Assembly: GCA_945861535.1 (NCBI GenBank)
Contig: CAMAUZ010000054.1
Coordinates: forward strand, 1 to 54,792
From: Akkermansia muciniphila
GTDB taxonomy: Bacteria; Verrucomicrobiota; Verrucomicrobiia; Limisphaerales; BJHT01
Length of the DNA: 54,792 nucleotides
Reading direction: 5' to 3'
The position numbers and the translations under genes were made by a program. Below the pieces are notes generated by a model. That model was not told where the DNA came from. It worked only from the letters and a program-made list of their open reading frames with translations, and searched no databases. Shown piece after piece: positions 1 to 54,792 of the stretch (its first letter is position 1; every line of letters begins with the position of its first letter).

Positions 1-429
1 TTCGTCGTCGCCACCGCCAATGACGTCTCCCAGCTCCCGCCCGAGATGCTGCGCAAGGGCCGGTTCGATGAGCTGTTCTATGTGGACCTGCCCGATGACA
101 CCGAGCGGGAGGCGATCTGGCGTATCGTCATCCGCAAGCATCGCCGTGACCCCAACGACAATGATCTGAGGCAACTGAGCCGGATCACCGAAGGGTTGAC
201 GGGCGCAGAGATCGAAGCCGTTTACTTGGAAGCCATGTTCGCCGCGTTTGAGCGAGCCACGGAACCCACCGACCTCGACATCGCCGGGGCATTGAACGGT
301 TTTGTGCCGTTGTCGCGGTTGATGGCGGAGCAGATTGAGGGACTGAGGAAGTGGTCCTGTGGTCGTGCCCGTCCGGCCACCACTGCACTTCCAACTCCTG
401 AGCGAAAGCTCCGGAAGCTGGAGTTGTAG
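1..429 (+). CDS. AAA+ ATPase, C-terminal part (5' truncated by window edge)
   Basis: The frame is open from base 1, so the start lies outside the window; 142 codons remain. The visible part begins in the sensor-1 strand (VVATAND), followed by LPPEMLRKGRFDE with the arginine-finger-type arginine, and then the helical lid with the sensor-2-type ITEGLTGAEIEAVY. This is the pattern of classic AAA ATPases (FtsH/CDC48-like), which couple ATP hydrolysis to remodelling of proteins. The Walker A and B motifs and any membrane or substrate-binding domain are missing here, so the subfamily is open. The last 40 residues diverge from the usual lid. The gene converges with the eight-gene - strand cluster and ends in a likely terminator. 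Whether it belongs functionally to that cluster is unknown. The AAA assignment itself is secure. Confidence 0.85.
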   Translation, partial: FVVATANDVSQLPPEMLRKGRFDELFYVDLPDDTEREAIWRIVIRKHRRDPNDNDLRQLSRITEGLTGAEIEAVYLEAMFAAFERATEPTDLDIAGALNGFVPLSRLMAEQIEGLRKWSCGRARPATTALPTPERKLRKLEL

Positions 430-438
430 TGTCGGCGG

Positions 439-473
439 AAAGGAATCTGGCTGGTGCTGGGTTCCTTTTTTTA
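439..473 (+). terminator. Rho-independent terminator after the AAA+ gene
   Basis: AAAGGAA (439-445) pairs with TTCCTTT (462-468) around a 16-nt loop, and the 3' arm runs into a T tract. It lies 10 bp after the AAA+ stop codon. The rest of the 430-575 gap to the convergent gene shows no other feature. Confidence 0.6.
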
Positions 474-575
474 GCTGTTAGTCGTGGAAACCGCCAAACA
501 CTACGAAACACCGCTCACCTCCTATTCTCAGTTCGAGACGCGGGACTTAGTGCGGTATAATGTAACAACAAATGG

Positions 576-1796
576 CTACTGGTTTTTCTCGTTCCAAATC
601 ACTTTGATGGAATTAATGAAAGGCCCATCCGCCATTCTACTGCCATCCAAGAAACATCCGTTCAAAATGAACCCAGAACCGTTGGCTGGGACCAAAAATC
701 GCACCGCGACCCGTTGCTTGTATTGATTTCTCCAAACCGCTTCTACCCGGTAGTGAGTATATCTCTGTAGATCACTTGACGCCAGCCGGACAGCAGACCA
801 CTGCGCGGTGTTTGATGACACAACATCGAAGATTCTGCCAATAGTCACTTCCGCTCCCCAGCCATTCAAATAACCGTTCCTGACCTCTTTCCAGCCCATG
901 GATTGAATCGCTTGGTCGATCAGCTCCTCCTGTCGCGCAATAAATTCCGCACGTCTTCTTGCGTGCTCTTCGGCCACCGCTTTGGCACGCTCGGCCGCCT
1001 CCGCTGCTGCAACACGATCCCGATGATACGCGATCACCTTTGGCTCCCTCGCCAGCGCCTCCATATCAAAACTGATCCACGGAATTCTCGCGCTTAGTTT
1101 CCCGGTATCAGATCGGATGATGATTCCTTTCTCGTCTGCATTAAGTATGGTCCCAACTTGCTCGGTCAGGTCTTTCAATCGGAACGTCCGGCTCTCGTTC
1201 GCCGGCAAAGGTGGAAGCGCGGGGCTCCCGCCATTCACCTCAGTCTTTGAGGCCGTGGCGTCTGCGTTCGGTGCATTGGTTCCGGCAGATGATTGTGTTA
1301 CCTGATTACTCCCGGATGGTGCTGCATTGGTGGTGGAGACACGAGGACTCGCGCTGGCAGCCGGGGCGTGTTTGACGGGAACCTGGGTTTCACGAGCATT
1401 GTTTGAAAAGTGTATCGCTGCGAAAAGACCACCAGCCACCATCGCCAGGCAGGCAAACGCCATTCCATGGGCCGTGAGAATGCGCTCCCGAAGTGGAACT
1501 CGGGCTGGCCTGGCCGTCAGCAGGCCGTCATCGCTTGAAGGGGCCGGGGGGCGTTCAGCCTGTGACGGGCGACTTAGAATCAATGGGTTCTTAACAACCG
1601 CCTTGGTTTCTCCGACTCCTTGAAAAAACCGCCGGAGGCTAACCCAGTCATCGCCAAGTTTGATTTGCGAAAGCATTCCGAGCTGACCATTTTCCAACCG
1701 ACCTTCAATCTCCTCCACCGACAGCGGCCCTTCCACCCGGCCACGCCATCGGACGAGAAAGGATTCCCCTGCACGGTGCGAATGGCGGTTGTCCAT
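576..1796 (-). CDS. GYF_2-domain membrane protein, last gene of the GTPase/proton-channel cluster
   Basis: 406 aa. Residues about 12-60 form a GYF_2-like domain (FLVRWRGRVEGPLSVEEIE, then LENGQLGMLSQI), a fold often used as a peptide-binding adaptor in PVC-group membrane proteins. A proline-rich linker follows, then one transmembrane helix at about 110-130. Next come an Ala/Ser/Thr-rich stretch (135-200), a region resembling an SHD1-like SH3 fold (about 203-250), a charged alanine-rich helix (about 255-300) and a C-terminal domain I do not recognise. The GYF part should face the cytoplasm and the C-terminus the periplasm (inference). It is the most promoter-distal gene, 45 bp after the coiled-coil subunit. 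The LGMLxQI core recurs in the GYF_2 domain encoded at 5613-6473, so two cluster proteins probably share a type of partner. Function unknown; likely a scaffold. Confidence 0.8.
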   Translation of the reverse strand: MDNRHSHRAGESFLVRWRGRVEGPLSVEEIEGRLENGQLGMLSQIKLGDDWVSLRRFFQGVGETKAVVKNPLILSRPSQAERPPAPSSDDGLLTARPARVPLRERILTAHGMAFACLAMVAGGLFAAIHFSNNARETQVPVKHAPAASASPRVSTTNAAPSGSNQVTQSSAGTNAPNADATASKTEVNGGSPALPPLPANESRTFRLKDLTEQVGTILNADEKGIIIRSDTGKLSARIPWISFDMEALAREPKVIAYHRDRVAAAEAAERAKAVAEEHARRRAEFIARQEELIDQAIQSMGWKEVRNGYLNGWGAEVTIGRIFDVVSSNTAQWSAVRLASSDLQRYTHYRVEAVWRNQYKQRVAVRFLVPANGSGFILNGCFLDGSRMADGPFINSIKVIWNEKNQ

Positions 1797-1841
1797 GGTC
1801 GGTGAAATGTATCAGACGTTGGTTGGAGCGGAGCTTGCTTG

Positions 1842-2768
1842 CTATTGGGCAGATGGGCGAGAGCCTTCTGCACTAAAAATCACGACCTCATCCTGTTTAC
1901 GAGGCTCCCACCCATATTCCCGTTTGGCCGCTACGGTGAGTTGTTTGGCAATGTTGAAGGTTGCAAAGGAGTCTTCCCAAACAATGTAGGCCACATATTT
2001 CCCCGCCGGAATGCTCTGGACGATCCGACGAAGGGAAGAGGGACTCTTGCTTGGATCAAGACCCCGCCCCGCCAAGGGGGTGGGCAAAACGCTGTCACGG
2101 TTTTCTTTCCAAGAGATTGTAGCTGCATTCAAATCTCCGGACACAGTCCTCAAAGGATATAGTTGGCCATGCTTTACCAGAATCCAAAAAGCCTCATTAA
2201 CGGTCTCGCGTTCCTGCGGTAAGCGCAAAGCTTGGACTTGCGTGGCGACGATCTCCGCAAATTGCCGCTTGATGTCGATTTCTCGCTGGAGCATTTGCCT
2301 TTGGGCCCCTTCCACAGTTGCAAGGCTGTTTTCCAACTGGCTGCGCTGGAATTCGATCGACTTCTTTTCCGCCTCTAGCTGGCGCAATCGCTCGGCTGGA
2401 TCGGAACTTGGGGCGTTGGTTGCTTGCGCTTGACCGGCAATCGCCTGTTCGCGGAGGAGATCAAGCTGTCGTTGCAGGTGCTTGCGCTCGGAGACCATGT
2501 GCAAGCGTTCCTTTGCCGGGTTAGCGGCAATCTGGGCTTCTAGTTCGTCTTGCTGGCGTCGCAAATCGTCTTGCTCTGCTTCGACCTGGGCTATCCGCCT
2601 TTGGAGCATTGCACGGGAATCAACATTCGCATCCACCTCCGCCCCCTTTTCTTGTTTGGCCAAAAGTGTCACGAGCACAGCCAGTAATACGATGCCCCCA
2701 AAAAGGTTGCACATGGTATCCAGTAATAACTCGAGGCTGTCGGGTGGTTTGGTGTGGCGTAGGCTCAT
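1842..2768 (-). CDS. MotB/ExbD-like coiled-coil stator subunit (no protease)
   Basis: 308 aa. The N-terminus has one transmembrane helix (about 17-37, LLLDTMCNLFGGIVLLAVLV) with an aspartate, D17, at its cytoplasmic end. That is where ExbD, TolR and MotB carry the proton-carrying Asp. A long coiled coil follows (about 40-190, rich in E, Q, R and L), then a compact C-terminal domain (about 195-300) with a YVAYIVWED strand. The layout parallels residues 1-285 of the protein encoded just upstream, which then carries an extra protease. No OmpA-type peptidoglycan-binding domain is present, unlike true MotB. It is 9 bp from the upstream gene, so it should be cotranscribed with the channel gene at 4565-5500. 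The role as a PMF-sensing partner of that channel is inference from the Asp position and gene order. Confidence 0.75.
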   Translation of the reverse strand: MSLRHTKPPDSLELLLDTMCNLFGGIVLLAVLVTLLAKQEKGAEVDANVDSRAMLQRRIAQVEAEQDDLRRQQDELEAQIAANPAKERLHMVSERKHLQRQLDLLREQAIAGQAQATNAPSSDPAERLRQLEAEKKSIEFQRSQLENSLATVEGAQRQMLQREIDIKRQFAEIVATQVQALRLPQERETVNEAFWILVKHGQLYPLRTVSGDLNAATISWKENRDSVLPTPLAGRGLDPSKSPSSLRRIVQSIPAGKYVAYIVWEDSFATFNIAKQLTVAAKREYGWEPRKQDEVVIFSAEGSRPSAQ

Positions 2769-2777
2769 AACTCTTCC

Positions 2778-4568
2778 TTAAAATCCAAGGGCTTTGAGCA
2801 GGCGTCGCCACCACGACAGATTTTCTTTGGGCGGAGACGCCGGCCCGGCAGGAGTGTTAGGCGGAGACGGCGTTTCATTTACCGAAGGCTTTCCCGTCGG
2901 AGGCCCACCTCCCGGGGCATTGCCTCCGGGGCTTCCAACGTCAGGCGCTGGGGTTGGTGTAACGATGACCAAAACCGTCGCCCGCTCCAAATCGCCGACC
3001 ACATCCTCGAACTTGCGGTCTCTGGTTGTAGCCCCTTTTAGTTTGGCGACCGCATCGGGAACAGCTTCGAGGAGGGGCAGCAGGAGTCTTCCCTTCACGG
3101 CGTAATTCACATTCTGGGCGAGGCTGCCGGAGGTGGCTATGGCGGCTTTCTGATTTAGCGTGGCAACCACCACACCTATGACGTTGCCGCGCTCATCCAC
3201 CAGGGCTCCCCCAGAGTTGCCCGGTTGAATCGGCGCGCTGATCTGAAAATGCCGAGCATCATCCCGGACACCTGCCAACCCGCCAATCTCACCTTTGGCG
3301 AGCTTCGGAGAAAAGCCCTGCAAGTCGGGGTTCGGAAACCCAACCGTGGCCACAGTGGCCCCGAGCTTCACGTTGCGGCTCTCTCCGAGAGCCAGGGCTG
3401 GAAATTTCCCTTCGACCTTGAGCAAGGCCAGATCGTTCAGCTTATCCGCCTTCAACACCCTGGCGACCATCGTTCCGGCGGCGGTGCGGATGCGCACGTT
3501 TGCGCCCATTCCAGCAACGTGCTCGTTCGTGATAAGATAGCCGTCCTCGGTGATGAAAAATCCGGTGCCGGAGACTACAGAACTTGGATGTCTCGGCGAC
3601 GAGCCATCTGGAGCAGCTTTTGGCCGGGTCTCTGCGGGAAATCCCGAGTTACCCCCGCTAGTCTCAGGTGGGGTGGGAACCGGTGGCCCGCCACTCTCAT
3701 CAGGAGGCCGTCCAAAAGTGATCTTTTGGCCTTCTTCCACAGCGTCGTAGCCCGTCTGGAATCCCGCATCGCGGGCCAGTTCTCGCAACCTGCGAAACAA
3801 TTCAATTCCCGAAGGTCGGATGAGGAACACAATAAACTGCTGACTCTTGTTCAACCGTTTTAGATAACCGAGCCACTCTGCCGCTGCCGACGAGGACGGG
3901 TAACTCAACCGCGACTCCGGCTTGTCGAACCATTCGATCGTAATGCCACTGCCACCGACGACGATCAAAATGGGTTCACGTTGGTCAGTGGAAGGCTCAG
4001 GGATGAACCACAACTGTCCTTCTCTGGATCGAACGCGAAGCAGTTGAGATTGAGCGAGAGCAACCCGGCGTTCCATCTCCGCCAACTTGGCCCGTTCAGC
4101 GGAATCCCTGCGGATCATTTCATCATTCTTTTGGCGCAGGGAATCGATCTCTTCGCGGGTTTGGGTCAAACCAAGCCTTAAGTCCTGCTCCCGGATTTTG
4201 GCATTAGCTGCCGCTATCGCCTGCCTCGCATCCGCCATCTGCTGGCTCGCGGTTTCGATCTGTTGTTTCAAACCGGCTATGTCCAACTCCAACTTTGCTG
4301 CGGAGGGCGCGCTGTTTGCCGAGGCCTGCGACTCCCGAAGACGCCGCAAATCTTCCACGACCCGATTACGTTCGAGGAGCAAGGCATTGAGGCGCTCCTC
4401 CAGAGCGATTTCCTCCGGGCTGCCACGCCCGCTGGAAGTCGAAGCCTTTTCCAAGTCCGTCGCCAAAATCAGCACCACCAAAATCAGAATCCCGCTTACG
4501 GACGTGATGATGTCCTGAAAGGCGAAAAAACTAAGCTTGGGAGCACCCTCGCGGCGCAAACGGCTCAT
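2778..4568 (-). CDS. MotB/ExbD-like subunit fused to an HtrA-like trypsin protease
   Basis: 596 aa with four parts. (1) A transmembrane helix, about 19-37, starts with D19 in FQDIITSVSGILIL, like the proton-binding Asp of ExbD/MotB. (2) A coiled coil spans about 50-180. (3) An alpha/beta domain (about 185-286; FIVFLIRPSGIELFRR) matches the C-terminal domain layout of the neighbouring 308-aa protein. (4) After a Pro/Gly-rich linker, a chymotrypsin-fold S1C (HtrA/DegP-like) protease spans about 330-500. Its triad is complete: His350 (TNEHVAG), Asp379 (LNDLALL) and Ser452 (QPGNSGGAL). No PDZ domain follows; the tail is Pro/Gly-rich and ends in a short basic/hydrophobic segment. The protease should lie outside the cytoplasmic membrane. 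Its start overlaps the stop of the channel gene by 4 bp (ATGA), which implies translational coupling. Fusion of a stator-type subunit to a protease is unusual. Confidence 0.85.
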   Translation of the reverse strand: MSRLRREGAPKLSFFAFQDIITSVSGILILVVLILATDLEKASTSSGRGSPEEIALEERLNALLLERNRVVEDLRRLRESQASANSAPSAAKLELDIAGLKQQIETASQQMADARQAIAAANAKIREQDLRLGLTQTREEIDSLRQKNDEMIRRDSAERAKLAEMERRVALAQSQLLRVRSREGQLWFIPEPSTDQREPILIVVGGSGITIEWFDKPESRLSYPSSSAAAEWLGYLKRLNKSQQFIVFLIRPSGIELFRRLRELARDAGFQTGYDAVEEGQKITFGRPPDESGGPPVPTPPETSGGNSGFPAETRPKAAPDGSSPRHPSSVVSGTGFFITEDGYLITNEHVAGMGANVRIRTAAGTMVARVLKADKLNDLALLKVEGKFPALALGESRNVKLGATVATVGFPNPDLQGFSPKLAKGEIGGLAGVRDDARHFQISAPIQPGNSGGALVDERGNVIGVVVATLNQKAAIATSGSLAQNVNYAVKGRLLLPLLEAVPDAVAKLKGATTRDRKFEDVVGDLERATVLVIVTPTPAPDVGSPGGNAPGGGPPTGKPSVNETPSPPNTPAGPASPPKENLSWWRRLLKALGF

Positions 4569-5500
4569 GGCGACGTAGTGGGTTTACGGTCCAAAAGCCG
4601 CAGGCGGCTTACGACGTGGGAGTGGCAGTAATCGTTGCACGCATCAAGCAATGACATCTCCCTCCGCTGTTGAAAGGTGATCCAAAGCTGCAACACCAGC
4701 GCATAGATAAGCGCGATGAGGGTTGTCTCGAAGGCGGTGGACAGTCCGGAGGTGACACCCTGAAGACTTGATCGTATCTGAGAAAGGTCCCCCGCTGCTT
4801 GCAACGTCTTGGTAAACCCACCGATCGCCATACTGAGTCCTTGAACCGTTCCAATGAATCCCAACACGGGAATCGCCCAGACCATGCCATTCAAGAGGGT
4901 GTAACTGGAAGCGACCTGATTCTCATCGTTTTCCCCCTGTGATCGCAAGATGGTAGCCACATCCCCAATTTGCCCAATATTGCGGAGGTTTGCCAAGGCG
5001 TTCTCAATTCGGCTGAGGAGAATGAAATGCCGCGGATGATCGACCAATCCATTGATACGCTTCAGGACATCAGCAGCGGTCGCCTCATTCAACACGAACT
5101 CTGGGTCGTCAGGCATCGGCTGCAAATCCAACGCCCGACCTTGCAATTTGATTTTGGAATTCTTCAACAGTATAACGGCGGCACCCCAGCAGAAGAACAG
5201 GGTAGCCGGGATCATCGTGAACTGGTTGCCAGGCCGCAGAAACATCTCCGCGACAAATTGAACGGGGCCGAGAGGGCGCACGACAAATGCCATGAAAGCA
5301 TAGAGCATTCCTGCCAATAGAGTTCCCACGATAAACGCCAACAAATGGTTGACTCCGGTGTGATGCCCAGCTTTAAACCCGATGCGATTCTCGATGTCGG
5401 AGTGAGTCCAAGCGAGGATGTTAAGGTCACTTGTATCGGAATCCGAACTGCTTTGGATTTTGCTCGGCCTTTGCATATAGTTAATCTTTTGCCCAATCAT
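4565..5500 (-). CDS. MotA/TolQ/ExbB-family proton channel
   Basis: 311 aa. Transmembrane helices are at about 52-74, 94-112, 203-228 and 254-276. Helix 3 carries the family signature IPVLGFIGTVQGL (Pro210 region to Gly221), and helix 4 has the small/Thr-rich LSTAFETTLIALIYAL pattern that lines the proton path in TolQ and ExbB. The cytoplasmic loop between helices 2 and 3 is about 90 residues and helical. Family members form pentamers around two ExbD/MotB-type helices and convert the proton-motive force into movement. Two such partners are encoded immediately downstream, the first overlapping by 4 bp. Length fits the family. No tonB, tolB, pal or flagellar gene is nearby, so standard TonB, Tol-Pal or flagellar roles are unlikely. 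An alternative start eight codons in (5476) is possible. A strong hairpin lies just before the annotated start. Confidence 0.88.
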   Translation of the reverse strand: MIGQKINYMQRPSKIQSSSDSDTSDLNILAWTHSDIENRIGFKAGHHTGVNHLLAFIVGTLLAGMLYAFMAFVVRPLGPVQFVAEMFLRPGNQFTMIPATLFFCWGAAVILLKNSKIKLQGRALDLQPMPDDPEFVLNEATAADVLKRINGLVDHPRHFILLSRIENALANLRNIGQIGDVATILRSQGENDENQVASSYTLLNGMVWAIPVLGFIGTVQGLSMAIGGFTKTLQAAGDLSQIRSSLQGVTSGLSTAFETTLIALIYALVLQLWITFQQRREMSLLDACNDYCHSHVVSRLRLLDRKPTTSP

Positions 5501-5505
5501 TGGTT

Positions 5506-5526
5506 GGGTATGCCTTTGGCATACCC
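5506..5526 (-). promoter_or_regulatory. Perfect 9-bp hairpin directly before the proton-channel gene
   Basis: GGGTATGCC (5506-5514) and GGCATACCC (5518-5526) form a perfect stem with a 3-nt loop. It lies 5 bp upstream of the channel ATG (5498-5500) and within the 112-bp gap after the upstream gene. No T tract follows on the - strand, so it is unlikely to be a strong terminator. It could control ribosome access or be an RNA-processing site (inference). Confidence 0.45.
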
Positions 5527-5612
5527 CAAAATCGCACCCTGCCCCACCAGTTTGCGCATCGGTGGAGGCTATTGACCGAAGAATTACGCCCCCCGGCGCA
5601 TCGGGAAATCAT

Positions 5613-6473
5613 TTAACTAAAACGATTGCCATTCGCGTCCTGGGTAATTGATATCACTTCCATTAAGGTCCAAACAAACAAAATGACGAGTGGAAACACC
5701 ATCCATCCGGTGAAAATACATATCAGCAGTTGCGCAATACCTCTACCCGAATACCCGGCGTAAAAGTTGTGAATTCCAAAAAAACCGAGAAAGAGGCCGA
5801 GCAAAACATAGGCCGTCCTGCTTTTCTTCGAGCTGCTTGAATTTCCATTGCCTGAATCGGATAAGAAATTGCCGATTGGACTTCCGCACTTCATGCAAAT
5901 TGCCGCAGTGGCCAGAACTTGATTCCCGCATTGTCTGCAAAACACCAAGCCAGCCTGAGCAGGCACCTGTGCCGGAGCATGTGTCGATTCCATCGCACCC
6001 GCATTCTGTCTTGCACTTTCAGCCTCGGCCTCCTGCGCCTTTTTGGCCCGTTCAGTCGCTGCTTGCTCGACGAGGCGTTTCTGCCGGGCAATCTCACGAG
6101 CCTCGTTTTCTAATCGTTCCTTCTCCGAGCGCTCGTGATTAGCCAAGAATTCACGTAATGTTAGCCAGACGCCATTCCCTTCAATTTGAGCCAACATGCC
6201 GAGTTCACCGGATTCAACCTGTTCTAAAATTTGGGTAAAAGGCATTTCCTCGGTAGTTTTCCCCTTCCACTTGATACGATACCTGCCGGTTGGGTGTGTT
6301 TCCGGGTGCGGCTCGCCAGTGGAATTCTCGGGCACCGACTTAGTCTTCGGCATAGCCACCATATTTGCCCGTAGTTGGGGACGAAGTGGGGATGGCGGAG
6401 GAGGCGGAGGTGGTTTGGCCATAATATTCGGGCGATTCTTTTCCCTCACCCACCATATTGTTCCGAAGTCCAA
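5613..6473 (-). CDS. GYF_2 - zinc ribbon - TM2 domain membrane protein
   Basis: 286 aa as the longest frame; an ATG at codon 18 (6422, followed by a run of prolines) is an equally good start. Domains in order: proline-rich N-terminus; GYF_2-like domain (about 62-112; RYRIKWKGKTTEEMPFTQIL, LGMLAQI); charged coiled coil (113-160); a zinc ribbon with Cys179/Cys182 and Cys193/Cys196 (CRQCG, CMKCG); and a C-terminal TM2 domain (about 219-282) with two hydrophobic hairpin helices and the family core LGLFLGFFGIHNFYAG. TM2 proteins are small membrane proteins, often tied to adaptor domains in bacteria. Its place between the large one-TM proteins and the proton channel, and the GYF_2 domain shared with the 576-1796 product, suggest a membrane adaptor. 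The biochemical role is unknown. Confidence 0.85.
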   Translation of the reverse strand: MDFGTIWWVREKNRPNIMAKPPPPPPPSPLRPQLRANMVAMPKTKSVPENSTGEPHPETHPTGRYRIKWKGKTTEEMPFTQILEQVESGELGMLAQIEGNGVWLTLREFLANHERSEKERLENEAREIARQKRLVEQAATERAKKAQEAEAESARQNAGAMESTHAPAQVPAQAGLVFCRQCGNQVLATAAICMKCGSPIGNFLSDSGNGNSSSSKKSRTAYVLLGLFLGFFGIHNFYAGYSGRGIAQLLICIFTGWMVFPLVILFVWTLMEVISITQDANGNRFS

Positions 6474-6531
6474 TCGATGAAGTTCTGTGAATTGCGTTCG
6501 CGCCTGAAAGTTGGATTCATGGACTGGTGCC

Positions 6532-9507
6532 TCATGGCTTTCCTGAAGTGAAGAGTGGTGGGAGGAAACCGCTGACGAGGGGATCCTTCGGATCTACCTC
6601 TGCATTCCTCAGAAGGTTTTCTCTTTTCACCTTTAAGCCGTATAACGGTGTGAATGGAACGGGCGTCTTCGTGGTTAAAACCCACGAAGTCGCCGTCTTT
6701 CGGAACAATATGGCTGGTTTCCCTTCGGCATCCCACCCCCACAGTTCATCGAGGGTTTCGCGGTTTACGTGCGCAGTGCCAGCGAGGCTGATGTGGCCAA
6801 CAAAGTCGAAGCCATTCACGACTGCAGCATTATACAGCTTCGCCAGAGATTCCGCTTGGCGGAAATACGAGGCGCTCTCGTGCGCAGATAACGCCGCTTC
6901 CAACTTTGGGCCAAGTTTCCGATTAACGCTATCAAGATACCAATCACCTTCCTTGACCAACCCTGCGCCCGCAGCGACCAGGTCTTGCCGCTGCCGTTGA
7001 ACCAACGGTGCGAATGGCAATCCCCAGCCCTCTGGCTGGATTTCCATGATTTCAAACACTTTCAGATAAAGCCATGCCCGGAAGAGCGATGATGCCGAGC
7101 GATCCCAGTGGAGGATGTCCAACACCTTTACCAAGGGCAGCCGCGGTGAGGAGCCAATTTCGCCAATTCCTTTGTGCAGCTCGGTTTGGTAGAAAAGCTG
7201 GGGTTCTGGCGCTTTGCCCAGCGGTTTCCATTGGAAAAACTGATTGTCGGGCAGCTTCCATAACATGCTAAAAAAGCCAAAGTCGATCTTTTGAAACCCT
7301 GGAAATGACGTCATCTCCGCCTCCAGGAAGATGCCCGTGTAGGTATTCCATCCGGGGCCGGGATCGCTGGGAATGACATTTGGCGAAAGCCAGAAGCGGC
7401 GTTCCTTTGACGAAAGCGTAAACTCATATTTGTGAACCGCCGTCGCCACAGCTTCGACATTCTTCAGGATCAAAGACAACCTGTGTTCCGCCGGCATTAT
7501 GCTGCTCGGCATGAGCGGTGGCATTTGGCCGTCTTTGAGCTGGTTCCAAAGGTTAGTATTCTGACCGCATAGAAGCACTTGCGTCAGCACGGCAGCGGGA
7601 AGGATTCTACCCTTCATCGCCCGCGCCGCCCGAACTCTTGAATCGCGGATGAACTCAGAGTCCGCCAAACCGTCGAGGGCTGTTTGATAATCCGCCAATC
7701 TGTCGGTGCTTTGCAGACCGCTGGCATTGGCAACGAGGCTTTCCACTTGCTTTTGATAGTGCTGGTGCCGCTGGACCAGATTCTGAAACCGCGTCACGGA
7801 GTCCGGTCGTGGTTTTAGCAGATCACCGGAGTCATTTGTCCAGGCGACAATTCTTCCAGCCGGCTCATTGGCGGCGGTAGCACTTTTGCTAACCTCCTCA
7901 ACCGACTTGTCAAAATTGAGTTCAGCGAGCGCATCCTCGTAGGATTTGACCAGTCCCTCGTATTGCGCCTGCCGACGGCTTTTCTCTTCGTCGAGGAAGT
8001 AGCCCCAACGCTTCACCATCGCCGCCAAATCGGCAGCGGTTTCCTTGGCCAAAACCGGAGCCAGAGCGCGGTTGCTTTCCTGGATTGCGGTCAGCTTCTT
8101 TTGCCATTCCCCGATCTGGGCAGGTGGACTGTTCGTTTCGAGTTTGGCCGGGAACTCTGCGAAGGCGGACTGAAATGCCTGCAACTTGGTGAGCTCATCG
8201 GTCAGGAATTTCTCTGCTTTTGCAAGCGTGTCGCGAATATCGGGCCGAACGAGTTGTTGGGGATTCTCCTTCCGGGTGTTCTCGATGAGTTGCTCCACCC
8301 GGCGAACTTCCCGCTCTTTGATGAGCGCTTGGAGGTGCTGGCCCAAGTCCTTGGCGTTCATCAGTCCCAAGAACCAGATCGCCGCTCCAGCCGTGATGGA
8401 AAGAATGAGAATAGTTGCGGTGCCAATCAGCGCAATCTTGCGGAGACGCCGACGTTGAAGGTGCAGTTTTAGAATGCCGACCCGTTTCTTGAAGCGAGTG
8501 GTCAATTCCTCTGGCAACGAACGGCTGAAATCAATCAGAGCGCGCCAGGTTCGATTAAGCGCTTCGTAATCCTCCCGCAGTTCCTGGGTGCTAATGCCAC
8601 GGGCGGCAGTGTCTTTCTCCTCATTGGCCACAAGCTGAATGAGCAATTCCCGCTGCCGGGCGCGGAACTCGGTGTCGAGCAGATGCTGGCGGTGCTGATC
8701 CTGCGCCCATTTCTCCAAGTCCGACAGGCGTTGAATCAGATCGCTGCTGTCCGGCAGCTTATGGTTCGTTTGGAGTTCACGGATGCGCTCCAACCAGTCA
8801 AAAACATCCCCAAACAATCCTTTACTGCGGGCGACCTCGGCAGCCTGCACCCACATATCCCGCCGCAAACTGTGGGCGCGCGTCCAGACCGGACCGCTGG
8901 GGGCGGTCTGGAAGCCGGCGGTCTCGATGGTCCGGAGGCGTTCCAGCCCGGCCCCGGTGTCCCCCGCGTTGAGGTTGCTGTCGAGTGCTGCCATTTGGGC
9001 GGCCAAGACCTTGACATCGAGTCGGCTCAACTCCGCGGCGGCGTTGGTGTCGGCGGGGTTAAGGCGCACGATTGCACGCAGGGTTTGATAGGCTCGAGGC
9101 TCATCGCGTGAACTCATGGCCTCGCGGTAGCGGCTGTATAACGGATGATCCGCGTTGATGCCCCGTTCATAAAGGGCGTTCAGCGCCTCGGCTGCTTTCG
9201 CATCAAAAGGTTCAGAACAGGGTAACGACTTCTCCTTGCACAGCGTCCGCCAGTCCTCGCTCTTCCGAAAGTCCAGGATCGCGAGCAGATCAGGAAGCGT
9301 GGGGGCTTGCTCGGAAAGCTGTAGTGCCTGTGCGAAGTCTCCCGCCACGATCATTGATTCCACCTGGCTCAAGCGCAGTGCTACCGCCCGGCAGAGCACC
9401 TGGTAGCCTTCAGCCGTTTTGTTCGCTAGGCTCAAATCCGCGCCGGGATCCTGGAATTCCTTGATCTTCCGGACAAGTCGCTTTGCCTCTAGTAGGGTCG
9501 TGATCAT
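6532..9507 (-). CDS. Large single-pass membrane protein of the GTPase cluster, function unknown
   Basis: 991 aa from the ATG at 9507, chosen because it overlaps the upstream stop as ATGA; an in-frame ATG 11 codons earlier (9540) would overlap more. The N-terminal half (about 1-345) is helical with TPR-like stretches (AGDFAQALQL, DEPRAYQTLRAIVRLNP) and no signal peptide, so it is probably cytoplasmic. One transmembrane helix lies at about 358-380, after a basic RRRLRKIA stretch. The second half begins with a coiled coil (about 385-560) and ends in a C-terminal domain of about 330 residues rich in Trp and Phe that I do not recognise. The architecture mirrors the GAP1-like neighbour: cytosolic N-terminus, middle helix, long external part. 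I recall similar N-termini near GTPase-associated genes in PVC bacteria, but cannot verify this here. It may transmit a signal across the membrane. Confidence 0.75.
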   Translation of the reverse strand: MITTLLEAKRLVRKIKEFQDPGADLSLANKTAEGYQVLCRAVALRLSQVESMIVAGDFAQALQLSEQAPTLPDLLAILDFRKSEDWRTLCKEKSLPCSEPFDAKAAEALNALYERGINADHPLYSRYREAMSSRDEPRAYQTLRAIVRLNPADTNAAAELSRLDVKVLAAQMAALDSNLNAGDTGAGLERLRTIETAGFQTAPSGPVWTRAHSLRRDMWVQAAEVARSKGLFGDVFDWLERIRELQTNHKLPDSSDLIQRLSDLEKWAQDQHRQHLLDTEFRARQRELLIQLVANEEKDTAARGISTQELREDYEALNRTWRALIDFSRSLPEELTTRFKKRVGILKLHLQRRRLRKIALIGTATILILSITAGAAIWFLGLMNAKDLGQHLQALIKEREVRRVEQLIENTRKENPQQLVRPDIRDTLAKAEKFLTDELTKLQAFQSAFAEFPAKLETNSPPAQIGEWQKKLTAIQESNRALAPVLAKETAADLAAMVKRWGYFLDEEKSRRQAQYEGLVKSYEDALAELNFDKSVEEVSKSATAANEPAGRIVAWTNDSGDLLKPRPDSVTRFQNLVQRHQHYQKQVESLVANASGLQSTDRLADYQTALDGLADSEFIRDSRVRAARAMKGRILPAAVLTQVLLCGQNTNLWNQLKDGQMPPLMPSSIMPAEHRLSLILKNVEAVATAVHKYEFTLSSKERRFWLSPNVIPSDPGPGWNTYTGIFLEAEMTSFPGFQKIDFGFFSMLWKLPDNQFFQWKPLGKAPEPQLFYQTELHKGIGEIGSSPRLPLVKVLDILHWDRSASSLFRAWLYLKVFEIMEIQPEGWGLPFAPLVQRQRQDLVAAGAGLVKEGDWYLDSVNRKLGPKLEAALSAHESASYFRQAESLAKLYNAAVVNGFDFVGHISLAGTAHVNRETLDELWGWDAEGKPAILFRKTATSWVLTTKTPVPFTPLYGLKVKRENLLRNAEVDPKDPLVSGFLPPLFTSGKP

Positions 9508-12500
9508 GGTCGGCAATCCAAGCGAGTAATTTTTATCCAAGTGTCCATCAACTTAAATTCTAAATCTATATCGAGTTTTGTAGGATCAATTGCACCTCCT
9601 GCTTTCCTTAGCTCACCAATTCTTTTTGACAGAGCCTGCCGATGGTATTGGAAAGTTGTGCCGTCTCCCTTCTTTTGGCTCCCAAATTCAATCCAAAAGC
9701 TCTTGAGATCAAAGATGTTGTCAATTAATTCCTTAAGCTGAGTTCTATAGCGCCGACTTTGAGTCTCCATTTCCATATCAAGGCGCTTCCAAACCTCGGT
9801 ATCGGGCTCTAAATCGAGCTTGAATTGCCTTGATTCGTCAAATCGTTCGTAAATCGCGACCACGCATAGCCTATTTAACAGGTTCCAAAACTTCGTTTTG
9901 TTGGAGCCTGGTCCCGGCAAATCTACAGCTTCCTGGAATTCCAATTTAGGCAAATGCGCCGAATAGTCCGTCTGCACGGTTTTCCAGAAAACATCCACAC
10001 GGTCGAGAGCTGTTTCCATCTTGACAAGTTTTTCAGCCTCGGCGGCTTTTTTTGATAACTGAGCCATTATCCCGAGTTTCCATGGCTTTTTCGTGTTGTT
10101 GACACCATGAATATCCTCTAGCGCATAGATCATGGAGTTGGTGGCAGTTGGATAGGTTCCCACCAGACGCAAGGCATTGTTGCTCTGGAGAACAAGGCCA
10201 GCCAAAAGTTTGCTTAAATCAGGACTCGGATTGAGGTTGTCGTCCGCAATATTTGCTTGAAACGCTTTGTTAGTATTGTCGGCAAAAAGTAACAGTCGCA
10301 GTCGCTCATTGGCTGGGTATGCCCCGTTGTCCGTAGCAAGATTAAACCGGACGGCACCTGATTGCATTGGCGCTTTGTAGATAGCGTTAGTTTTCGATAT
10401 TGTTAAAGACCAGTTCTTATGGATAAATACCCAGTGATTCGTTACGGGCGGCTCCCCAGATGTTACAGGCTCTCCGATCACTTTATTTCGGCTGTGGAAT
10501 TCTTTGCCAAGCTCAGTCCAAATCAAAGTAGGCGGTGGGGTATTGTTTGTAGCCGGCAATTGCGGCCATGATTTCGGATACTGGATCTGGTTGGCACGAG
10601 CAATTCTATTTGTCAGCTGATAAACTGCATTCGTTGCGTCTTTGAATTTATCTTTTACTGTTGAGTTAGTTGGATAGGTTGCTAATTGTTGAGTCGCGTA
10701 AGCAAGAATGTTCGATCTCCGGTTGGTCTCTTTATCCCATTCTGTAATCGCGGCGATTACGTAGATTGGTTCCGAATCCTCAGTCGATGTCGCTTTTAAG
10801 AGTTGAGCAGCACTTTTCGCAGAGGCGTTCGTGGAGAGTTTTTCTGGATCAAATACCGGACCGTGTTTTGGCGGCTCCGCAGAGGTTTGGCCTGGCGCTA
10901 TCTGATTGTCGATTCGTCCAATATTTTTGGTTTGATTGTTGTTTTCTTCTCCCGCCCCAGTCCGGTCTTTTCCTTTTGTTGTGGATTGGGAACCTGGCTT
11001 CGAGGAATTCGGATGCTTTTGTTGGTTTTGATAATGTTCCTTGAGTTCGTTTTTTATCCGAACTAGAACCGCATCGCGGTCCTTCTTGGTCGTGTTGTAA
11101 TCTTTGATCGCAGCGGTTACCTTGGCGCTGACAATCGCATTGTTTTGGAAAGCCAGAGGATTCCGTTTTACTTGTAGTTGCCACCAGTCGCCAAAGTGCC
11201 GAAATCCAAGAGCCGGATCAAAGAACTCCAAGCGAAACAAGACGAATACACAGATTAGCAGCACTAGGACCCCAACAACCAAGACCTTCCCATTATGGTT
11301 GGAAATTGAATTGCTTTGTGGGGTGAGACTTGAAGCGTTGCTTGAGTCACTCGTTCTGTTTCTGTCGCTGTCGCTCAAAGAATTGCGCTGCAGGAACCGA
11401 AGGGATTTCTTTTGCTCTTTGCTGCTTTCCTTAACAGGAGAAGCGGGTGCTGCGGAAGGTGGTGGTGTCCTGGGTACACCCCGCCGCTTCTCCTCCACTT
11501 CAACTATTATCAACGGGGATTCGGCGCATTTATTGGTGATTGAATCCCAAGCTCTCACTTTGTAACGCCATTTGCCACGTCCGACGTTTGGCAGCTCTAA
11601 TTTTCCGGTATAGGCACCGACCACTTCCTCCTCGGTGGTGTTGTCTTTACCCACAGCGTACCAGCGGTAAATGATCTCGCCGGGCAGGGACTGTGCTTCG
11701 CAGTCCAATACCAGGGGTTCGCCTTCGGTGATCCGCACCGCCGTCCCAGCCCGTGGCAGACGGGTGAACTGCGGATCGGCCGGGTCTTTTTTGCAGAACT
11801 CCACCTGCCGCGAATTGGCCGCTGGTCTCAGTTTTCCCAACTCCTCGGGCGCCCGGCCTTGGGTGACCGCCGACTCAAACGGAAGATAACTGGTGAGAAA
11901 TCGCCAGCGGAAATCCGCCGGGTTGTCCTGCGGCTGGCAACCGACGGAGAACGTGCGCTGCCACGCCAGAGAACGCCAATTCGGTCCCTCCAGTTGGAGC
12001 AGATCGAGGGCTTCGGCGAGGAGGTCGAGGATGGTTTCCGGACGGAATTGGTGGGCCACGAACACGCCGGAGTTGAAACCCAGCAATCCGGACGCACGAG
12101 CATGATCTCCCGTTTCCCGAAACCAATTCAGCGCCGGCAGAAAGGGGCGGTCCTTTAGCTCCTCGCGTTCCGGCCAAGGTTCGTTTTCCAGCAGCCGGGG
12201 TTCCTCGCGCCACGCATCCTGCCAGTGGGGCCAACGGCGGAAGATGACCGCTGGCACCGGCATTTCCGCCACCTCTTCGGGGGTGAATACGAGGTGATGG
12301 GCAATAAAATTGGTGCGGCCCGTGTAATCGGCCGGGGCGTCCTTGATGCGACTGAGGACGTGAAAGGTTTTGCCGCGGATGTCGAGGTTGCGGAAGGCGA
12401 ACACGGTGCGCTCCGTGGCGCCCCCATGTTCGGAGAGCCGTTCGTAATAGCTGAGTTGCTCCAACCGGTGAATGAGGCTCTCGCCCATCGTGCTGCTGCG

Positions 12501-12575
12501 GGCCACGGTGCAATAACCGGAGCGCCCCGCGTCCACGCCTTGGGGCGCACTGGTGTAGATGAGTTGCTGAGGCAT
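9504..12575 (-). CDS. GTPase-associated protein with GAP1-N2-like domain, Ig-like domain and membrane anchor
   Basis: 1023 aa. The N-terminus (PQQLIYTSAPQGVDAGRSGY, then CTVARSSTMG) closely fits the GAP1-N2 domain described computationally for GTPase-associated adaptor proteins; it extends to about 260. An Ig/PKD-like beta domain follows (about 272-362; EPLVLDCEAQ, YRWYAVG, GKWRYKVRAWD). Then come a Ser/Pro-rich linker, one transmembrane helix (about 429-448), an Asn/Thr/Lys-rich low-complexity part (470-590) and a C-terminal region I do not recognise. The gene lies 12 bp after the GTPase gene and its stop overlaps the next gene by 4 bp. Base composition falls sharply after about 11450 towards 9504, so the external part has a different history from the N-terminus. 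The role as partner or effector of the GTPase is inferred from the family and order. Confidence 0.8.
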   Translation of the reverse strand: MPQQLIYTSAPQGVDAGRSGYCTVARSSTMGESLIHRLEQLSYYERLSEHGGATERTVFAFRNLDIRGKTFHVLSRIKDAPADYTGRTNFIAHHLVFTPEEVAEMPVPAVIFRRWPHWQDAWREEPRLLENEPWPEREELKDRPFLPALNWFRETGDHARASGLLGFNSGVFVAHQFRPETILDLLAEALDLLQLEGPNWRSLAWQRTFSVGCQPQDNPADFRWRFLTSYLPFESAVTQGRAPEELGKLRPAANSRQVEFCKKDPADPQFTRLPRAGTAVRITEGEPLVLDCEAQSLPGEIIYRWYAVGKDNTTEEEVVGAYTGKLELPNVGRGKWRYKVRAWDSITNKCAESPLIIVEVEEKRRGVPRTPPPSAAPASPVKESSKEQKKSLRFLQRNSLSDSDRNRTSDSSNASSLTPQSNSISNHNGKVLVVGVLVLLICVFVLFRLEFFDPALGFRHFGDWWQLQVKRNPLAFQNNAIVSAKVTAAIKDYNTTKKDRDAVLVRIKNELKEHYQNQQKHPNSSKPGSQSTTKGKDRTGAGEENNNQTKNIGRIDNQIAPGQTSAEPPKHGPVFDPEKLSTNASAKSAAQLLKATSTEDSEPIYVIAAITEWDKETNRRSNILAYATQQLATYPTNSTVKDKFKDATNAVYQLTNRIARANQIQYPKSWPQLPATNNTPPPTLIWTELGKEFHSRNKVIGEPVTSGEPPVTNHWVFIHKNWSLTISKTNAIYKAPMQSGAVRFNLATDNGAYPANERLRLLLFADNTNKAFQANIADDNLNPSPDLSKLLAGLVLQSNNALRLVGTYPTATNSMIYALEDIHGVNNTKKPWKLGIMAQLSKKAAEAEKLVKMETALDRVDVFWKTVQTDYSAHLPKLEFQEAVDLPGPGSNKTKFWNLLNRLCVVAIYERFDESRQFKLDLEPDTEVWKRLDMEMETQSRRYRTQLKELIDNIFDLKSFWIEFGSQKKGDGTTFQYHRQALSKRIGELRKAGGAIDPTKLDIDLEFKLMDTWIKITRLDCRP

Positions 12576-12587
12576 AGAGCGGGAGAA

Positions 12588-13949
12588 TCAGCGGGTGGGG
12601 ACGATTTGCGGGGCAATCTGGCTCAGCAACCAGAGGGGCGGCACTTCGGCCAACATGGGTTTGATTTGTTTCGGGTCAGGCGTGGCACCGCCAATGGTGG
12701 AGTCCTTGCCGGACCAAGGCAAGGGCGTATGGCCAAAGGAACTCATGGGGAAGTAGCACACGGACTCGCTGAGAGCCTCGGCGTTGGCCACAACGCCCGG
12801 ACAGATGTCCCTCAGGAGATTGCGAACCATGGTCGAATTCTTGAAGAGTGTCTCCAAATTAAGGCGGCCATTCTCCACGGGTTGAGCGAGGGTAATGTTC
12901 GGCAGGAGGTGCAACCACGCGTCGCACTTCCCGAGAATCACCGCGAGCGGCGCTTTGATCCGCTGATCGGGCCGGAGGCGTTGGATGGCGGCCACACGGG
13001 TCCGAATCTCGCTGAGAATGACCTCCTGCCGGTCGCCGGGAGTCTTCTTCATTCCGGGATCGGTCGTTTCACCGAGAAACCGCCGGAAATCGGGGATTTC
13101 AAAGGGATCAACCAGATACATGATGCCGTTGGCGCTGGCGACATGCTGCGCACCGGGATTTTCAACGACATTGATGCCCGGCTGGAAATGCTCGCCGGCG
13201 TTGTCGTACAAAATCAGTCCCGTGCCGGGTGTGTCGCCCCTTGGTTTCAACTGGTAGGTGAAGGGTTTGGGCAACAGCACCATGCGGCCCTGACGGGGAA
13301 ACCGGTCATACATTGCGCCCTGCATCTGCGTCTTGATCAGCCGGGTTTGCTCCGGCCCCGAACCGCTGAAGAGGGTGGTCTTCATCGAGTTGAGAGCGGC
13401 ATTCCCGGTGGGGTCAGCGTCCTGCATCGTCACGTCGAACCGTTTGAAAAGCGCAATGGGCAGGATTTTGGCGAGGACCGCCAAATAGTAGGATTTCCCG
13501 GAGGACTGATCGCCCACGAGCGAGATGATGTGCTGCGGCAATTCCAAAAAGTTCGGCGGGAGCTTTCGGCGGCAGTGGGGGCAGGCAAGGTCCGTAGCTG
13601 GCAACCCCATCGCGTCCAAGGCGTTGCCGTCGTCATCGTACCGGGTGGCCAAAAACCGCTGGGGTGCGTCCTCGCCAAGGATCGGGTCGCCACGCAACGA
13701 ATCATGGACGGCGATGTGCATGACCTCACCACGGGAGAGCTTCAACCAGCAGGCGGGACAGGTGATACTCTGCTCCCGTGGCAACGGCGGCGGGAGCGGG
13801 TCCGAGTCGGCGGATGCCTGGCGCTGCGGTTGAACCGCGGGAGCAGTGAACTCCAGTTCGCAGGTTGGGCACTTCACCATCCCACCGGCGTGTTCCTGCG
13901 AAATCAGCAGCGCCTCATTACAGGCTGGGCAGGAAAAGTTTAGTTCCAT
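12588..13949 (-). CDS. Zinc-ribbon P-loop GTPase (double-GTPase-like), first gene of the cluster
   Basis: 453 aa. Three cysteine-pair elements precede the NTPase: Cys7/Cys10 with Cys27/Cys30 (a complete N-terminal zinc ribbon), then Cys64/Cys67 and Cys123/Cys126, which may make a second ribbon. The P-loop is G146-DQSS-GKS153, the G3 motif is LILYDNAGE (D249-G252), and a G4-like element reads ILGKCDAW (Lys341, Asp343) in place of NKxD. These features fit the DO-GTPase (double-GTPase) group linked in comparative genomics to GAP1-type proteins in predicted NTP-dependent conflict systems. The protein has no transmembrane helix, so it should be a cytoplasmic switch. It starts the - strand cluster, 12 bp before the GAP1-like gene, and any promoter must lie in the gap beyond 13949. 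GTP rather than ATP specificity is inferred from the G4-like motif. Confidence 0.85.
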   Translation of the reverse strand: MELNFSCPACNEALLISQEHAGGMVKCPTCELEFTAPAVQPQRQASADSDPLPPPLPREQSITCPACWLKLSRGEVMHIAVHDSLRGDPILGEDAPQRFLATRYDDDGNALDAMGLPATDLACPHCRRKLPPNFLELPQHIISLVGDQSSGKSYYLAVLAKILPIALFKRFDVTMQDADPTGNAALNSMKTTLFSGSGPEQTRLIKTQMQGAMYDRFPRQGRMVLLPKPFTYQLKPRGDTPGTGLILYDNAGEHFQPGINVVENPGAQHVASANGIMYLVDPFEIPDFRRFLGETTDPGMKKTPGDRQEVILSEIRTRVAAIQRLRPDQRIKAPLAVILGKCDAWLHLLPNITLAQPVENGRLNLETLFKNSTMVRNLLRDICPGVVANAEALSESVCYFPMSSFGHTPLPWSGKDSTIGGATPDPKQIKPMLAEVPPLWLLSQIAPQIVPTR

Positions 13950-14111
13950 GAGCTACCGTGCTTTTGAAAATTGATCATCGCAGGATTTCACTGCGAAACG
14001 TGCTGGCGGATGCGCCACGACGCGATCTTCAGAGAATTGGCAAGGCCGATGCCAATGGTTTGATGTGGTGGTTGAATCCTGTTTTTCTCAACCTTCAATG
14101 CTTCGGTCACG

Positions 14112-14318
14112 ATGTTGCCGATGGATGGGGCAAAGGGCAAGAAGTACTGTCAGGAAAGCCGGTTTTTCCAGCGGGAGAGCATCAAAGACGCGGTGGATGC
14201 TGAGCCGCCATCCATCATCTGCGAGCGCGGCCAGATGTTCGAGCGCGGAATCTATGACCAGAGCCGGGCGGTGTTCGCGTATTTCGATCTGCCGTTCGAC
14301 GCCGAGCCGCCGTCTTGA
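14112..14318 (+). pseudogene. Short coding-like fragment of unknown origin
   Basis: The frame gives 68 codons with strong G/C bias at third positions from about 14130 to the stop, which is typical of real coding DNA in this genome. The product (GKKYCQESRFFQRESIKDAV, then ERGQMFERGIYDQSRAV) has the six-residue DAEPPS twice. Upstream in the same frame are stops (for example near 14070), so only a 3' piece seems to remain. I do not recognise the family. It could also be a genuine small gene. Confidence 0.3.
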
Positions 14319-14449
14319 TCTTGGCGCTCTTCGTGTGCTGGGTGCGTCGTGAGTTCAGTTTTCGATCTCCTTTTTTTGGCCCGCCGATGGCGTTGCCGGC
14401 GGGACTGGGGTGAGCTTGCGCAGAACGATTCGCCGCGTCTGGAGGTGCC

Positions 14450-14561
14450 GTGGAACGCCGAGGCCAAGAACTCGCCGTCAGCATTCCACGCTGGCTCGGC
14501 CGTCAGTTCGTGCCGGAAGCGGTGGAACGCCGAGGCCAAGAACTCGCCGTCAGCATTTCAC
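14450..14561. repeat. Two 40-nt direct repeats, each with inverted ends
   Basis: A 40-nt unit at 14450-14489 recurs at 14522-14561 with one difference. Each copy starts GTGGAACGC and ends GCATTCCAC or GCATTTCAC, so the ends are imperfect inverted repeats and each unit can fold. The 72-nt period and 32-nt spacer suggest duplication of a small REP-like element. Confidence 0.7.
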
Positions 14562-14888
14562 CTGATTCCGTTTCGAGCGGGCAACTGGCACAACCGGACC
14601 GCCAACCGAATCCTCGCCGCTTCCGAACACTCAATCAGGGGGGCGATGTTTTGGGTGTGGGCGCGGGCGTGAGCAAATTCTTGTCGGCGGAGGTGATGTA
14701 GATTTGCGGTTGGGCATCGAAAGCGGGTTCGGCAAATCTGATACTGCCATCTGATACTGTATGCCCGAAATTGGGTCTTTTGTGGGGAAGATGGGTCCAG
14801 ATCAATTTGGTTTTAACCATCTGTGAATGAGCAGGTTGTCCACAAGAAGGCACTTGGGGAAAAGTGGGGGAAAACGGCCTTTTCCAAT

Positions 14889-14926
14889 TTCGAGTCAGGT
14901 GCCTTTAACCACTCAGCCACCCTTCC
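14889..14926 (-). pseudogene. tRNA-Ser(CGA) 5' fragment, cut at the anticodon loop
   Basis: Read on the - strand, the sequence matches tRNA-Ser positions 1-38: a 7-nt acceptor strand GGAAGGG, then TG at positions 8-9, the serine-type D arm GCTGAGTGGTTAAAGGC, the 5' anticodon strand CCTGA and the loop CTCGAAA with anticodon CGA. After that, TTGGA replaces the TCAGG needed to close the stem, and no variable arm, T arm (GGTTCGA) or 3' acceptor strand follows. It cannot be a working tRNA. A break in the anticodon loop is a known site for integrase recombination, so this may mark an old integration or deletion end (inference). Confidence 0.75.
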
Positions 14927-15650
14927 CGCCGTTATTTTACTGCTACTGATGCCGTCGCCTAAACCTCCGAACTGTCCGTCGCTGCCTACCGCAGCGACAC
15001 CGCCAGCGAACCGGTCGTAACCAGCTGGCCTTCCGGGACGGTGGCGAACAACCGCGTTCGCCAACTTGTTCCGGTGCGTTCCAACTGGCAGTTACTCTGC
15101 GAGGATTCGAGTGGGTGGCAAGCGGATTCGCCAATGCGAAAAAAATCCCAGGAATCTCCAGCGCCAAGCCCAGTCTCGGAGATTTCGCAAAGTCGGAACG
15201 GTCTGACTTGGAGGCTCCGGCGGAATGTGCGGAAGGCAACGCGGCGTTCCGCGACTTGGTAAAATTTTGATGGGAACGCAAGGCGGCCGCCCTCTCGATC
15301 CAGCCGCGAACCACGCCGGACTCCGAGGAACGGCTGACCGCCTGGCGACAGTGTCGGCCCGCCCTATCGGCCCTGAAAGTGCTGAACACCCCGAGCGTGG
15401 GCCGGCAGCGGCTCGCAGCGCCCGACACATAGCCGCCAGATCGTTCCAGGCGTTGCCGGTCAGGCCACCCGGCCTCCAGCAACCGGACTTGTGGGGCAAG
15501 CTCAGGACTACCTCGGGACGACCAACTTGCTTGCTCCCCAGCCGCGTGCCGATACGCGCGGCCAGCATTGGAGCAGTGCCGCCCCGCCCTGCCCTGCCCT
15601 GCTCCGCCCGGCGCTTGTGCCGGGGGCAGGCGCGAACTAGCGTGCGCCGC

Positions 15651-18600
15651 ATGAATCTCCGGCCCGTTCCTTTTGCGCGTCATCGCTGGCCGCTCGCGTT
15701 CGCATTCGTTCTCGCGATCGCGGCACCGCACGGTGTGGGGGCGGCCGAAGCCAAGACCATCCGCTTGCGCAATGAAATCATCCGCACGGAGGCGACGCCC
15801 AAGGCGACGAAAGGCCCGCAGGCATTGGTCGCGGACGCGCCGGTGTCGGGGCTGTTCCTCGTGCAATTTCAGGGTCCGCTGCAGGCCGCGTGGCGCGACG
15901 AGTTGCTGCGCGCGGGCGTGACGCTGTTGCGGTTTGTGCCGGAGGACACGTTCGTGGCGCGGCTCGACCGGGCGTCGCTGGCGCGCGTGCGGGCGCAGCC
16001 GTTTGTGCATTGGGTCGGAGTTTATCGGGCAGATTACAAAGTGCATGGCCAGGTCCGGGCAGCGCTCGCGGGCAAGCTGCTGAACAATGTCGCGTCCATC
16101 CGGGTGCTGCTCGCGCCGGGCTTGGGCGCGGCGGACCGACTCGGCGTCCGGCGCGGAATGCAGCGCGTGAGTCGCGAGGCGGCGCACGGGTTCGGCACGG
16201 TGATGGAAGGCGCGGCGACGCCGCGCCAACTGGCGGCGCTGGCGAATTCTCCGGCGGTGCTGTGGATCGAGCCGGCCGCGCAGATTCGGCTCTTCGATGA
16301 GGTGGCGGTGAAAATCATCGCGGGCGGCGAGACCGGGCACGGAAGCGATCCCAATCTCGGCGAGGGTGAAGCGCCGCCGGGTTCGGGCATCCGCACGAAT
16401 CATTTTGCCGACGTGCATCTGCTCGGCTTCGACGGGCGCGGCGTGACGGTGTCGGTCGCCGACAGCGGTTTGAACAACGGGGACGCCGGCTCGATGCACC
16501 CGGATTTGCGCGGGCGCGTGGACGCTTTTTTCTATTACGGCCGACTCACGGATGCCGCCGATGAACACAGCCACGGCACGCATGTCGCGGGCATCGTCGC
16601 GGGCAACGGCGCAACCGGCGAACTGGACGACACCGGCGCGCTCTACGGCCTCGGCGTCGCACCCATGGCGCACATCATCGGGCAGCGCATCTTCGACGGG
16701 GTCGGGGGATATGAAGCGCCGCCGACGTTTGAGACCCTGACGCGCGACGCCGTGCGCGCGGGCGCGGTGATCGGCTCGAACAGTTGGGGCGACGACACGC
16801 ACGGGCGCTACGACATCAGTGCGGCGGAGTTCGATGCGCTGGTGCGGGACGCGGATTTCGGCACGCCGGGGGATCAGCCCTATATCTTGGAATTCAGCGC
16901 GGGCAACGCCGGGCCGGGCCGGCAGACCATCGGCAGTCCTGCCGTGGCGAAGAATGTCATCGCCACGGGCGCGTCGCAAAACAACCGCTTTGACTTTCTC
17001 ATCTACGGCGAGGGCCAGGACGCGATGGCGGATTTCTCCAGCCGCGGACCGGCGGAGGACGGGCGCATCAAGCCGGACCTCGTCGCGCCGGGCACCTGGA
17101 TCGCGTCGTTGCAGTCAGGGTCGGCCACGGACGAGAGCGCGTGGCTGCCGATCTCGGTGAATTACCAATATCAAGGCGGCACCAGCCAGGCGGGGCCGCA
17201 CGCGTCCGGGGCCGCGGCCATTTTCGTGCAGTATTATCGCGAGACGCACACGAACGCGACCCCCTCACCGGCGCTGGTGAAGGCGGCGTTGATCAATTCC
17301 GCCGTTGATCTGGATGACACCTCGGGCACGGACCCGGTGCCAAACATGGATGAAGGCTGGGGCCGCATTGATCTCACGCAACTGATCGGTTCGGCGCGGC
17401 GTTTTTGGTTGGAAGACCAGCAGCAGCCGTTGATCAGCGGCCAGGTCTCCGAGCGCAGCGTCATCGTGGGGAGCCGCACTCAGTCGCTGAAAATCACGCT
17501 GACCTACACCGACGTGCCGGGTTTGCCGGCGGCGATTCCGGCCTTGGTAAATGATCTCGATCTCGAGGTCATCGCGCCGGACGGCTCGGTGTATCACGGC
17601 AACCAATTCGACCACGGCGAATCGGTCGCGGGCGCGCCCGGCTTCGACACGATCAACAATGTCGAGGCCGTGCATCTGCGCGCGCCGCTGCCGGGCGAAT
17701 ACATCGTACGCGTGCGGGCGCGCAACGTGGTCGAGGACGCACGGCGCGACACGGCGGCGGTGGATCAGGATTTCGCGCTGGTCATTTCAGGCGACCTGCC
17801 GCTGCCCGGCGTGGGCGTGGTGATCTTCGATCGCACGGCCTACACAGCGCCCGCGACGGCGTTGGTACGGCTGATTGATTTTGATCTTGCGGGGCGCGCG
17901 ACGGCGCAGATTTCGCTGACAAGCGGCACGGAGACCAACGCCGAAGCCATCACGCTGCGGGCGTACGGGAGCGCGGGTGTTTTCACGGGCGCGGTGGTGC
18001 TCGCGACCGGCGCGGTCGCGGCGGACGGGCGCGTGCAGGTCACCGACGGCGATGCGATTCAAGCGCGGTATCAGGACAGCGCCGGGCAGGTGCGCACGGC
18101 GGAGGCGAACATCGACCGGCAGGCGCCGGTGATCAGCAACGTCACGGTGACCAATCAATTCGGCCGCACCTACATTCGCTGGGACACGGACGAGGCAACG
18201 TTCGGAGCGGTGCGCTACGGCACCAACGCCGCGCTGGAGTTGAGCGCGACGAACCGCGTGTTCGACACGGCGCACGAGTTCGGCCTCGACCAGTTGGCGC
18301 CGGGCGCGACGTATCGGTTCTTCGTCGTCGCGGTGGATGAGGCGGGCAACACGACGACGAACAGCAGCGGCGGCGCGCTCTTCAGCTTCGTCCCGTCGGC
18401 GGCGAAGGCGGTGTTGCTGGTGGATGCGTACACGGCGGATAGCCCGCTCTTCGACAGCCAATCGATTCCCCTGACGGCCTACACCGATCCGCTCGATGCG
18501 ACCGGCGTTTCCTATGAGGTCTGGCCCACCGCCAGCCGGGGCAGTCCGTCGGCGAGCAATCTCCGGCCGTTCCGCGCGGTGATCTGGCGCATCAACGACA

Positions 18601-20831
18601 GCGCGTTTTCGGCGGACACGTTGAGCGTGCCGCAACAGGGCGCGTTGGAGACGTATCTGGCGGGCGGTGGGGCGCTGCTGGTGGCGTCGATGGAATTGCT
18701 CACGCGGCTGGGGGCGGTGCCGTTTCGGACGAACGTTTTGAAAGTGGCGTCGCTGGGAGTCGATGCCGGGTTGGAGTTGGTGGAGGGCACCTCGGCCGAT
18801 CCGGTGGGCGCCAATCTGGCGCTGGCGCTGGATTACTCGAACTATGCCAATGAGCTGCTCGATCTGCTCGGGGTCAGTCCGAACCTGTCCGACACCATCG
18901 TGCCGGGCACCAACGCCGCGCCGATCTTCAGCGACAGCACTTCGGGAAAAGTCGCGGGGCTGCGGTATCCGCGCACCGGCGAGGACAGCCCGGGGCGCGT
19001 GGTTTTTCTGCCGTTTCCGCTGGATGCGGTTTCCGCCAGCGACCCCGCACCGGACAACCGCGCCACGCTGCTGCGGAACATCTTGGGCTTCCTGGTTCCC
19101 GGTTTGAACGGCTTTGGCACGGTCGCGCTGGATCGCGCGGAATACGGGTTGCCGGGCCGGGTGACAATCGAAGTCGCGGACTCGGATCTCGCCGGCAGCG
19201 GGCTGACCACCGTGCGCGCGTCGAGCGACTCCAATACGAACGGCATCGTCGTGACGCTCATCGAGACCGTGCGGCCGGGATTGTTCCGCGGAGCCGTGTC
19301 GTTGGTGAGTTCCAACGCGGTGGGGGTGGGACATTTGCTGGCCAATGGGGGGGACGAGGTGCGCGTCGCCTACCTGGACGTGTCCAACAGTGGCTATGTC
19401 GAGGCGACGGCACTGGTGGACACCACGTCGCCGACGATCACGGAACTGACGGTCGAGCCGGAATACGAGGCGGCCGTGGTGCGCTGGACCACCTCTGAGA
19501 TCGCGGATGCGCTGGTGCAATCGGGCGAGTCGGGCTTCCTCAATCGCACGGCGTACGTGGGCGATCTCGCAACCGTGCACGAGGTGCGCCTCACCGGCCT
19601 GGTGCCCGACCGCACGTACTATTTTCAAATCGCCAGTCGCGATGCGGCGGGGAATCTGACGACTGATGATCGCGACGGACGGCTCTACAGCTTCCGCACA
19701 CTTCGTCCGCTGGTGCCGCCGTTCCTCGACAATTTCTCGGCGCTCAACACGAACTGGACGGTGGTGACTTCCGAGCTGGCCGAGATCGCCTCGGACACCC
19801 GCTGGGAATTTGGCGTGCCGCAAAACGGGCGCGAGACCAACTCGCACACGGGCACCAACGCGTGGGGCAACAACCTCAGCGGCCTCGCCCTCGAAACCGC
19901 CAGCACCGACCTCGTCAGCCCGGCCATCAGCCTGACCGGCGGCAACGTGGCGACGCTGCGGTTCTGGCACAGCTACGATTTCGCCGAGCGCTCACAGTTG
20001 CTCGATCTCGTCGCGGCGGGGCTGTTCATTTCCACCAACAACGGCGCGAGTTGGGCACTGTTGAGCCAATACACCGACGAGTCCGACGGCTGGGAGAGCG
20101 AGGAGATCGACCTGACGCCGTACGTCGGGCGCGTGGTGCGGCTCGGGTGGCACTACGAATTGTTCTCGGTCGAGGCGGCGGTGCGGCCGGGCTGGCTGAT
20201 CGACGACGTCGCCCTCGAGATGAGCACCGTGTGGGAGAACGCGATTCTGGTGAGCAACAACCTCGCGCAGGCCGCCTTCACCGTGCGCGGGCCGGCGACG
20301 TTCACCGGTCAGGGCACGAGCCTGAACTTCACCGACGCGGCACCCGGCCAATACGGGATCACGTTCACGCCGGTGCCGTATTATCTCACGCCCGCGCCGC
20401 AGACGAACACGCTCGTGACCAACGGCGTGCTTGTTTTCACCGGCAACTACACGTTTCCCGACGTGAACCACAACGGCATCTCGGACCTGTGGGAGACGCA
20501 GTATTTCGGCACCGTCTCGCCGACGCGCACGCGCACCACGGACACCGATGGCGACGGCGTGACGAACTATGAGGAATTCATCGCGGGCACCGACCCGACG
20601 GTGGCCGGTTCAGCCCTCGCGATGGAGTCGCCGACGCCGCAGCGCAACGGCTCGGTGCGACTGGAATGGGCGGGATCGCTCGGGCGAAGGTATCGCGTGC
20701 TGGGCAGCTCGGACTTCGTGAACTGGACGCCGGTCACAGATTGGATTCGCGTGGCGGACACGAACTCCGTGCTCAGCCTGCCGACCGATCTGCGCGGGGC
20801 GATGTTTTACAAATTGGAAGTGAGTCCGTGA
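15651..20831 (+). CDS. Secreted subtilisin-like serine protease (peptidase S8) with adhesive modules
   Basis: 1726 aa from the ATG at 15651, chosen because a good signal peptide follows (basic RHRW, hydrophobic core, AxA-type end near residue 32); the frame is open 142 codons further upstream but without protein-like sequence. A propeptide-like part (about 60-215) precedes the S8 domain. Catalytic residues are Asp271 (VSVADSGLNN), His308 (HSHGTHVAG), the oxyanion Asn419 (SAGNAG) and Ser512 (GGTSQAGPHASG). Downstream are a C-terminal beta-sandwich typical of subtilases, two fibronectin-III-like domains (bases about 18118-18390 and 19420-19700), a MAM/immune-inhibitor-like beta domain (about 19730-20225) and Asp-rich calcium-binding repeats (DTDGDGVTNYEEF, about 20545-20580). 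The last 60 residues (RYRVLGSSDFVNW) resemble a tail common in verrucomicrobial exported proteins. A large cell-surface or secreted protease. Confidence 0.93.
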   Translation: MNLRPVPFARHRWPLAFAFVLAIAAPHGVGAAEAKTIRLRNEIIRTEATPKATKGPQALVADAPVSGLFLVQFQGPLQAAWRDELLRAGVTLLRFVPEDTFVARLDRASLARVRAQPFVHWVGVYRADYKVHGQVRAALAGKLLNNVASIRVLLAPGLGAADRLGVRRGMQRVSREAAHGFGTVMEGAATPRQLAALANSPAVLWIEPAAQIRLFDEVAVKIIAGGETGHGSDPNLGEGEAPPGSGIRTNHFADVHLLGFDGRGVTVSVADSGLNNGDAGSMHPDLRGRVDAFFYYGRLTDAADEHSHGTHVAGIVAGNGATGELDDTGALYGLGVAPMAHIIGQRIFDGVGGYEAPPTFETLTRDAVRAGAVIGSNSWGDDTHGRYDISAAEFDALVRDADFGTPGDQPYILEFSAGNAGPGRQTIGSPAVAKNVIATGASQNNRFDFLIYGEGQDAMADFSSRGPAEDGRIKPDLVAPGTWIASLQSGSATDESAWLPISVNYQYQGGTSQAGPHASGAAAIFVQYYRETHTNATPSPALVKAALINSAVDLDDTSGTDPVPNMDEGWGRIDLTQLIGSARRFWLEDQQQPLISGQVSERSVIVGSRTQSLKITLTYTDVPGLPAAIPALVNDLDLEVIAPDGSVYHGNQFDHGESVAGAPGFDTINNVEAVHLRAPLPGEYIVRVRARNVVEDARRDTAAVDQDFALVISGDLPLPGVGVVIFDRTAYTAPATALVRLIDFDLAGRATAQISLTSGTETNAEAITLRAYGSAGVFTGAVVLATGAVAADGRVQVTDGDAIQARYQDSAGQVRTAEANIDRQAPVISNVTVTNQFGRTYIRWDTDEATFGAVRYGTNAALELSATNRVFDTAHEFGLDQLAPGATYRFFVVAVDEAGNTTTNSSGGALFSFVPSAAKAVLLVDAYTADSPLFDSQSIPLTAYTDPLDATGVSYEVWPTASRGSPSASNLRPFRAVIWRINDSAFSADTLSVPQQGALETYLAGGGALLVASMELLTRLGAVPFRTNVLKVASLGVDAGLELVEGTSADPVGANLALALDYSNYANELLDLLGVSPNLSDTIVPGTNAAPIFSDSTSGKVAGLRYPRTGEDSPGRVVFLPFPLDAVSASDPAPDNRATLLRNILGFLVPGLNGFGTVALDRAEYGLPGRVTIEVADSDLAGSGLTTVRASSDSNTNGIVVTLIETVRPGLFRGAVSLVSSNAVGVGHLLANGGDEVRVAYLDVSNSGYVEATALVDTTSPTITELTVEPEYEAAVVRWTTSEIADALVQSGESGFLNRTAYVGDLATVHEVRLTGLVPDRTYYFQIASRDAAGNLTTDDRDGRLYSFRTLRPLVPPFLDNFSALNTNWTVVTSELAEIASDTRWEFGVPQNGRETNSHTGTNAWGNNLSGLALETASTDLVSPAISLTGGNVATLRFWHSYDFAERSQLLDLVAAGLFISTNNGASWALLSQYTDESDGWESEEIDLTPYVGRVVRLGWHYELFSVEAAVRPGWLIDDVALEMSTVWENAILVSNNLAQAAFTVRGPATFTGQGTSLNFTDAAPGQYGITFTPVPYYLTPAPQTNTLVTNGVLVFTGNYTFPDVNHNGISDLWETQYFGTVSPTRTRTTDTDGDGVTNYEEFIAGTDPTVAGSALAMESPTPQRNGSVRLEWAGSLGRRYRVLGSSDFVNWTPVTDWIRVADTNSVLSLPTDLRGAMFYKLEVSP

Positions 20832-20864
20832 CGTTGGGGCGAGGACGAGTGAGGTCGGCTTCTC

Positions 20865-21186
20865 GTGAACCACAGAGTCGCGATGAACACAGGGCGGCGG
20901 AGCCGCAACTTAAGGAGCGCGGCTGTGTCCGCCGAAGACCAGCCGCAGCAGCCCCGAAACGTCGTGGGCACCCGTAGAAATCAAACGCTTCCCGTGCGGC
21001 CAAACGGCTGCGGCTGGTGCTCCGGGCACACAGCCGCGCTCCGGGAAAAATTCTCGCGGCGCGCGAGGATTTTACCGAGTTGTAGTACAGGGCGGCGGAG
21101 CCCCAACCCAAGGACCGCTGCCCTCCCGCCCGCGCTCTTTGGCTTGCAGCCCCGCCGCTCGTGGTCATCGTGTCTCTGTGGTTTTC
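20865..21186. repeat. Roughly 320-bp element with inverted ends and an inner inverted repeat
   Basis: This fills most of the 394-bp gap 20832-21225. The outer ends are inverted copies: ACCACAGAGTCGCGATGA near 20868 against the reverse complement of TCATCGTGTCTCTGTGGT near 21165. Inside, 20912-20947 and 21007-21042 form an imperfect inverted repeat of about 36 nt (GGAGCGCGGCTGTG arms). GGCGGCGGAGCC occurs twice in direct orientation. No transposase frame is present. This looks like a non-autonomous, hairpin-rich dispersed element. Confidence 0.65.
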
Positions 21187-21225
21187 TTTCCCGTTCCAAC
21201 TGCATAGTAACGGCTCAGATTCTTT

Positions 21226-22890
21226 ATGAGACCTGCAACGATTTCCTCTTCTCGCCTGATTCAAACCGTCCTCCGCGCCACTCTCCTCGCCACTCTCCTC
21301 GCCGCCCGCCCGCTGCCCGCGGCCACGCGCTTCGATGAGTTCACCAAAAAATTCGCGCAACCCGCCCAGCCCGCGCGCGTGCTCTCCGCCGGCCTCGTCG
21401 GCGGACGCGGCACCGAGTGGCTCGCCGGCGGCGGCTTCCAACCTGACGGCACCGTCGTCCTCGCCGGCGTCTCCCTCGGTCCCGTCCTCGATCTCGGCGT
21501 GAAGGAAACCGTCCTCGGTCGCGACACAACGATCACCGCGCCCGCACCCGCGCCGAAGAAAAACAAAAAGGGCGAGCCGGAACTGGACAAGGAGGGCAAA
21601 CCCAAATTCGACCCCTTCGCGTGGAACCACGAAAACGCCACCGCCTTCCTCGTCCGCACCACCAGCGATCTCAAGACCCTCAAAAGCGTCACCCGCCTCG
21701 CGTGGAAATCCGGCGGCCTCACCGGCACCGCCGTCGATCCCGCCGGCAACATCTTCATCTGCGGCCCCGCCACGCCCGCCATCGCCACCCTCGGCGGCGA
21801 CGTGCAGGAACTCCCCGCGCCCCCGGGCGAAACCAAGCGCAGCGGCTGCGCCCACACCTACGTCGCGCGCCTCACGCCCGACGCCTCCAAAATTGTCTGG
21901 CTCCGTCACCTTCGCGCCGCCTCCGACGCCCCCGCCATCACGCTCGACACCGCCGGACGCATCCATTTTCGCGGCCCGGATTTCCGCGTCCTTGATGCCA
22001 GCGGCAAACAACTCTCCGCCATTCCCATCCCCGGCGGCGCCGGTGGATTCGCCGCCATCAATCCCCTCGACGGCACCATCGCCCGCGGCTCCGAGCATCA
22101 CTGGCAGACCGGCCGCGAACCCTACCGCTGCCCCATCCTCAACATCCACAAACCCGACGGCTCGCTCCTCTACCAGCTCTACGATTGGGGCGGCCCCTTC
22201 GTCGGCCTCAACAACCTCCGCCTTGTCAGCGACACCGCCATCCGCGGCGTTGCCTACGATGCGCAGGGCAACCTCCTCCTCCACGCCTGGTCCGACGGCG
22301 GCAACAGCGTCGCCCTCTACGAACCCACCGACCTCCGCACGCCCGCCAAGATGAACGGCCTCGGCTTCAGCGCCTGGGGCGCTGGCGTCCTCAGCCTCGC
22401 CTACGTCATCAAAATCGACACCAAGACCTGCCGCGTCCTCGGCGGCACCTCGTGGATGGCCTACCAGCAAACCGCCAACAAACCCAACAGCGCCCGCGTC
22501 AACGCCCTCGCGCCCGCCAGCGACGGCTCCGTCTGCTTCGCGGGCAGTTCAACGTGGGGCCTCATCCAGACCGGCAACGCCATCGGCGGCGGCGAACCCG
22601 GCGGCGAATTCGTCGCCGTCCTCAGCGACGACTGCTCCACGCTCCGCTTCTCCTCCGCCATGCCCGCCTGCGGCCAGACCATCGTGGACGACTCCTCCGC
22701 CGACCGCGCCCGCTGGGCCATCGCCTCCGGCCAGCTCAACGGCAAACCCGTCGCCCTCTTCCTCTGCGGTGCCACCGAACGCAATACGAGCTACGATCAA
22801 AACCCGCCCCCCACCATCAATGCCCGCCAGCCCAAATTCGGCGGCGGCCACACCGACGGCTTCGCCCTCCTCCTCGACCTCTCGAAATAA
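21226..22890 (+). CDS. Exported beta-propeller-like protein, function unknown
   Basis: 554 aa. An N-terminal signal peptide (RLIQTVLRATLLATLLAARP, AxA near residue 33) precedes a repeat-rich beta structure. Motifs such as LTGTAVDPAGNIFICG, GGFAAINPLDGTIARG, IRGVAYDAQGNLLLHAWSDG and VNALAPASDGSVCFAGSS resemble SBBP/NHL-type propeller blades. A Lys-rich insertion with alternating acidic residues lies at about 108-124. No catalytic motif is visible. It lies 18 bp before the next exported protein and may be cotranscribed with it. It could be a structural or binding protein of the cell envelope. Confidence 0.8.
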   Translation: MRPATISSSRLIQTVLRATLLATLLAARPLPAATRFDEFTKKFAQPAQPARVLSAGLVGGRGTEWLAGGGFQPDGTVVLAGVSLGPVLDLGVKETVLGRDTTITAPAPAPKKNKKGEPELDKEGKPKFDPFAWNHENATAFLVRTTSDLKTLKSVTRLAWKSGGLTGTAVDPAGNIFICGPATPAIATLGGDVQELPAPPGETKRSGCAHTYVARLTPDASKIVWLRHLRAASDAPAITLDTAGRIHFRGPDFRVLDASGKQLSAIPIPGGAGGFAAINPLDGTIARGSEHHWQTGREPYRCPILNIHKPDGSLLYQLYDWGGPFVGLNNLRLVSDTAIRGVAYDAQGNLLLHAWSDGGNSVALYEPTDLRTPAKMNGLGFSAWGAGVLSLAYVIKIDTKTCRVLGGTSWMAYQQTANKPNSARVNALAPASDGSVCFAGSSTWGLIQTGNAIGGGEPGGEFVAVLSDDCSTLRFSSAMPACGQTIVDDSSADRARWAIASGQLNGKPVALFLCGATERNTSYDQNPPPTINARQPKFGGGHTDGFALLLDLSK

Positions 22891-22908
22891 TTTCAACCCC
22901 CGAATCCC

Positions 22909-23622
22909 ATGCGCCTTCCCAATTTCAAAAACTCTCTCCCCACTGCCCCCATTGAACGTTTCACGTTGAACGTTGAACGTTGGACGTTCCTGCTCCTTTT
23001 CGCGTTGTCCTTCCTCGCCTCGCTCCACGCCGCCGCCCCCGCACCGCCCGCCCCCGTCTTCCGCGTCATCTCCACCTTCCCCAAATACAACACCGCCGAC
23101 ATAGAATTCCGCGACCCCAGCGGCGCGAAATGGCCGAGCTTCTTCTACGGCAAACCCGCCACCGAAACCGGCTTCCTAAACCTCACCCCCGCCAAGCCCG
23201 TCGCCACCTTCACCCTCCTCTGCGATAAGATGCCCCAGGACAAAGGCGACCAAAGCCGCAAAGTCCTCGGCGAAATCTGCACCCCGGAAAAATCCCCCAC
23301 CGTCACCCTCACCATCACCGCCATGACACCTCCGCAAGACGCCCCCGCCACCGGCAAAGACAAAGGCACCCAGACCACCGAACTCACCGGCACCCTTGAC
23401 CTCGCCGGCCGCAAAATTCCCATCAACGCCACCACCAAGCTCCGCCACCACAACGGCAAAGGAGACGAGAAAAACGCCGCCCTCATGCTCGACGGCCGCC
23501 TCACCCTCACCGCCGCCGACCTCGGGCTGAAGACCCTCCCCGCCACCGCCCCCATCCAAATCCGCTTCGGTCTTACCGCCTACCCGCCGACGGCGGCACA
23601 GTCTACCAAGGGGAAGAAGTAA
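22909..23622 (+). CDS. Exported protein of unknown function (weak YceI-like pattern)
   Basis: 237 aa. The N-terminus contains a signal-peptide-like stretch (FLLLFALSFLASLHAAAPAP). The residues just before it (FTLNVERWTF) are encoded by a GTTGAAC-type tandem repeat, so the true start is uncertain. The mature part is beta-rich. The region GTLDLAGRKIPINATTKL, followed by a DGRLTLTAADLGL element, faintly recalls the lipocalin-like YceI family, but the match is too weak to assign. It follows the propeller protein by 18 bp. Confidence 0.65.
   Translation: MRLPNFKNSLPTAPIERFTLNVERWTFLLLFALSFLASLHAAAPAPPAPVFRVISTFPKYNTADIEFRDPSGAKWPSFFYGKPATETGFLNLTPAKPVATFTLLCDKMPQDKGDQSRKVLGEICTPEKSPTVTLTITAMTPPQDAPATGKDKGTQTTELTGTLDLAGRKIPINATTKLRHHNGKGDEKNAALMLDGRLTLTAADLGLKTLPATAPIQIRFGLTAYPPTAAQSTKGKK
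22952..22990. repeat. GTTGAAC heptamer tandem repeat inside the 5' end of a gene
   Basis: GTTGAAC at 22965-22971 and 22972-22978 is followed by GTTGGAC at 22979-22985 and GTTCC, with a related TTGAACG at 22952-22958. The repeat is in frame with the signal peptide of the 22909-23622 gene. Confidence 0.75.
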
Positions 23623-23672
23623 GGACGGAACTCGATTCAATTTTTGAAATCTCTGCGCCCTGAGGGCCAGAC

Positions 23673-24617
23673 ATGCAACCATCAATCATCAAACTGAAGA
23701 CCGCGCATGAGATCGCATTCTCTCCAGCGGAGGACCAGGTCGCTTTTTTTGGTAATCGTACCGTCACCGTTCTAAGCCTCGCAACACGCAGACCGGTATT
23801 TTCGGTTACCCCGATTGCTCACCCCTCTAACATCGATTTCTCGCCCGACGGAACTCGTTTGACAGTCAAAAACACCTCTGGGCGAACTGTCATTCTGGAT
23901 TCACAGACCGGGCGGACACTCCGGGACTTCCGTAACCAGAAAGAGGGTGAAGGCTCTGCGGCGTTGTTTTCGAGCTGCGGCCGTTACGTTGTGTCTGTTT
24001 CGTGGAACGGGTTGTTGAGCGTGCGCGACAGTGCAACCACGGAAGTCGTCTTCTCTCGCCTCCACCAAGACTGCATGTTAATGGAATTGTCCGCCACCGA
24101 CGATCGCAGATTCTTTGTCTATTCTGTCGGGCGACGTCCGCCGTCCGACAATCAACCCCCGCCGCCGGAGGCGATCATGGTGCAGACTTGGCCGATTCGC
24201 GATGCGGGCTGTCGCGAGTTGCCGCAGCGCTGGTCGTTCATCAACGCCTTGGAGGTCAGTCCATCGGGCCGACTGCTAGGCATCATCCACGGAGCGCCAC
24301 CAGAGGCATTGGAAATTTACGACATCGAACACTCGCGCGTCATCGCACGTCGCGCTGTGCGCTTCGGCGGGACCGGGTGCTCGATTGGTTGGTCGCCCGA
24401 CGAGAAAAGGCTCGCCATCAATGGCGACCACAGGTGTTGGGTGTTGGAACTGCCGGAGCTCACGGTCGAGCATGAATTTCCGCTGCGCTATCCGTGCTAC
24501 GTCGGTTTCTCGCCATCATCCCGGTTTCTGGCCCTTGGTTCCTGGAACACGAGCTTCATCGTTCCGCTCGATCGTCTGTCCACTTTTGCTGAGAAAAGGA
24601 GAAGCGATGCCAGTTAA
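23673..24617 (+). CDS. Cytoplasmic WD40-like beta-propeller protein
   Basis: 314 aa, with no signal peptide or membrane helix, unlike most neighbours. Repeated blade-like segments (EIAFSPAEDQVAFF, NIDFSPDGTRLTV, FSSCGRYVVSVSWNGLLSV, SIGWSPDEKRLAI, YVGFSPSSRFLALGS) fit a seven-bladed WD40/PD40 propeller, usually a protein-interaction platform. The codon choice is less GC-biased than in adjacent genes. The frame ends at a TAA (24615-24617). Partner and role are not evident from the context; it stands between exported protein genes. Confidence 0.75.
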   Translation: MQPSIIKLKTAHEIAFSPAEDQVAFFGNRTVTVLSLATRRPVFSVTPIAHPSNIDFSPDGTRLTVKNTSGRTVILDSQTGRTLRDFRNQKEGEGSAALFSSCGRYVVSVSWNGLLSVRDSATTEVVFSRLHQDCMLMELSATDDRRFFVYSVGRRPPSDNQPPPPEAIMVQTWPIRDAGCRELPQRWSFINALEVSPSGRLLGIIHGAPPEALEIYDIEHSRVIARRAVRFGGTGCSIGWSPDEKRLAINGDHRCWVLELPELTVEHEFPLRYPCYVGFSPSSRFLALGSWNTSFIVPLDRLSTFAEKRRSDAS

Positions 24618-24723
24618 CAATGCTTTGCTTCGGGTCAACCCCAGTGCCAACCCGCGCTATAGAATTGGCGGCTAAGACCCGCGCCGCTCCGACCTCTGGG
24701 AAAAGTTTGCCATCGCCCAACCC

Positions 24724-26073
24724 ATGAAACACCTCGCCCGTCCAGACACGGTTCACTCTACCGCCCGACGGTCACGGTCGGCCCTCTACCTGCCGGCAGG
24801 CTTACTCGCGCTACTGTTGCATTTCTCCCTGCCCGCGTGCGCTCAAGACCGCCCCGCGCCCGACGACAACCTCCCCGCCCCGCTCAAACTCGGCAAACCC
24901 GGCGACGTCATCCATCAAACCGCGATTCCCCTGAAGCAGCCCAAGAAGTCCGCCGACCGCGCCGAGGGCGGGCCAAACCACGTTCTCTTCACGCTCTGGA
25001 TTCCCGAGGGTCTCAAGGTCGTGCGCGGCATTTATCACACGCCCTTCAACCTCGACACCGTCGAGAAGGAGCAGTCGCGCGCGATGGCGCGGAACTGGGG
25101 CTTTGCCATCGTCGGCGGCAACCTCATGCGAGTGAACCGGGCCGAGATGGGCCCCGCGTTTGTCGCCGGCCTCGCGGACCTGGCCGCCCGGAGCTGTTAC
25201 GCCGAACTCACCCACGCCCCGCTCCTTTTCTCCAGCATGTCCGCGGGCACCAGGATGTGCCTCGCGCTCGCCGAGCATCTGCCCGAGCGCACGCTCGCCT
25301 GCGGGCTTGTCGCGCTCGAGGTCGGCCCCGAGACCGCCGCCGTTCGCGACGTGCCGATGCTCACTATCTTCGGCTCGAAGGACGGCCGGCAGATGCCGCA
25401 ACTCGAAGCGCTCCTGCCCAAGCGCCGCGCCGAGTTCGATCCAAGCTGGGCCATCGCCGTGCAATGGGGCCGCGGTCACGAGTGGGGGCAGGCGAACAAT
25501 CTCCTCTGGCCGTTCTTCGACGAAATCATCCGCCAGCGTTACCCCGCCGACGCTTCGCCCGCGGGCGGTCCCGTGAAGCTGCGGCGCTACGACCCCGCCC
25601 GCGTCTGGTTTGCCGACCCGACGAGTTGGAAAAATCGCGCGCCGGTCATCGCCGCCGCCGCGAGCTACGTGGGGAACAAGGCCGCCGCCTGCTGGCTGCC
25701 GGGCGAAGACGTCGCGCGCGTGTGGCAAAGCTTCGTCGTGGAAAAACCGCTGGTGCAAATCACCGAGCCGTCCTCGCAAGGCGACAAGAAGCCGCTCGCC
25801 ATCTTCGCACCAGGCCGCGAGATGACGGTTCAAGTCCAGGTCAACGCCGCCTTCGTCGCGCAGAAAATCATTCTTCACGACCGCGCCACCCGCCTCGGCG
25901 AAGCACCCGTCAACGCGGGCAGAGCTGAGGTTCGCACCGGTCCGCTCGCGCCCGGTTTTCACACGCTCATCGCCCACGCCGTCAACGCGGAGGGCGCGGT
26001 CGAACTCTCCCGACCCGCGACCATTCTGGTTGAATCACCAGCCAACCAAACGCCGTCAGCCAATTCGAAATAA
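24724..26073 (+). CDS. Exported alpha/beta-hydrolase (esterase-like)
   Basis: 449 aa with a signal peptide (LYLPAGLLALLLHFSLPACA, cleavage near residue 40). The alpha/beta-hydrolase fold is visible: nucleophile elbow FSSMSAGTRM with Ser173 (SxSxG in place of GxSxG), acid Asp220 (LTIFGSKDGRQ) and base His252 (QWGRGHEWG). These lie in the correct order and spacing for the family. A C-terminal beta-sandwich (about 340-440) follows. PHB-depolymerase/feruloyl-esterase-like enzymes are the nearest class; the substrate is unknown. The stop TAA shares one base with the ATG of the next gene (TAATG at 26071-26075), so the two are likely translationally coupled. Confidence 0.82.
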   Translation: MKHLARPDTVHSTARRSRSALYLPAGLLALLLHFSLPACAQDRPAPDDNLPAPLKLGKPGDVIHQTAIPLKQPKKSADRAEGGPNHVLFTLWIPEGLKVVRGIYHTPFNLDTVEKEQSRAMARNWGFAIVGGNLMRVNRAEMGPAFVAGLADLAARSCYAELTHAPLLFSSMSAGTRMCLALAEHLPERTLACGLVALEVGPETAAVRDVPMLTIFGSKDGRQMPQLEALLPKRRAEFDPSWAIAVQWGRGHEWGQANNLLWPFFDEIIRQRYPADASPAGGPVKLRRYDPARVWFADPTSWKNRAPVIAAAASYVGNKAAACWLPGEDVARVWQSFVVEKPLVQITEPSSQGDKKPLAIFAPGREMTVQVQVNAAFVAQKIILHDRATRLGEAPVNAGRAEVRTGPLAPGFHTLIAHAVNAEGAVELSRPATILVESPANQTPSANSK

Positions 26074-28406
26074 TGCACTCGCCCACTTGCAACCGAAGCC
26101 TCCGCGACGCCCGTAGCCGCCGACGTGAGGAGGCGGACGAGCGGGCATTGTCGCGTCGAAGCATCCGCCTCCTCACGTCGGCGGCTACGCCGTTACGTTC
26201 GTTCGTCAGCGGGCTGCTTCTCGTCGCCAGCCTTTGCGTCATCACCAACATCGCCCCCGCCGCCCCCGCTCCCGACCTTGCCGCCACGGTCCGCCCGTTC
26301 CTCGCCGACCACTGCGTGAAGTGTCACGGCCCCGAAAAGCAAAAGGGCGACGTGCGTCTCGACACGCTTACCCTCACCGGCGACCTCGCCAAGGACCGCG
26401 AACTCCTCACGCTCGTCCGCGACCAGATTCGCGACGGCCTCATGCCGCCGAAAAAGGAAAAGCAGCCCGACGCCGCGCTCGCCCTCCGCATCGTGACCGC
26501 CCTCACGCAAGTGCTGCCCAAGGCGCAGACCGCCGAGCAATTCGCCAGCGACCAGTTGCCGAACAAGGGCAACCTCATTCCGCACGACCTCCTCTTCGGC
26601 CAGCCCGCCGGCGACGTGACGCCGCCCGCCGCGCGGCTCTGGCGCTTGAATTCCGACTCCTACCTCGGCCTCGTCAGCAGCGTCTCCCGCGCTCGCATGG
26701 ACGGCCTCGTGAAGCCCTTCACCCTCATTCCCGAGCGCGGCCTGAAGGACTACGCCGCGCTCTACTCGATGGACGAACCGACCACGGAAATCCTCCTGCG
26801 CAACGCCGTCTCCATCGTCGAGCGCCAGACCGCGCACGAATTCAAGGACGGCAAACTCACCGGAAAAAATGACACCATCCGCGAGTTCGTCGCGCTCATG
26901 GACCCGGCGAAACCGCCCACGCCCGAGCAGCTCGCCGCCGTGGTGAAACAGCAGTTCACCCTCGCCAACGGCCGTGTGCCCGGCGCGGACGAAGTCGCCC
27001 GCTACCACTCGCTCTATGAAAAATGCGCGCGCGCCGGCGACGCCCCCGCCGCCGTGAAGACCGTGCTCCAAGCCGTTCTCCTGCGCGCCGACGCCATTTT
27101 CCGCTCGGAACTCGGCGGCACACCCGACGCCCGCGGCCGCGCCATGCTCGCGCCCGCTGAACTCGCCGCCGCCCTCAGCCTCGCCCTCGGCAGCAAGCGC
27201 CTCGAACCCCTCACCACCGCTGCCGCCAAAGGTGAACTCGCCACCAAGGAACAAATCGCCGCGCGCCTCCAAGCCATCCTTAACACCCCCGACAAACGCC
27301 TCGACACCTCGCGGCTGCTCGGTTTTTTCCAGCAGTATTTCGAGTATCACCGCGCGCCCGAGATTTTCAAAGAGGAGCGCTTTCCCTTCCCGGAAAAGGC
27401 CAGCGAATACGCCCTGCGCCGCGGTCACTGGCCCAAGGGCGATCAGACCATCGTCGGCTCGATGCACCAGCCGGCGCTCCTCGTCGCTGACACCGACCGC
27501 CTCGTGCAGCGCATCCTCGACGAGGACAAGGAGGTCCTGCGCCAGTTGCTCACGACCGACTTCACCTTCGCCAACCTGCGCCTCAAGGAAGACAAGAAAA
27601 CCCGCCAGCTCGTCCCCGTCCCCGCCTCCGAAGTGAATCCCATCAACCAACGCGGTCTCCTCGGCCCGCACTTCGTTTACGGCTTCAACGAGTGGCCCGC
27701 CGCGCAGCCCGTGAAAGCCCCCGCGAACGCGCCGCGCCTCGGCATCCTCATGCAGCCCGCGTGGCTCGCCGCACATTCGACGAACTTCGAGAACGACCCC
27801 GTCCGCCGCGGCCGCTGGATTCGCGAGCGCCTCCTCGGCCAGACCGTGCCCGACCTGCCCATCGGCGTCGTCGCGCAGGTGCCCGACGAACCGCACCGCC
27901 CGTTCCGCGAGCGCCTGCAAGTCACGCGCGAGGCCAAGTGCTGGAAATGCCACCAGTGGATGGATGACCTCGGCCTGCCCTTCGAGCAGTTCACCCACTA
28001 CGGCGTGTTTCAAAAGGCCGAACTGGTCGTGGACGCCGACGCCACCGCCAAGAACGTGGACAAGAAAGGCCAACCCCTCAGCAAAGTCTTCACCACCGTC
28101 CCACTGAACACCGCGGGCGAAATCGCCCACACCGGTGACCCGAAGCTCGACGGCCCCGTGAAGGACCCTTACGAACTCGTCCGCCGCCTCGCCGACTCCG
28201 AGCGCGTGCGCCAGGTCTTCGTGCGCCACGCCTTCCGCTACTTCATGGGTCGCAACGAATCCCTCGCCGACGCCCGCACCTTGCAGGAAGCCGACCGCGC
28301 CTACGTTGCCAGCGGCGGCAGTTTCAAAACCCTCGTCATCGCGTTGCTCACCTCGGACTCGTTCCTCTACCGCTCCTCGCCGACGTCGCAGGCGCAGAAC
28401 AAATGA
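26073..28406 (+). CDS. DUF1592/DUF1588 c-type cytochrome-like exported protein
   Basis: 777 aa. After a membrane-targeting segment (FVSGLLLVASLCVITNIAPA, about 44-64) comes a Planctomycete-type cytochrome c motif C81-VK-CH85 in FLADHCVKCHGPEKQKG. DUF1592-type sequence (SRLLGFFQQYFEYHRAPEIF) and DUF1588-type sequence with a second CxxCH (CWKCHQWMDDLGLPFEQF) follow, then a DUF1585-like end. Such proteins are frequent in PVC bacteria and pair with DUF1552; the electron partner is unknown. The first 40 residues are encoded largely by a 26-bp inverted repeat (26112-26189) and look unnatural. The true start may be a non-ATG codon after the repeat, or the repeat has inserted into the 5' end. The DUF1552 gene follows after a 183-bp gap. 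Confidence 0.88.
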   Translation: MHSPTCNRSLRDARSRRREEADERALSRRSIRLLTSAATPLRSFVSGLLLVASLCVITNIAPAAPAPDLAATVRPFLADHCVKCHGPEKQKGDVRLDTLTLTGDLAKDRELLTLVRDQIRDGLMPPKKEKQPDAALALRIVTALTQVLPKAQTAEQFASDQLPNKGNLIPHDLLFGQPAGDVTPPAARLWRLNSDSYLGLVSSVSRARMDGLVKPFTLIPERGLKDYAALYSMDEPTTEILLRNAVSIVERQTAHEFKDGKLTGKNDTIREFVALMDPAKPPTPEQLAAVVKQQFTLANGRVPGADEVARYHSLYEKCARAGDAPAAVKTVLQAVLLRADAIFRSELGGTPDARGRAMLAPAELAAALSLALGSKRLEPLTTAAAKGELATKEQIAARLQAILNTPDKRLDTSRLLGFFQQYFEYHRAPEIFKEERFPFPEKASEYALRRGHWPKGDQTIVGSMHQPALLVADTDRLVQRILDEDKEVLRQLLTTDFTFANLRLKEDKKTRQLVPVPASEVNPINQRGLLGPHFVYGFNEWPAAQPVKAPANAPRLGILMQPAWLAAHSTNFENDPVRRGRWIRERLLGQTVPDLPIGVVAQVPDEPHRPFRERLQVTREAKCWKCHQWMDDLGLPFEQFTHYGVFQKAELVVDADATAKNVDKKGQPLSKVFTTVPLNTAGEIAHTGDPKLDGPVKDPYELVRRLADSERVRQVFVRHAFRYFMGRNESLADARTLQEADRAYVASGGSFKTLVIALLTSDSFLYRSSPTSQAQNK
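26112..26189. repeat. 26-bp perfect inverted repeat at the 5' end of the DUF1592 gene
   Basis: The arms 26112-26137 and 26164-26189 are perfect reverse complements (GTAGCCGCCGACGTGAGG at the left) around a 26-nt loop. The whole element is in frame with the annotated N-terminus of the DUF1592 protein. Confidence 0.9.
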
Positions 28407-28437
28407 ACTCAAGATTCATGCAAAGCACGATGAGTTG

Positions 28438-28523
28438 GGTAGGGCGGGGTGTCCTCACCCCGCCGCGAACCACCCGGACGCCCCTCGCTCCACGGCGGCG
28501 CGGTGAGGACACCGCGCCCTACC
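28438..28523. repeat. Long hairpin repeat between the DUF1592 and DUF1552 genes
   Basis: The arms 28438-28465 and 28496-28523 (28 nt each, GGTAGGGCG at the left end) are inverted copies with two mismatches around a 30-nt loop. The two differences keep the inner palindrome of each arm (GGGGTGTCCTCACCCC against CGGTGAGGACACCG), so both arms can also fold alone. Confidence 0.85.
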
Positions 28524-28589
28524 AACGCCACTTCCCCTCCCCATGATTCTGCCTCTAATGATTCTGAGCCTCATCCTCCCCCCGCACCC

Positions 28590-29990
28590 ATGAAAACCCA
28601 CCCCCTCCAATACCGCCCCGAGTTCACCCGCCGCGACGCCATCAAAGGCCTCACCCTCGGCACCGGCGCGACCCTCCTCAGCCCCTTCCTCGCGGGACTC
28701 GCCGCCCACGCCGCCGGCCGCCCGGACGCCATCCGCCGCCGCGTCGTCATCGTGATGCAAAGCAACGGCCTGCGCCCGAGCTTCATCACTCCGTCCGGTC
28801 ACAAGTGGAAAGACGACGGCCGCCGCGGCACCACCGTCCGCGAAGTCTTCGACCTCCCCCTGCGCGACCAGCAACTCCCCGCCGCGCTCGAACCCCTCAC
28901 GCCCTTCAAAGACCGCCTCGCCCTCATCCAAGGCCTCTCCGGCCGCGTCGCCCTCAGCGACCACTCCGCCAATCACGGCGCGCTCGGCTGTTACTCCGCC
29001 GGCAAAGTCATGGGCCAGACCATCGACTCCGCCCTCGCCGACGCGCTCCCCGCCGTCTTCCCCCACGTCCTCCTCGGCCTCGGCGGCGACCCGCTTACCG
29101 AAAGCATGAACTACGGCCACTCCGCCCTCGGCCCCAACAAACCGCTCCCCACCATCTGCTCCCCCGACCTCGCCTTCCGCTCCCTCTTCGGCAGCGTGGA
29201 CGGCGGCAGCAGCAAGGCCCAGTTCGACCGCCACACCCACCTCCTCGATTTCATGGCCGACGACGTGAAACGCGCCCGCACCGCCCTCGCCCCCGAGGAA
29301 CGCCTCAAGCTTGACCGCTACGTCGAAGCTTTCGAGTCGCTCCACAAGCGGCAGGAACAAATCGCCGCCATGCAGGAAACCATCCGGCGCAACGCCCCCC
29401 AGCTCGGCGAAAAACGCACCGCCACCACCTCCAGCCTCATCCTCGAAGCCCACTTCGAAATCGCCGCCGCCGCCCTTATCGCCGGCCTCACCAACGTCGT
29501 CACCCTCACCTCCGGCAGCGGTGGCCAGCGCTTCGGCAAATACCCGGAACTCGGCGCGCCCGACCAGCACGCCCTCGGCCACGGCGGCACCATTGCCGGC
29601 AAGACCAACGAAGAAAGTTTCATCGTCCTCCACCAAGTCCACACCCGCCTCATCGCCGGCCTCGCGCGCAAACTCGTCACCATCCCCGAGGGCAACGGCA
29701 CCATGCTCGACCACACCACCATCCTCTTCCTCAGCGACTCCGGCGAAGACCATCACCCGCAACTCCGCAACTGGCCCATGGTCCTCCTCGGCAACCTCGG
29801 CGGCCGACTCAAAACCAGCGGCCGCTACCTTGAATTCCCCGCCTACGGCCTCGCCAACCACCGCACCACCGGCAGCCTCTACAACACCCTCCTCCACGCC
29901 GCCGGAAAACCGCGCGCCAAGTTCGGCCTCGACGACATCGCGTTGAAAGACGTGAAGCAGGGCCTGCCGCTGCCGGAACTTCTGGCCTAA
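28590..29990 (+). CDS. DUF1552 exported protein with Tat-type signal
   Basis: 466 aa from the ATG at 28590; the frame is open further upstream only through the hairpin repeat. The N-terminus has a twin-arginine motif (FTRRDAIKGLTLG), then a hydrophobic stretch and AHAAG, which suggests export in folded form. The body matches DUF1552: VVIVMQSNGLRPSFITPSG, the LIQGLSGRVALSDHSANHG region, LLDFMADDVKRARTALAPEE and the TILFLSDSGEDHH end. The fold resembles DUF1501/alkaline-phosphatase-type metalloenzymes, but no activity is established. It follows the DUF1592 gene, the usual partner. Confidence 0.88.
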   Translation: MKTHPLQYRPEFTRRDAIKGLTLGTGATLLSPFLAGLAAHAAGRPDAIRRRVVIVMQSNGLRPSFITPSGHKWKDDGRRGTTVREVFDLPLRDQQLPAALEPLTPFKDRLALIQGLSGRVALSDHSANHGALGCYSAGKVMGQTIDSALADALPAVFPHVLLGLGGDPLTESMNYGHSALGPNKPLPTICSPDLAFRSLFGSVDGGSSKAQFDRHTHLLDFMADDVKRARTALAPEERLKLDRYVEAFESLHKRQEQIAAMQETIRRNAPQLGEKRTATTSSLILEAHFEIAAAALIAGLTNVVTLTSGSGGQRFGKYPELGAPDQHALGHGGTIAGKTNEESFIVLHQVHTRLIAGLARKLVTIPEGNGTMLDHTTILFLSDSGEDHHPQLRNWPMVLLGNLGGRLKTSGRYLEFPAYGLANHRTTGSLYNTLLHAAGKPRAKFGLDDIALKDVKQGLPLPELLA

Positions 29991-30026
29991 ACGACGCGCG
30001 CCAGAAAACAGGAACTCCCGCTCACC

Positions 30027-31613
30027 ATGGAACCCTCACCGAACACGATGCAAAGATTCCTCCCGGTCCTCGCGGCCGTCCTGTTCGCGATGACCGCCGT
30101 GCCGGCCGCCGAACTCCCCGCCTGGCCGCAAGCCAACGGACCCTTTGGCAATTTCAACCCGCGCCAATCCGGCGTGCAGCTCGTCGATGACCTGCGCCAG
30201 GCCCGTCAGCTCTGGGTCAGCGAGGCCAACGGTCTCGGCCGCGCCAAGGGCAGCGCGTCCGGCTACGTTGACATGCTCGCCGACCCGGCCACGCACGCTG
30301 GCAGCGCGTCCGGGCTGATCGTCGCCGAGGGGAAGGTGTTCGCCAGTTCGTTCCGTCCGCGCGGCGACGCCTGGGCCGAGCACATGCCGAACATTGCCAA
30401 GAGCCTCGGCCGTTACTCCGGCGAACGCCTCGCGGCGCTGAAACGCAACACGGCGCTCGACGCGGATGACCTCACGATCGCCGTCGATTTCGCCACCGGC
30501 AAAACGGTGTGGCAGGCGGTCGAGGAGGGCCGGGGGCTGAATCGCGCCGGCGGCAAGCGGCTGCATTTCCACGCCACGCCCGCTTACGCAAATGGCCGCG
30601 TCTTCAGCCTGGGCACGCTCGGTCGTGTTTATTGCTACGATGCCGCCACGGGCAAAAAGTTGTGGCAGGACGACACCGGCTCGCTCGTGAAACCCGCGAC
30701 GGCGCTCAAGGAAAAACTCCTGAAGGAACGGAACGATCTCCCCGGCGGACAGGGCATGGGCGCGTCCCTCGTGGTCGCTGGCGGGGTGCTGATCGTGCCG
30801 CAGTACCCTGGCGCGCAGGACATCGCGCTGCGCGGGATGGACGTGCAATCCGGCAAGACGCTGTGGGAAGTGCCCGCTTGCAACAGCCGCTACGCCACGC
30901 CGTCCGTCTGGACGCAGCAGGACAAGCAGTACGTGCTCGTCGCGACCATCACGGGCGAGCTGCGCCTCATCGACCCCGCCACCGGCAAGGTGCTGTGGAC
31001 CGTGGCGGGCTTGGAACCCGTTTATTATCCCCTGTCTCCCTCGGCGAACCATGTGGTGGTGAATGTCAAATCCGCCACCGATACCGCGAAGAAGAAAGGC
31101 CAGTCATGGGGCCGCATCGCCGCCTACCGCCTGTCGCCGGAGAAAGCCGAGCGGGCCTGGGAAGTCCCGGATAAACCCGAGTTCTGGTTTGAGAACCACA
31201 TGGACATCTGCGCCATGCGCCGCGTCCTCCTCCGCGATGGCCGCGTCTATTACTTCACCCAGGGCCACACGCTCGATCCGGCAAAGTCCGCCCACTTTTT
31301 CCACATCCTCGACGAGCGGACCGGCGCGGTGCTCATGACCAGCAAGGACATGGTGGGCAGCCCGCAATTCTTCCTCGTCGAGGACCGCCTGCTCTATTCG
31401 CGTGACGCGGCGCATTTCAAGAAAATCGACTGGGAGTTCTACACGACCGATCCCAAAGACTTCCGGAAGATCGGCACCACTTGGACCGCCCCGCACGACA
31501 ACACCACGGCCTACGAGGTCTTCATCGAACTGCCCTATGTTGACGGCCGTTTTCTCATGCGCACGTGGCAGGGTCAGATCATGTGCTACGACCTGCGCGC
31601 AGCGGGGAAATGA
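30027..31613 (+). CDS. Exported PQQ-like beta-propeller protein
   Basis: 528 aa, or 521 aa if the second ATG at 30048 (MQRFLPVLAAVLFAM) is used, which gives a more regular signal peptide. The mature protein has PQQ/BamB-type blades with the tryptophan-docking motif repeated: AVDFATGKTVWQA, CYDAATGKKLWQD, GMDVQSGKTLWEV, LIDPATGKVLWTV. It lies 36 bp after the DUF1552 gene. Its stop overlaps the ATG of a broken downstream gene (ATGA at 31610). It probably binds polymer or protein; quinone binding cannot be judged from the sequence. Confidence 0.85.
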   Translation: MEPSPNTMQRFLPVLAAVLFAMTAVPAAELPAWPQANGPFGNFNPRQSGVQLVDDLRQARQLWVSEANGLGRAKGSASGYVDMLADPATHAGSASGLIVAEGKVFASSFRPRGDAWAEHMPNIAKSLGRYSGERLAALKRNTALDADDLTIAVDFATGKTVWQAVEEGRGLNRAGGKRLHFHATPAYANGRVFSLGTLGRVYCYDAATGKKLWQDDTGSLVKPATALKEKLLKERNDLPGGQGMGASLVVAGGVLIVPQYPGAQDIALRGMDVQSGKTLWEVPACNSRYATPSVWTQQDKQYVLVATITGELRLIDPATGKVLWTVAGLEPVYYPLSPSANHVVVNVKSATDTAKKKGQSWGRIAAYRLSPEKAERAWEVPDKPEFWFENHMDICAMRRVLLRDGRVYYFTQGHTLDPAKSAHFFHILDERTGAVLMTSKDMVGSPQFFLVEDRLLYSRDAAHFKKIDWEFYTTDPKDFRKIGTTWTAPHDNTTAYEVFIELPYVDGRFLMRTWQGQIMCYDLRAAGK

Positions 31614-32239
31614 ACCGCGTTGGCAGTCGCTGCCCATTGTCGGGAAGCGACCGAACAATCCTCCCGATTTTGAAGCTGCCATTCCTCCCACTGCTGCTGA
31701 GCGCACTGTTCGCAGGCCTCGCCTGACCGGGACCGGCGCAGGAAAAAGTGACGGCCGATGCGATCATCAAAGCCACCGGCATCGACTGCGGGCTGGCGCT
31801 CGTCATCGCGGATGATGCGGCCCCGGCGTGCGACCTGGCGGATGGCGGATGGCGGAAGCTGCAGGTGCATCCACTCGCCGGTCGTGCGGAATACATCGAG
31901 CCGCAGGGGGCCGAAGTACGCACGCGCGGACTCGGTGGCCGCGCGGTGGTGCAGGCGCTCGCGGCGGATGGGCGGCTGCCGCACCCGGATCGTTTCGTGA
32001 ACCCGGTTGTCACCGCGCTGGACCAGCCGGGCGACGGCGAATCTGCCAGTGCTGGAGAAGCGGCGGAGCGCGGGCTCCCCCCGCCCGCTTCGCGCGCCCG
32101 AACACCAGAACGGTGCAAAATGGCGCAGGCCGCACGGACGCGCCAAGCGGCCTGCCGGGCCGCGCTCCGGGCAATGTCTGACAGAAGGTTGCGCTCAGAC
32201 TTCCCGGATAGATTGCTTTCAATTAGGATGCGGGCATGA
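31610..32239 (+). pseudogene. Broken exported methyltransferase-like gene with an in-frame TGA
   Basis: The reading starts at an ATG overlapping the previous stop by 4 bp and gives a signal-peptide-like LPFLPLLLSALFAGLA, which ends in a TGA at 31724-31726. The same frame stays open to 32239. After the stop it reads TADAIIKATGIDCGLALVIA and later GRLPHPDRFVNPVVTALD. These align in order and spacing with the N-terminal methyltransferase-like domain encoded at about 34720-34990 (ADALLNAVGIRHGLVVHVGA; LPLADNVAAIVVADLD). Beyond about 32040 the frame runs through an inverted-repeat element and loses similarity. The last codons overlap the sulfatase ATG by 4 bp. Most likely an inactivated gene; a sequencing error at the TGA cannot be excluded. 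Confidence 0.65.
32064..32169. repeat. Inverted-repeat element at the 3' end of the broken gene
   Basis: CGGAGCGCGG (32064-32073) and CCGCGCTCCG (32160-32169) are perfect inverted ends of a GC-rich 106-bp stretch, similar in style to the element at 20.9 kb. Confidence 0.45.
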
Positions 32240-33606
32240 AGTCCCGCTGCATCCGCGCCACCGTCCTGGCCACGCTCTTTCTGGTCGAATGCCTCGCCGC
32301 CGCTGCCGCGCCGGCCACCCGCCCCAACATCGTCTTCGTCCTCGTGGACGACATGGGCTACGCGGACCTCGGCTGCTACGGCGCGAAGGACATCCGCACG
32401 CCGCACATTGACCGACTCGCGCGCGAGGGCGTGCGCTTCACGGACTTTTACTCGAACGCCCCGGTCTGCACGCCGACGCGCTGCGGCTTCATCACCGGCC
32501 GTTGGCAGCAACGCGTCGGGCTGGAGTGGGCATTTGGTTTCACGGCGGAGGCGTTCCGCCGCCGGGGTAACGAATGGGTGCGCGAGCCGGACATGCACGC
32601 GCTCGGTTTGCCCACGACCGTCCCGACGCTGCCCAAGCTGCTCAAGACCGCCGGCTATGCGACCGGCGCGTTCGGCAAGTGGCACCTCGGCTATCGCGAC
32701 GAGTTCAACCCAACCAAGCACGGCTTCGACGAATACTTCGGCGAGCTGCTGGGCCACAGCGACTATTACAACCACGCCTACTACGACGGAACCTACGCGC
32801 TGCGCGACGGCCTCAAGCCCGTGAAGGTCGAGGGTTACTTCACCGACCTGCTGAACCAGCGCGCCACCGACTTCATCCGTCGCCACGCGCGCGAGCCGTT
32901 TTTCCTCTACGTGCCGCACCTCGCGGTGCATGTGCCGTTCCAGCCGCCGGGTCGGCCCAAGCCCAGCGTGTCGAAGGAGAACATGTATGACGGCACGCGC
33001 CGTGATTACGCGGCGATGCTGGAGAAGGTGGACGAAGGCGTCGGCATGATGCTCGCGGAGTTGGAAAAGCACGGCTTGCTCGACAACACGCTCTTCGTCC
33101 TGAGCAGCGACAACGGCGGCGAACGCCTCTCGGACAACGGCCCGCTGGCGCACAAGAAAAGCACGCTCTGGGAAGGTGGCATCCGCGTCCCGTGCGTGAT
33201 GCGCTGGCCGGCGAAGTTGCCCAAAGGAAAAGTGACGAGCCAGCCCGGCATCACGATGGACTTGAGCGCGACCTTCGCCGCCATTGCCGGCGCGAAACCG
33301 GCGGCAGACCACGCCTTTGACGGCCTGAACCTGCTGCCCATCCTCACCGGCGCGCAGCCGGAGCAGGAGCGGTCGTTCTACTGGCGCATTGACCGCACGG
33401 GCCGCAAGCAGAAGGCCGTGCGGCATGGCGACTGGAAGTTCCTTCAGGACGGCAACGTGGAGCTGCTGTTCGACTTGAAGTCGGACACTGGCGAGCGCCG
33501 TGATGTCTATCGCGATCATCCGCAGGTGATGGCCGACCTCAAGCGCCGCCTCGCTACGTGGGAGGCGGAGATGGCCAAACACCAGCCAGACTTTCTGGTG
33601 AAGTAG
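32236..33606 (+). CDS. Exported sulfatase (type I, formylglycine)
   Basis: 456 aa with a signal peptide (ATVLATLFLVECLAAAAA). The alkaline-phosphatase-fold sulfatase is clear: metal site NIVFVLVDDMGYADLG (Asp38/Asp39), active-site motif C78-TPT-R82 followed by CGFITGR, where Cys78 would be converted to formylglycine, then GKWHLG, and DNGG near 3' third. CTPTR is the less common Thr form of CxPSR but is known in this family. The protein should hydrolyse sulfate esters outside the cytoplasm, probably on polysaccharides. No sulfatase-modifying enzyme is encoded in the window. It comes before a DUF1080 gene, a frequent PVC neighbour of sulfatases. Confidence 0.93.
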   Translation: MKSRCIRATVLATLFLVECLAAAAAPATRPNIVFVLVDDMGYADLGCYGAKDIRTPHIDRLAREGVRFTDFYSNAPVCTPTRCGFITGRWQQRVGLEWAFGFTAEAFRRRGNEWVREPDMHALGLPTTVPTLPKLLKTAGYATGAFGKWHLGYRDEFNPTKHGFDEYFGELLGHSDYYNHAYYDGTYALRDGLKPVKVEGYFTDLLNQRATDFIRRHAREPFFLYVPHLAVHVPFQPPGRPKPSVSKENMYDGTRRDYAAMLEKVDEGVGMMLAELEKHGLLDNTLFVLSSDNGGERLSDNGPLAHKKSTLWEGGIRVPCVMRWPAKLPKGKVTSQPGITMDLSATFAAIAGAKPAADHAFDGLNLLPILTGAQPEQERSFYWRIDRTGRKQKAVRHGDWKFLQDGNVELLFDLKSDTGERRDVYRDHPQVMADLKRRLATWEAEMAKHQPDFLVK

Positions 33607-33705
33607 GTCATTAGAAAGTGCCGTGACCCGCGCGCCAGTTGTTCCTGCGCTCACGTGAATTGAACAAGAATTTGACCGCTGCCATAGCAGTCCGAAGCCG
33701 CACAC

Positions 33706-34446
33706 ATGAAATCCGCCCTCGCCGTTGCCCTCGCCACCTTGCTTCTCAACTCCCTCTCCGCCGCCGAGCCGGTGCCGCCCACAGGCTTTCGCGCGCTCTT
33801 CAACGGCAAGGATCTCACCGGCTGGTATGGCCTGAATCCGCACGACGGCACGAAGCTTGAGGGCGAGAAGAAGGCGGCGAACCGGAAGCAGCAGCGCGAG
33901 GACTTCGCGAAGCACTGGCGCGTTGAGAATGGCGAGCTGGTCAACAGCGGCACCGGTCCTTACGCGACCACCGACACGGAGTTTGGCGACATCGAGCTGC
34001 TCATCGAATACAAGACCGTGCCCAAGGCCGACAGCGGCATCTACCTGCGCGGCACGCCGCAAGTGCAGATCTGGGACGTGAACCAGGGGTTCAACGAGAA
34101 GAACCCCACCCGCAAGCCGCACCTGGGTTCCGGCGGCCTCTTCAACAACACGCCCAACACGCCCGGCCGCGATCCGCTCGTGCTTGCGGACAAGCCGTTC
34201 GGCGAGTGGAACGCCTTCCGCATCCGCCAGATCGGCGCGGTCACGTGGGTGTGGCTCAACGGCAAGCTCGTGGTGGACGGCGCGGTGATGGAGAACTACT
34301 GGGACAAGAAGCAACCGCTCCCTGCCAAAGGCCCCGTCATGCTCCAGACGCACGGCGGCGAGATTCGCTGGCGCAGCCTCTTCGTGCGCGAGATTGGCGA
34401 GGCGGAGGGGAGGAAAATCTTGAGCGAGGCGCAGCCGAAGAAGTAG
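33706..34446 (+). CDS. DUF1080 exported protein (3-keto-disaccharide hydrolase-like)
   Basis: 246 aa with a short signal peptide (MKSALAVALATLLLNSLSA). The DUF1080 pattern is complete: GFRALFNGKDLTGWYGL, WRVENGELV, TEFGDIELLIEYK, the PKADSGIYLRG strand, QVQIWD and a C-terminal GGEIRWRSLFVREI. The fold is a concanavalin-like jelly roll, and some members act on 3-keto sugars. Length fits the family. It lies 99 bp after the sulfatase, so both probably serve in carbohydrate breakdown. Confidence 0.92.
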   Translation: MKSALAVALATLLLNSLSAAEPVPPTGFRALFNGKDLTGWYGLNPHDGTKLEGEKKAANRKQQREDFAKHWRVENGELVNSGTGPYATTDTEFGDIELLIEYKTVPKADSGIYLRGTPQVQIWDVNQGFNEKNPTRKPHLGSGGLFNNTPNTPGRDPLVLADKPFGEWNAFRIRQIGAVTWVWLNGKLVVDGAVMENYWDKKQPLPAKGPVMLQTHGGEIRWRSLFVREIGEAEGRKILSEAQPKK

Positions 34447-34559
34447 GCGGGGTTCACGCATGATCCAGAGTTGCGCCATCGAGAACCCGCCGACTGCCTG
34501 AGCGCAGCAGAACATTGAAGCTTTGAAGCTGGTTAAGCTCGCTTCCAACCCTTCTCGCG

Positions 34560-37500
34560 ATGATCACACGCATTTTATCCTCCGCTTCTTGGCTCTCGCT
34601 CCCTGCCGGGAGGTCGTCCACTTCCGGCGTGCCCAGACCAAGTTCCCTCGTCGCCATGCTGCTCGCGGCCTTGTCTCTGACGACGCCGGTTGCCGCCCAA
34701 CCCTCCGCTGCGCCAGCGGCGGATGCGCTCCTGAATGCCGTGGGCATCCGTCACGGCCTGGTCGTTCACGTCGGGGCAAGTGACGGCGGGCTAGCCGAGG
34801 CGCTGGTGAAGAACGAGCAGGTTCTCGTTCATGCGCTCGCGCTCGACGCCACGACCGAGACGCAACTCCGGAAACGCTTCGTGCAGGCGGGCCTTCATGG
34901 ACAGGCCACGGCCGGTCGCATCGGCGCGGACGTTACGCTGCCGCTGGCGGACAACGTCGCAGCCATCGTCGTGGCGGATCTTGATGTTGCGAAGACGATC
35001 AAACACGAGGAGCTGTTTCGCGTGCTTCGACCGCTCGGCAAGGCGTATCTGAAGAGCGATGGGAAGTGGTCGGCCACGACGAAGCCGCGGCCCAAGGACG
35101 TGGATGACTGGCCGCAATATCACCACGACGCCGCGATGAGCGATCTCTCGGCGGACCGCGTGGCCGGGCCGGCGCGCGGCTTGCAATGGCAGGCCGGGCC
35201 GCAGGACACGCACAGCGACGGGGTGCGCGTGATCGACGATCTCGTGATCGGTCACGACGCGCACGGACTCTGGGCGCGCGATGCCTTCAGCGGACTGCCG
35301 CTATGGCGACGGCCGGGCTTGCAGCCCGCGACGCGCTTCGGACTGCTGGTTGATTCGGAGCGGGTTTACATCTATCCCGCCGGACAACACGGGTATCCTC
35401 CCACGCCCAGCCGCTGCCAACTCGCGCTCGATCTGCGCACCGGCAAGACGTTGCTCGAATACACCGAGGGGCTGACCTTTGAACCGCCTGCGGAAAAGCC
35501 GAAAGACCCGGGGGCGGCCAAGAAGCTCCAGCAGGATCTCGCCGATCGCGCGAAGGATTTTCAGGCGCGGCTGATCGACGGCCTGCTGATTCAGGAATCT
35601 GGAAGCGGCCTCGCGGTGCTGGACGCAAAGTCGGGCAAGCGCCTCTGGGGCGCGGAAGCTCCGGCTGGCCTCGTGTGGGCGCATCCGCTCGCCACCTCTG
35701 ACACGCTCTACGCCGTACAAGGCACTTGGGCGCGTTCGGCGAGTTACACGCACTGGCCGGTCACGGTGGTCGAGCGCGTGCTGGCGATGGATTTGCGGAC
35801 CGGCCAGCAGCGCTGGCTGTGGGAATGGCAAAAAGAAATGCCCGCGATTTTCGCCGCGCAGGCGAAAGGCGAATCGCTCGTCACCAGCAAGAAAGGCGAA
35901 CGCGATGCACCCGGTCAGCGTATCGCCGTCGCCTACAACATGGCGCTCGATCAGGGGCAGCTCGTTTTCGCGGTGCGGGCTGAATTGAAGAATCTCATCC
36001 TCGGCAGCGGCCTCGTCCGCCAGCTCGTGCTCGACGCGAAGACGGGCAAGTTCACCGCCTACGGCCGCACGCCGGCGGACAAGGACGACAAGCAGGCCAG
36101 CGCCATCGGCGGCGGACATTCCGGATTCCGAGTCCTGCCCGTCGGCGGACGCTGGTGGTTCCCAAACATCGTCGGCGTTTTCGGCAACGTCGATCCGGCA
36201 GCGCCCACCGAGGTCGGGAAATTCGACCGCGCCTACTCCAAGCTGCTGCGCCCGGTCGGCTGCACCGTCTACCGCGCGTCGCCGAACTACCTCTTCGGCT
36301 CCCTCACGACCTACGCGCTGGATGGCTCGGGCGTGCAACAGACGCACGCCGCGCGCACCACCTGCGATGTCGGCGCGTTCCCCGCGAACGGCCTCACCTA
36401 CATCACGCCGAACCATTGCTTCTGCATGCCCTATCTGCCCGGCAACAACGTCTTCCACCCGCGCCGCCCCAAGTCTGCGGATGACAGCGAACGGCTAGAA
36501 ACCGGTCCCGGAGAACCCGCACCCGCACTCGCAGCGACCGATGACTCGTGGCCCACGTATCTGCGCGACAACCTCCGCTCGGCGTGGAGCAGCGCGAAGA
36601 TCCCCGCCAATCTCCAAGCCGTGTGGAGCATCCGTCCGTCGCGTCCGCAGGAGGGATTGATCGGGAAGGAATGGTCGAATCAATGGCACGGCCAAGGGCC
36701 TGTCACCGGCGTGAGCGTCGCGGAAAGCGTGGCGGTGCTGGCCCTCACCGACCGGCAGGAAATCGTGGCGCTCGACCCGGCCACCGGCAGGGAACGCTGG
36801 CACGCCACCGTGGAAGGCCGCGTGGATTCGCAGCCGACCATCGCGAAAGGAACCGTCTTCACCGGCACGCGCAGCGGCTGGCTTTACGCCTTCAATCGCG
36901 ACACCGGCGAACGCATCTGGAGATTCCGCGCCGCGCCGCGCCGCGAGCAGATTGTCGTGGACGGACAACTCGAATCGCCGTGGCCTCTCTTCGGGACCGT
37001 CACCGTGGACGACGAAGGCGTGTGGGCCGTCGCGGGCCGGCACAACGATTGCGACGGCGGCCTCTGGTGGTGGCGGCTCGACGCAGCCACGGGCAAGCCA
37101 CTCGCGAGCGGACGCCTCGGCCGCGATGAACTCCGCAACGACACCGGCGACACCGGACCCGTCGCTGCCGACCCCGAATGGCCCACCGGTGCCAACTCTC
37201 CGCCTGTCACCGACGGGAAACTTTTCCTCCTGCCCCGCATCCATTGCCTCCGCGAGGAGGGCCGACTGGTCCCCGCCACCATCGCAAAAGGCGCGAAGAA
37301 AGTGGACGAGCACCTCTTCTGGGCGAACGCGTATTCCCTCGGCATCCTCTCGCCCGGCAATCAAGGCCTGCTCAACCGCGTCGAGTCCCTCGGCGGATAC
37401 AAGATGAGCGCCTTCGGCCACGTGCAGGCGCGGATGTTTGCGTATCAAGGCAACCGCTTTGTCTGCGTCGGCGGCACCGACGGCGCCATGCAGCATCGCG

Positions 37501-37916
37501 GCGGCGACCGCGGCTCGTGGGTGCGCGCCTTCGAGCGCAAGAGCGCCCTGGAACAAACCACCGTAGCGAACAGGAAGGAGCCTGACCGCCCCATCAAGAA
37601 GACCTTCGGTTCCGAGTTGAAATGGGAAAACCCCATGCCTCTCACCCGGGGCGACGGCACCGAATCTCTCGCCGTCGCCAGCGACAAAGTCCTGGTCGGC
37701 TTCGCCGTGCGAAACAAAGACCAGCACAAGGAAATGCAGCGGCTCCCCTTCCGCCTCGCCGTCCTCGGTCTCGCCGACGGCAAGCAGCAGCAGGAACTCC
37801 CGCTCCCCGCCAAGCCCATCCTCGGCGGCCTCAGCGCCGTCGCCGGCCGCGTTTACGTGGCCACGGAAGACGGCAGCATCACCTGCTTCGCCGCGGGCAG
37901 CGGACAGTCCAAGTAA
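34560..37916 (+). CDS. Exported fusion: methyltransferase-like domain plus PQQ-type beta-propeller
   Basis: 1118 aa. A hydrophobic segment (SLVAMLLAALSLTTPVAAQ) ends near residue 47; an internal ATG at 34656 could also start it. Residues about 55-175 resemble a Rossmann methyltransferase: GLVVHVGASDGGLAEALV in the SAM-loop position, then LPLADNVAAIVVAD. The rest is a propeller with PQQ-like blades (LWARDAFSGLPLWRRP, VLDAKSGKRLWGA, AMDLRTGQQRWLWEW, ALDPATGRERWHA, AFNRDTGERIWRF), interrupted by long insertions. SAM is not expected outside the cytoplasm, so the first domain may be non-catalytic or bind something else (inference). Two broken copies of the N-terminal domain flank it, at 31610 and 38030. 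Confidence 0.82.
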   Translation: MITRILSSASWLSLPAGRSSTSGVPRPSSLVAMLLAALSLTTPVAAQPSAAPAADALLNAVGIRHGLVVHVGASDGGLAEALVKNEQVLVHALALDATTETQLRKRFVQAGLHGQATAGRIGADVTLPLADNVAAIVVADLDVAKTIKHEELFRVLRPLGKAYLKSDGKWSATTKPRPKDVDDWPQYHHDAAMSDLSADRVAGPARGLQWQAGPQDTHSDGVRVIDDLVIGHDAHGLWARDAFSGLPLWRRPGLQPATRFGLLVDSERVYIYPAGQHGYPPTPSRCQLALDLRTGKTLLEYTEGLTFEPPAEKPKDPGAAKKLQQDLADRAKDFQARLIDGLLIQESGSGLAVLDAKSGKRLWGAEAPAGLVWAHPLATSDTLYAVQGTWARSASYTHWPVTVVERVLAMDLRTGQQRWLWEWQKEMPAIFAAQAKGESLVTSKKGERDAPGQRIAVAYNMALDQGQLVFAVRAELKNLILGSGLVRQLVLDAKTGKFTAYGRTPADKDDKQASAIGGGHSGFRVLPVGGRWWFPNIVGVFGNVDPAAPTEVGKFDRAYSKLLRPVGCTVYRASPNYLFGSLTTYALDGSGVQQTHAARTTCDVGAFPANGLTYITPNHCFCMPYLPGNNVFHPRRPKSADDSERLETGPGEPAPALAATDDSWPTYLRDNLRSAWSSAKIPANLQAVWSIRPSRPQEGLIGKEWSNQWHGQGPVTGVSVAESVAVLALTDRQEIVALDPATGRERWHATVEGRVDSQPTIAKGTVFTGTRSGWLYAFNRDTGERIWRFRAAPRREQIVVDGQLESPWPLFGTVTVDDEGVWAVAGRHNDCDGGLWWWRLDAATGKPLASGRLGRDELRNDTGDTGPVAADPEWPTGANSPPVTDGKLFLLPRIHCLREEGRLVPATIAKGAKKVDEHLFWANAYSLGILSPGNQGLLNRVESLGGYKMSAFGHVQARMFAYQGNRFVCVGGTDGAMQHRGGDRGSWVRAFERKSALEQTTVANRKEPDRPIKKTFGSELKWENPMPLTRGDGTESLAVASDKVLVGFAVRNKDQHKEMQRLPFRLAVLGLADGKQQQELPLPAKPILGGLSAVAGRVYVATEDGSITCFAAGSGQSK

Positions 37917-38029
37917 AGAGGGAGTTCCGTGACAATCGAGACTCTGCGCGCAGCGCCCACGATGCAGCGCCCATGAGTTCCTCCCGATGAAACCCCTTCA
38001 CTGCATCAACCGCTTGACGGCAGTCTCAC

Positions 38030-38343
38030 CGAGGCGCGGGCGTTCGCAGCCACGACGGAGGCGCAGATCCGGCAGCGCTTCGTGCAGGCGGGCATTCACG
38101 GTCAGGCCACGGTCGGTCGCGCCGGCACGGACGGAACCCTGCCGCTGGCGGACAACGTCGCGTCCATCGTCGTGGCGGATATCGACGCTACGAAGGCGAT
38201 CAAACGCGACGAGGTGGATCGCGTGCAGCTTCCGCTCGGCAAGACGTATCTGAAGAACGATGGAAAGTGGTCGGCCGCGACGAAGCCGCGGCCCAAGGAC
38301 TTGGATGACCGGCCGCAATATCCCCACGACGCCGCGATGGCGA
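38030..38343 (+). pseudogene. Broken copy of the upstream methyltransferase-like N-terminal domain
   Basis: The frame reads ATTEAQIRQRFVQAGIHGQA, then TDGTLPLADNVASIVVADID, GKTYLKNDGKWSAATKPRPK and YPHDAAMA. This matches residues about 97-195 of the 34560-37916 product at roughly 75-80 per cent identity by eye, and the DNA is also clearly similar. There is no signal peptide and nothing of the propeller. Similarity stops at about 38343, exactly where the 40-nt repeat at 38347 begins. It is a partial tandem duplication that has decayed. The rest of the gap 37917-38479 shows nothing else. Confidence 0.8.
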
Positions 38344-38346
38344 CCG

Positions 38347-38386
38347 CTGAACCACGCCGCGTCCAGAAAGCAAATTCCTATCAGTC
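38347..38386. repeat. 40-nt dispersed repeat, copy 1
   Basis: This 40-nt stretch (core GTCCAGAAAGCAAATTCC) is found again at 42562-42601 with 37 of 40 bases equal. It starts right where the methyltransferase-like remnant stops. Confidence 0.8.
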
Positions 38387-38479
38387 GTTGAGCGAAACCG
38401 ATTTCCCAGACGCAAGAATTCGCCGGACAGTTTCAACTGGAGGCATGGGTGAATCGAAGCTTCGGGACTTTGCTTTGGA

Positions 38480-38989
38480 ATGCGGCGGCGGTATCCTCCG
38501 TTTGTGACGCTCCTGGAATGGTTCGAGTTTGCAAGCTACCTGGTGACGGTGGTGGGATTGCCTTTTGCCATTGTTGTTTTCATTTACGAGCAGCGGCGGG
38601 AACGGAAAAATGAGGAGGAGGAGATCTACCAGCGATTGTCCGACGAGTACACAAACTTCCTCAAGCTTGTGCTCGACAATGCAGACCTCCAATTGCTGCG
38701 GCAACATTGCGCAGTCGAATTGGCACCGGAGCAAATCGAGCGGCGGTTGGCGATCTTCGGCATTTTGGTATCGATCTTCGAGCGCGCCTACCTGTTGGTG
38801 TACGAAGAGCGGATGGACAAACAGACCCGCCGGATGTGGTTGTCGTGGGAGGATTACATGCGCGAGTGGTGCCGCCGCGTTGAATTTCGCGCCGTCCTTC
38901 CGGAACTGCTGAAAGGCGAGGACGAGGACTTCAGTTGCCTGATCAAACGAATCGCAGTCGAGGAAGCCGCCAGCCTCTCGACGAACTAA
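38480..38989 (+). CDS. Small membrane protein of unknown function
   Basis: 169 aa. One transmembrane helix near the N-terminus (about 15-35, FASYLVTVVGLPFAIVVFIY) is followed by a charged cytoplasmic part (EQRRERKNEEEEIYQRLSDE) and a helical domain with many Trp, Arg and Glu residues (MWLSWEDYMREWCRRVEF). The pattern, an anchor plus a helical domain of about 130 residues, occurs in several uncharacterised DUF families; I cannot assign one. It has no obvious operon partner and lies between gene remnants and the sialidase-like gene. Confidence 0.65.
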   Translation: MRRRYPPFVTLLEWFEFASYLVTVVGLPFAIVVFIYEQRRERKNEEEEIYQRLSDEYTNFLKLVLDNADLQLLRQHCAVELAPEQIERRLAIFGILVSIFERAYLLVYEERMDKQTRRMWLSWEDYMREWCRRVEFRAVLPELLKGEDEDFSCLIKRIAVEEAASLSTN

Positions 38990-39130
38990 CCGTCCAGCGC
39001 GCCAAGCTTTGAATTTTGCAAGTTGTGCCAATCTGGCCCCGCGTCTCCGATATCAGTTCCACACCGGCCGCGACTACAATCACGTCGTGTAAAGCGGCAC
39101 ACGGAACAACTTGGGCGTGACGAACCGTTT

Positions 39131-40363
39131 ATGAATGCCTGGCAAAAATCTTTTCCGATGAACCAACACCGTATTTTCTCAGGTCTGGTGGCGTCCGCCT
39201 GTCTGGCTGCGACGCTCGCCGCGGAACCCACCGCCGCGGCACCGCATCCCGTCAAAAATCCGACCTCGCGCGTGATGCTCGCGGGTGACTGGGTTCCCGC
39301 CGACCCGCACAAGATTGATTTCGCGAAACTCCCGCGCGTGCCCGTGCAGCACATCGTCGTCAGCGACGTGAGCGCGCAAAAGGGCGTCAACCAGCACAAT
39401 TATCTGGTCCACCACGCCGGCCGTTTCTGGGCGCTGTGGAGCGACGGTCCGCGCGTCGAGGACATGGGCGGGCAGGTGGTCAAATATTCCTCGAGCGCGG
39501 ATGGCGTTGTCTGGGAAGCGCCGAAATTCCTGACCGATTATCCGCCTCGCACCGCTCCGGGGTCACCGCACTACAACACTCGAAACAAAGAAGGGATGCG
39601 CTACATCGCGCGCGGCCTGTGGGTGCGCGACGGCCAGCTTTTGGCGCTCGTTGCGCTGGATGAGGCCGCGGAATTTTTTGGTGCGAGCCTGGAGTTGCGC
39701 GCCTTCCGGTGGAACGCCGCCGGCTCGAAGTGGGAGGACAGCGGCGTCGTTCAGAAAAACGCGATCAACAATTTCGCGCCGCAAAAGCTCCCGACCGGCG
39801 AATGGGCGATGACGCGCCGCAAGCACAACTACCAGGACACCGGCGTCGAGTTTCTCATCGGTGGCGTGAAACGTCTCGACGACTGGATTTCTGTGCCGGT
39901 GGTGCGCGGGGCCGGGGGCGACGTCGCACTGAAGGCGGAGGAGCCGATTTGGTGGGCGCTGCCCGACGGGAATCTCACCGCGCTTTTCCGGGACAACGCC
40001 AAGAGCGGGTTCATCTTCCGGGCCTTCTCGGCGGACAATGGCCGGACGTGGAGCCCGCCGGTGCCGACGGACTTCCCGGATGCGCGGTCGAAGTTGCACG
40101 GCTTTCGCCTGCGGGACGGCCGCTATGTGCTCGTCTCGAATTCGAATCCCAAGCGACGCGATCCACTCACGCTCGCGTTGAGCGACGATGGGCTGGTGTT
40201 CGACCGGCTGTTCTACCTCGTAGGCGGGCGCCATGTGGATTACCCCCACGTCATCGAACACGAAGGCTACCTCTACATCGCGCATTCCGGCGCGAAAATG
40301 TCCGTGGAGATCGAGCGGGTGCGCATCGCTGACCTCGCGGGGCTGAAAAACATCCGTCCATGA
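39131..40363 (+). CDS. Exported sialidase-like (BNR-type six-bladed propeller) protein
   Basis: 410 aa from the ATG at 39131; a second ATG at 39158 (MNQHRIFSGLVASACLAATL) gives a cleaner signal peptide. The mature part has the layout of the exo-sialidase superfamily: NQHNYLVHHAGRFWALWSDG near the start, SSSADGVVWEAP and FSADNGRTWSPPVPTDFPD as Asp-box-like blades, then LVGGRHVDYPHVIEHEGYLY. Only the second resembles a true Asp box (SxDxGxTW). It may hydrolyse or only bind glycans. Its stop overlaps the next gene by 4 bp (ATGA), so it is probably co-expressed with the FAD oxidoreductase. Confidence 0.78.
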   Translation: MNAWQKSFPMNQHRIFSGLVASACLAATLAAEPTAAAPHPVKNPTSRVMLAGDWVPADPHKIDFAKLPRVPVQHIVVSDVSAQKGVNQHNYLVHHAGRFWALWSDGPRVEDMGGQVVKYSSSADGVVWEAPKFLTDYPPRTAPGSPHYNTRNKEGMRYIARGLWVRDGQLLALVALDEAAEFFGASLELRAFRWNAAGSKWEDSGVVQKNAINNFAPQKLPTGEWAMTRRKHNYQDTGVEFLIGGVKRLDDWISVPVVRGAGGDVALKAEEPIWWALPDGNLTALFRDNAKSGFIFRAFSADNGRTWSPPVPTDFPDARSKLHGFRLRDGRYVLVSNSNPKRRDPLTLALSDDGLVFDRLFYLVGGRHVDYPHVIEHEGYLYIAHSGAKMSVEIERVRIADLAGLKNIRP

Positions 40364-42294
40364 ATGCCTGCCAGAAAACCCTCGCGCTGCTGCTGTGTGG
40401 CGCGGTCGCGTTCAGCGCCAGCGCTGCGGAATTCGACATTGTCGTCGTGGGCGGCACGCCCGGCGGAGTGGCGGCGGCCGTCACGGCCGCGCGCCACGGT
40501 CGCAGTGTCGCGCTCGTCGAATATCACGCGCACCTGGGTGGCATGGCGGCGAGCGGCCTCGGCAAATCTGACGTGGAAACCAAGGAGGCCATCGGCGGCC
40601 TGTGGCGTGAGTTCGTGGGCCGCGTGCGCGACCACTACGTACGCACTTACGGCCCGGCACACGAAAACGTGAAACTCTGCCGCGACGGCTATTACTACGA
40701 GCCGTCCGTCGCCGAGAAGGTCTTTGATGCGATGGTGGCCGAACAGCCGCGCATCCGCATCTTCAAGCGCCATCAACTCGAAGCCGCCACGCGCGACGGC
40801 TTACGGATTGTCGCGGCCCGCGTGATGGATCGCACCTTGGGCATTAAGCGCGAACTGCGGGGCGGCGTGTTCATCGACGCCACTTACGAGGGGGATTTGC
40901 TGGCGGCCGCCGGGGCTGCGTATCGCCTCGGCCGCGAGTCGCGCGCTGAATTCAACGAACTGCACGCCGGGGTCGTTTATCAGGACTATGAGACGCGCAC
41001 GTTTCTCCCCGGCACGACGGGCGAGGGAGACAAACGCGTGCCGGCCTACACCTACCGCCTGTGTCTCACCAAAGATCCGGCGAACAGCCACGTGCTGACG
41101 GCCCCGCCGCCGGGCTACGACCGGTCGCGTTATGTCGGCTACCTCGCCGACTGGCGGGCGGGCCGGTTCGCCCCGCCGAAGCAGATGAAGGAAGGAATCG
41201 GCTATTACGCGCCGACCTTTGGCACGGTCGTGCGGGCGCTTTCGATGGCCGACATTCCAAACGGAAAGCTCGACGTGAACATGAACCCGCGCCCCTTGGG
41301 CTTCCCTTTCACCGAGGAGAACTATGAGTATCCGGACGCGGATTGGGCGAAGCGTGAACAGATTTCGGAGCGAATCCGCAACCTGACGCTCGGCCTGGTT
41401 TGGTTCCTCCAAAACGACCCGGAGATCCCCGCCGAACATCGGCAGCTCGCCCGGCAGTTCAATTTTCCGAAAGACGAGTTCGCCGACAACCGCCACTTCC
41501 CGTGGCAACTCTACGTGCGCGAGGCGCGCCGTCTCATTGGCGAATACACCCTGAGCGAAAACGACCTGATTGTGGGGCCGGCCCTCGGGCGCACGCGCGT
41601 CCACGCTGACAGCGTCGCCGCTGGCGAATATCCCATCGACAGTTTCCCCGTGCGCAAACGCGAGCCCGGGCACGATGTCGCGCTGGAGGGCTACATTCTG
41701 ATGCTCGAGAAATACACCCAGCCCTACCACATACCCTATCGGATCATGGTGCCGAAGGAGGTGGACGGCCTGCTGGTGCCGGTGGCGGCTTCCACCACGC
41801 ATATCGCCTTCTCCAGCATCCGGCTCGAACCGACATGGATGGCGCTGGGGCAAGCGGCGGCGACGGCCGCGCACCTCGCCCTGCGCGACCGCGTGCAGCC
41901 GCGGCAAGTCGCAGTCCAGGGATTGCAGCGCGCCCTCTTGCAGGGCGGACAAGTGCTCACGTTTTTCAAGGACATAGACCGCGCCTCGCCCGACTACGCG
42001 GCGCTGCAGTATTTTGGAACCAAGGGTTTCTTCCGCGACTATCACGCGCACGCGCAGCAACCCGTCTCCCGCCCGACCGCCCGGGAGTGGCTGGGACTCG
42101 CGCTCGGCACGCGTGCCGCGCCGATGGCAAATGCGATCAAGGGCGAAGGAAATCTGACCGCCGCCGAATGGAGGGAGATCGCGTCCCTTGCGAAGTGGCC
42201 GGTCCCGGCCTCCGCCGGCGTTGCGGATTCAGGAATTACGCGCGGTGAATTCTGTCGCGCGCTTTTTGCAAACATTCCCGTGGGTTCCCACTGA
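40360..42294 (+). CDS. Exported FAD-dependent oxidoreductase (FAD_oxidored family)
   Basis: 644 aa. A signal peptide (LALLLCGAVAFSASA) is followed at once by the FAD-binding Rossmann motif FDIVVVGGTPGGVAAAVTAA, with Glu54 (ALVEYHAHLGGMAASGLG) in the ribose-binding place. Later, YRIMVPKEVDGLLVPVAAST and EPTWMALGQAAATAAHLAL match the C-terminal FAD contact of this family. Members are frequent in PVC genomes near sulfatases and sugar hydrolases. The substrate is unknown; a sugar or sugar-derived alcohol is possible (inference). The gene overlaps the sialidase-like gene by 4 bp. Confidence 0.9.
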   Translation: MNACQKTLALLLCGAVAFSASAAEFDIVVVGGTPGGVAAAVTAARHGRSVALVEYHAHLGGMAASGLGKSDVETKEAIGGLWREFVGRVRDHYVRTYGPAHENVKLCRDGYYYEPSVAEKVFDAMVAEQPRIRIFKRHQLEAATRDGLRIVAARVMDRTLGIKRELRGGVFIDATYEGDLLAAAGAAYRLGRESRAEFNELHAGVVYQDYETRTFLPGTTGEGDKRVPAYTYRLCLTKDPANSHVLTAPPPGYDRSRYVGYLADWRAGRFAPPKQMKEGIGYYAPTFGTVVRALSMADIPNGKLDVNMNPRPLGFPFTEENYEYPDADWAKREQISERIRNLTLGLVWFLQNDPEIPAEHRQLARQFNFPKDEFADNRHFPWQLYVREARRLIGEYTLSENDLIVGPALGRTRVHADSVAAGEYPIDSFPVRKREPGHDVALEGYILMLEKYTQPYHIPYRIMVPKEVDGLLVPVAASTTHIAFSSIRLEPTWMALGQAAATAAHLALRDRVQPRQVAVQGLQRALLQGGQVLTFFKDIDRASPDYAALQYFGTKGFFRDYHAHAQQPVSRPTAREWLGLALGTRAAPMANAIKGEGNLTAAEWREIASLAKWPVPASAGVADSGITRGEFCRALFANIPVGSH

Positions 42295-42444
42295 GGTCTT
42301 CACGTTCGGTCCTTGGATACGCGATGGTTTCCCACCTCGTAAAACTCCAACCCCGCTTCGCTTCCGCTGACACCCCCGCCTTTCCACCGCGTTGCTATCG
42401 GGTTGCTCCAGCAGCCGTTCCGCTTCCTTTTCCTGCGGGGAACG

Positions 42445-42600
42445 ATGCGGTCCGGGCTGACAATCCGAGCCGACGAGGGTGCACCGATCAGCGGCACCGT
42501 GAACAACCGCGCAGCCGACAATTTTCTCCCGGACGCCCGGGTGGAAATTCCGGCTTTGGCCCTGAACCGCGCAGCGTCCAGAAAGCAATTTCCTATCAGT
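42445..42600 (+). pseudogene. Probable N-terminal remnant of a TonB-dependent receptor
   Basis: The frame encodes EGAPISGTVNNRAADNFLPD, then ARVEIPALAL, a pattern like the carboxypeptidase-regulatory (CarboxypepD_reg) domain at the start of verrucomicrobial TonB receptors (ISGTVxNxATGxxLxGARVEI). No plug or barrel follows; similarity ends where the 40-nt repeat begins. It lies in the 366-bp gap between the FAD oxidoreductase and PQQ genes, which otherwise shows nothing. Confidence 0.4.
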
Positions 42601-42601
42601 C
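42562..42601. repeat. 40-nt dispersed repeat, copy 2
   Basis: Second copy of the unit at 38347-38386 (three mismatches), again located at the 3' end of a gene remnant. Confidence 0.8.
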
Positions 42602-42660
42602 AGAAAACTCGGCCTCGACCCTGCGACATCGGAACCGCAGTCTGAACTGGTATCCATCTC

Positions 42661-44610
42661 ATGAAGGCACATTTCATTCTCAGCACGGTGACCGCCCTGC
42701 TCTTGCTCTCCGCGCGGGCGCAGGGTGATCCGCTGGCACCGAAGACCGAGAGTTTTTCCGGTGACTACAAACTGGTTCGCGTGGCGGTCGAGCCTTTGTG
42801 GCCCGCGCGGGGCAAAGAGAAGGGGCTGCGGCCGTTCACGCTGCTGGCCACGTTTCGCGACGGCGTCCCGGCGGGGGCGTGGGCGCACGGCGTGAGCGCG
42901 ACGCCCGCTGCGATGCACCTACGCGAGCGTGACGCGCGCCTGACCGCCGATGCGCTCAAGGGCCGGCTGGGCTTATTCTTTGGCGATGGAACCATCGGCA
43001 GCGCCGCCGCGTGGACGCGCCTCGAACTGGATTTGAAAATCTCCGCCGGCGTCGTGGCGGGCACCGTCGCGCTGAATGATGGAAAGCCGGTGAGTGCGAA
43101 GGGTGTGCTGGTATCGGAACCCGAACTTTCCAAGGCGAACATGTTCGCTCCAGGCAAGGACTGGCCGGCGTGGCAGGGTGTGGATGCGTCGGTGCGCGGA
43201 CCGTCGAGCGGCGCGGCACTGGTCGAGTCGTGGGCGCAGGCGCGGCCCGTGTGGCGCAGCGAGGCCGTGCTGCCGGTGAGCTACGGCAACGCCGCGGATT
43301 TCCGCTACGCGTTGCGCGCGGCGGCGCAGGGCACGTGCGGCGGCGCCAGCTCGCCGGTGGTCGCGGGCGGACGGGTGTTCAGTTATTTCTATCAGCCGAG
43401 CGGGGCGGTGGATGAAACTGCGGCCACGGCGGCGCTGGCCAAATCGGACAAACCGCTCGCGGATTTCCAGCAGGCGTGGGTGCGCGACATGTATCGCCTC
43501 TCCGCCGACGATGTGGTCCTCGCGCTCGATGCCGCCACGGGCCGCCTGCTCTGGCGCACGACGTTCCCGCAGCGCACCCTCAATCTGCAAACCCACAAAC
43601 ATCGCGGCGTGAATCCGACGCCGCTCATCGCGGGCGACGCGCTCTTTGTTCCGACCTACACCGGGCGCGTCTATCGCCTCGCGGCCGCGACGGGCGCGGT
43701 GCGGTGGGAGTTCCCTGCCGCGGCGACGAAACCCTTCATCGGCAAGACCGGGCAAGGTGGCAGCGGTGACGTGCCGGTCGGCTGCGCTTCGCCCGTTCTC
43801 CTCGGCGGCACGCTGGGCGTCACCTTGCGGAACGAACTCGTCGGCATCGCGGCGGAGAACGGAAGGCAGCTCTGGAAGGTGAACGTCGGCCGCGACGCGC
43901 AGCTCTACGCGTGGCACGAGGCGTTTCTCGCGGTGGGCGAAAAGCCGGCGCTCAAGAAAGGCGACGCCTCGTCCGCGCTGCTCACGCTCGTCAACCCCGC
44001 CGACGGACGCGTCCTCTGGCAGGCCGAGGCCGATTTCCCCCGCACCTACCGCCAGCCCGTTATCGCTGGCGACCTGCTCCTCGCCTATCGGTTCGGCGCG
44101 GATGCCGCCAACAACATCACCGACGGCGCGAAGAACTCGCTGCTCGCGTTTCACCTGCGCGCCGACGGCATCGCGCCCGCCTGGACGCTCACCGGCCTGC
44201 CGACTGTCACCGACAGCTACGGACTCGCGGCGCACGACGGCCACGCCTACCTCTCCGGCGAGAGCGAGGTCTGGGCCGTCTCGCTGCGTGACGGCAAAGT
44301 GGTGGCGAGAGTCACCGGCACCGGCGGCGCGCGCACGCAGGTGATGTGGACGGCGGAGGATCGCCTCTTCCTTTGTCCCGAGGGCCGCCACGGCACCTGC
44401 GGCCTCACCATGCTCACCGCCCACGGCCCGCAGATGCGACTGCTCGGCGGGGATGAGTTCCAGTGGCACAACTGGCGCGGCGCGTGGCTGGTCGAGAACC
44501 CCTTCGCCACCGCTTATGCCAATCACCAGATCATTCATCCCGTAGTGGATGGTCGCCTTTTCGTCCGTGGCGCGGACGGCATTTATTGCTACGATCTCCG
44601 GAAACCATGA
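42661..44610 (+). CDS. Exported PQQ-like beta-propeller protein with an N-terminal extension
   Basis: 649 aa with a signal peptide (MKAHFILSTVTALLLLSARA). Residues about 25-165 form an extra beta-rich domain (PFTLLATFRDGVPAG, GRLGLFFGDGTIG), followed by PQQ-type blades: ALDAATGRLLWRTTF, RLAAATGAVRWEF, GIAAENGRQLWKVNV, LVNPADGRVLWQAEAD. The final blade, GADGIYCYDLRKP, closes the propeller. The stop overlaps the sulfatase ATG by 4 bp (ATGA at 44607), starting a run of four coupled genes. A structural or binding role in polymer processing is likely; enzyme activity cannot be read from the motifs. Confidence 0.87.
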   Translation: MKAHFILSTVTALLLLSARAQGDPLAPKTESFSGDYKLVRVAVEPLWPARGKEKGLRPFTLLATFRDGVPAGAWAHGVSATPAAMHLRERDARLTADALKGRLGLFFGDGTIGSAAAWTRLELDLKISAGVVAGTVALNDGKPVSAKGVLVSEPELSKANMFAPGKDWPAWQGVDASVRGPSSGAALVESWAQARPVWRSEAVLPVSYGNAADFRYALRAAAQGTCGGASSPVVAGGRVFSYFYQPSGAVDETAATAALAKSDKPLADFQQAWVRDMYRLSADDVVLALDAATGRLLWRTTFPQRTLNLQTHKHRGVNPTPLIAGDALFVPTYTGRVYRLAAATGAVRWEFPAAATKPFIGKTGQGGSGDVPVGCASPVLLGGTLGVTLRNELVGIAAENGRQLWKVNVGRDAQLYAWHEAFLAVGEKPALKKGDASSALLTLVNPADGRVLWQAEADFPRTYRQPVIAGDLLLAYRFGADAANNITDGAKNSLLAFHLRADGIAPAWTLTGLPTVTDSYGLAAHDGHAYLSGESEVWAVSLRDGKVVARVTGTGGARTQVMWTAEDRLFLCPEGRHGTCGLTMLTAHGPQMRLLGGDEFQWHNWRGAWLVENPFATAYANHQIIHPVVDGRLFVRGADGIYCYDLRKP

Positions 44611-46151
44611 AGCCACGCTTCCGATCCTCGCGCTTCCGTGCCCACCCCACCGTGCTCGCTCCCGGCGCTCTCGGCACCGCCGCCGCTATTGTCGCCGCCT
44701 GCCTCCTGTGGCTCGGACTGACCTCGCCAGTCGCGGCACAGACCGCCGCGCGCAAGCAACCCAACCTCGTCGTCATCCTCGCGGATGATCTCGGCTACGG
44801 GGACCTGGGGTGCTTCGGGCAGAAACTGCTCCAGACACCGCGCCTCGACGCGATGGCAGCGGAAGGGATGCGCTTCACGCAGTTCTACGCGGGCAGCGCG
44901 GTCTGCGCACCGTCGCGTTGCGTGCTGCTCACGGGCCGGCACGCGAGCCGCGCGGTCGTGCGCGGCAACTCGCTCAAACCCATCATGCTCCCGCCCGGCC
45001 AGCCGACCGTGGCCTCGGTGCTCAAGACGGCGGGCTACGCCACGGCGTGCATCGGCAAGTGGGGCGTCGGCACGCCGGACAACCTCACAAATCCCAACGA
45101 CGTGGGTTTCGATCACTTCTTCGGCTACGTGAACATGTGGCACGCGCACAACTTTTTCCCCGAGTTCCTCGTGCGAAACGGCCAGGTCGTGCCGCTCAAA
45201 AACGAAGTCGGCGAGGCGTGGAAGAAATTCCAAGACCCGAAGCTGCCCGACGCCGGCCGCGGCGTGGCGGTGAAGCGCGTCGAGTATGCGCCGGACCTGT
45301 TCGTGGACGACGCCCTCCGCTTCATCCGTGAGCAGCAGAAGAAGCCGTTCTTCCTCTATCTCGCGCTGAACACGCCGCACGCGAACAACGAGGCCGGCGC
45401 GAAGGGCATGGAAGTGCCGGACCTCGGCGAGTTCGCCACCAAGGACTGGCCCGAGCCGGAGAAAGGCTTCGCCGCGATGGTCCGCAATCTCGACCGCGAC
45501 ACCGGACGGCTGCTCGATTTGCTCAAGGAACTGGGCCTCGCCGCGAACACGCTCGTCATCTTCACCTCCGACAACGGCCCGCATCAGGAAGGCGGACACA
45601 AGGCCGACTTCTTCAACTCGTCCGGCAAGTTTCGCGGCATCAAGCGCGCCCTCAGCGAAGGCGGCATCCGCGTGCCGATGATCGCGTGGTGGCCCGGCAC
45701 CGTTCCCGCCGGCAGCGAGAACGACCGCCAATGGTACTTCGGCGACCTGCTGGCCACCGCCGCCGAACTCGCCGGAGCCAAACCGCCCGAGAACCTCGAC
45801 AGCGACAGCCTCGTCCCCGCGCTCCACGGACAGATCGAAAAAGACCAATGGAAACGCAAGAGCCGTCTCTACTGGGAGACCTACGAGGGCGCGTCCACCC
45901 AAGCCGTGCGTTTTGGCAAATGGAAAGCCATCCGTTCGCCCATGTTCACCGGCGAACTCGAGCTGTACGACCTCTCGAATGATCTCCAAGAAAAACGCAC
46001 CTACGCCGTGCGCCGTCCCGACCTGACCCGCCACGCCACCAAACTCCTCGACGAAACCCACCGCCCCGATCCCAACTGGCAGGTCACCCCGCCCAAGCCC
46101 AAAGCTGACGGGCCCGCGGCTCCTGCATCGGCAACGACTCCGGCAAAATGA
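44607..46151 (+). CDS. Exported sulfatase (type I, formylglycine), arylsulfatase-like
   Basis: 514 aa from the ATG at 44607, which overlaps the preceding stop. A long signal peptide (AAAIVAACLLWLGLTSPVAA) is followed by PNLVVILADDLGYGDLG (metal Asp60/Asp61), the classic active-site motif C100-APS-R104 CVLLTGRH, CIGKWGVG and TSDNGPHQEGGHK. It is about 50 residues longer than the sulfatase at 32236 and is only distantly similar to it, so it is not a recent duplicate. Predicted to remove sulfate esters outside the cytoplasm. Coupled by 4-bp overlaps to the PQQ propeller upstream and the YbaK-type gene downstream. Confidence 0.94.
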   Translation: MKPRFRSSRFRAHPTVLAPGALGTAAAIVAACLLWLGLTSPVAAQTAARKQPNLVVILADDLGYGDLGCFGQKLLQTPRLDAMAAEGMRFTQFYAGSAVCAPSRCVLLTGRHASRAVVRGNSLKPIMLPPGQPTVASVLKTAGYATACIGKWGVGTPDNLTNPNDVGFDHFFGYVNMWHAHNFFPEFLVRNGQVVPLKNEVGEAWKKFQDPKLPDAGRGVAVKRVEYAPDLFVDDALRFIREQQKKPFFLYLALNTPHANNEAGAKGMEVPDLGEFATKDWPEPEKGFAAMVRNLDRDTGRLLDLLKELGLAANTLVIFTSDNGPHQEGGHKADFFNSSGKFRGIKRALSEGGIRVPMIAWWPGTVPAGSENDRQWYFGDLLATAAELAGAKPPENLDSDSLVPALHGQIEKDQWKRKSRLYWETYEGASTQAVRFGKWKAIRSPMFTGELELYDLSNDLQEKRTYAVRRPDLTRHATKLLDETHRPDPNWQVTPPKPKADGPAAPASATTPAK

Positions 46152-46630
46152 ATCTCGAAGGCTATCTGAAAACCCATGGCGCGCCCCACGAGTTCGTCGC
46201 GAAGCGGGCGACCGTTCACACGGCGGATGCGGCGGATGCCACGGGAATTCCGCTCGAGCGCATCACCAAGTCGCTCGTGGTGCTCGGCGAGACGGGGGCG
46301 GCTTATGTGGCGGTGATTCCCGGCACGCATCGCACACGCCTCAAGGAGGTCGCTCGGGCGGTGGGCGAGAAGAAAGTCCGCCTCTGCCCGTTCGAGGAGG
46401 CGCACAAGTTTTCCGGCTATCCGCCGGGGGCCACGCCGCCGGTGAACTATCACAAAATCAAAGCCGTGGTCGTGGATGAGGTGCTGCGGCAATGGGAATG
46501 GATTTACGGCGGCGGCGGAACCAACGAGCGCCTCGTGAAGCTTCGCACGGAGGATGTCGTGCGGCTCAATGGCGCGGCGGTCGCGGCCATTTCGGAAGCG
46601 CCTGCGGCGCGGGAGGGTGCGGACCGATGA
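46148..46630 (+). CDS. YbaK/EbsC-family aminoacyl-tRNA deacylase-like protein
   Basis: 160 aa, cytoplasmic. YbaK-fold features are visible: an N-terminal LKTHGAPHEFVAKRATVHTA, the ITKSLVVLGETGAAYVAVIP strand with the conserved Lys, KKVRLCPFEEAHKFSGYPPG with the GYxxGxxPP-type loop, and the C-terminal YGGGGTNERLVKL. Family members hydrolyse mischarged aminoacyl-tRNAs such as Cys-tRNA(Pro). The length is normal. The gene overlaps the sulfatase upstream and the WD40 gene downstream by 4 bp each. This is a strange place for a translation-quality enzyme and may be a fortuitous operon. Confidence 0.9.
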   Translation: MNLEGYLKTHGAPHEFVAKRATVHTADAADATGIPLERITKSLVVLGETGAAYVAVIPGTHRTRLKEVARAVGEKKVRLCPFEEAHKFSGYPPGATPPVNYHKIKAVVVDEVLRQWEWIYGGGGTNERLVKLRTEDVVRLNGAAVAAISEAPAAREGADR

Positions 46631-47592
46631 GGCTGATTCTGCGCCTCGTCACGGTGGTTTTCGCGATGGCAGCGGCGGAGGGTGTCGCCGATGACATTTC
46701 GGAACCGATGTTCTTGCGCGGGCACGGGCAGGAGTGGTGGGTCGCGGCGGTGCAGTTCAGCCCGGATGGAAAACGGCTCGTGTCCGGCGGCGAGGATGAG
46801 GCGGTGAAAGTGTGGGACATGCACAGCGGCAAGGTGCTGTGGTCGGTGCGCGAAGAGGGGGCGGCGGTGACGGCGGTGACGTTTAGTCCGAATGGCAGGC
46901 TGGTTGTCGCGGGGCGCTGGGATGGCTTGCTAAGGCTGCGGGACGCGCGGACGGGCGAGTTGCGCGTGAGCTTGCGCGGGCATCGGGAGAACATCACGGC
47001 AGTGGCTTTCAGTCCGGACGGCAAGCGTCTCGCGTCGGGGAGCGGCGATGACACGTTGCGCATCTGGGACACCGCGAGCGGCAAGGAACTGCGGGAACTC
47101 GACGCGGGCAACGAATACGATGTGACCGCGGTGGCGTTCAGCCCGGATGGCCGGCGCATCGTGTCGGGCGACGGCGAGAACATCGTGCGCATCTGGGAGA
47201 CCGACAGCGGCGAGGAGGTGAGCAAGCTCGAAGGGCATACGGCGGCGATTTCCGCGGTGGCGTGGAGCGGCGATGGCCGGCGGATTGTCTCGGGGAGTTG
47301 GGACCGCTCGCTGCGCGTCTGGGATGCCGCGAGCGGGAAGGCCGTGGCGACGCTGCCGGGGCACACAGATGAAGTGACCGGCGTGGTCTTCAGCGCCGAC
47401 GGCTCGCGCATCGTCTCGGGAGGCGCGGATGACACGGTGCGCGTCTGGGATGCCCGCACTCACCGCCTGCTGCTCACGCTGCGCGCTGGTTTGGAAAAGG
47501 TGACCGCGATTGCCCTCAGCCCGGACGGGAAACGCGTCGCCGCCAGCGGGAAAGGCGGGTTGAAGATTTGGGATCTGCCGGGTAGGAAATGA
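46627..47592 (+). CDS. Exported WD40-repeat protein
   Basis: 321 aa from the ATG at 46627, which overlaps the YbaK stop by 4 bp; a signal peptide (LILRLVTVVFAMAAAEGVA) supports this start. Seven WD40 repeats fill the rest, for example VQFSPDGKRLVSGGEDEAVK, VAFSPDGKRLASGSGDDTLR, VAWSGDGRRIVSGSWDRSLR and VVFSADGSRIVSGGADDTVR, each ending in VWD, IWD or IWE. It should form one closed seven-bladed propeller outside the cytoplasm. The high likeness of the repeats points to recent internal amplification. The partner is unknown. Confidence 0.93.
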   Translation: MRLILRLVTVVFAMAAAEGVADDISEPMFLRGHGQEWWVAAVQFSPDGKRLVSGGEDEAVKVWDMHSGKVLWSVREEGAAVTAVTFSPNGRLVVAGRWDGLLRLRDARTGELRVSLRGHRENITAVAFSPDGKRLASGSGDDTLRIWDTASGKELRELDAGNEYDVTAVAFSPDGRRIVSGDGENIVRIWETDSGEEVSKLEGHTAAISAVAWSGDGRRIVSGSWDRSLRVWDAASGKAVATLPGHTDEVTGVVFSADGSRIVSGGADDTVRVWDARTHRLLLTLRAGLEKVTAIALSPDGKRVAASGKGGLKIWDLPGRK

Positions 47593-47621
47593 ACCCGCAG
47601 CCAGCTGTTGAAATGAACCGC

Positions 47622-47653
47622 GAAACACACGAAACACACGAAACACACGAAAG
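47622..47653. repeat. 9-bp tandem repeat (GAAACACAC)
   Basis: Three exact copies at 47622-47630, 47631-47639 and 47640-47648, followed by a partial GAAAG. It stands 30 bp after the WD40 gene, at the start of the 614-bp gap 47593-48206. Confidence 0.85.
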
Positions 47654-47750
47654 CAAACGGTTGGGAGGAGGCGTGGCACCGTGTTCTCGAACTCAGTGGT
47701 GCGTTCGGAGCCGCTCTTCCGCACCCCGGCCCGCAGGGAGATTTTCGTTT

Positions 47751-47956
47751 AGCCCCAACGGGGCGGCCCCATACCAGCCCAGGGCGGAGTGGAGCGCAGC
47801 CCTGGGTTGGTCCGTCCGAAAAATGCCAAGCCCTGAAGGGGCGAGCCACACCCGGTGCGGCCGTGAGAATGGCCCGCCCCTTCAGGGCTTGGATGTCTCT
47901 CCCCGCGAAAACCTAGGGCGATGCCCTAGGCTGGAAGGTCGCGCCCCGTTGGGGCT
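47751..47956. repeat. 206-bp nested-palindrome element
   Basis: The outer arms 47751-47765 and 47942-47956 are perfect inverted copies (AGCCCCAACGGGGCG). The inner arms 47826-47843 and 47875-47892 are a perfect 18-bp inverted repeat (CCAAGCCCTGAAGGGGCG). Between them lie two further hairpins, CCCAGGGC/GCCCTGGG near 47780-47805 and CCTAGGGC/GCCCTAGG near 47912-47930. No gene is present. Such elements recur between genes in PVC-type genomes (recollection, not checked). Confidence 0.85.
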
Positions 47957-48084
47957 GAACCACGCCGACAGCCCGGCGGCGCAGGCTGCCAGGCTGTGCC
48001 ACCCCCTCTCGTTTTCGAGTTTGGGCTCCAAGCACCTCCTTGCCTCCCTGTGCCTGCTTGCGCTGTTCGCCACGCACCGTGCTC

Positions 48085-48160
48085 GTAGCTCGACATTCCA
48101 ATGTCGAGACGCCCACAGGCTGGGAGCGCCGCCGAACTCGACATTGGAATGTCGAGCTAC
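48085..48160. repeat. 24-bp perfect inverted repeat 46 bp before a DUF1592 gene
   Basis: The arms 48085-48108 and 48137-48160 (GTAGCTCGACATTCC at the left end) are perfect reverse complements around a 28-nt loop. Each arm also holds a CGACATT/AATGTCG hairpin, so a cruciform is possible. The following gene starts at 48207. It may be a transcription-related signal or a mobile repeat. Confidence 0.9.
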
Positions 48161-48206
48161 TCGTGCCGTGCCTCGCTATTGCCCGAGCCTCAATTAGGCC
48201 GACCCC

Positions 48207-50681
48207 ATGAATTTGAAACGCATCATCGCCTGGCTTTGCCTGTTCGCGCCGCTCACCGCAGCGGCGGCGGAGAACGACGAGTTCGGCAGCGTCGTGCAGC
48301 CCTTTTTGCAGCAGCATTGCTTCGCCTGCCACGGGCCGGAGAAACAGAAATCGGGCATTCGTTACGACCGGCTCACCGGCTTCCAACCCGACGCGCGGAA
48401 TCTGTGGACGATGGTTCATGAGCAGCTCTCGGCCGGGGCGATGCCGCCGGAGGACCGCAAGCAACCCACCGCCGCCGAGCGCGCGCGTGTGCTCGCGTGG
48501 ATCGTGAAGGAGCAGCGCGCCCACCGCCCCGGGGCCACGCGCCGGCTGAATCGCCGCGAGCTTTCCGCCGCCTTGCAGGACGTGACGGGCCTCGCGGTGG
48601 ATTACGCCTACAGCCTGCCCGAGGACGGCAAGGTCGCTGGCTTCGACACGGGCGTGACGGGCTTGCAGGACACGGCGGATTCCGTCGCGCAGATGATGGA
48701 GATCGCCCGTCGCGCCGTGGATGGCATCCGCTTTCTGGAGCCCGCGCCGGGCACTGTTTTGAGCGTCGATCTGCGCGGCGCGAAGGACGCCCGCAAGGCG
48801 CTCGACGATTGGAAGAACAGCGGCGTGCGGATGAAAGCGCGCGGCCTGAACCAGCCGGGCACGGGGTTGCTGCTCGAGCCCGAATGGCTGGGCGACCGCA
48901 ACGGGCTGACGTTCAGCGTGCCGCCCCCGCCCAACCGCCACGGCGTGCTGCGCCTTAAGCTGACCGTCTCGGTGCTGAAAGGAAATTTTCCCGGCATCCC
49001 CAATCCGCGGATCTGGGTACGCATCGGCGGCAACACGCTCGCACAACTCGAGATCACGGCTCCGTCCGATCAGCCGCAGGAACTCGTCTTCGAGGCGCAG
49101 GTGGACGAACTCGTCGTGGGCAAGGACGGCATTGGCATCACGCTCGAGAACAAGGTCGAGGTCCCGTATGCGATCGCCGGTTTCGAGAATGAGGAGAAGA
49201 GCAAGCCCGAGGAGAAAATTCCTGGCGGCACGGGCTTGTTCCGGCCGCTGGTGGATCGGAAAAAGCTCACCAAGCCCGAGCAGCAGCCCTTTCCCTTCAT
49301 CGCGCTGCAACGCATTGAGGTGGATACCCACTACGTCGCCGCATGGCCGCCGTCGGAATGGAAGAGCGACCTCGGCGACATCGCGGACAACGCCGCCAGC
49401 GCGCGGCGCCTGCTCGCGCTCTGGCTCGACCGCGCGTGGCGGCGGCCGGCGACGGACGCGGAGTTGCAGCCATTCCTCGCGCTCTACCAGAAGTTCCGGG
49501 GTGACGGCGCAACCTTCGACAACGCACTGCGCGCTGCGTTTCGCTCGGTGCTGCTGGGCGCGCCGTTCCGCTATCTCGCCGCGCCTTCCGACCCCGATCC
49601 CACAACCGCGCGCCACGCCCTCGCGTCGCGGCTGAGTTTCATGCTCAACGGCGCGCCGCCGGACGCGGAACTGCGCCGCCTCGCTGCGGCCGGCAAACTC
49701 ACGGAACCGGCGGTGCTCGACGCGCAGACCGAGCGTCTGCTCGGGAGTCCGCGCAGCGTGGCGTTCGTGCGGCCGTTCGTGACGCAATGGCTCGTGATGG
49801 GCCAGCCAATCACGCTCGCGATGGATCACATTCAGAAGCAGGACTTCCGTTTCGGCCGTCATCTCAAGGCTTCGATGCAGGAGGAAACCATCGCCTACGT
49901 CGCGCAACTGCTCGCGGAGAATCGGCCCGCACGCGAATTGATCCGCAGCGACTGGACGATGATGAACGACATCCTCGCGATCCACTACGCCTACCCGGCG
50001 CTTGAGGGCGGGCGGTTGCGCAAAGTCACGTTGCGTCCCGACGACCCGCGTGGCGGCGGCCTCCTCGGGCACGCCGGCATTCAGTCCATGCTCTGCTGGA
50101 TGGGCGACAACTGGGTGATCTACCGCGGCGCCTGGATCCTGCGCCACATCCTCAATTCGCCCCCGCCTCCGCCGCCGCTCGACGTGCCGGAACTCAATCC
50201 CGCCGACGGCAAGAATCACGGCAAGACCTTCCGGGAACTGCTGAAGCAACATCAGGCCGACGAACGCTGCTCGGTCTGCCACAAGGCGATGGACCCGATG
50301 GGATTCGCCTTTCAAAACTTCGATCTCAGCGGCCGCTGGCGTTCGGTGGAATACGAGCGCTACGACCGCAAGGAACTCGACGGCAAAATCGCCTGGCTTG
50401 GCGTCGGCAAGACGCGCCCCGTGGATGCCGTCGGGAATCTGCCGCGCGGCGAGACGTTCCAAACCTTTGCGGAGTGCAAACAACTGATCGCGGAAAAATA
50501 TCAAAGCGATCTCGTCCTCGGCCTGCTGAAAAATCTCCATCTCTATGCCACCGGTCGCGAGCCCGACGTGGACGCCCTGGCCGAAATCCGCGCCAGCATG
50601 AAACAGCAATCGCCCGACGGCTACCGGCTGCGTGAGTTGGTGCAGGCCACCGTGCGCTCGCGGGCGTTTCTCGAGCCATGA
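48207..50681 (+). CDS. DUF1587/DUF1592/DUF1588/DUF1585 c-type cytochrome-like exported protein
   Basis: 824 aa. A signal peptide (IIAWLCLFAPLTAAAA) is followed by the heme motif C38-FA-CH42 in FLQQHCFACHGPEKQKSG. Then come DUF1587-type LNRRELSAALQDVTGL (near 112-127), a central carbohydrate-binding-like domain (about 175-310), DUF1592 with ALRAAFRSVLLGAPFRYLAA, DUF1588 with a second motif CSVCHKAMDPMGFAFQNFD, and a DUF1585-like C-terminus (NLHLYATGREPDVD). This is the canonical domain set; the 777-aa homologue at 26073 is a more divergent form. Its stop overlaps an HTH-protein gene by 4 bp, and a DUF1552 gene follows that. Confidence 0.93.
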   Translation: MNLKRIIAWLCLFAPLTAAAAENDEFGSVVQPFLQQHCFACHGPEKQKSGIRYDRLTGFQPDARNLWTMVHEQLSAGAMPPEDRKQPTAAERARVLAWIVKEQRAHRPGATRRLNRRELSAALQDVTGLAVDYAYSLPEDGKVAGFDTGVTGLQDTADSVAQMMEIARRAVDGIRFLEPAPGTVLSVDLRGAKDARKALDDWKNSGVRMKARGLNQPGTGLLLEPEWLGDRNGLTFSVPPPPNRHGVLRLKLTVSVLKGNFPGIPNPRIWVRIGGNTLAQLEITAPSDQPQELVFEAQVDELVVGKDGIGITLENKVEVPYAIAGFENEEKSKPEEKIPGGTGLFRPLVDRKKLTKPEQQPFPFIALQRIEVDTHYVAAWPPSEWKSDLGDIADNAASARRLLALWLDRAWRRPATDAELQPFLALYQKFRGDGATFDNALRAAFRSVLLGAPFRYLAAPSDPDPTTARHALASRLSFMLNGAPPDAELRRLAAAGKLTEPAVLDAQTERLLGSPRSVAFVRPFVTQWLVMGQPITLAMDHIQKQDFRFGRHLKASMQEETIAYVAQLLAENRPARELIRSDWTMMNDILAIHYAYPALEGGRLRKVTLRPDDPRGGGLLGHAGIQSMLCWMGDNWVIYRGAWILRHILNSPPPPPPLDVPELNPADGKNHGKTFRELLKQHQADERCSVCHKAMDPMGFAFQNFDLSGRWRSVEYERYDRKELDGKIAWLGVGKTRPVDAVGNLPRGETFQTFAECKQLIAEKYQSDLVLGLLKNLHLYATGREPDVDALAEIRASMKQQSPDGYRLRELVQATVRSRAFLEP

Positions 50682-51145
50682 AGAAGAAATCTGTAAAACG
50701 ACGAGTTGCGAAGACTCCCAGCGCCCGCACCCGCGGAGGTTTCCCGCGTTTTGCCGACCTGCCGGATACCTACGCCGCATTGTGCGAGCTGCACCTGCCC
50801 CGGCCGATTCGTACCGCCGCCGACGCCCGCAGGGCCGCCGCCGTGATCGAATCGATGGCTGGTTTTCCGCTGAATCGCGAACAAGAGGACTATCTGGAAG
50901 TCGTGGCTCGTTTTGCCGACGAATATGATCGGGCGCGCGCACGACCCTTGATCGTCGAGGATGCGAGGACAGTTCTCATTCAGTTTCTGGACGAGTACAA
51001 GATGACCGCCGCCGACCTGTCCCGCCTGTTGGGTGGGAACCGTAATTTGGGTGCGCTGATCCTGCGGGGCGAACGCAACCTGACCCGCGGTCAGATCCGA
51101 AACCTCGCCACTTTTTTCAATGTCAACGAAGACGTGTTTATCTGA
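50678..51145 (+). CDS. HTH-domain protein, HigA-type antitoxin-like, without a visible toxin
   Basis: 155 aa. A basic N-terminus (KKKSVKRRVAKT) precedes a helical part (about 42-90; REQEDYLEVVARFADEYD), and a C-terminal XRE-like helix-turn-helix (about 95-150; LIQFLDEYKMTAADLSRLLG and LTRGQIRNLATFFNVNEDVF). This layout matches the HTH antitoxin family of HigBA-type systems (COG5499-like). A HigB toxin normally lies just upstream, but here the upstream neighbour is the DUF1592 gene, overlapping by 4 bp (ATGA), and no small toxin frame is seen on either side. It may be a solitary regulator of this gene set, or a stray antitoxin. Confidence 0.75.
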   Translation: MKKKSVKRRVAKTPSARTRGGFPRFADLPDTYAALCELHLPRPIRTAADARRAAAVIESMAGFPLNREQEDYLEVVARFADEYDRARARPLIVEDARTVLIQFLDEYKMTAADLSRLLGGNRNLGALILRGERNLTRGQIRNLATFFNVNEDVFI

Positions 51146-51335
51146 ACGCCGACGGGTGCCTTGCCACCTGGTTATGAAGCCCGGTCTGCGACGCGGATCG
51201 CGGTTCGGCGAGAACAGGCGCTGCCATGCCTTTTGAATTCCACTGTTCCCGCCCTGATGCTCAGGGATCGAAAATTTTCCTGTGGAATCTGCCCGCGGCT
51301 GCGTCCAAAACCATGTCACAACCATTTGCCCTGTC

Positions 51336-52670
51336 ATGAACCCCAAGACCAATCCGATCACCCGTCGCACCGCGCTCCGCGGCCTGGGCGCGATGCTCGC
51401 GCTGCCGTATCTCGACATCATGAGTGGCCGCACGCTCGCCGCCGTCACCGGCAAGGCCGAGCCCGCGCGGCTCGCGTGCTTCTACATCCCCGGCGCGATC
51501 AACCAATACAACTGGTTCCCGGCCGACGAGGGTCTCAATTACACGCTCGCCCCCTCGCACCTGCCGCTGAAACACCTGCGCGACCAGTTCTCGGTGCTCA
51601 CCAATCTCTCGCACATCCAGGGGCGCATCAGCGGACACGAGCATCCTTACAACTGGCTCACCGGCACCAATATCAAGATCACTCCCGGCACCATCACCAA
51701 CTCCATCTCGATGGATCAGGTCGCCGCGCGGCACGCCGGGCCGACTTACGTGCCCTCCCTCGCGCTGTCCTTTGCGGACGGCGTCGGGACCGCCACGCTC
51801 TCGCGCAATGCGATGGGCGCGGACATTCCCGCGACCGCCAATTACCGCGCCGTCTTCGAGCGCCTCTTCCCGCCGGCCGACAAGACCCAGCAGCAGGACG
51901 CCCAGGCGCGCCTCGCGCAGGACCGCAGCATCCTCGACACCGCGATGGGCGACGTGAAGAGCTTCCAGGCGCGGCTCGGCTACGACGACCGTCAGCGCGT
52001 CGAGCAATACCTCGCCTCGATCCGCGACGTGGAGCAGCGCCTCACCGACAAGGGGAAAATCATCGAGCAAGGCCGGCCGAAATTCGACGAAGCCAGCGTG
52101 CGCCTCGAGCCGCAGGGCAAAAGCCGCATGCAGGAACACATCGAACTGATGATGGACCTCATCGCGCTCGCCTTTCAGACCGACATGACCCGCGTCGTCA
52201 CGCACAGCCTCGGCGGCGAAGGCGGCCCGAACTACGACGATTACAAGGACTGGTCGAAGGCCGCCGGCGCGCAGCTCCGCGGCGCGCATGATTTTCATCA
52301 CAAAGGCTCCGGCGACCGCGGCGCGGACAATCCCGACACCAAGGTCATCGGCCTGCGTGACGCCATGTTCTGCGCCAGCCTCGCGCGGCTCATGGACCGC
52401 CTGAAAGCCATCCCCGCGCGCGAAGGCACGTTGCTCGACCACACAGTGCTGCTCCTCGGCGGCTCGCAGATCAGCAGCCATTCCGGCGGCAGTTTTCCGA
52501 TGCTCCTGGCCGGCGGACGTCGGCTCGGCTTCAAGCACGGCCAGCATATGAAGTGGAAGAACAACACCAAGCCCGCCTCCGATCTTTACCTCACCATCCT
52601 CCAGCAAATGGGCTGCCCGGTGAAATCGTTCAAGGAAAGCACCGGGCCGATCACGGAACTACTGGCCTGA
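51336..52670 (+). CDS. DUF1552 exported protein with twin-arginine signal
   Basis: 444 aa from the ATG at 51336; the frame is open 18 codons further but the Tat signal starts here. NPITRRTALRGLGAMLALPY is a twin-arginine leader. DUF1552 features follow: ARLACFYIPGAINQYNWFPA, FSVLTNLSHIQGRISGHEHP, VEQYLASIRDVEQRL, MMDLIALAFQTDMTRVVTHS, and LLLGGSQISSHSGGSFPMLL near the end. It is the usual partner of the DUF1592 protein encoded at 48207, here separated from it by the HTH gene. The 51146-51335 gap holds nothing recognisable. Confidence 0.9.
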   Translation: MNPKTNPITRRTALRGLGAMLALPYLDIMSGRTLAAVTGKAEPARLACFYIPGAINQYNWFPADEGLNYTLAPSHLPLKHLRDQFSVLTNLSHIQGRISGHEHPYNWLTGTNIKITPGTITNSISMDQVAARHAGPTYVPSLALSFADGVGTATLSRNAMGADIPATANYRAVFERLFPPADKTQQQDAQARLAQDRSILDTAMGDVKSFQARLGYDDRQRVEQYLASIRDVEQRLTDKGKIIEQGRPKFDEASVRLEPQGKSRMQEHIELMMDLIALAFQTDMTRVVTHSLGGEGGPNYDDYKDWSKAAGAQLRGAHDFHHKGSGDRGADNPDTKVIGLRDAMFCASLARLMDRLKAIPAREGTLLDHTVLLLGGSQISSHSGGSFPMLLAGGRRLGFKHGQHMKWKNNTKPASDLYLTILQQMGCPVKSFKESTGPITELLA

Positions 52671-52737
52671 ACCGAAGGATTTTAGCTTGCCCCCCCCCCG
52701 GTGGAGTAAAGCAATGGGCGACCCGATCGTTGAACCG

Positions 52738-54384
52738 ATGAATAGGCACGCACGCTCCAGCTTGTTGACCGCCCGTGGCATGTTGACCGCTGCGTTCATT
52801 CTGGTCGGCGGTTGCCTGGGTGCGGCGGGCGGCACCTTGTCCGAGACCATAGACCGCGAGATCAAGGCCGGATGGAGCAGGGAAAAGATTACCCCGCCGG
52901 AGCGTTCCTCCGATGCGGTGTTCCTGCGCCGCATCTACCTCGACCTCGTCGGCATGATCCCGGGCTACGAGGAAACGACGACGTTTCTGGCCGACACCGA
53001 TCCTGAGAAGCGGACAAAACTGATCGACAGGCTGTTGGCGGACGCGCGTTACGGACGCCAGCAGGCGCAGGTGTTTGATCTCGCGATGCTGACGCGCGAT
53101 CACAAGGTGGTGGATGGGACGGTGGGACATCGCACTCGCGGCAGGTTTCGCGAATGGCTGGCGAAGCAGTTCGCAGCCAACGAACCCTACGACCGGATTG
53201 CCGCCAAGATTCTCCAGGCCGAGGAGGAAGGTTCGCAGCTCTATTTCGCGGTGCATGCGAACACGGATGAGATGGTCGCCGCCGTCTCGCGGTTCTTCCT
53301 CGGCACGCAGATTCAGTGCGCGAAGTGCCACGACCATCCGTTCGAGACGTGGAAGCAGAAGGACTATCATGGCATGGCCGGCTTCTTCGCCCGCACCGTC
53401 TTTGTGGAAGTTGCGGGGAAACCCGAGATCACGAATCAGAAGGGGAAGCAGTATCTGGTCGGCGAGAAGACCGTCGGCGAGGCGTTGTCTTCGCTCGAAG
53501 AGGTCGATCCCAAGACCAAGAAAAAGAAGACCATCCCCATCAAGCCGAAGTTTCTCAGTGGCGACGAACTGAAGGAACCGGAACCGCCCAAGGATTACGT
53601 CGAGCCGAAGCTCAAACCCAATGAACTGCCGCCGAAGCCGGGCTTTTCGCGGCGCCAGAAATTTATCGAGTGGATGATCGGGAAGGATAATCCGTTCTTC
53701 GCGAAGGCCGCGGCCAACCGCGTGTGGGCGCAGTTCATGGGCCGGGGTTTCGTGCATCCGGTGGACGACTTCAGTTCGTCCAGCACTCCCAGCCATCCCG
53801 GATTGCTGAAGGCAATCGAGACCGAACTGGTGGCGCACAGTTTTGACCTCAAATGGCTGATCCGCGAAATCGTCAACAGCCACGCCTATCAGGCCGCCGA
53901 TCTCGGCGACGCGAAGGATGCCATGCCGATGTTTTACGAGCGCGCCCCGGTTCGCCCGCTGAACGTTGAGGAGTTGACGGCGTCGCTGCATATCGCGATG
54001 GGACTGGGACTCGAGCCGGCACTCAAGGCGGAGCCAAGCCAGCAGATGTTGCAGTATCTCGGCAAGCCGACCGACGGTCAGGGCCGCTTCCAGGGAAGCC
54101 TGACGGAGCATCTATTCTTCCACAACGGCGACGGTTTCCGCGGGATGTGCCGGCCCAACAAAGGCAACCTGGCGGACCAGTTGCTCACGGGCACCGAGGA
54201 TTGGGGCAAGAAGGTGGAGCGGATGTTTCTGTCGGTCCTGAGCCGCCCGCCCGCCGGCGAGGAGCGCGAGCAATTCGTCCAATACCTGGGTGCCGACGGG
54301 AAGGACTCGAAGCTGACCGCCCAGCGGATCGAGGATGCCATGTGGGTGCTCGTGAGCAGTTCGGAATTCCGCTTCAACAAGTGA
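52738..54384 (+). CDS. DUF1549/DUF1553 exported protein
   Basis: 548 aa from the ATG at 52738; an upstream ATG at 52714 is also possible. The N-terminus has a hydrophobic stretch ending in ILVGGCLGAAGG, which may be a lipobox with Cys as lipid site. DUF1549 is recognised by FLRRIYLDLVGMIPGYEETT, LIDRLLADARYGRQQAQVF and the heme-like QCAKCHDHPFETWKQKDYHG (CxxCH at 53317-53331). DUF1553 is recognised by RRQKFIEWMIGKDNPFFAKA, ANRVWAQFMGRGFVHPVDDF and the LSRPPAGEEREQFVQYL end. These proteins are PVC-typical and pair with DUF1501, as here. No activity is established. Confidence 0.93.
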   Translation: MNRHARSSLLTARGMLTAAFILVGGCLGAAGGTLSETIDREIKAGWSREKITPPERSSDAVFLRRIYLDLVGMIPGYEETTTFLADTDPEKRTKLIDRLLADARYGRQQAQVFDLAMLTRDHKVVDGTVGHRTRGRFREWLAKQFAANEPYDRIAAKILQAEEEGSQLYFAVHANTDEMVAAVSRFFLGTQIQCAKCHDHPFETWKQKDYHGMAGFFARTVFVEVAGKPEITNQKGKQYLVGEKTVGEALSSLEEVDPKTKKKKTIPIKPKFLSGDELKEPEPPKDYVEPKLKPNELPPKPGFSRRQKFIEWMIGKDNPFFAKAAANRVWAQFMGRGFVHPVDDFSSSSTPSHPGLLKAIETELVAHSFDLKWLIREIVNSHAYQAADLGDAKDAMPMFYERAPVRPLNVEELTASLHIAMGLGLEPALKAEPSQQMLQYLGKPTDGQGRFQGSLTEHLFFHNGDGFRGMCRPNKGNLADQLLTGTEDWGKKVERMFLSVLSRPPAGEEREQFVQYLGADGKDSKLTAQRIEDAMWVLVSSSEFRFNK

Positions 54385-54415
54385 CCGCCCGAAACCAATC
54401 CCAAGCCAGACCCTT

Positions 54416-54792
54416 ATGATTCACGATCGCCATCAGCAACATCACCTCAGCCGCCGCAGCCTGCTCAAGAGCACGCTCGTCACAGCCGGCGGCGTGGCCG
54501 TGGCCAATTGGGGCGCGTTGTTCCATTCCCAGACCATCGCCGCGGAAGCGAAGCGTTCCGGCAAGCGTTGCATCATGCTCTACATGGAGGGCGGTGCCAG
54601 CCAGATTGACACGTTTGACATGAAGCCGGGACGGCCCACCGGCGGACCGTTCCGTCCGATCAAGACCAACGTGGACGGCATCCAGATCTGCGAATACCTG
54701 CCGAAGCTGGCCCGCCACGCCGACAAGCTGGCGATCATCCGCAGCATGAGGACGAAGTCGGTCGATCACGGGATCGGCGGCTACCACATGCA
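54416..54792 (+). CDS. DUF1501 exported protein, N-terminal part (3' end beyond window)
   Basis: The ATG at 54416 opens a frame that runs to the window end (125 codons). A twin-arginine leader (HLSRRSLLKSTLVTAGGVAV) is followed by the DUF1501 start CIMLYMEGGASQIDTFDMKP, then GRPTGGPFRPIKTNVDGIQI, CEYLPKLARHADKLAIIRSM and a DHGIGGYHM element. DUF1501 belongs to the alkaline-phosphatase/sulfatase fold group; function is unproven. It lies 31 bp after its usual DUF1549/DUF1553 partner. Confidence 0.92.
   Translation, partial: MIHDRHQQHHLSRRSLLKSTLVTAGGVAVANWGALFHSQTIAAEAKRSGKRCIMLYMEGGASQIDTFDMKPGRPTGGPFRPIKTNVDGIQICEYLPKLARHADKLAIIRSMRTKSVDHGIGGYHM

Follow-up and report, generated by a model that had tools for sequence, protein, structure and literature searches.

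A candidate Tol/Exb-type motor subunit fused to a trypsin domain in a GTPase and GAP1-N2 operon of Verrucomicrobiota

Here we describe an operon in which a stator-type membrane subunit, designated B1, is fused to a trypsin domain and is encoded beside a MotA/TolQ/ExbB-type channel. The operon lies on a stretch of 54,792 nucleotides (the window), for which we established the gene order, the domains, the intact catalytic triad and the predicted folds, as well as the presence of trypsin domains in several sister operons. We propose that it encodes a trans-envelope machine, in which a GTPase would control a Tol/Exb-type motor with an axle of B1 and a second subunit, B2, and in which, in this genome, a protease within B1 would cut where it is tethered. 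We assign this reading a probability of about 0.5. The wider operon is of more interest than the single fusion.

Results

An eight-gene operon with a channel, two stator-type subunits and a GTPase-like gene

The operon consists of eight genes on the minus strand, running from position 13949 down to 576 in the order DO-GTPase2-like, GAP1-N2, P6, zinc-ribbon TM2, MotA_ExbB, B1-trypsin, B2 and P4. The genes, and the parts of B1, are as follows.

12588..13949, minus strand: DO-GTPase2-like protein (E 8.3e-6; 26.1 bits, just below the 27-bit cut-off)
9504..12575, minus strand: GAP1-N2 protein with one hydrophobic segment (E 1.3e-25; 90.5 bits, cut-off 24)
6532..9540, minus strand: P6, 1002 aa, with one hydrophobic segment
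5613..6473, minus strand: TM2 membrane protein with a zinc ribbon (TM2 E 1.2e-12); its N-terminus is GYF-like by eye
4565..5500, minus strand: MotA/TolQ/ExbB-type channel, 311 aa, with four hydrophobic segments (MotA_ExbB E 1e-8)
2778..4568, minus strand: B1, 596 aa, ATG start; stator-type subunit with a fused trypsin domain
4458..4514, minus strand: B1 membrane helix, aa 19-37, Asp19 being its first residue (hydrophobicity scan, Asp conservation)
4020..4418, minus strand: B1 predicted coiled coil, helices within aa 51-183 (structure prediction)
3735..4004, minus strand: B1 TolR/ExbD-like domain, aa 189-278 (TolR at rank 1 by Foldseek and VIA)
3171..3569, minus strand: B1 Trypsin_2 domain, aa 334-466 (Pfam; His350, Asp379, Ser452)
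2781..2816, minus strand: B1 Trp-rich C-terminal tail, aa 585-596 (resembles the tails of six trypsin-free B1 relatives)
1842..2768, minus strand: B2, second stator-type subunit, 308 aa, Asp17, homologous to B1
576..1796, minus strand: P4, at the end of the operon, one hydrophobic segment; its N-terminus is GYF-like by eye (no Pfam match)

The MotA gene overlaps the start of B1 by 4 bases, and 9 bases separate B1 from B2. The DO-GTPase2-like gene occupies the expected place upstream of GAP1-N2, and its product gave weak zinc-ribbon matches at the N-terminus. An Ig_3 match of 26 bits (cut-off 30) was the only FNIII/Ig-like sign in the GAP1-N2 protein, and Pfam gave no GYF match in the zinc-ribbon TM2 protein. 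P4 has a relative in a sister locus, L037 (E 2.9e-72). In the channel, T218, within a GTV motif, and T260 were invariant in seven MotA rows; such threonines line the proton path of ExbB.

The G+C content was 0.51 to 0.61 in the seven other operon genes and 0.56 to 0.64 in the parts of B1, with 0.651 for the region from 14 to 54 kb. B1 had no match in the only other genome of the genus, among the part of its candidates that was scored. The low G+C content and this missing match suit a patchily inherited operon.

Elsewhere in the window, three plus-strand loci were noted. At the contig end, positions 1-429 encode the C-terminal piece of an AAA ATPase with a match to the anti-phage protein IetA (E 1e-7). 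A subtilase-family protein of 1868 aa with a TSP3 repeat is encoded at 15225-20831, and a run of genes at 26073-31613 matches PSCyt/PSD, HXXSHH (DUF1552) and PQQ beta-propeller families.

B1 and B2 are best read as Tol/Exb-type subunits

An earlier note on this DNA had described a single protein at 2778-4568, with no strand given. We confirmed one open reading frame of 596 aa on the minus strand, the plus strand of the same interval being interrupted by stops. A Kyte-Doolittle scan picked out a single hydrophobic segment, which covers aa 19-37 and begins with Asp19. Structure prediction gave helices at 51-85 and 90-183 followed by an alpha/beta domain at about 185-285, in line with the coiled coil and alpha/beta domain anticipated in that note, and when aa 1-290 were taken in ten-residue blocks, 22 of 29 reached a pLDDT of at least 85. 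The trypsin part of the full-length model was of low quality because almost no aligned sequence spanned that region.

The N-terminus had also been called ExbD/MotB-like. Sequence profiles do not bear this out: Pfam matched neither ExbD nor MotB at the N-terminus, Pfam, NCBIfam and PADLOC gave no ExbD/MotB or other stator family in B1 or B2 of the window, Pfam gave none among 48 B2 members, and ExbD is absent from the 25 of 36 Pfam families listed for 58 B1 members. Aligned by hhalign with ten ExbD-family proteins of its own genome, the first 45 aa of B1 gave no significant match (Prob 0.3, E 0.13), with Asp19 placed on the ExbD Asp in that run. The OmpA-like peptidoglycan-binding domain that is a hallmark of MotB had no Pfam match in B1. 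A sequence search of the PDB with the MotA profile returned 0 matches at E 1, and the matches listed for the B1 profile (60 of 80) fell mostly on the coiled coil (best E 0.0014), as did a PorL/GldL chain (E 0.48). What does favor the assignment is the MotA_ExbB neighbor, the conserved membrane Asp and a TolR-like outer fold.

Of the aligned rows, 55 of 58 for B1 and 46 of 48 for B2 carry the membrane Asp. Among 48 operons with both subunits aligned, 43 have Asp in both, three have lost it in B1 (to Ser in L069, L120 and L136), two have lost it in B2 (to Gly in L104 and L113), and none has lost both. The three B1 losses are probably one event, since their N-termini are nearly identical. This pattern is compatible with a mixed axle that retains one or more proton sites, but with so few losses chance would give the same.

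For the outer domain of B1, E. coli TolR (5by4) ranked first in the PDB, both by Foldseek (E 5.4e-4) and by VIA (Z 8.2, rmsd 3.2, 84 of 105). Four ExbD entries scored Z 6.8 to 7.2, including 8p9r (Z 7.2, rmsd 2.0, 68 of 74), and unrelated folds came close behind TolR (3hrg, Z 8.0; 6kvn, 7.5), a VIA Z below 8 being a value that can reflect a common arrangement. The predicted model of B2 (mean pLDDT 87.1) also placed TolR 5by4 at VIA rank 1 (Z 6.7, rmsd 3.0, 85 of 105) and ExbD at rank 3 (Z 5.8); plain Foldseek with B2 gave nothing below 0.001 and put TolR only at rank 42 (E 1.3). An hhalign comparison found B1 homologous to B2 (Prob 98.6, E 9.3e-16, across most of their length), and restricted to the first 45 aa it gave Prob 49 and E 2.6e-5; the coiled coil may contribute part of the strong full-length score. 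As genomic context and fold agree, a Tol/Exb-type B subunit is the best reading for both proteins.

The operon recurs chiefly in Verrucomicrobiota

We found sequence matches to B1 in at least 8 of 196 genomes of the order and profile matches in at least 16 of 320 genomes of the order, 15 of 384 of the class (two of which, G214 and G238, hold a different MotA-B-B operon) and 36 of 387 of the phylum, where the sets overlap and include the window genome and the counts are lower bounds from 6-12 scored candidates per genome. A MotA-specific segment of 91 aa, drawn from 17 operons, detected 288 relatives in public genome contigs. The best 80 of these were retained. Judged by record title, most of them are Verrucomicrobiota, and Planctomycetota, Lentisphaerae, Desulfamplus and Nitrospiraceae also occur. 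They include a cultured relative, Brevifollis gellanilyticus (L124), in whose covered stretch no trypsin was matched.

In total, the operon was found whole or in part in 88 contigs, chiefly of Verrucomicrobiota: the window, 18 from the genome searches and 69 of the best 80 MotA relatives. MotA was found in 88, B1 in 82, B2 in 77, P6 in 70, GAP1 in 55, GTPase in 53 and all six in 49, MotA having served as the query for 69 of the 88 and many contigs being too short for all genes. The set leaves out 11 contigs judged, from their lengths and coordinates, to be identical to included ones, together with L067 and L068, which carry another type of operon; it may include near-identical species, and one genome may supply two contigs. 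Collected by B1 or MotA queries, it is no random sample of GAP1-N2 operons. The loci from the 320-genome order search and the 387-genome phylum search were judged by frame length and stand outside the 88.

Arrangements vary among these loci. In L102, L104 and L112, MotA-B1-B2 lies on the strand opposite GTPase-GAP1 (with P6 beside the latter in L104 and L112), meaning that motor and switch can be transcribed as separate units. In L066, GTPase, GAP1 and P6 come after B2, not ahead of MotA, and the B1 relative at 7382-8635 combines a stretch of low complexity with a hydrophobic segment at the C-terminus, the latter resembling a second membrane anchor. The operon of L067 and L068 has a longer MotA-like gene and two short B-type genes, with no GAP1 or GTPase match, and may be the tolQ/paired tolR type of the PVC group (PMC12204202).

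The trypsin module sits between two native parts of B1

Pfam matched Trypsin_2 to aa 334-466 of B1 (E 5.8e-27), the outcome of a profile search that the earlier note had suggested, and His350, Asp379 and Ser452 are all present at the positions it gave. Judged from its sequence, this is a trypsin domain. The module common to other trypsin proteins is wider than the Pfam match, at about aa 327-540, and is flanked on both sides by Pro-rich linkers. The name "HtrA-like" holds for the domain and its His-Asp-Ser triad but not for the protein: Pfam found no PDZ domain in B1, and full-length HtrA/Deg models matched the trypsin domain only, with scores below their cut-offs (degP_htrA_DO, 87.4 bits against 416.2). 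Human HTRA1 was the best PDB sequence match of the domain among those listed (E 4.9e-17), and all of the matches listed (60 of 98) were HtrA/Deg-type by name.

Six trypsin-free B1 relatives (L037, L038, L039, L076, L077 and L079) end in a Trp-rich tail that follows the TolR-like domain and a linker, and this tail is like aa 585-596 of the window protein. Because these relatives end in such a tail, the protease module lies between two native B1 parts, the TolR-like domain and the Trp-rich tail. We therefore reject the suggestion that the protease replaced the outer domain; the TolR-like fold and the native tail are both kept, with the protease behind the former in the linker to the latter.

A second B1-trypsin fusion, of 537 aa, was found in another order of the same class (L060). 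Its triad motifs are kept, as judged by eye, and it lacks a Trp-rich tail at its end. The combination of a stator-type subunit and an intact-triad trypsin in one chain, beside a channel gene, is thus not private to the window genome, and a local fusion absent from all relatives can be rejected. The two fusions are possibly independent events: a supported set of six rows (100/99; 98/97 in a second tree) holds the window module with four modules of the same order and one of the same class, without that of L060, and a common origin was not rejected by an AU test (p 0.084). Profile searches of the order and phylum, with lower-bound scoring, gave only two other B1 frames above 400 aa. That of G084 is 541 aa long with a Gly-rich C-terminus, that of G240 is 421 aa long and has a hydrophobic segment at its C-terminus, and neither showed a trypsin match (by Pfam in the case of G084). 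No trypsin was found inside a B1 frame among the best 80 of the 288 loci from the MotA search.

Trypsin domains recur at other places in sister operons

A trypsin match was present in 10 of the 88 contigs and lay clearly within the operon in nine. B1-fused trypsins are rare and were confined to the window and L060. L100, L132 and L135 have a trypsin protein between P6 and MotA, L147 has one after B2, and in L112 a trypsin protein with Sel1 repeats adjoins P6. In L063 and L070, a separate trypsin gene directly follows B2, with a start that resembles a signal peptide by eye, and L114 has partial trypsin matches at both contig ends. A hydrophobicity scan found one hydrophobic segment ahead of the trypsin domain in L100, L112 and L147, and the proteins of L132 and L135 are probably one-TM likewise. 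GYF_2 matched L147 alone of these five, and the other four have a GYF-like start by eye. As a rough background, 58 genomes gave 302 trypsin-type matches by a different detector, so no enrichment factor follows.

Since 78 of the 88 contigs, many of them short, gave no trypsin match, the machine does not require a trypsin, as far as such often-cut contigs tell. Where topology was examined, the hydrophobicity scans and signal-peptide-like starts suggest that the protease lies outside the inner membrane, and this, rather than attachment to the axle, seems to be the common trait. As trypsins are also found on other one-TM proteins or free and apparently secreted, the protease appears to be a periplasmic accessory whose attachment to the axle is optional. 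At the level of sequence, the recurrence speaks for a connection of the protease with the motor and, of the earlier proposal, for the placing of proteolysis.

Discussion

In our model, a cytosolic GTPase and its partner GAP1, together with P6 and the GYF-like proteins, may control a motor in which a B1-B2 heterodimer would form the axle of a MotA/TolQ-like ring and which would be driven by protons. The arms of B1 and B2 would extend into the periplasm by a long coiled coil, with TolR-like domains at their ends. The window genome has a trypsin-type protease in B1 between the TolR-like domain and the Trp-rich tail, and the motor would thereby carry its own protease, a periplasmic accessory of a minority of operons. 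The likeliest job of this protease would be to cut a partner or target where the motor is engaged, its location being set by tethering, with envelope stress or phage as a presumed trigger. Extended beyond this genome, the model tentatively describes a class of envelope machines, distributed over Verrucomicrobiota and other phyla, that would be controlled by a GTPase, driven by protons and built on a mixed axle of B1 and B2. Some of them would be armed with a periplasmic protease, which is here part of the axle.

One alternative holds that the trypsin was captured incidentally, as a binding or anchoring module or with the job that it had when free-standing, so that its attachment would say little about the motor. 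The module has the background for this. It is at most 72% identical to modules in other trypsin proteins of the same order, in several of which Sel1-like repeats precede it by eye, and the genomes with its nearest relatives (G008, G025, G031 and G041) are outside the at least 16 of 320 that have B1. Moreover, Kaur et al. call nearly all effector-position trypsins of vWA systems inactive (PMC7159879). However, the catalytic residues are intact in the window protein, and trypsins recur in sister operons in several architectures, including the Sel1-trypsin protein of L112, which belongs to the same subfamily as the window module and lies within the operon. We consider incidental capture unlikely.

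The earlier note had further suggested that movement switches proteolysis, meaning that proton-driven rotation or extension of B1 would expose, pull or activate the protease and cleavage would occur only with a running motor. Fusion to the Asp-bearing subunit in two genomes, both with triad motifs in place (those of L060 by eye), speaks for this reading. The main evidence to the contrary is that in sister operons the trypsin is part of another membrane protein or has a gene of its own, unattached to B1, which weakens this reading; in addition, most contigs show no trypsin, and the Pro-rich linkers on both sides of the domain would transmit little force. A mechanical switch therefore appears decidedly improbable to us. 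An assembly artefact joining two genes of separate origin is to be dismissed as extremely improbable: the exact fusion is found in one assembly only and 2.8 kb from the contig end, but its frame is open without a stop, parts of B1 stand before and after the insert, and L060 holds a second fusion.

The tethered-protease model can be compared with several known systems. Zorya ZorAB is a MotA-like channel in a presumed conflict system. Scanning nine window proteins gave weak ZorA matches (best 7.7e-6) and none to ZorB, ZorC or ZorD, and membership in Zorya is rejected in the absence of ZorB plus ZorC/D or ZorE. The AglRQS gliding motor of Myxococcus, as far as covered by the available part of PMC9389320, resembles the window in having one MotA homologue with two MotB homologues; unlike the window, it has no GTPase/GAP1 operon there, and the word "protease" is absent. 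Paired tolR-like genes have been described for the PVC group in PMC12204202, where the tolQ and paired tolR clusters differ from the window in being described with TPR and vWA genes; its main text lacks the words "protease", "trypsin" and "GTPase". The word "protease" is likewise missing from the available text of two 2025 papers on this motor superfamily, that paper included, and in the literature searched, as far as its text was accessible, there is no earlier report of a motor of the Tol/Exb/Mot superfamily carrying its own protease.

The window resembles TolQ-TolR and ExbB-ExbD in that a MotA_ExbB-type channel gene stands beside a one-TM subunit with an Asp, and the outer domains of its B subunits are most like TolR, with ExbD close. 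It differs from them in having two different B subunits, an added protease and a predicted coiled coil of about 130 aa between the membrane and the TolR-like domain. None of the eight operon proteins matched TolA or TonB in Pfam.

GAP1-N2 systems are named in the literature searched only by Kaur et al. 2020 (PMC7159879), who, in the part available, proposed them as conflict systems and described paired-GYF proteins fused to trypsin in those of planctomycetes. MotA, TolQ, TolR and ExbD are absent from the text of that paper, supplements apart. As far as the same text goes, the window is like these systems in its GAP1-N2 match above the cut-off and, at a score just below the cut-off, in a putative GTPase gene upstream, and unlike them in that its protease sits on a motor subunit. 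The components are thus already known, and the joined operon and the axle fusion are what was not found in the literature searched. Linked to a Tol/Exb-type motor, GAP1-N2 systems would have a candidate source of energy and a candidate location. The natural fusion offers a handle, with a serine to mutate and a protein for pull-down, toward the target of the system.
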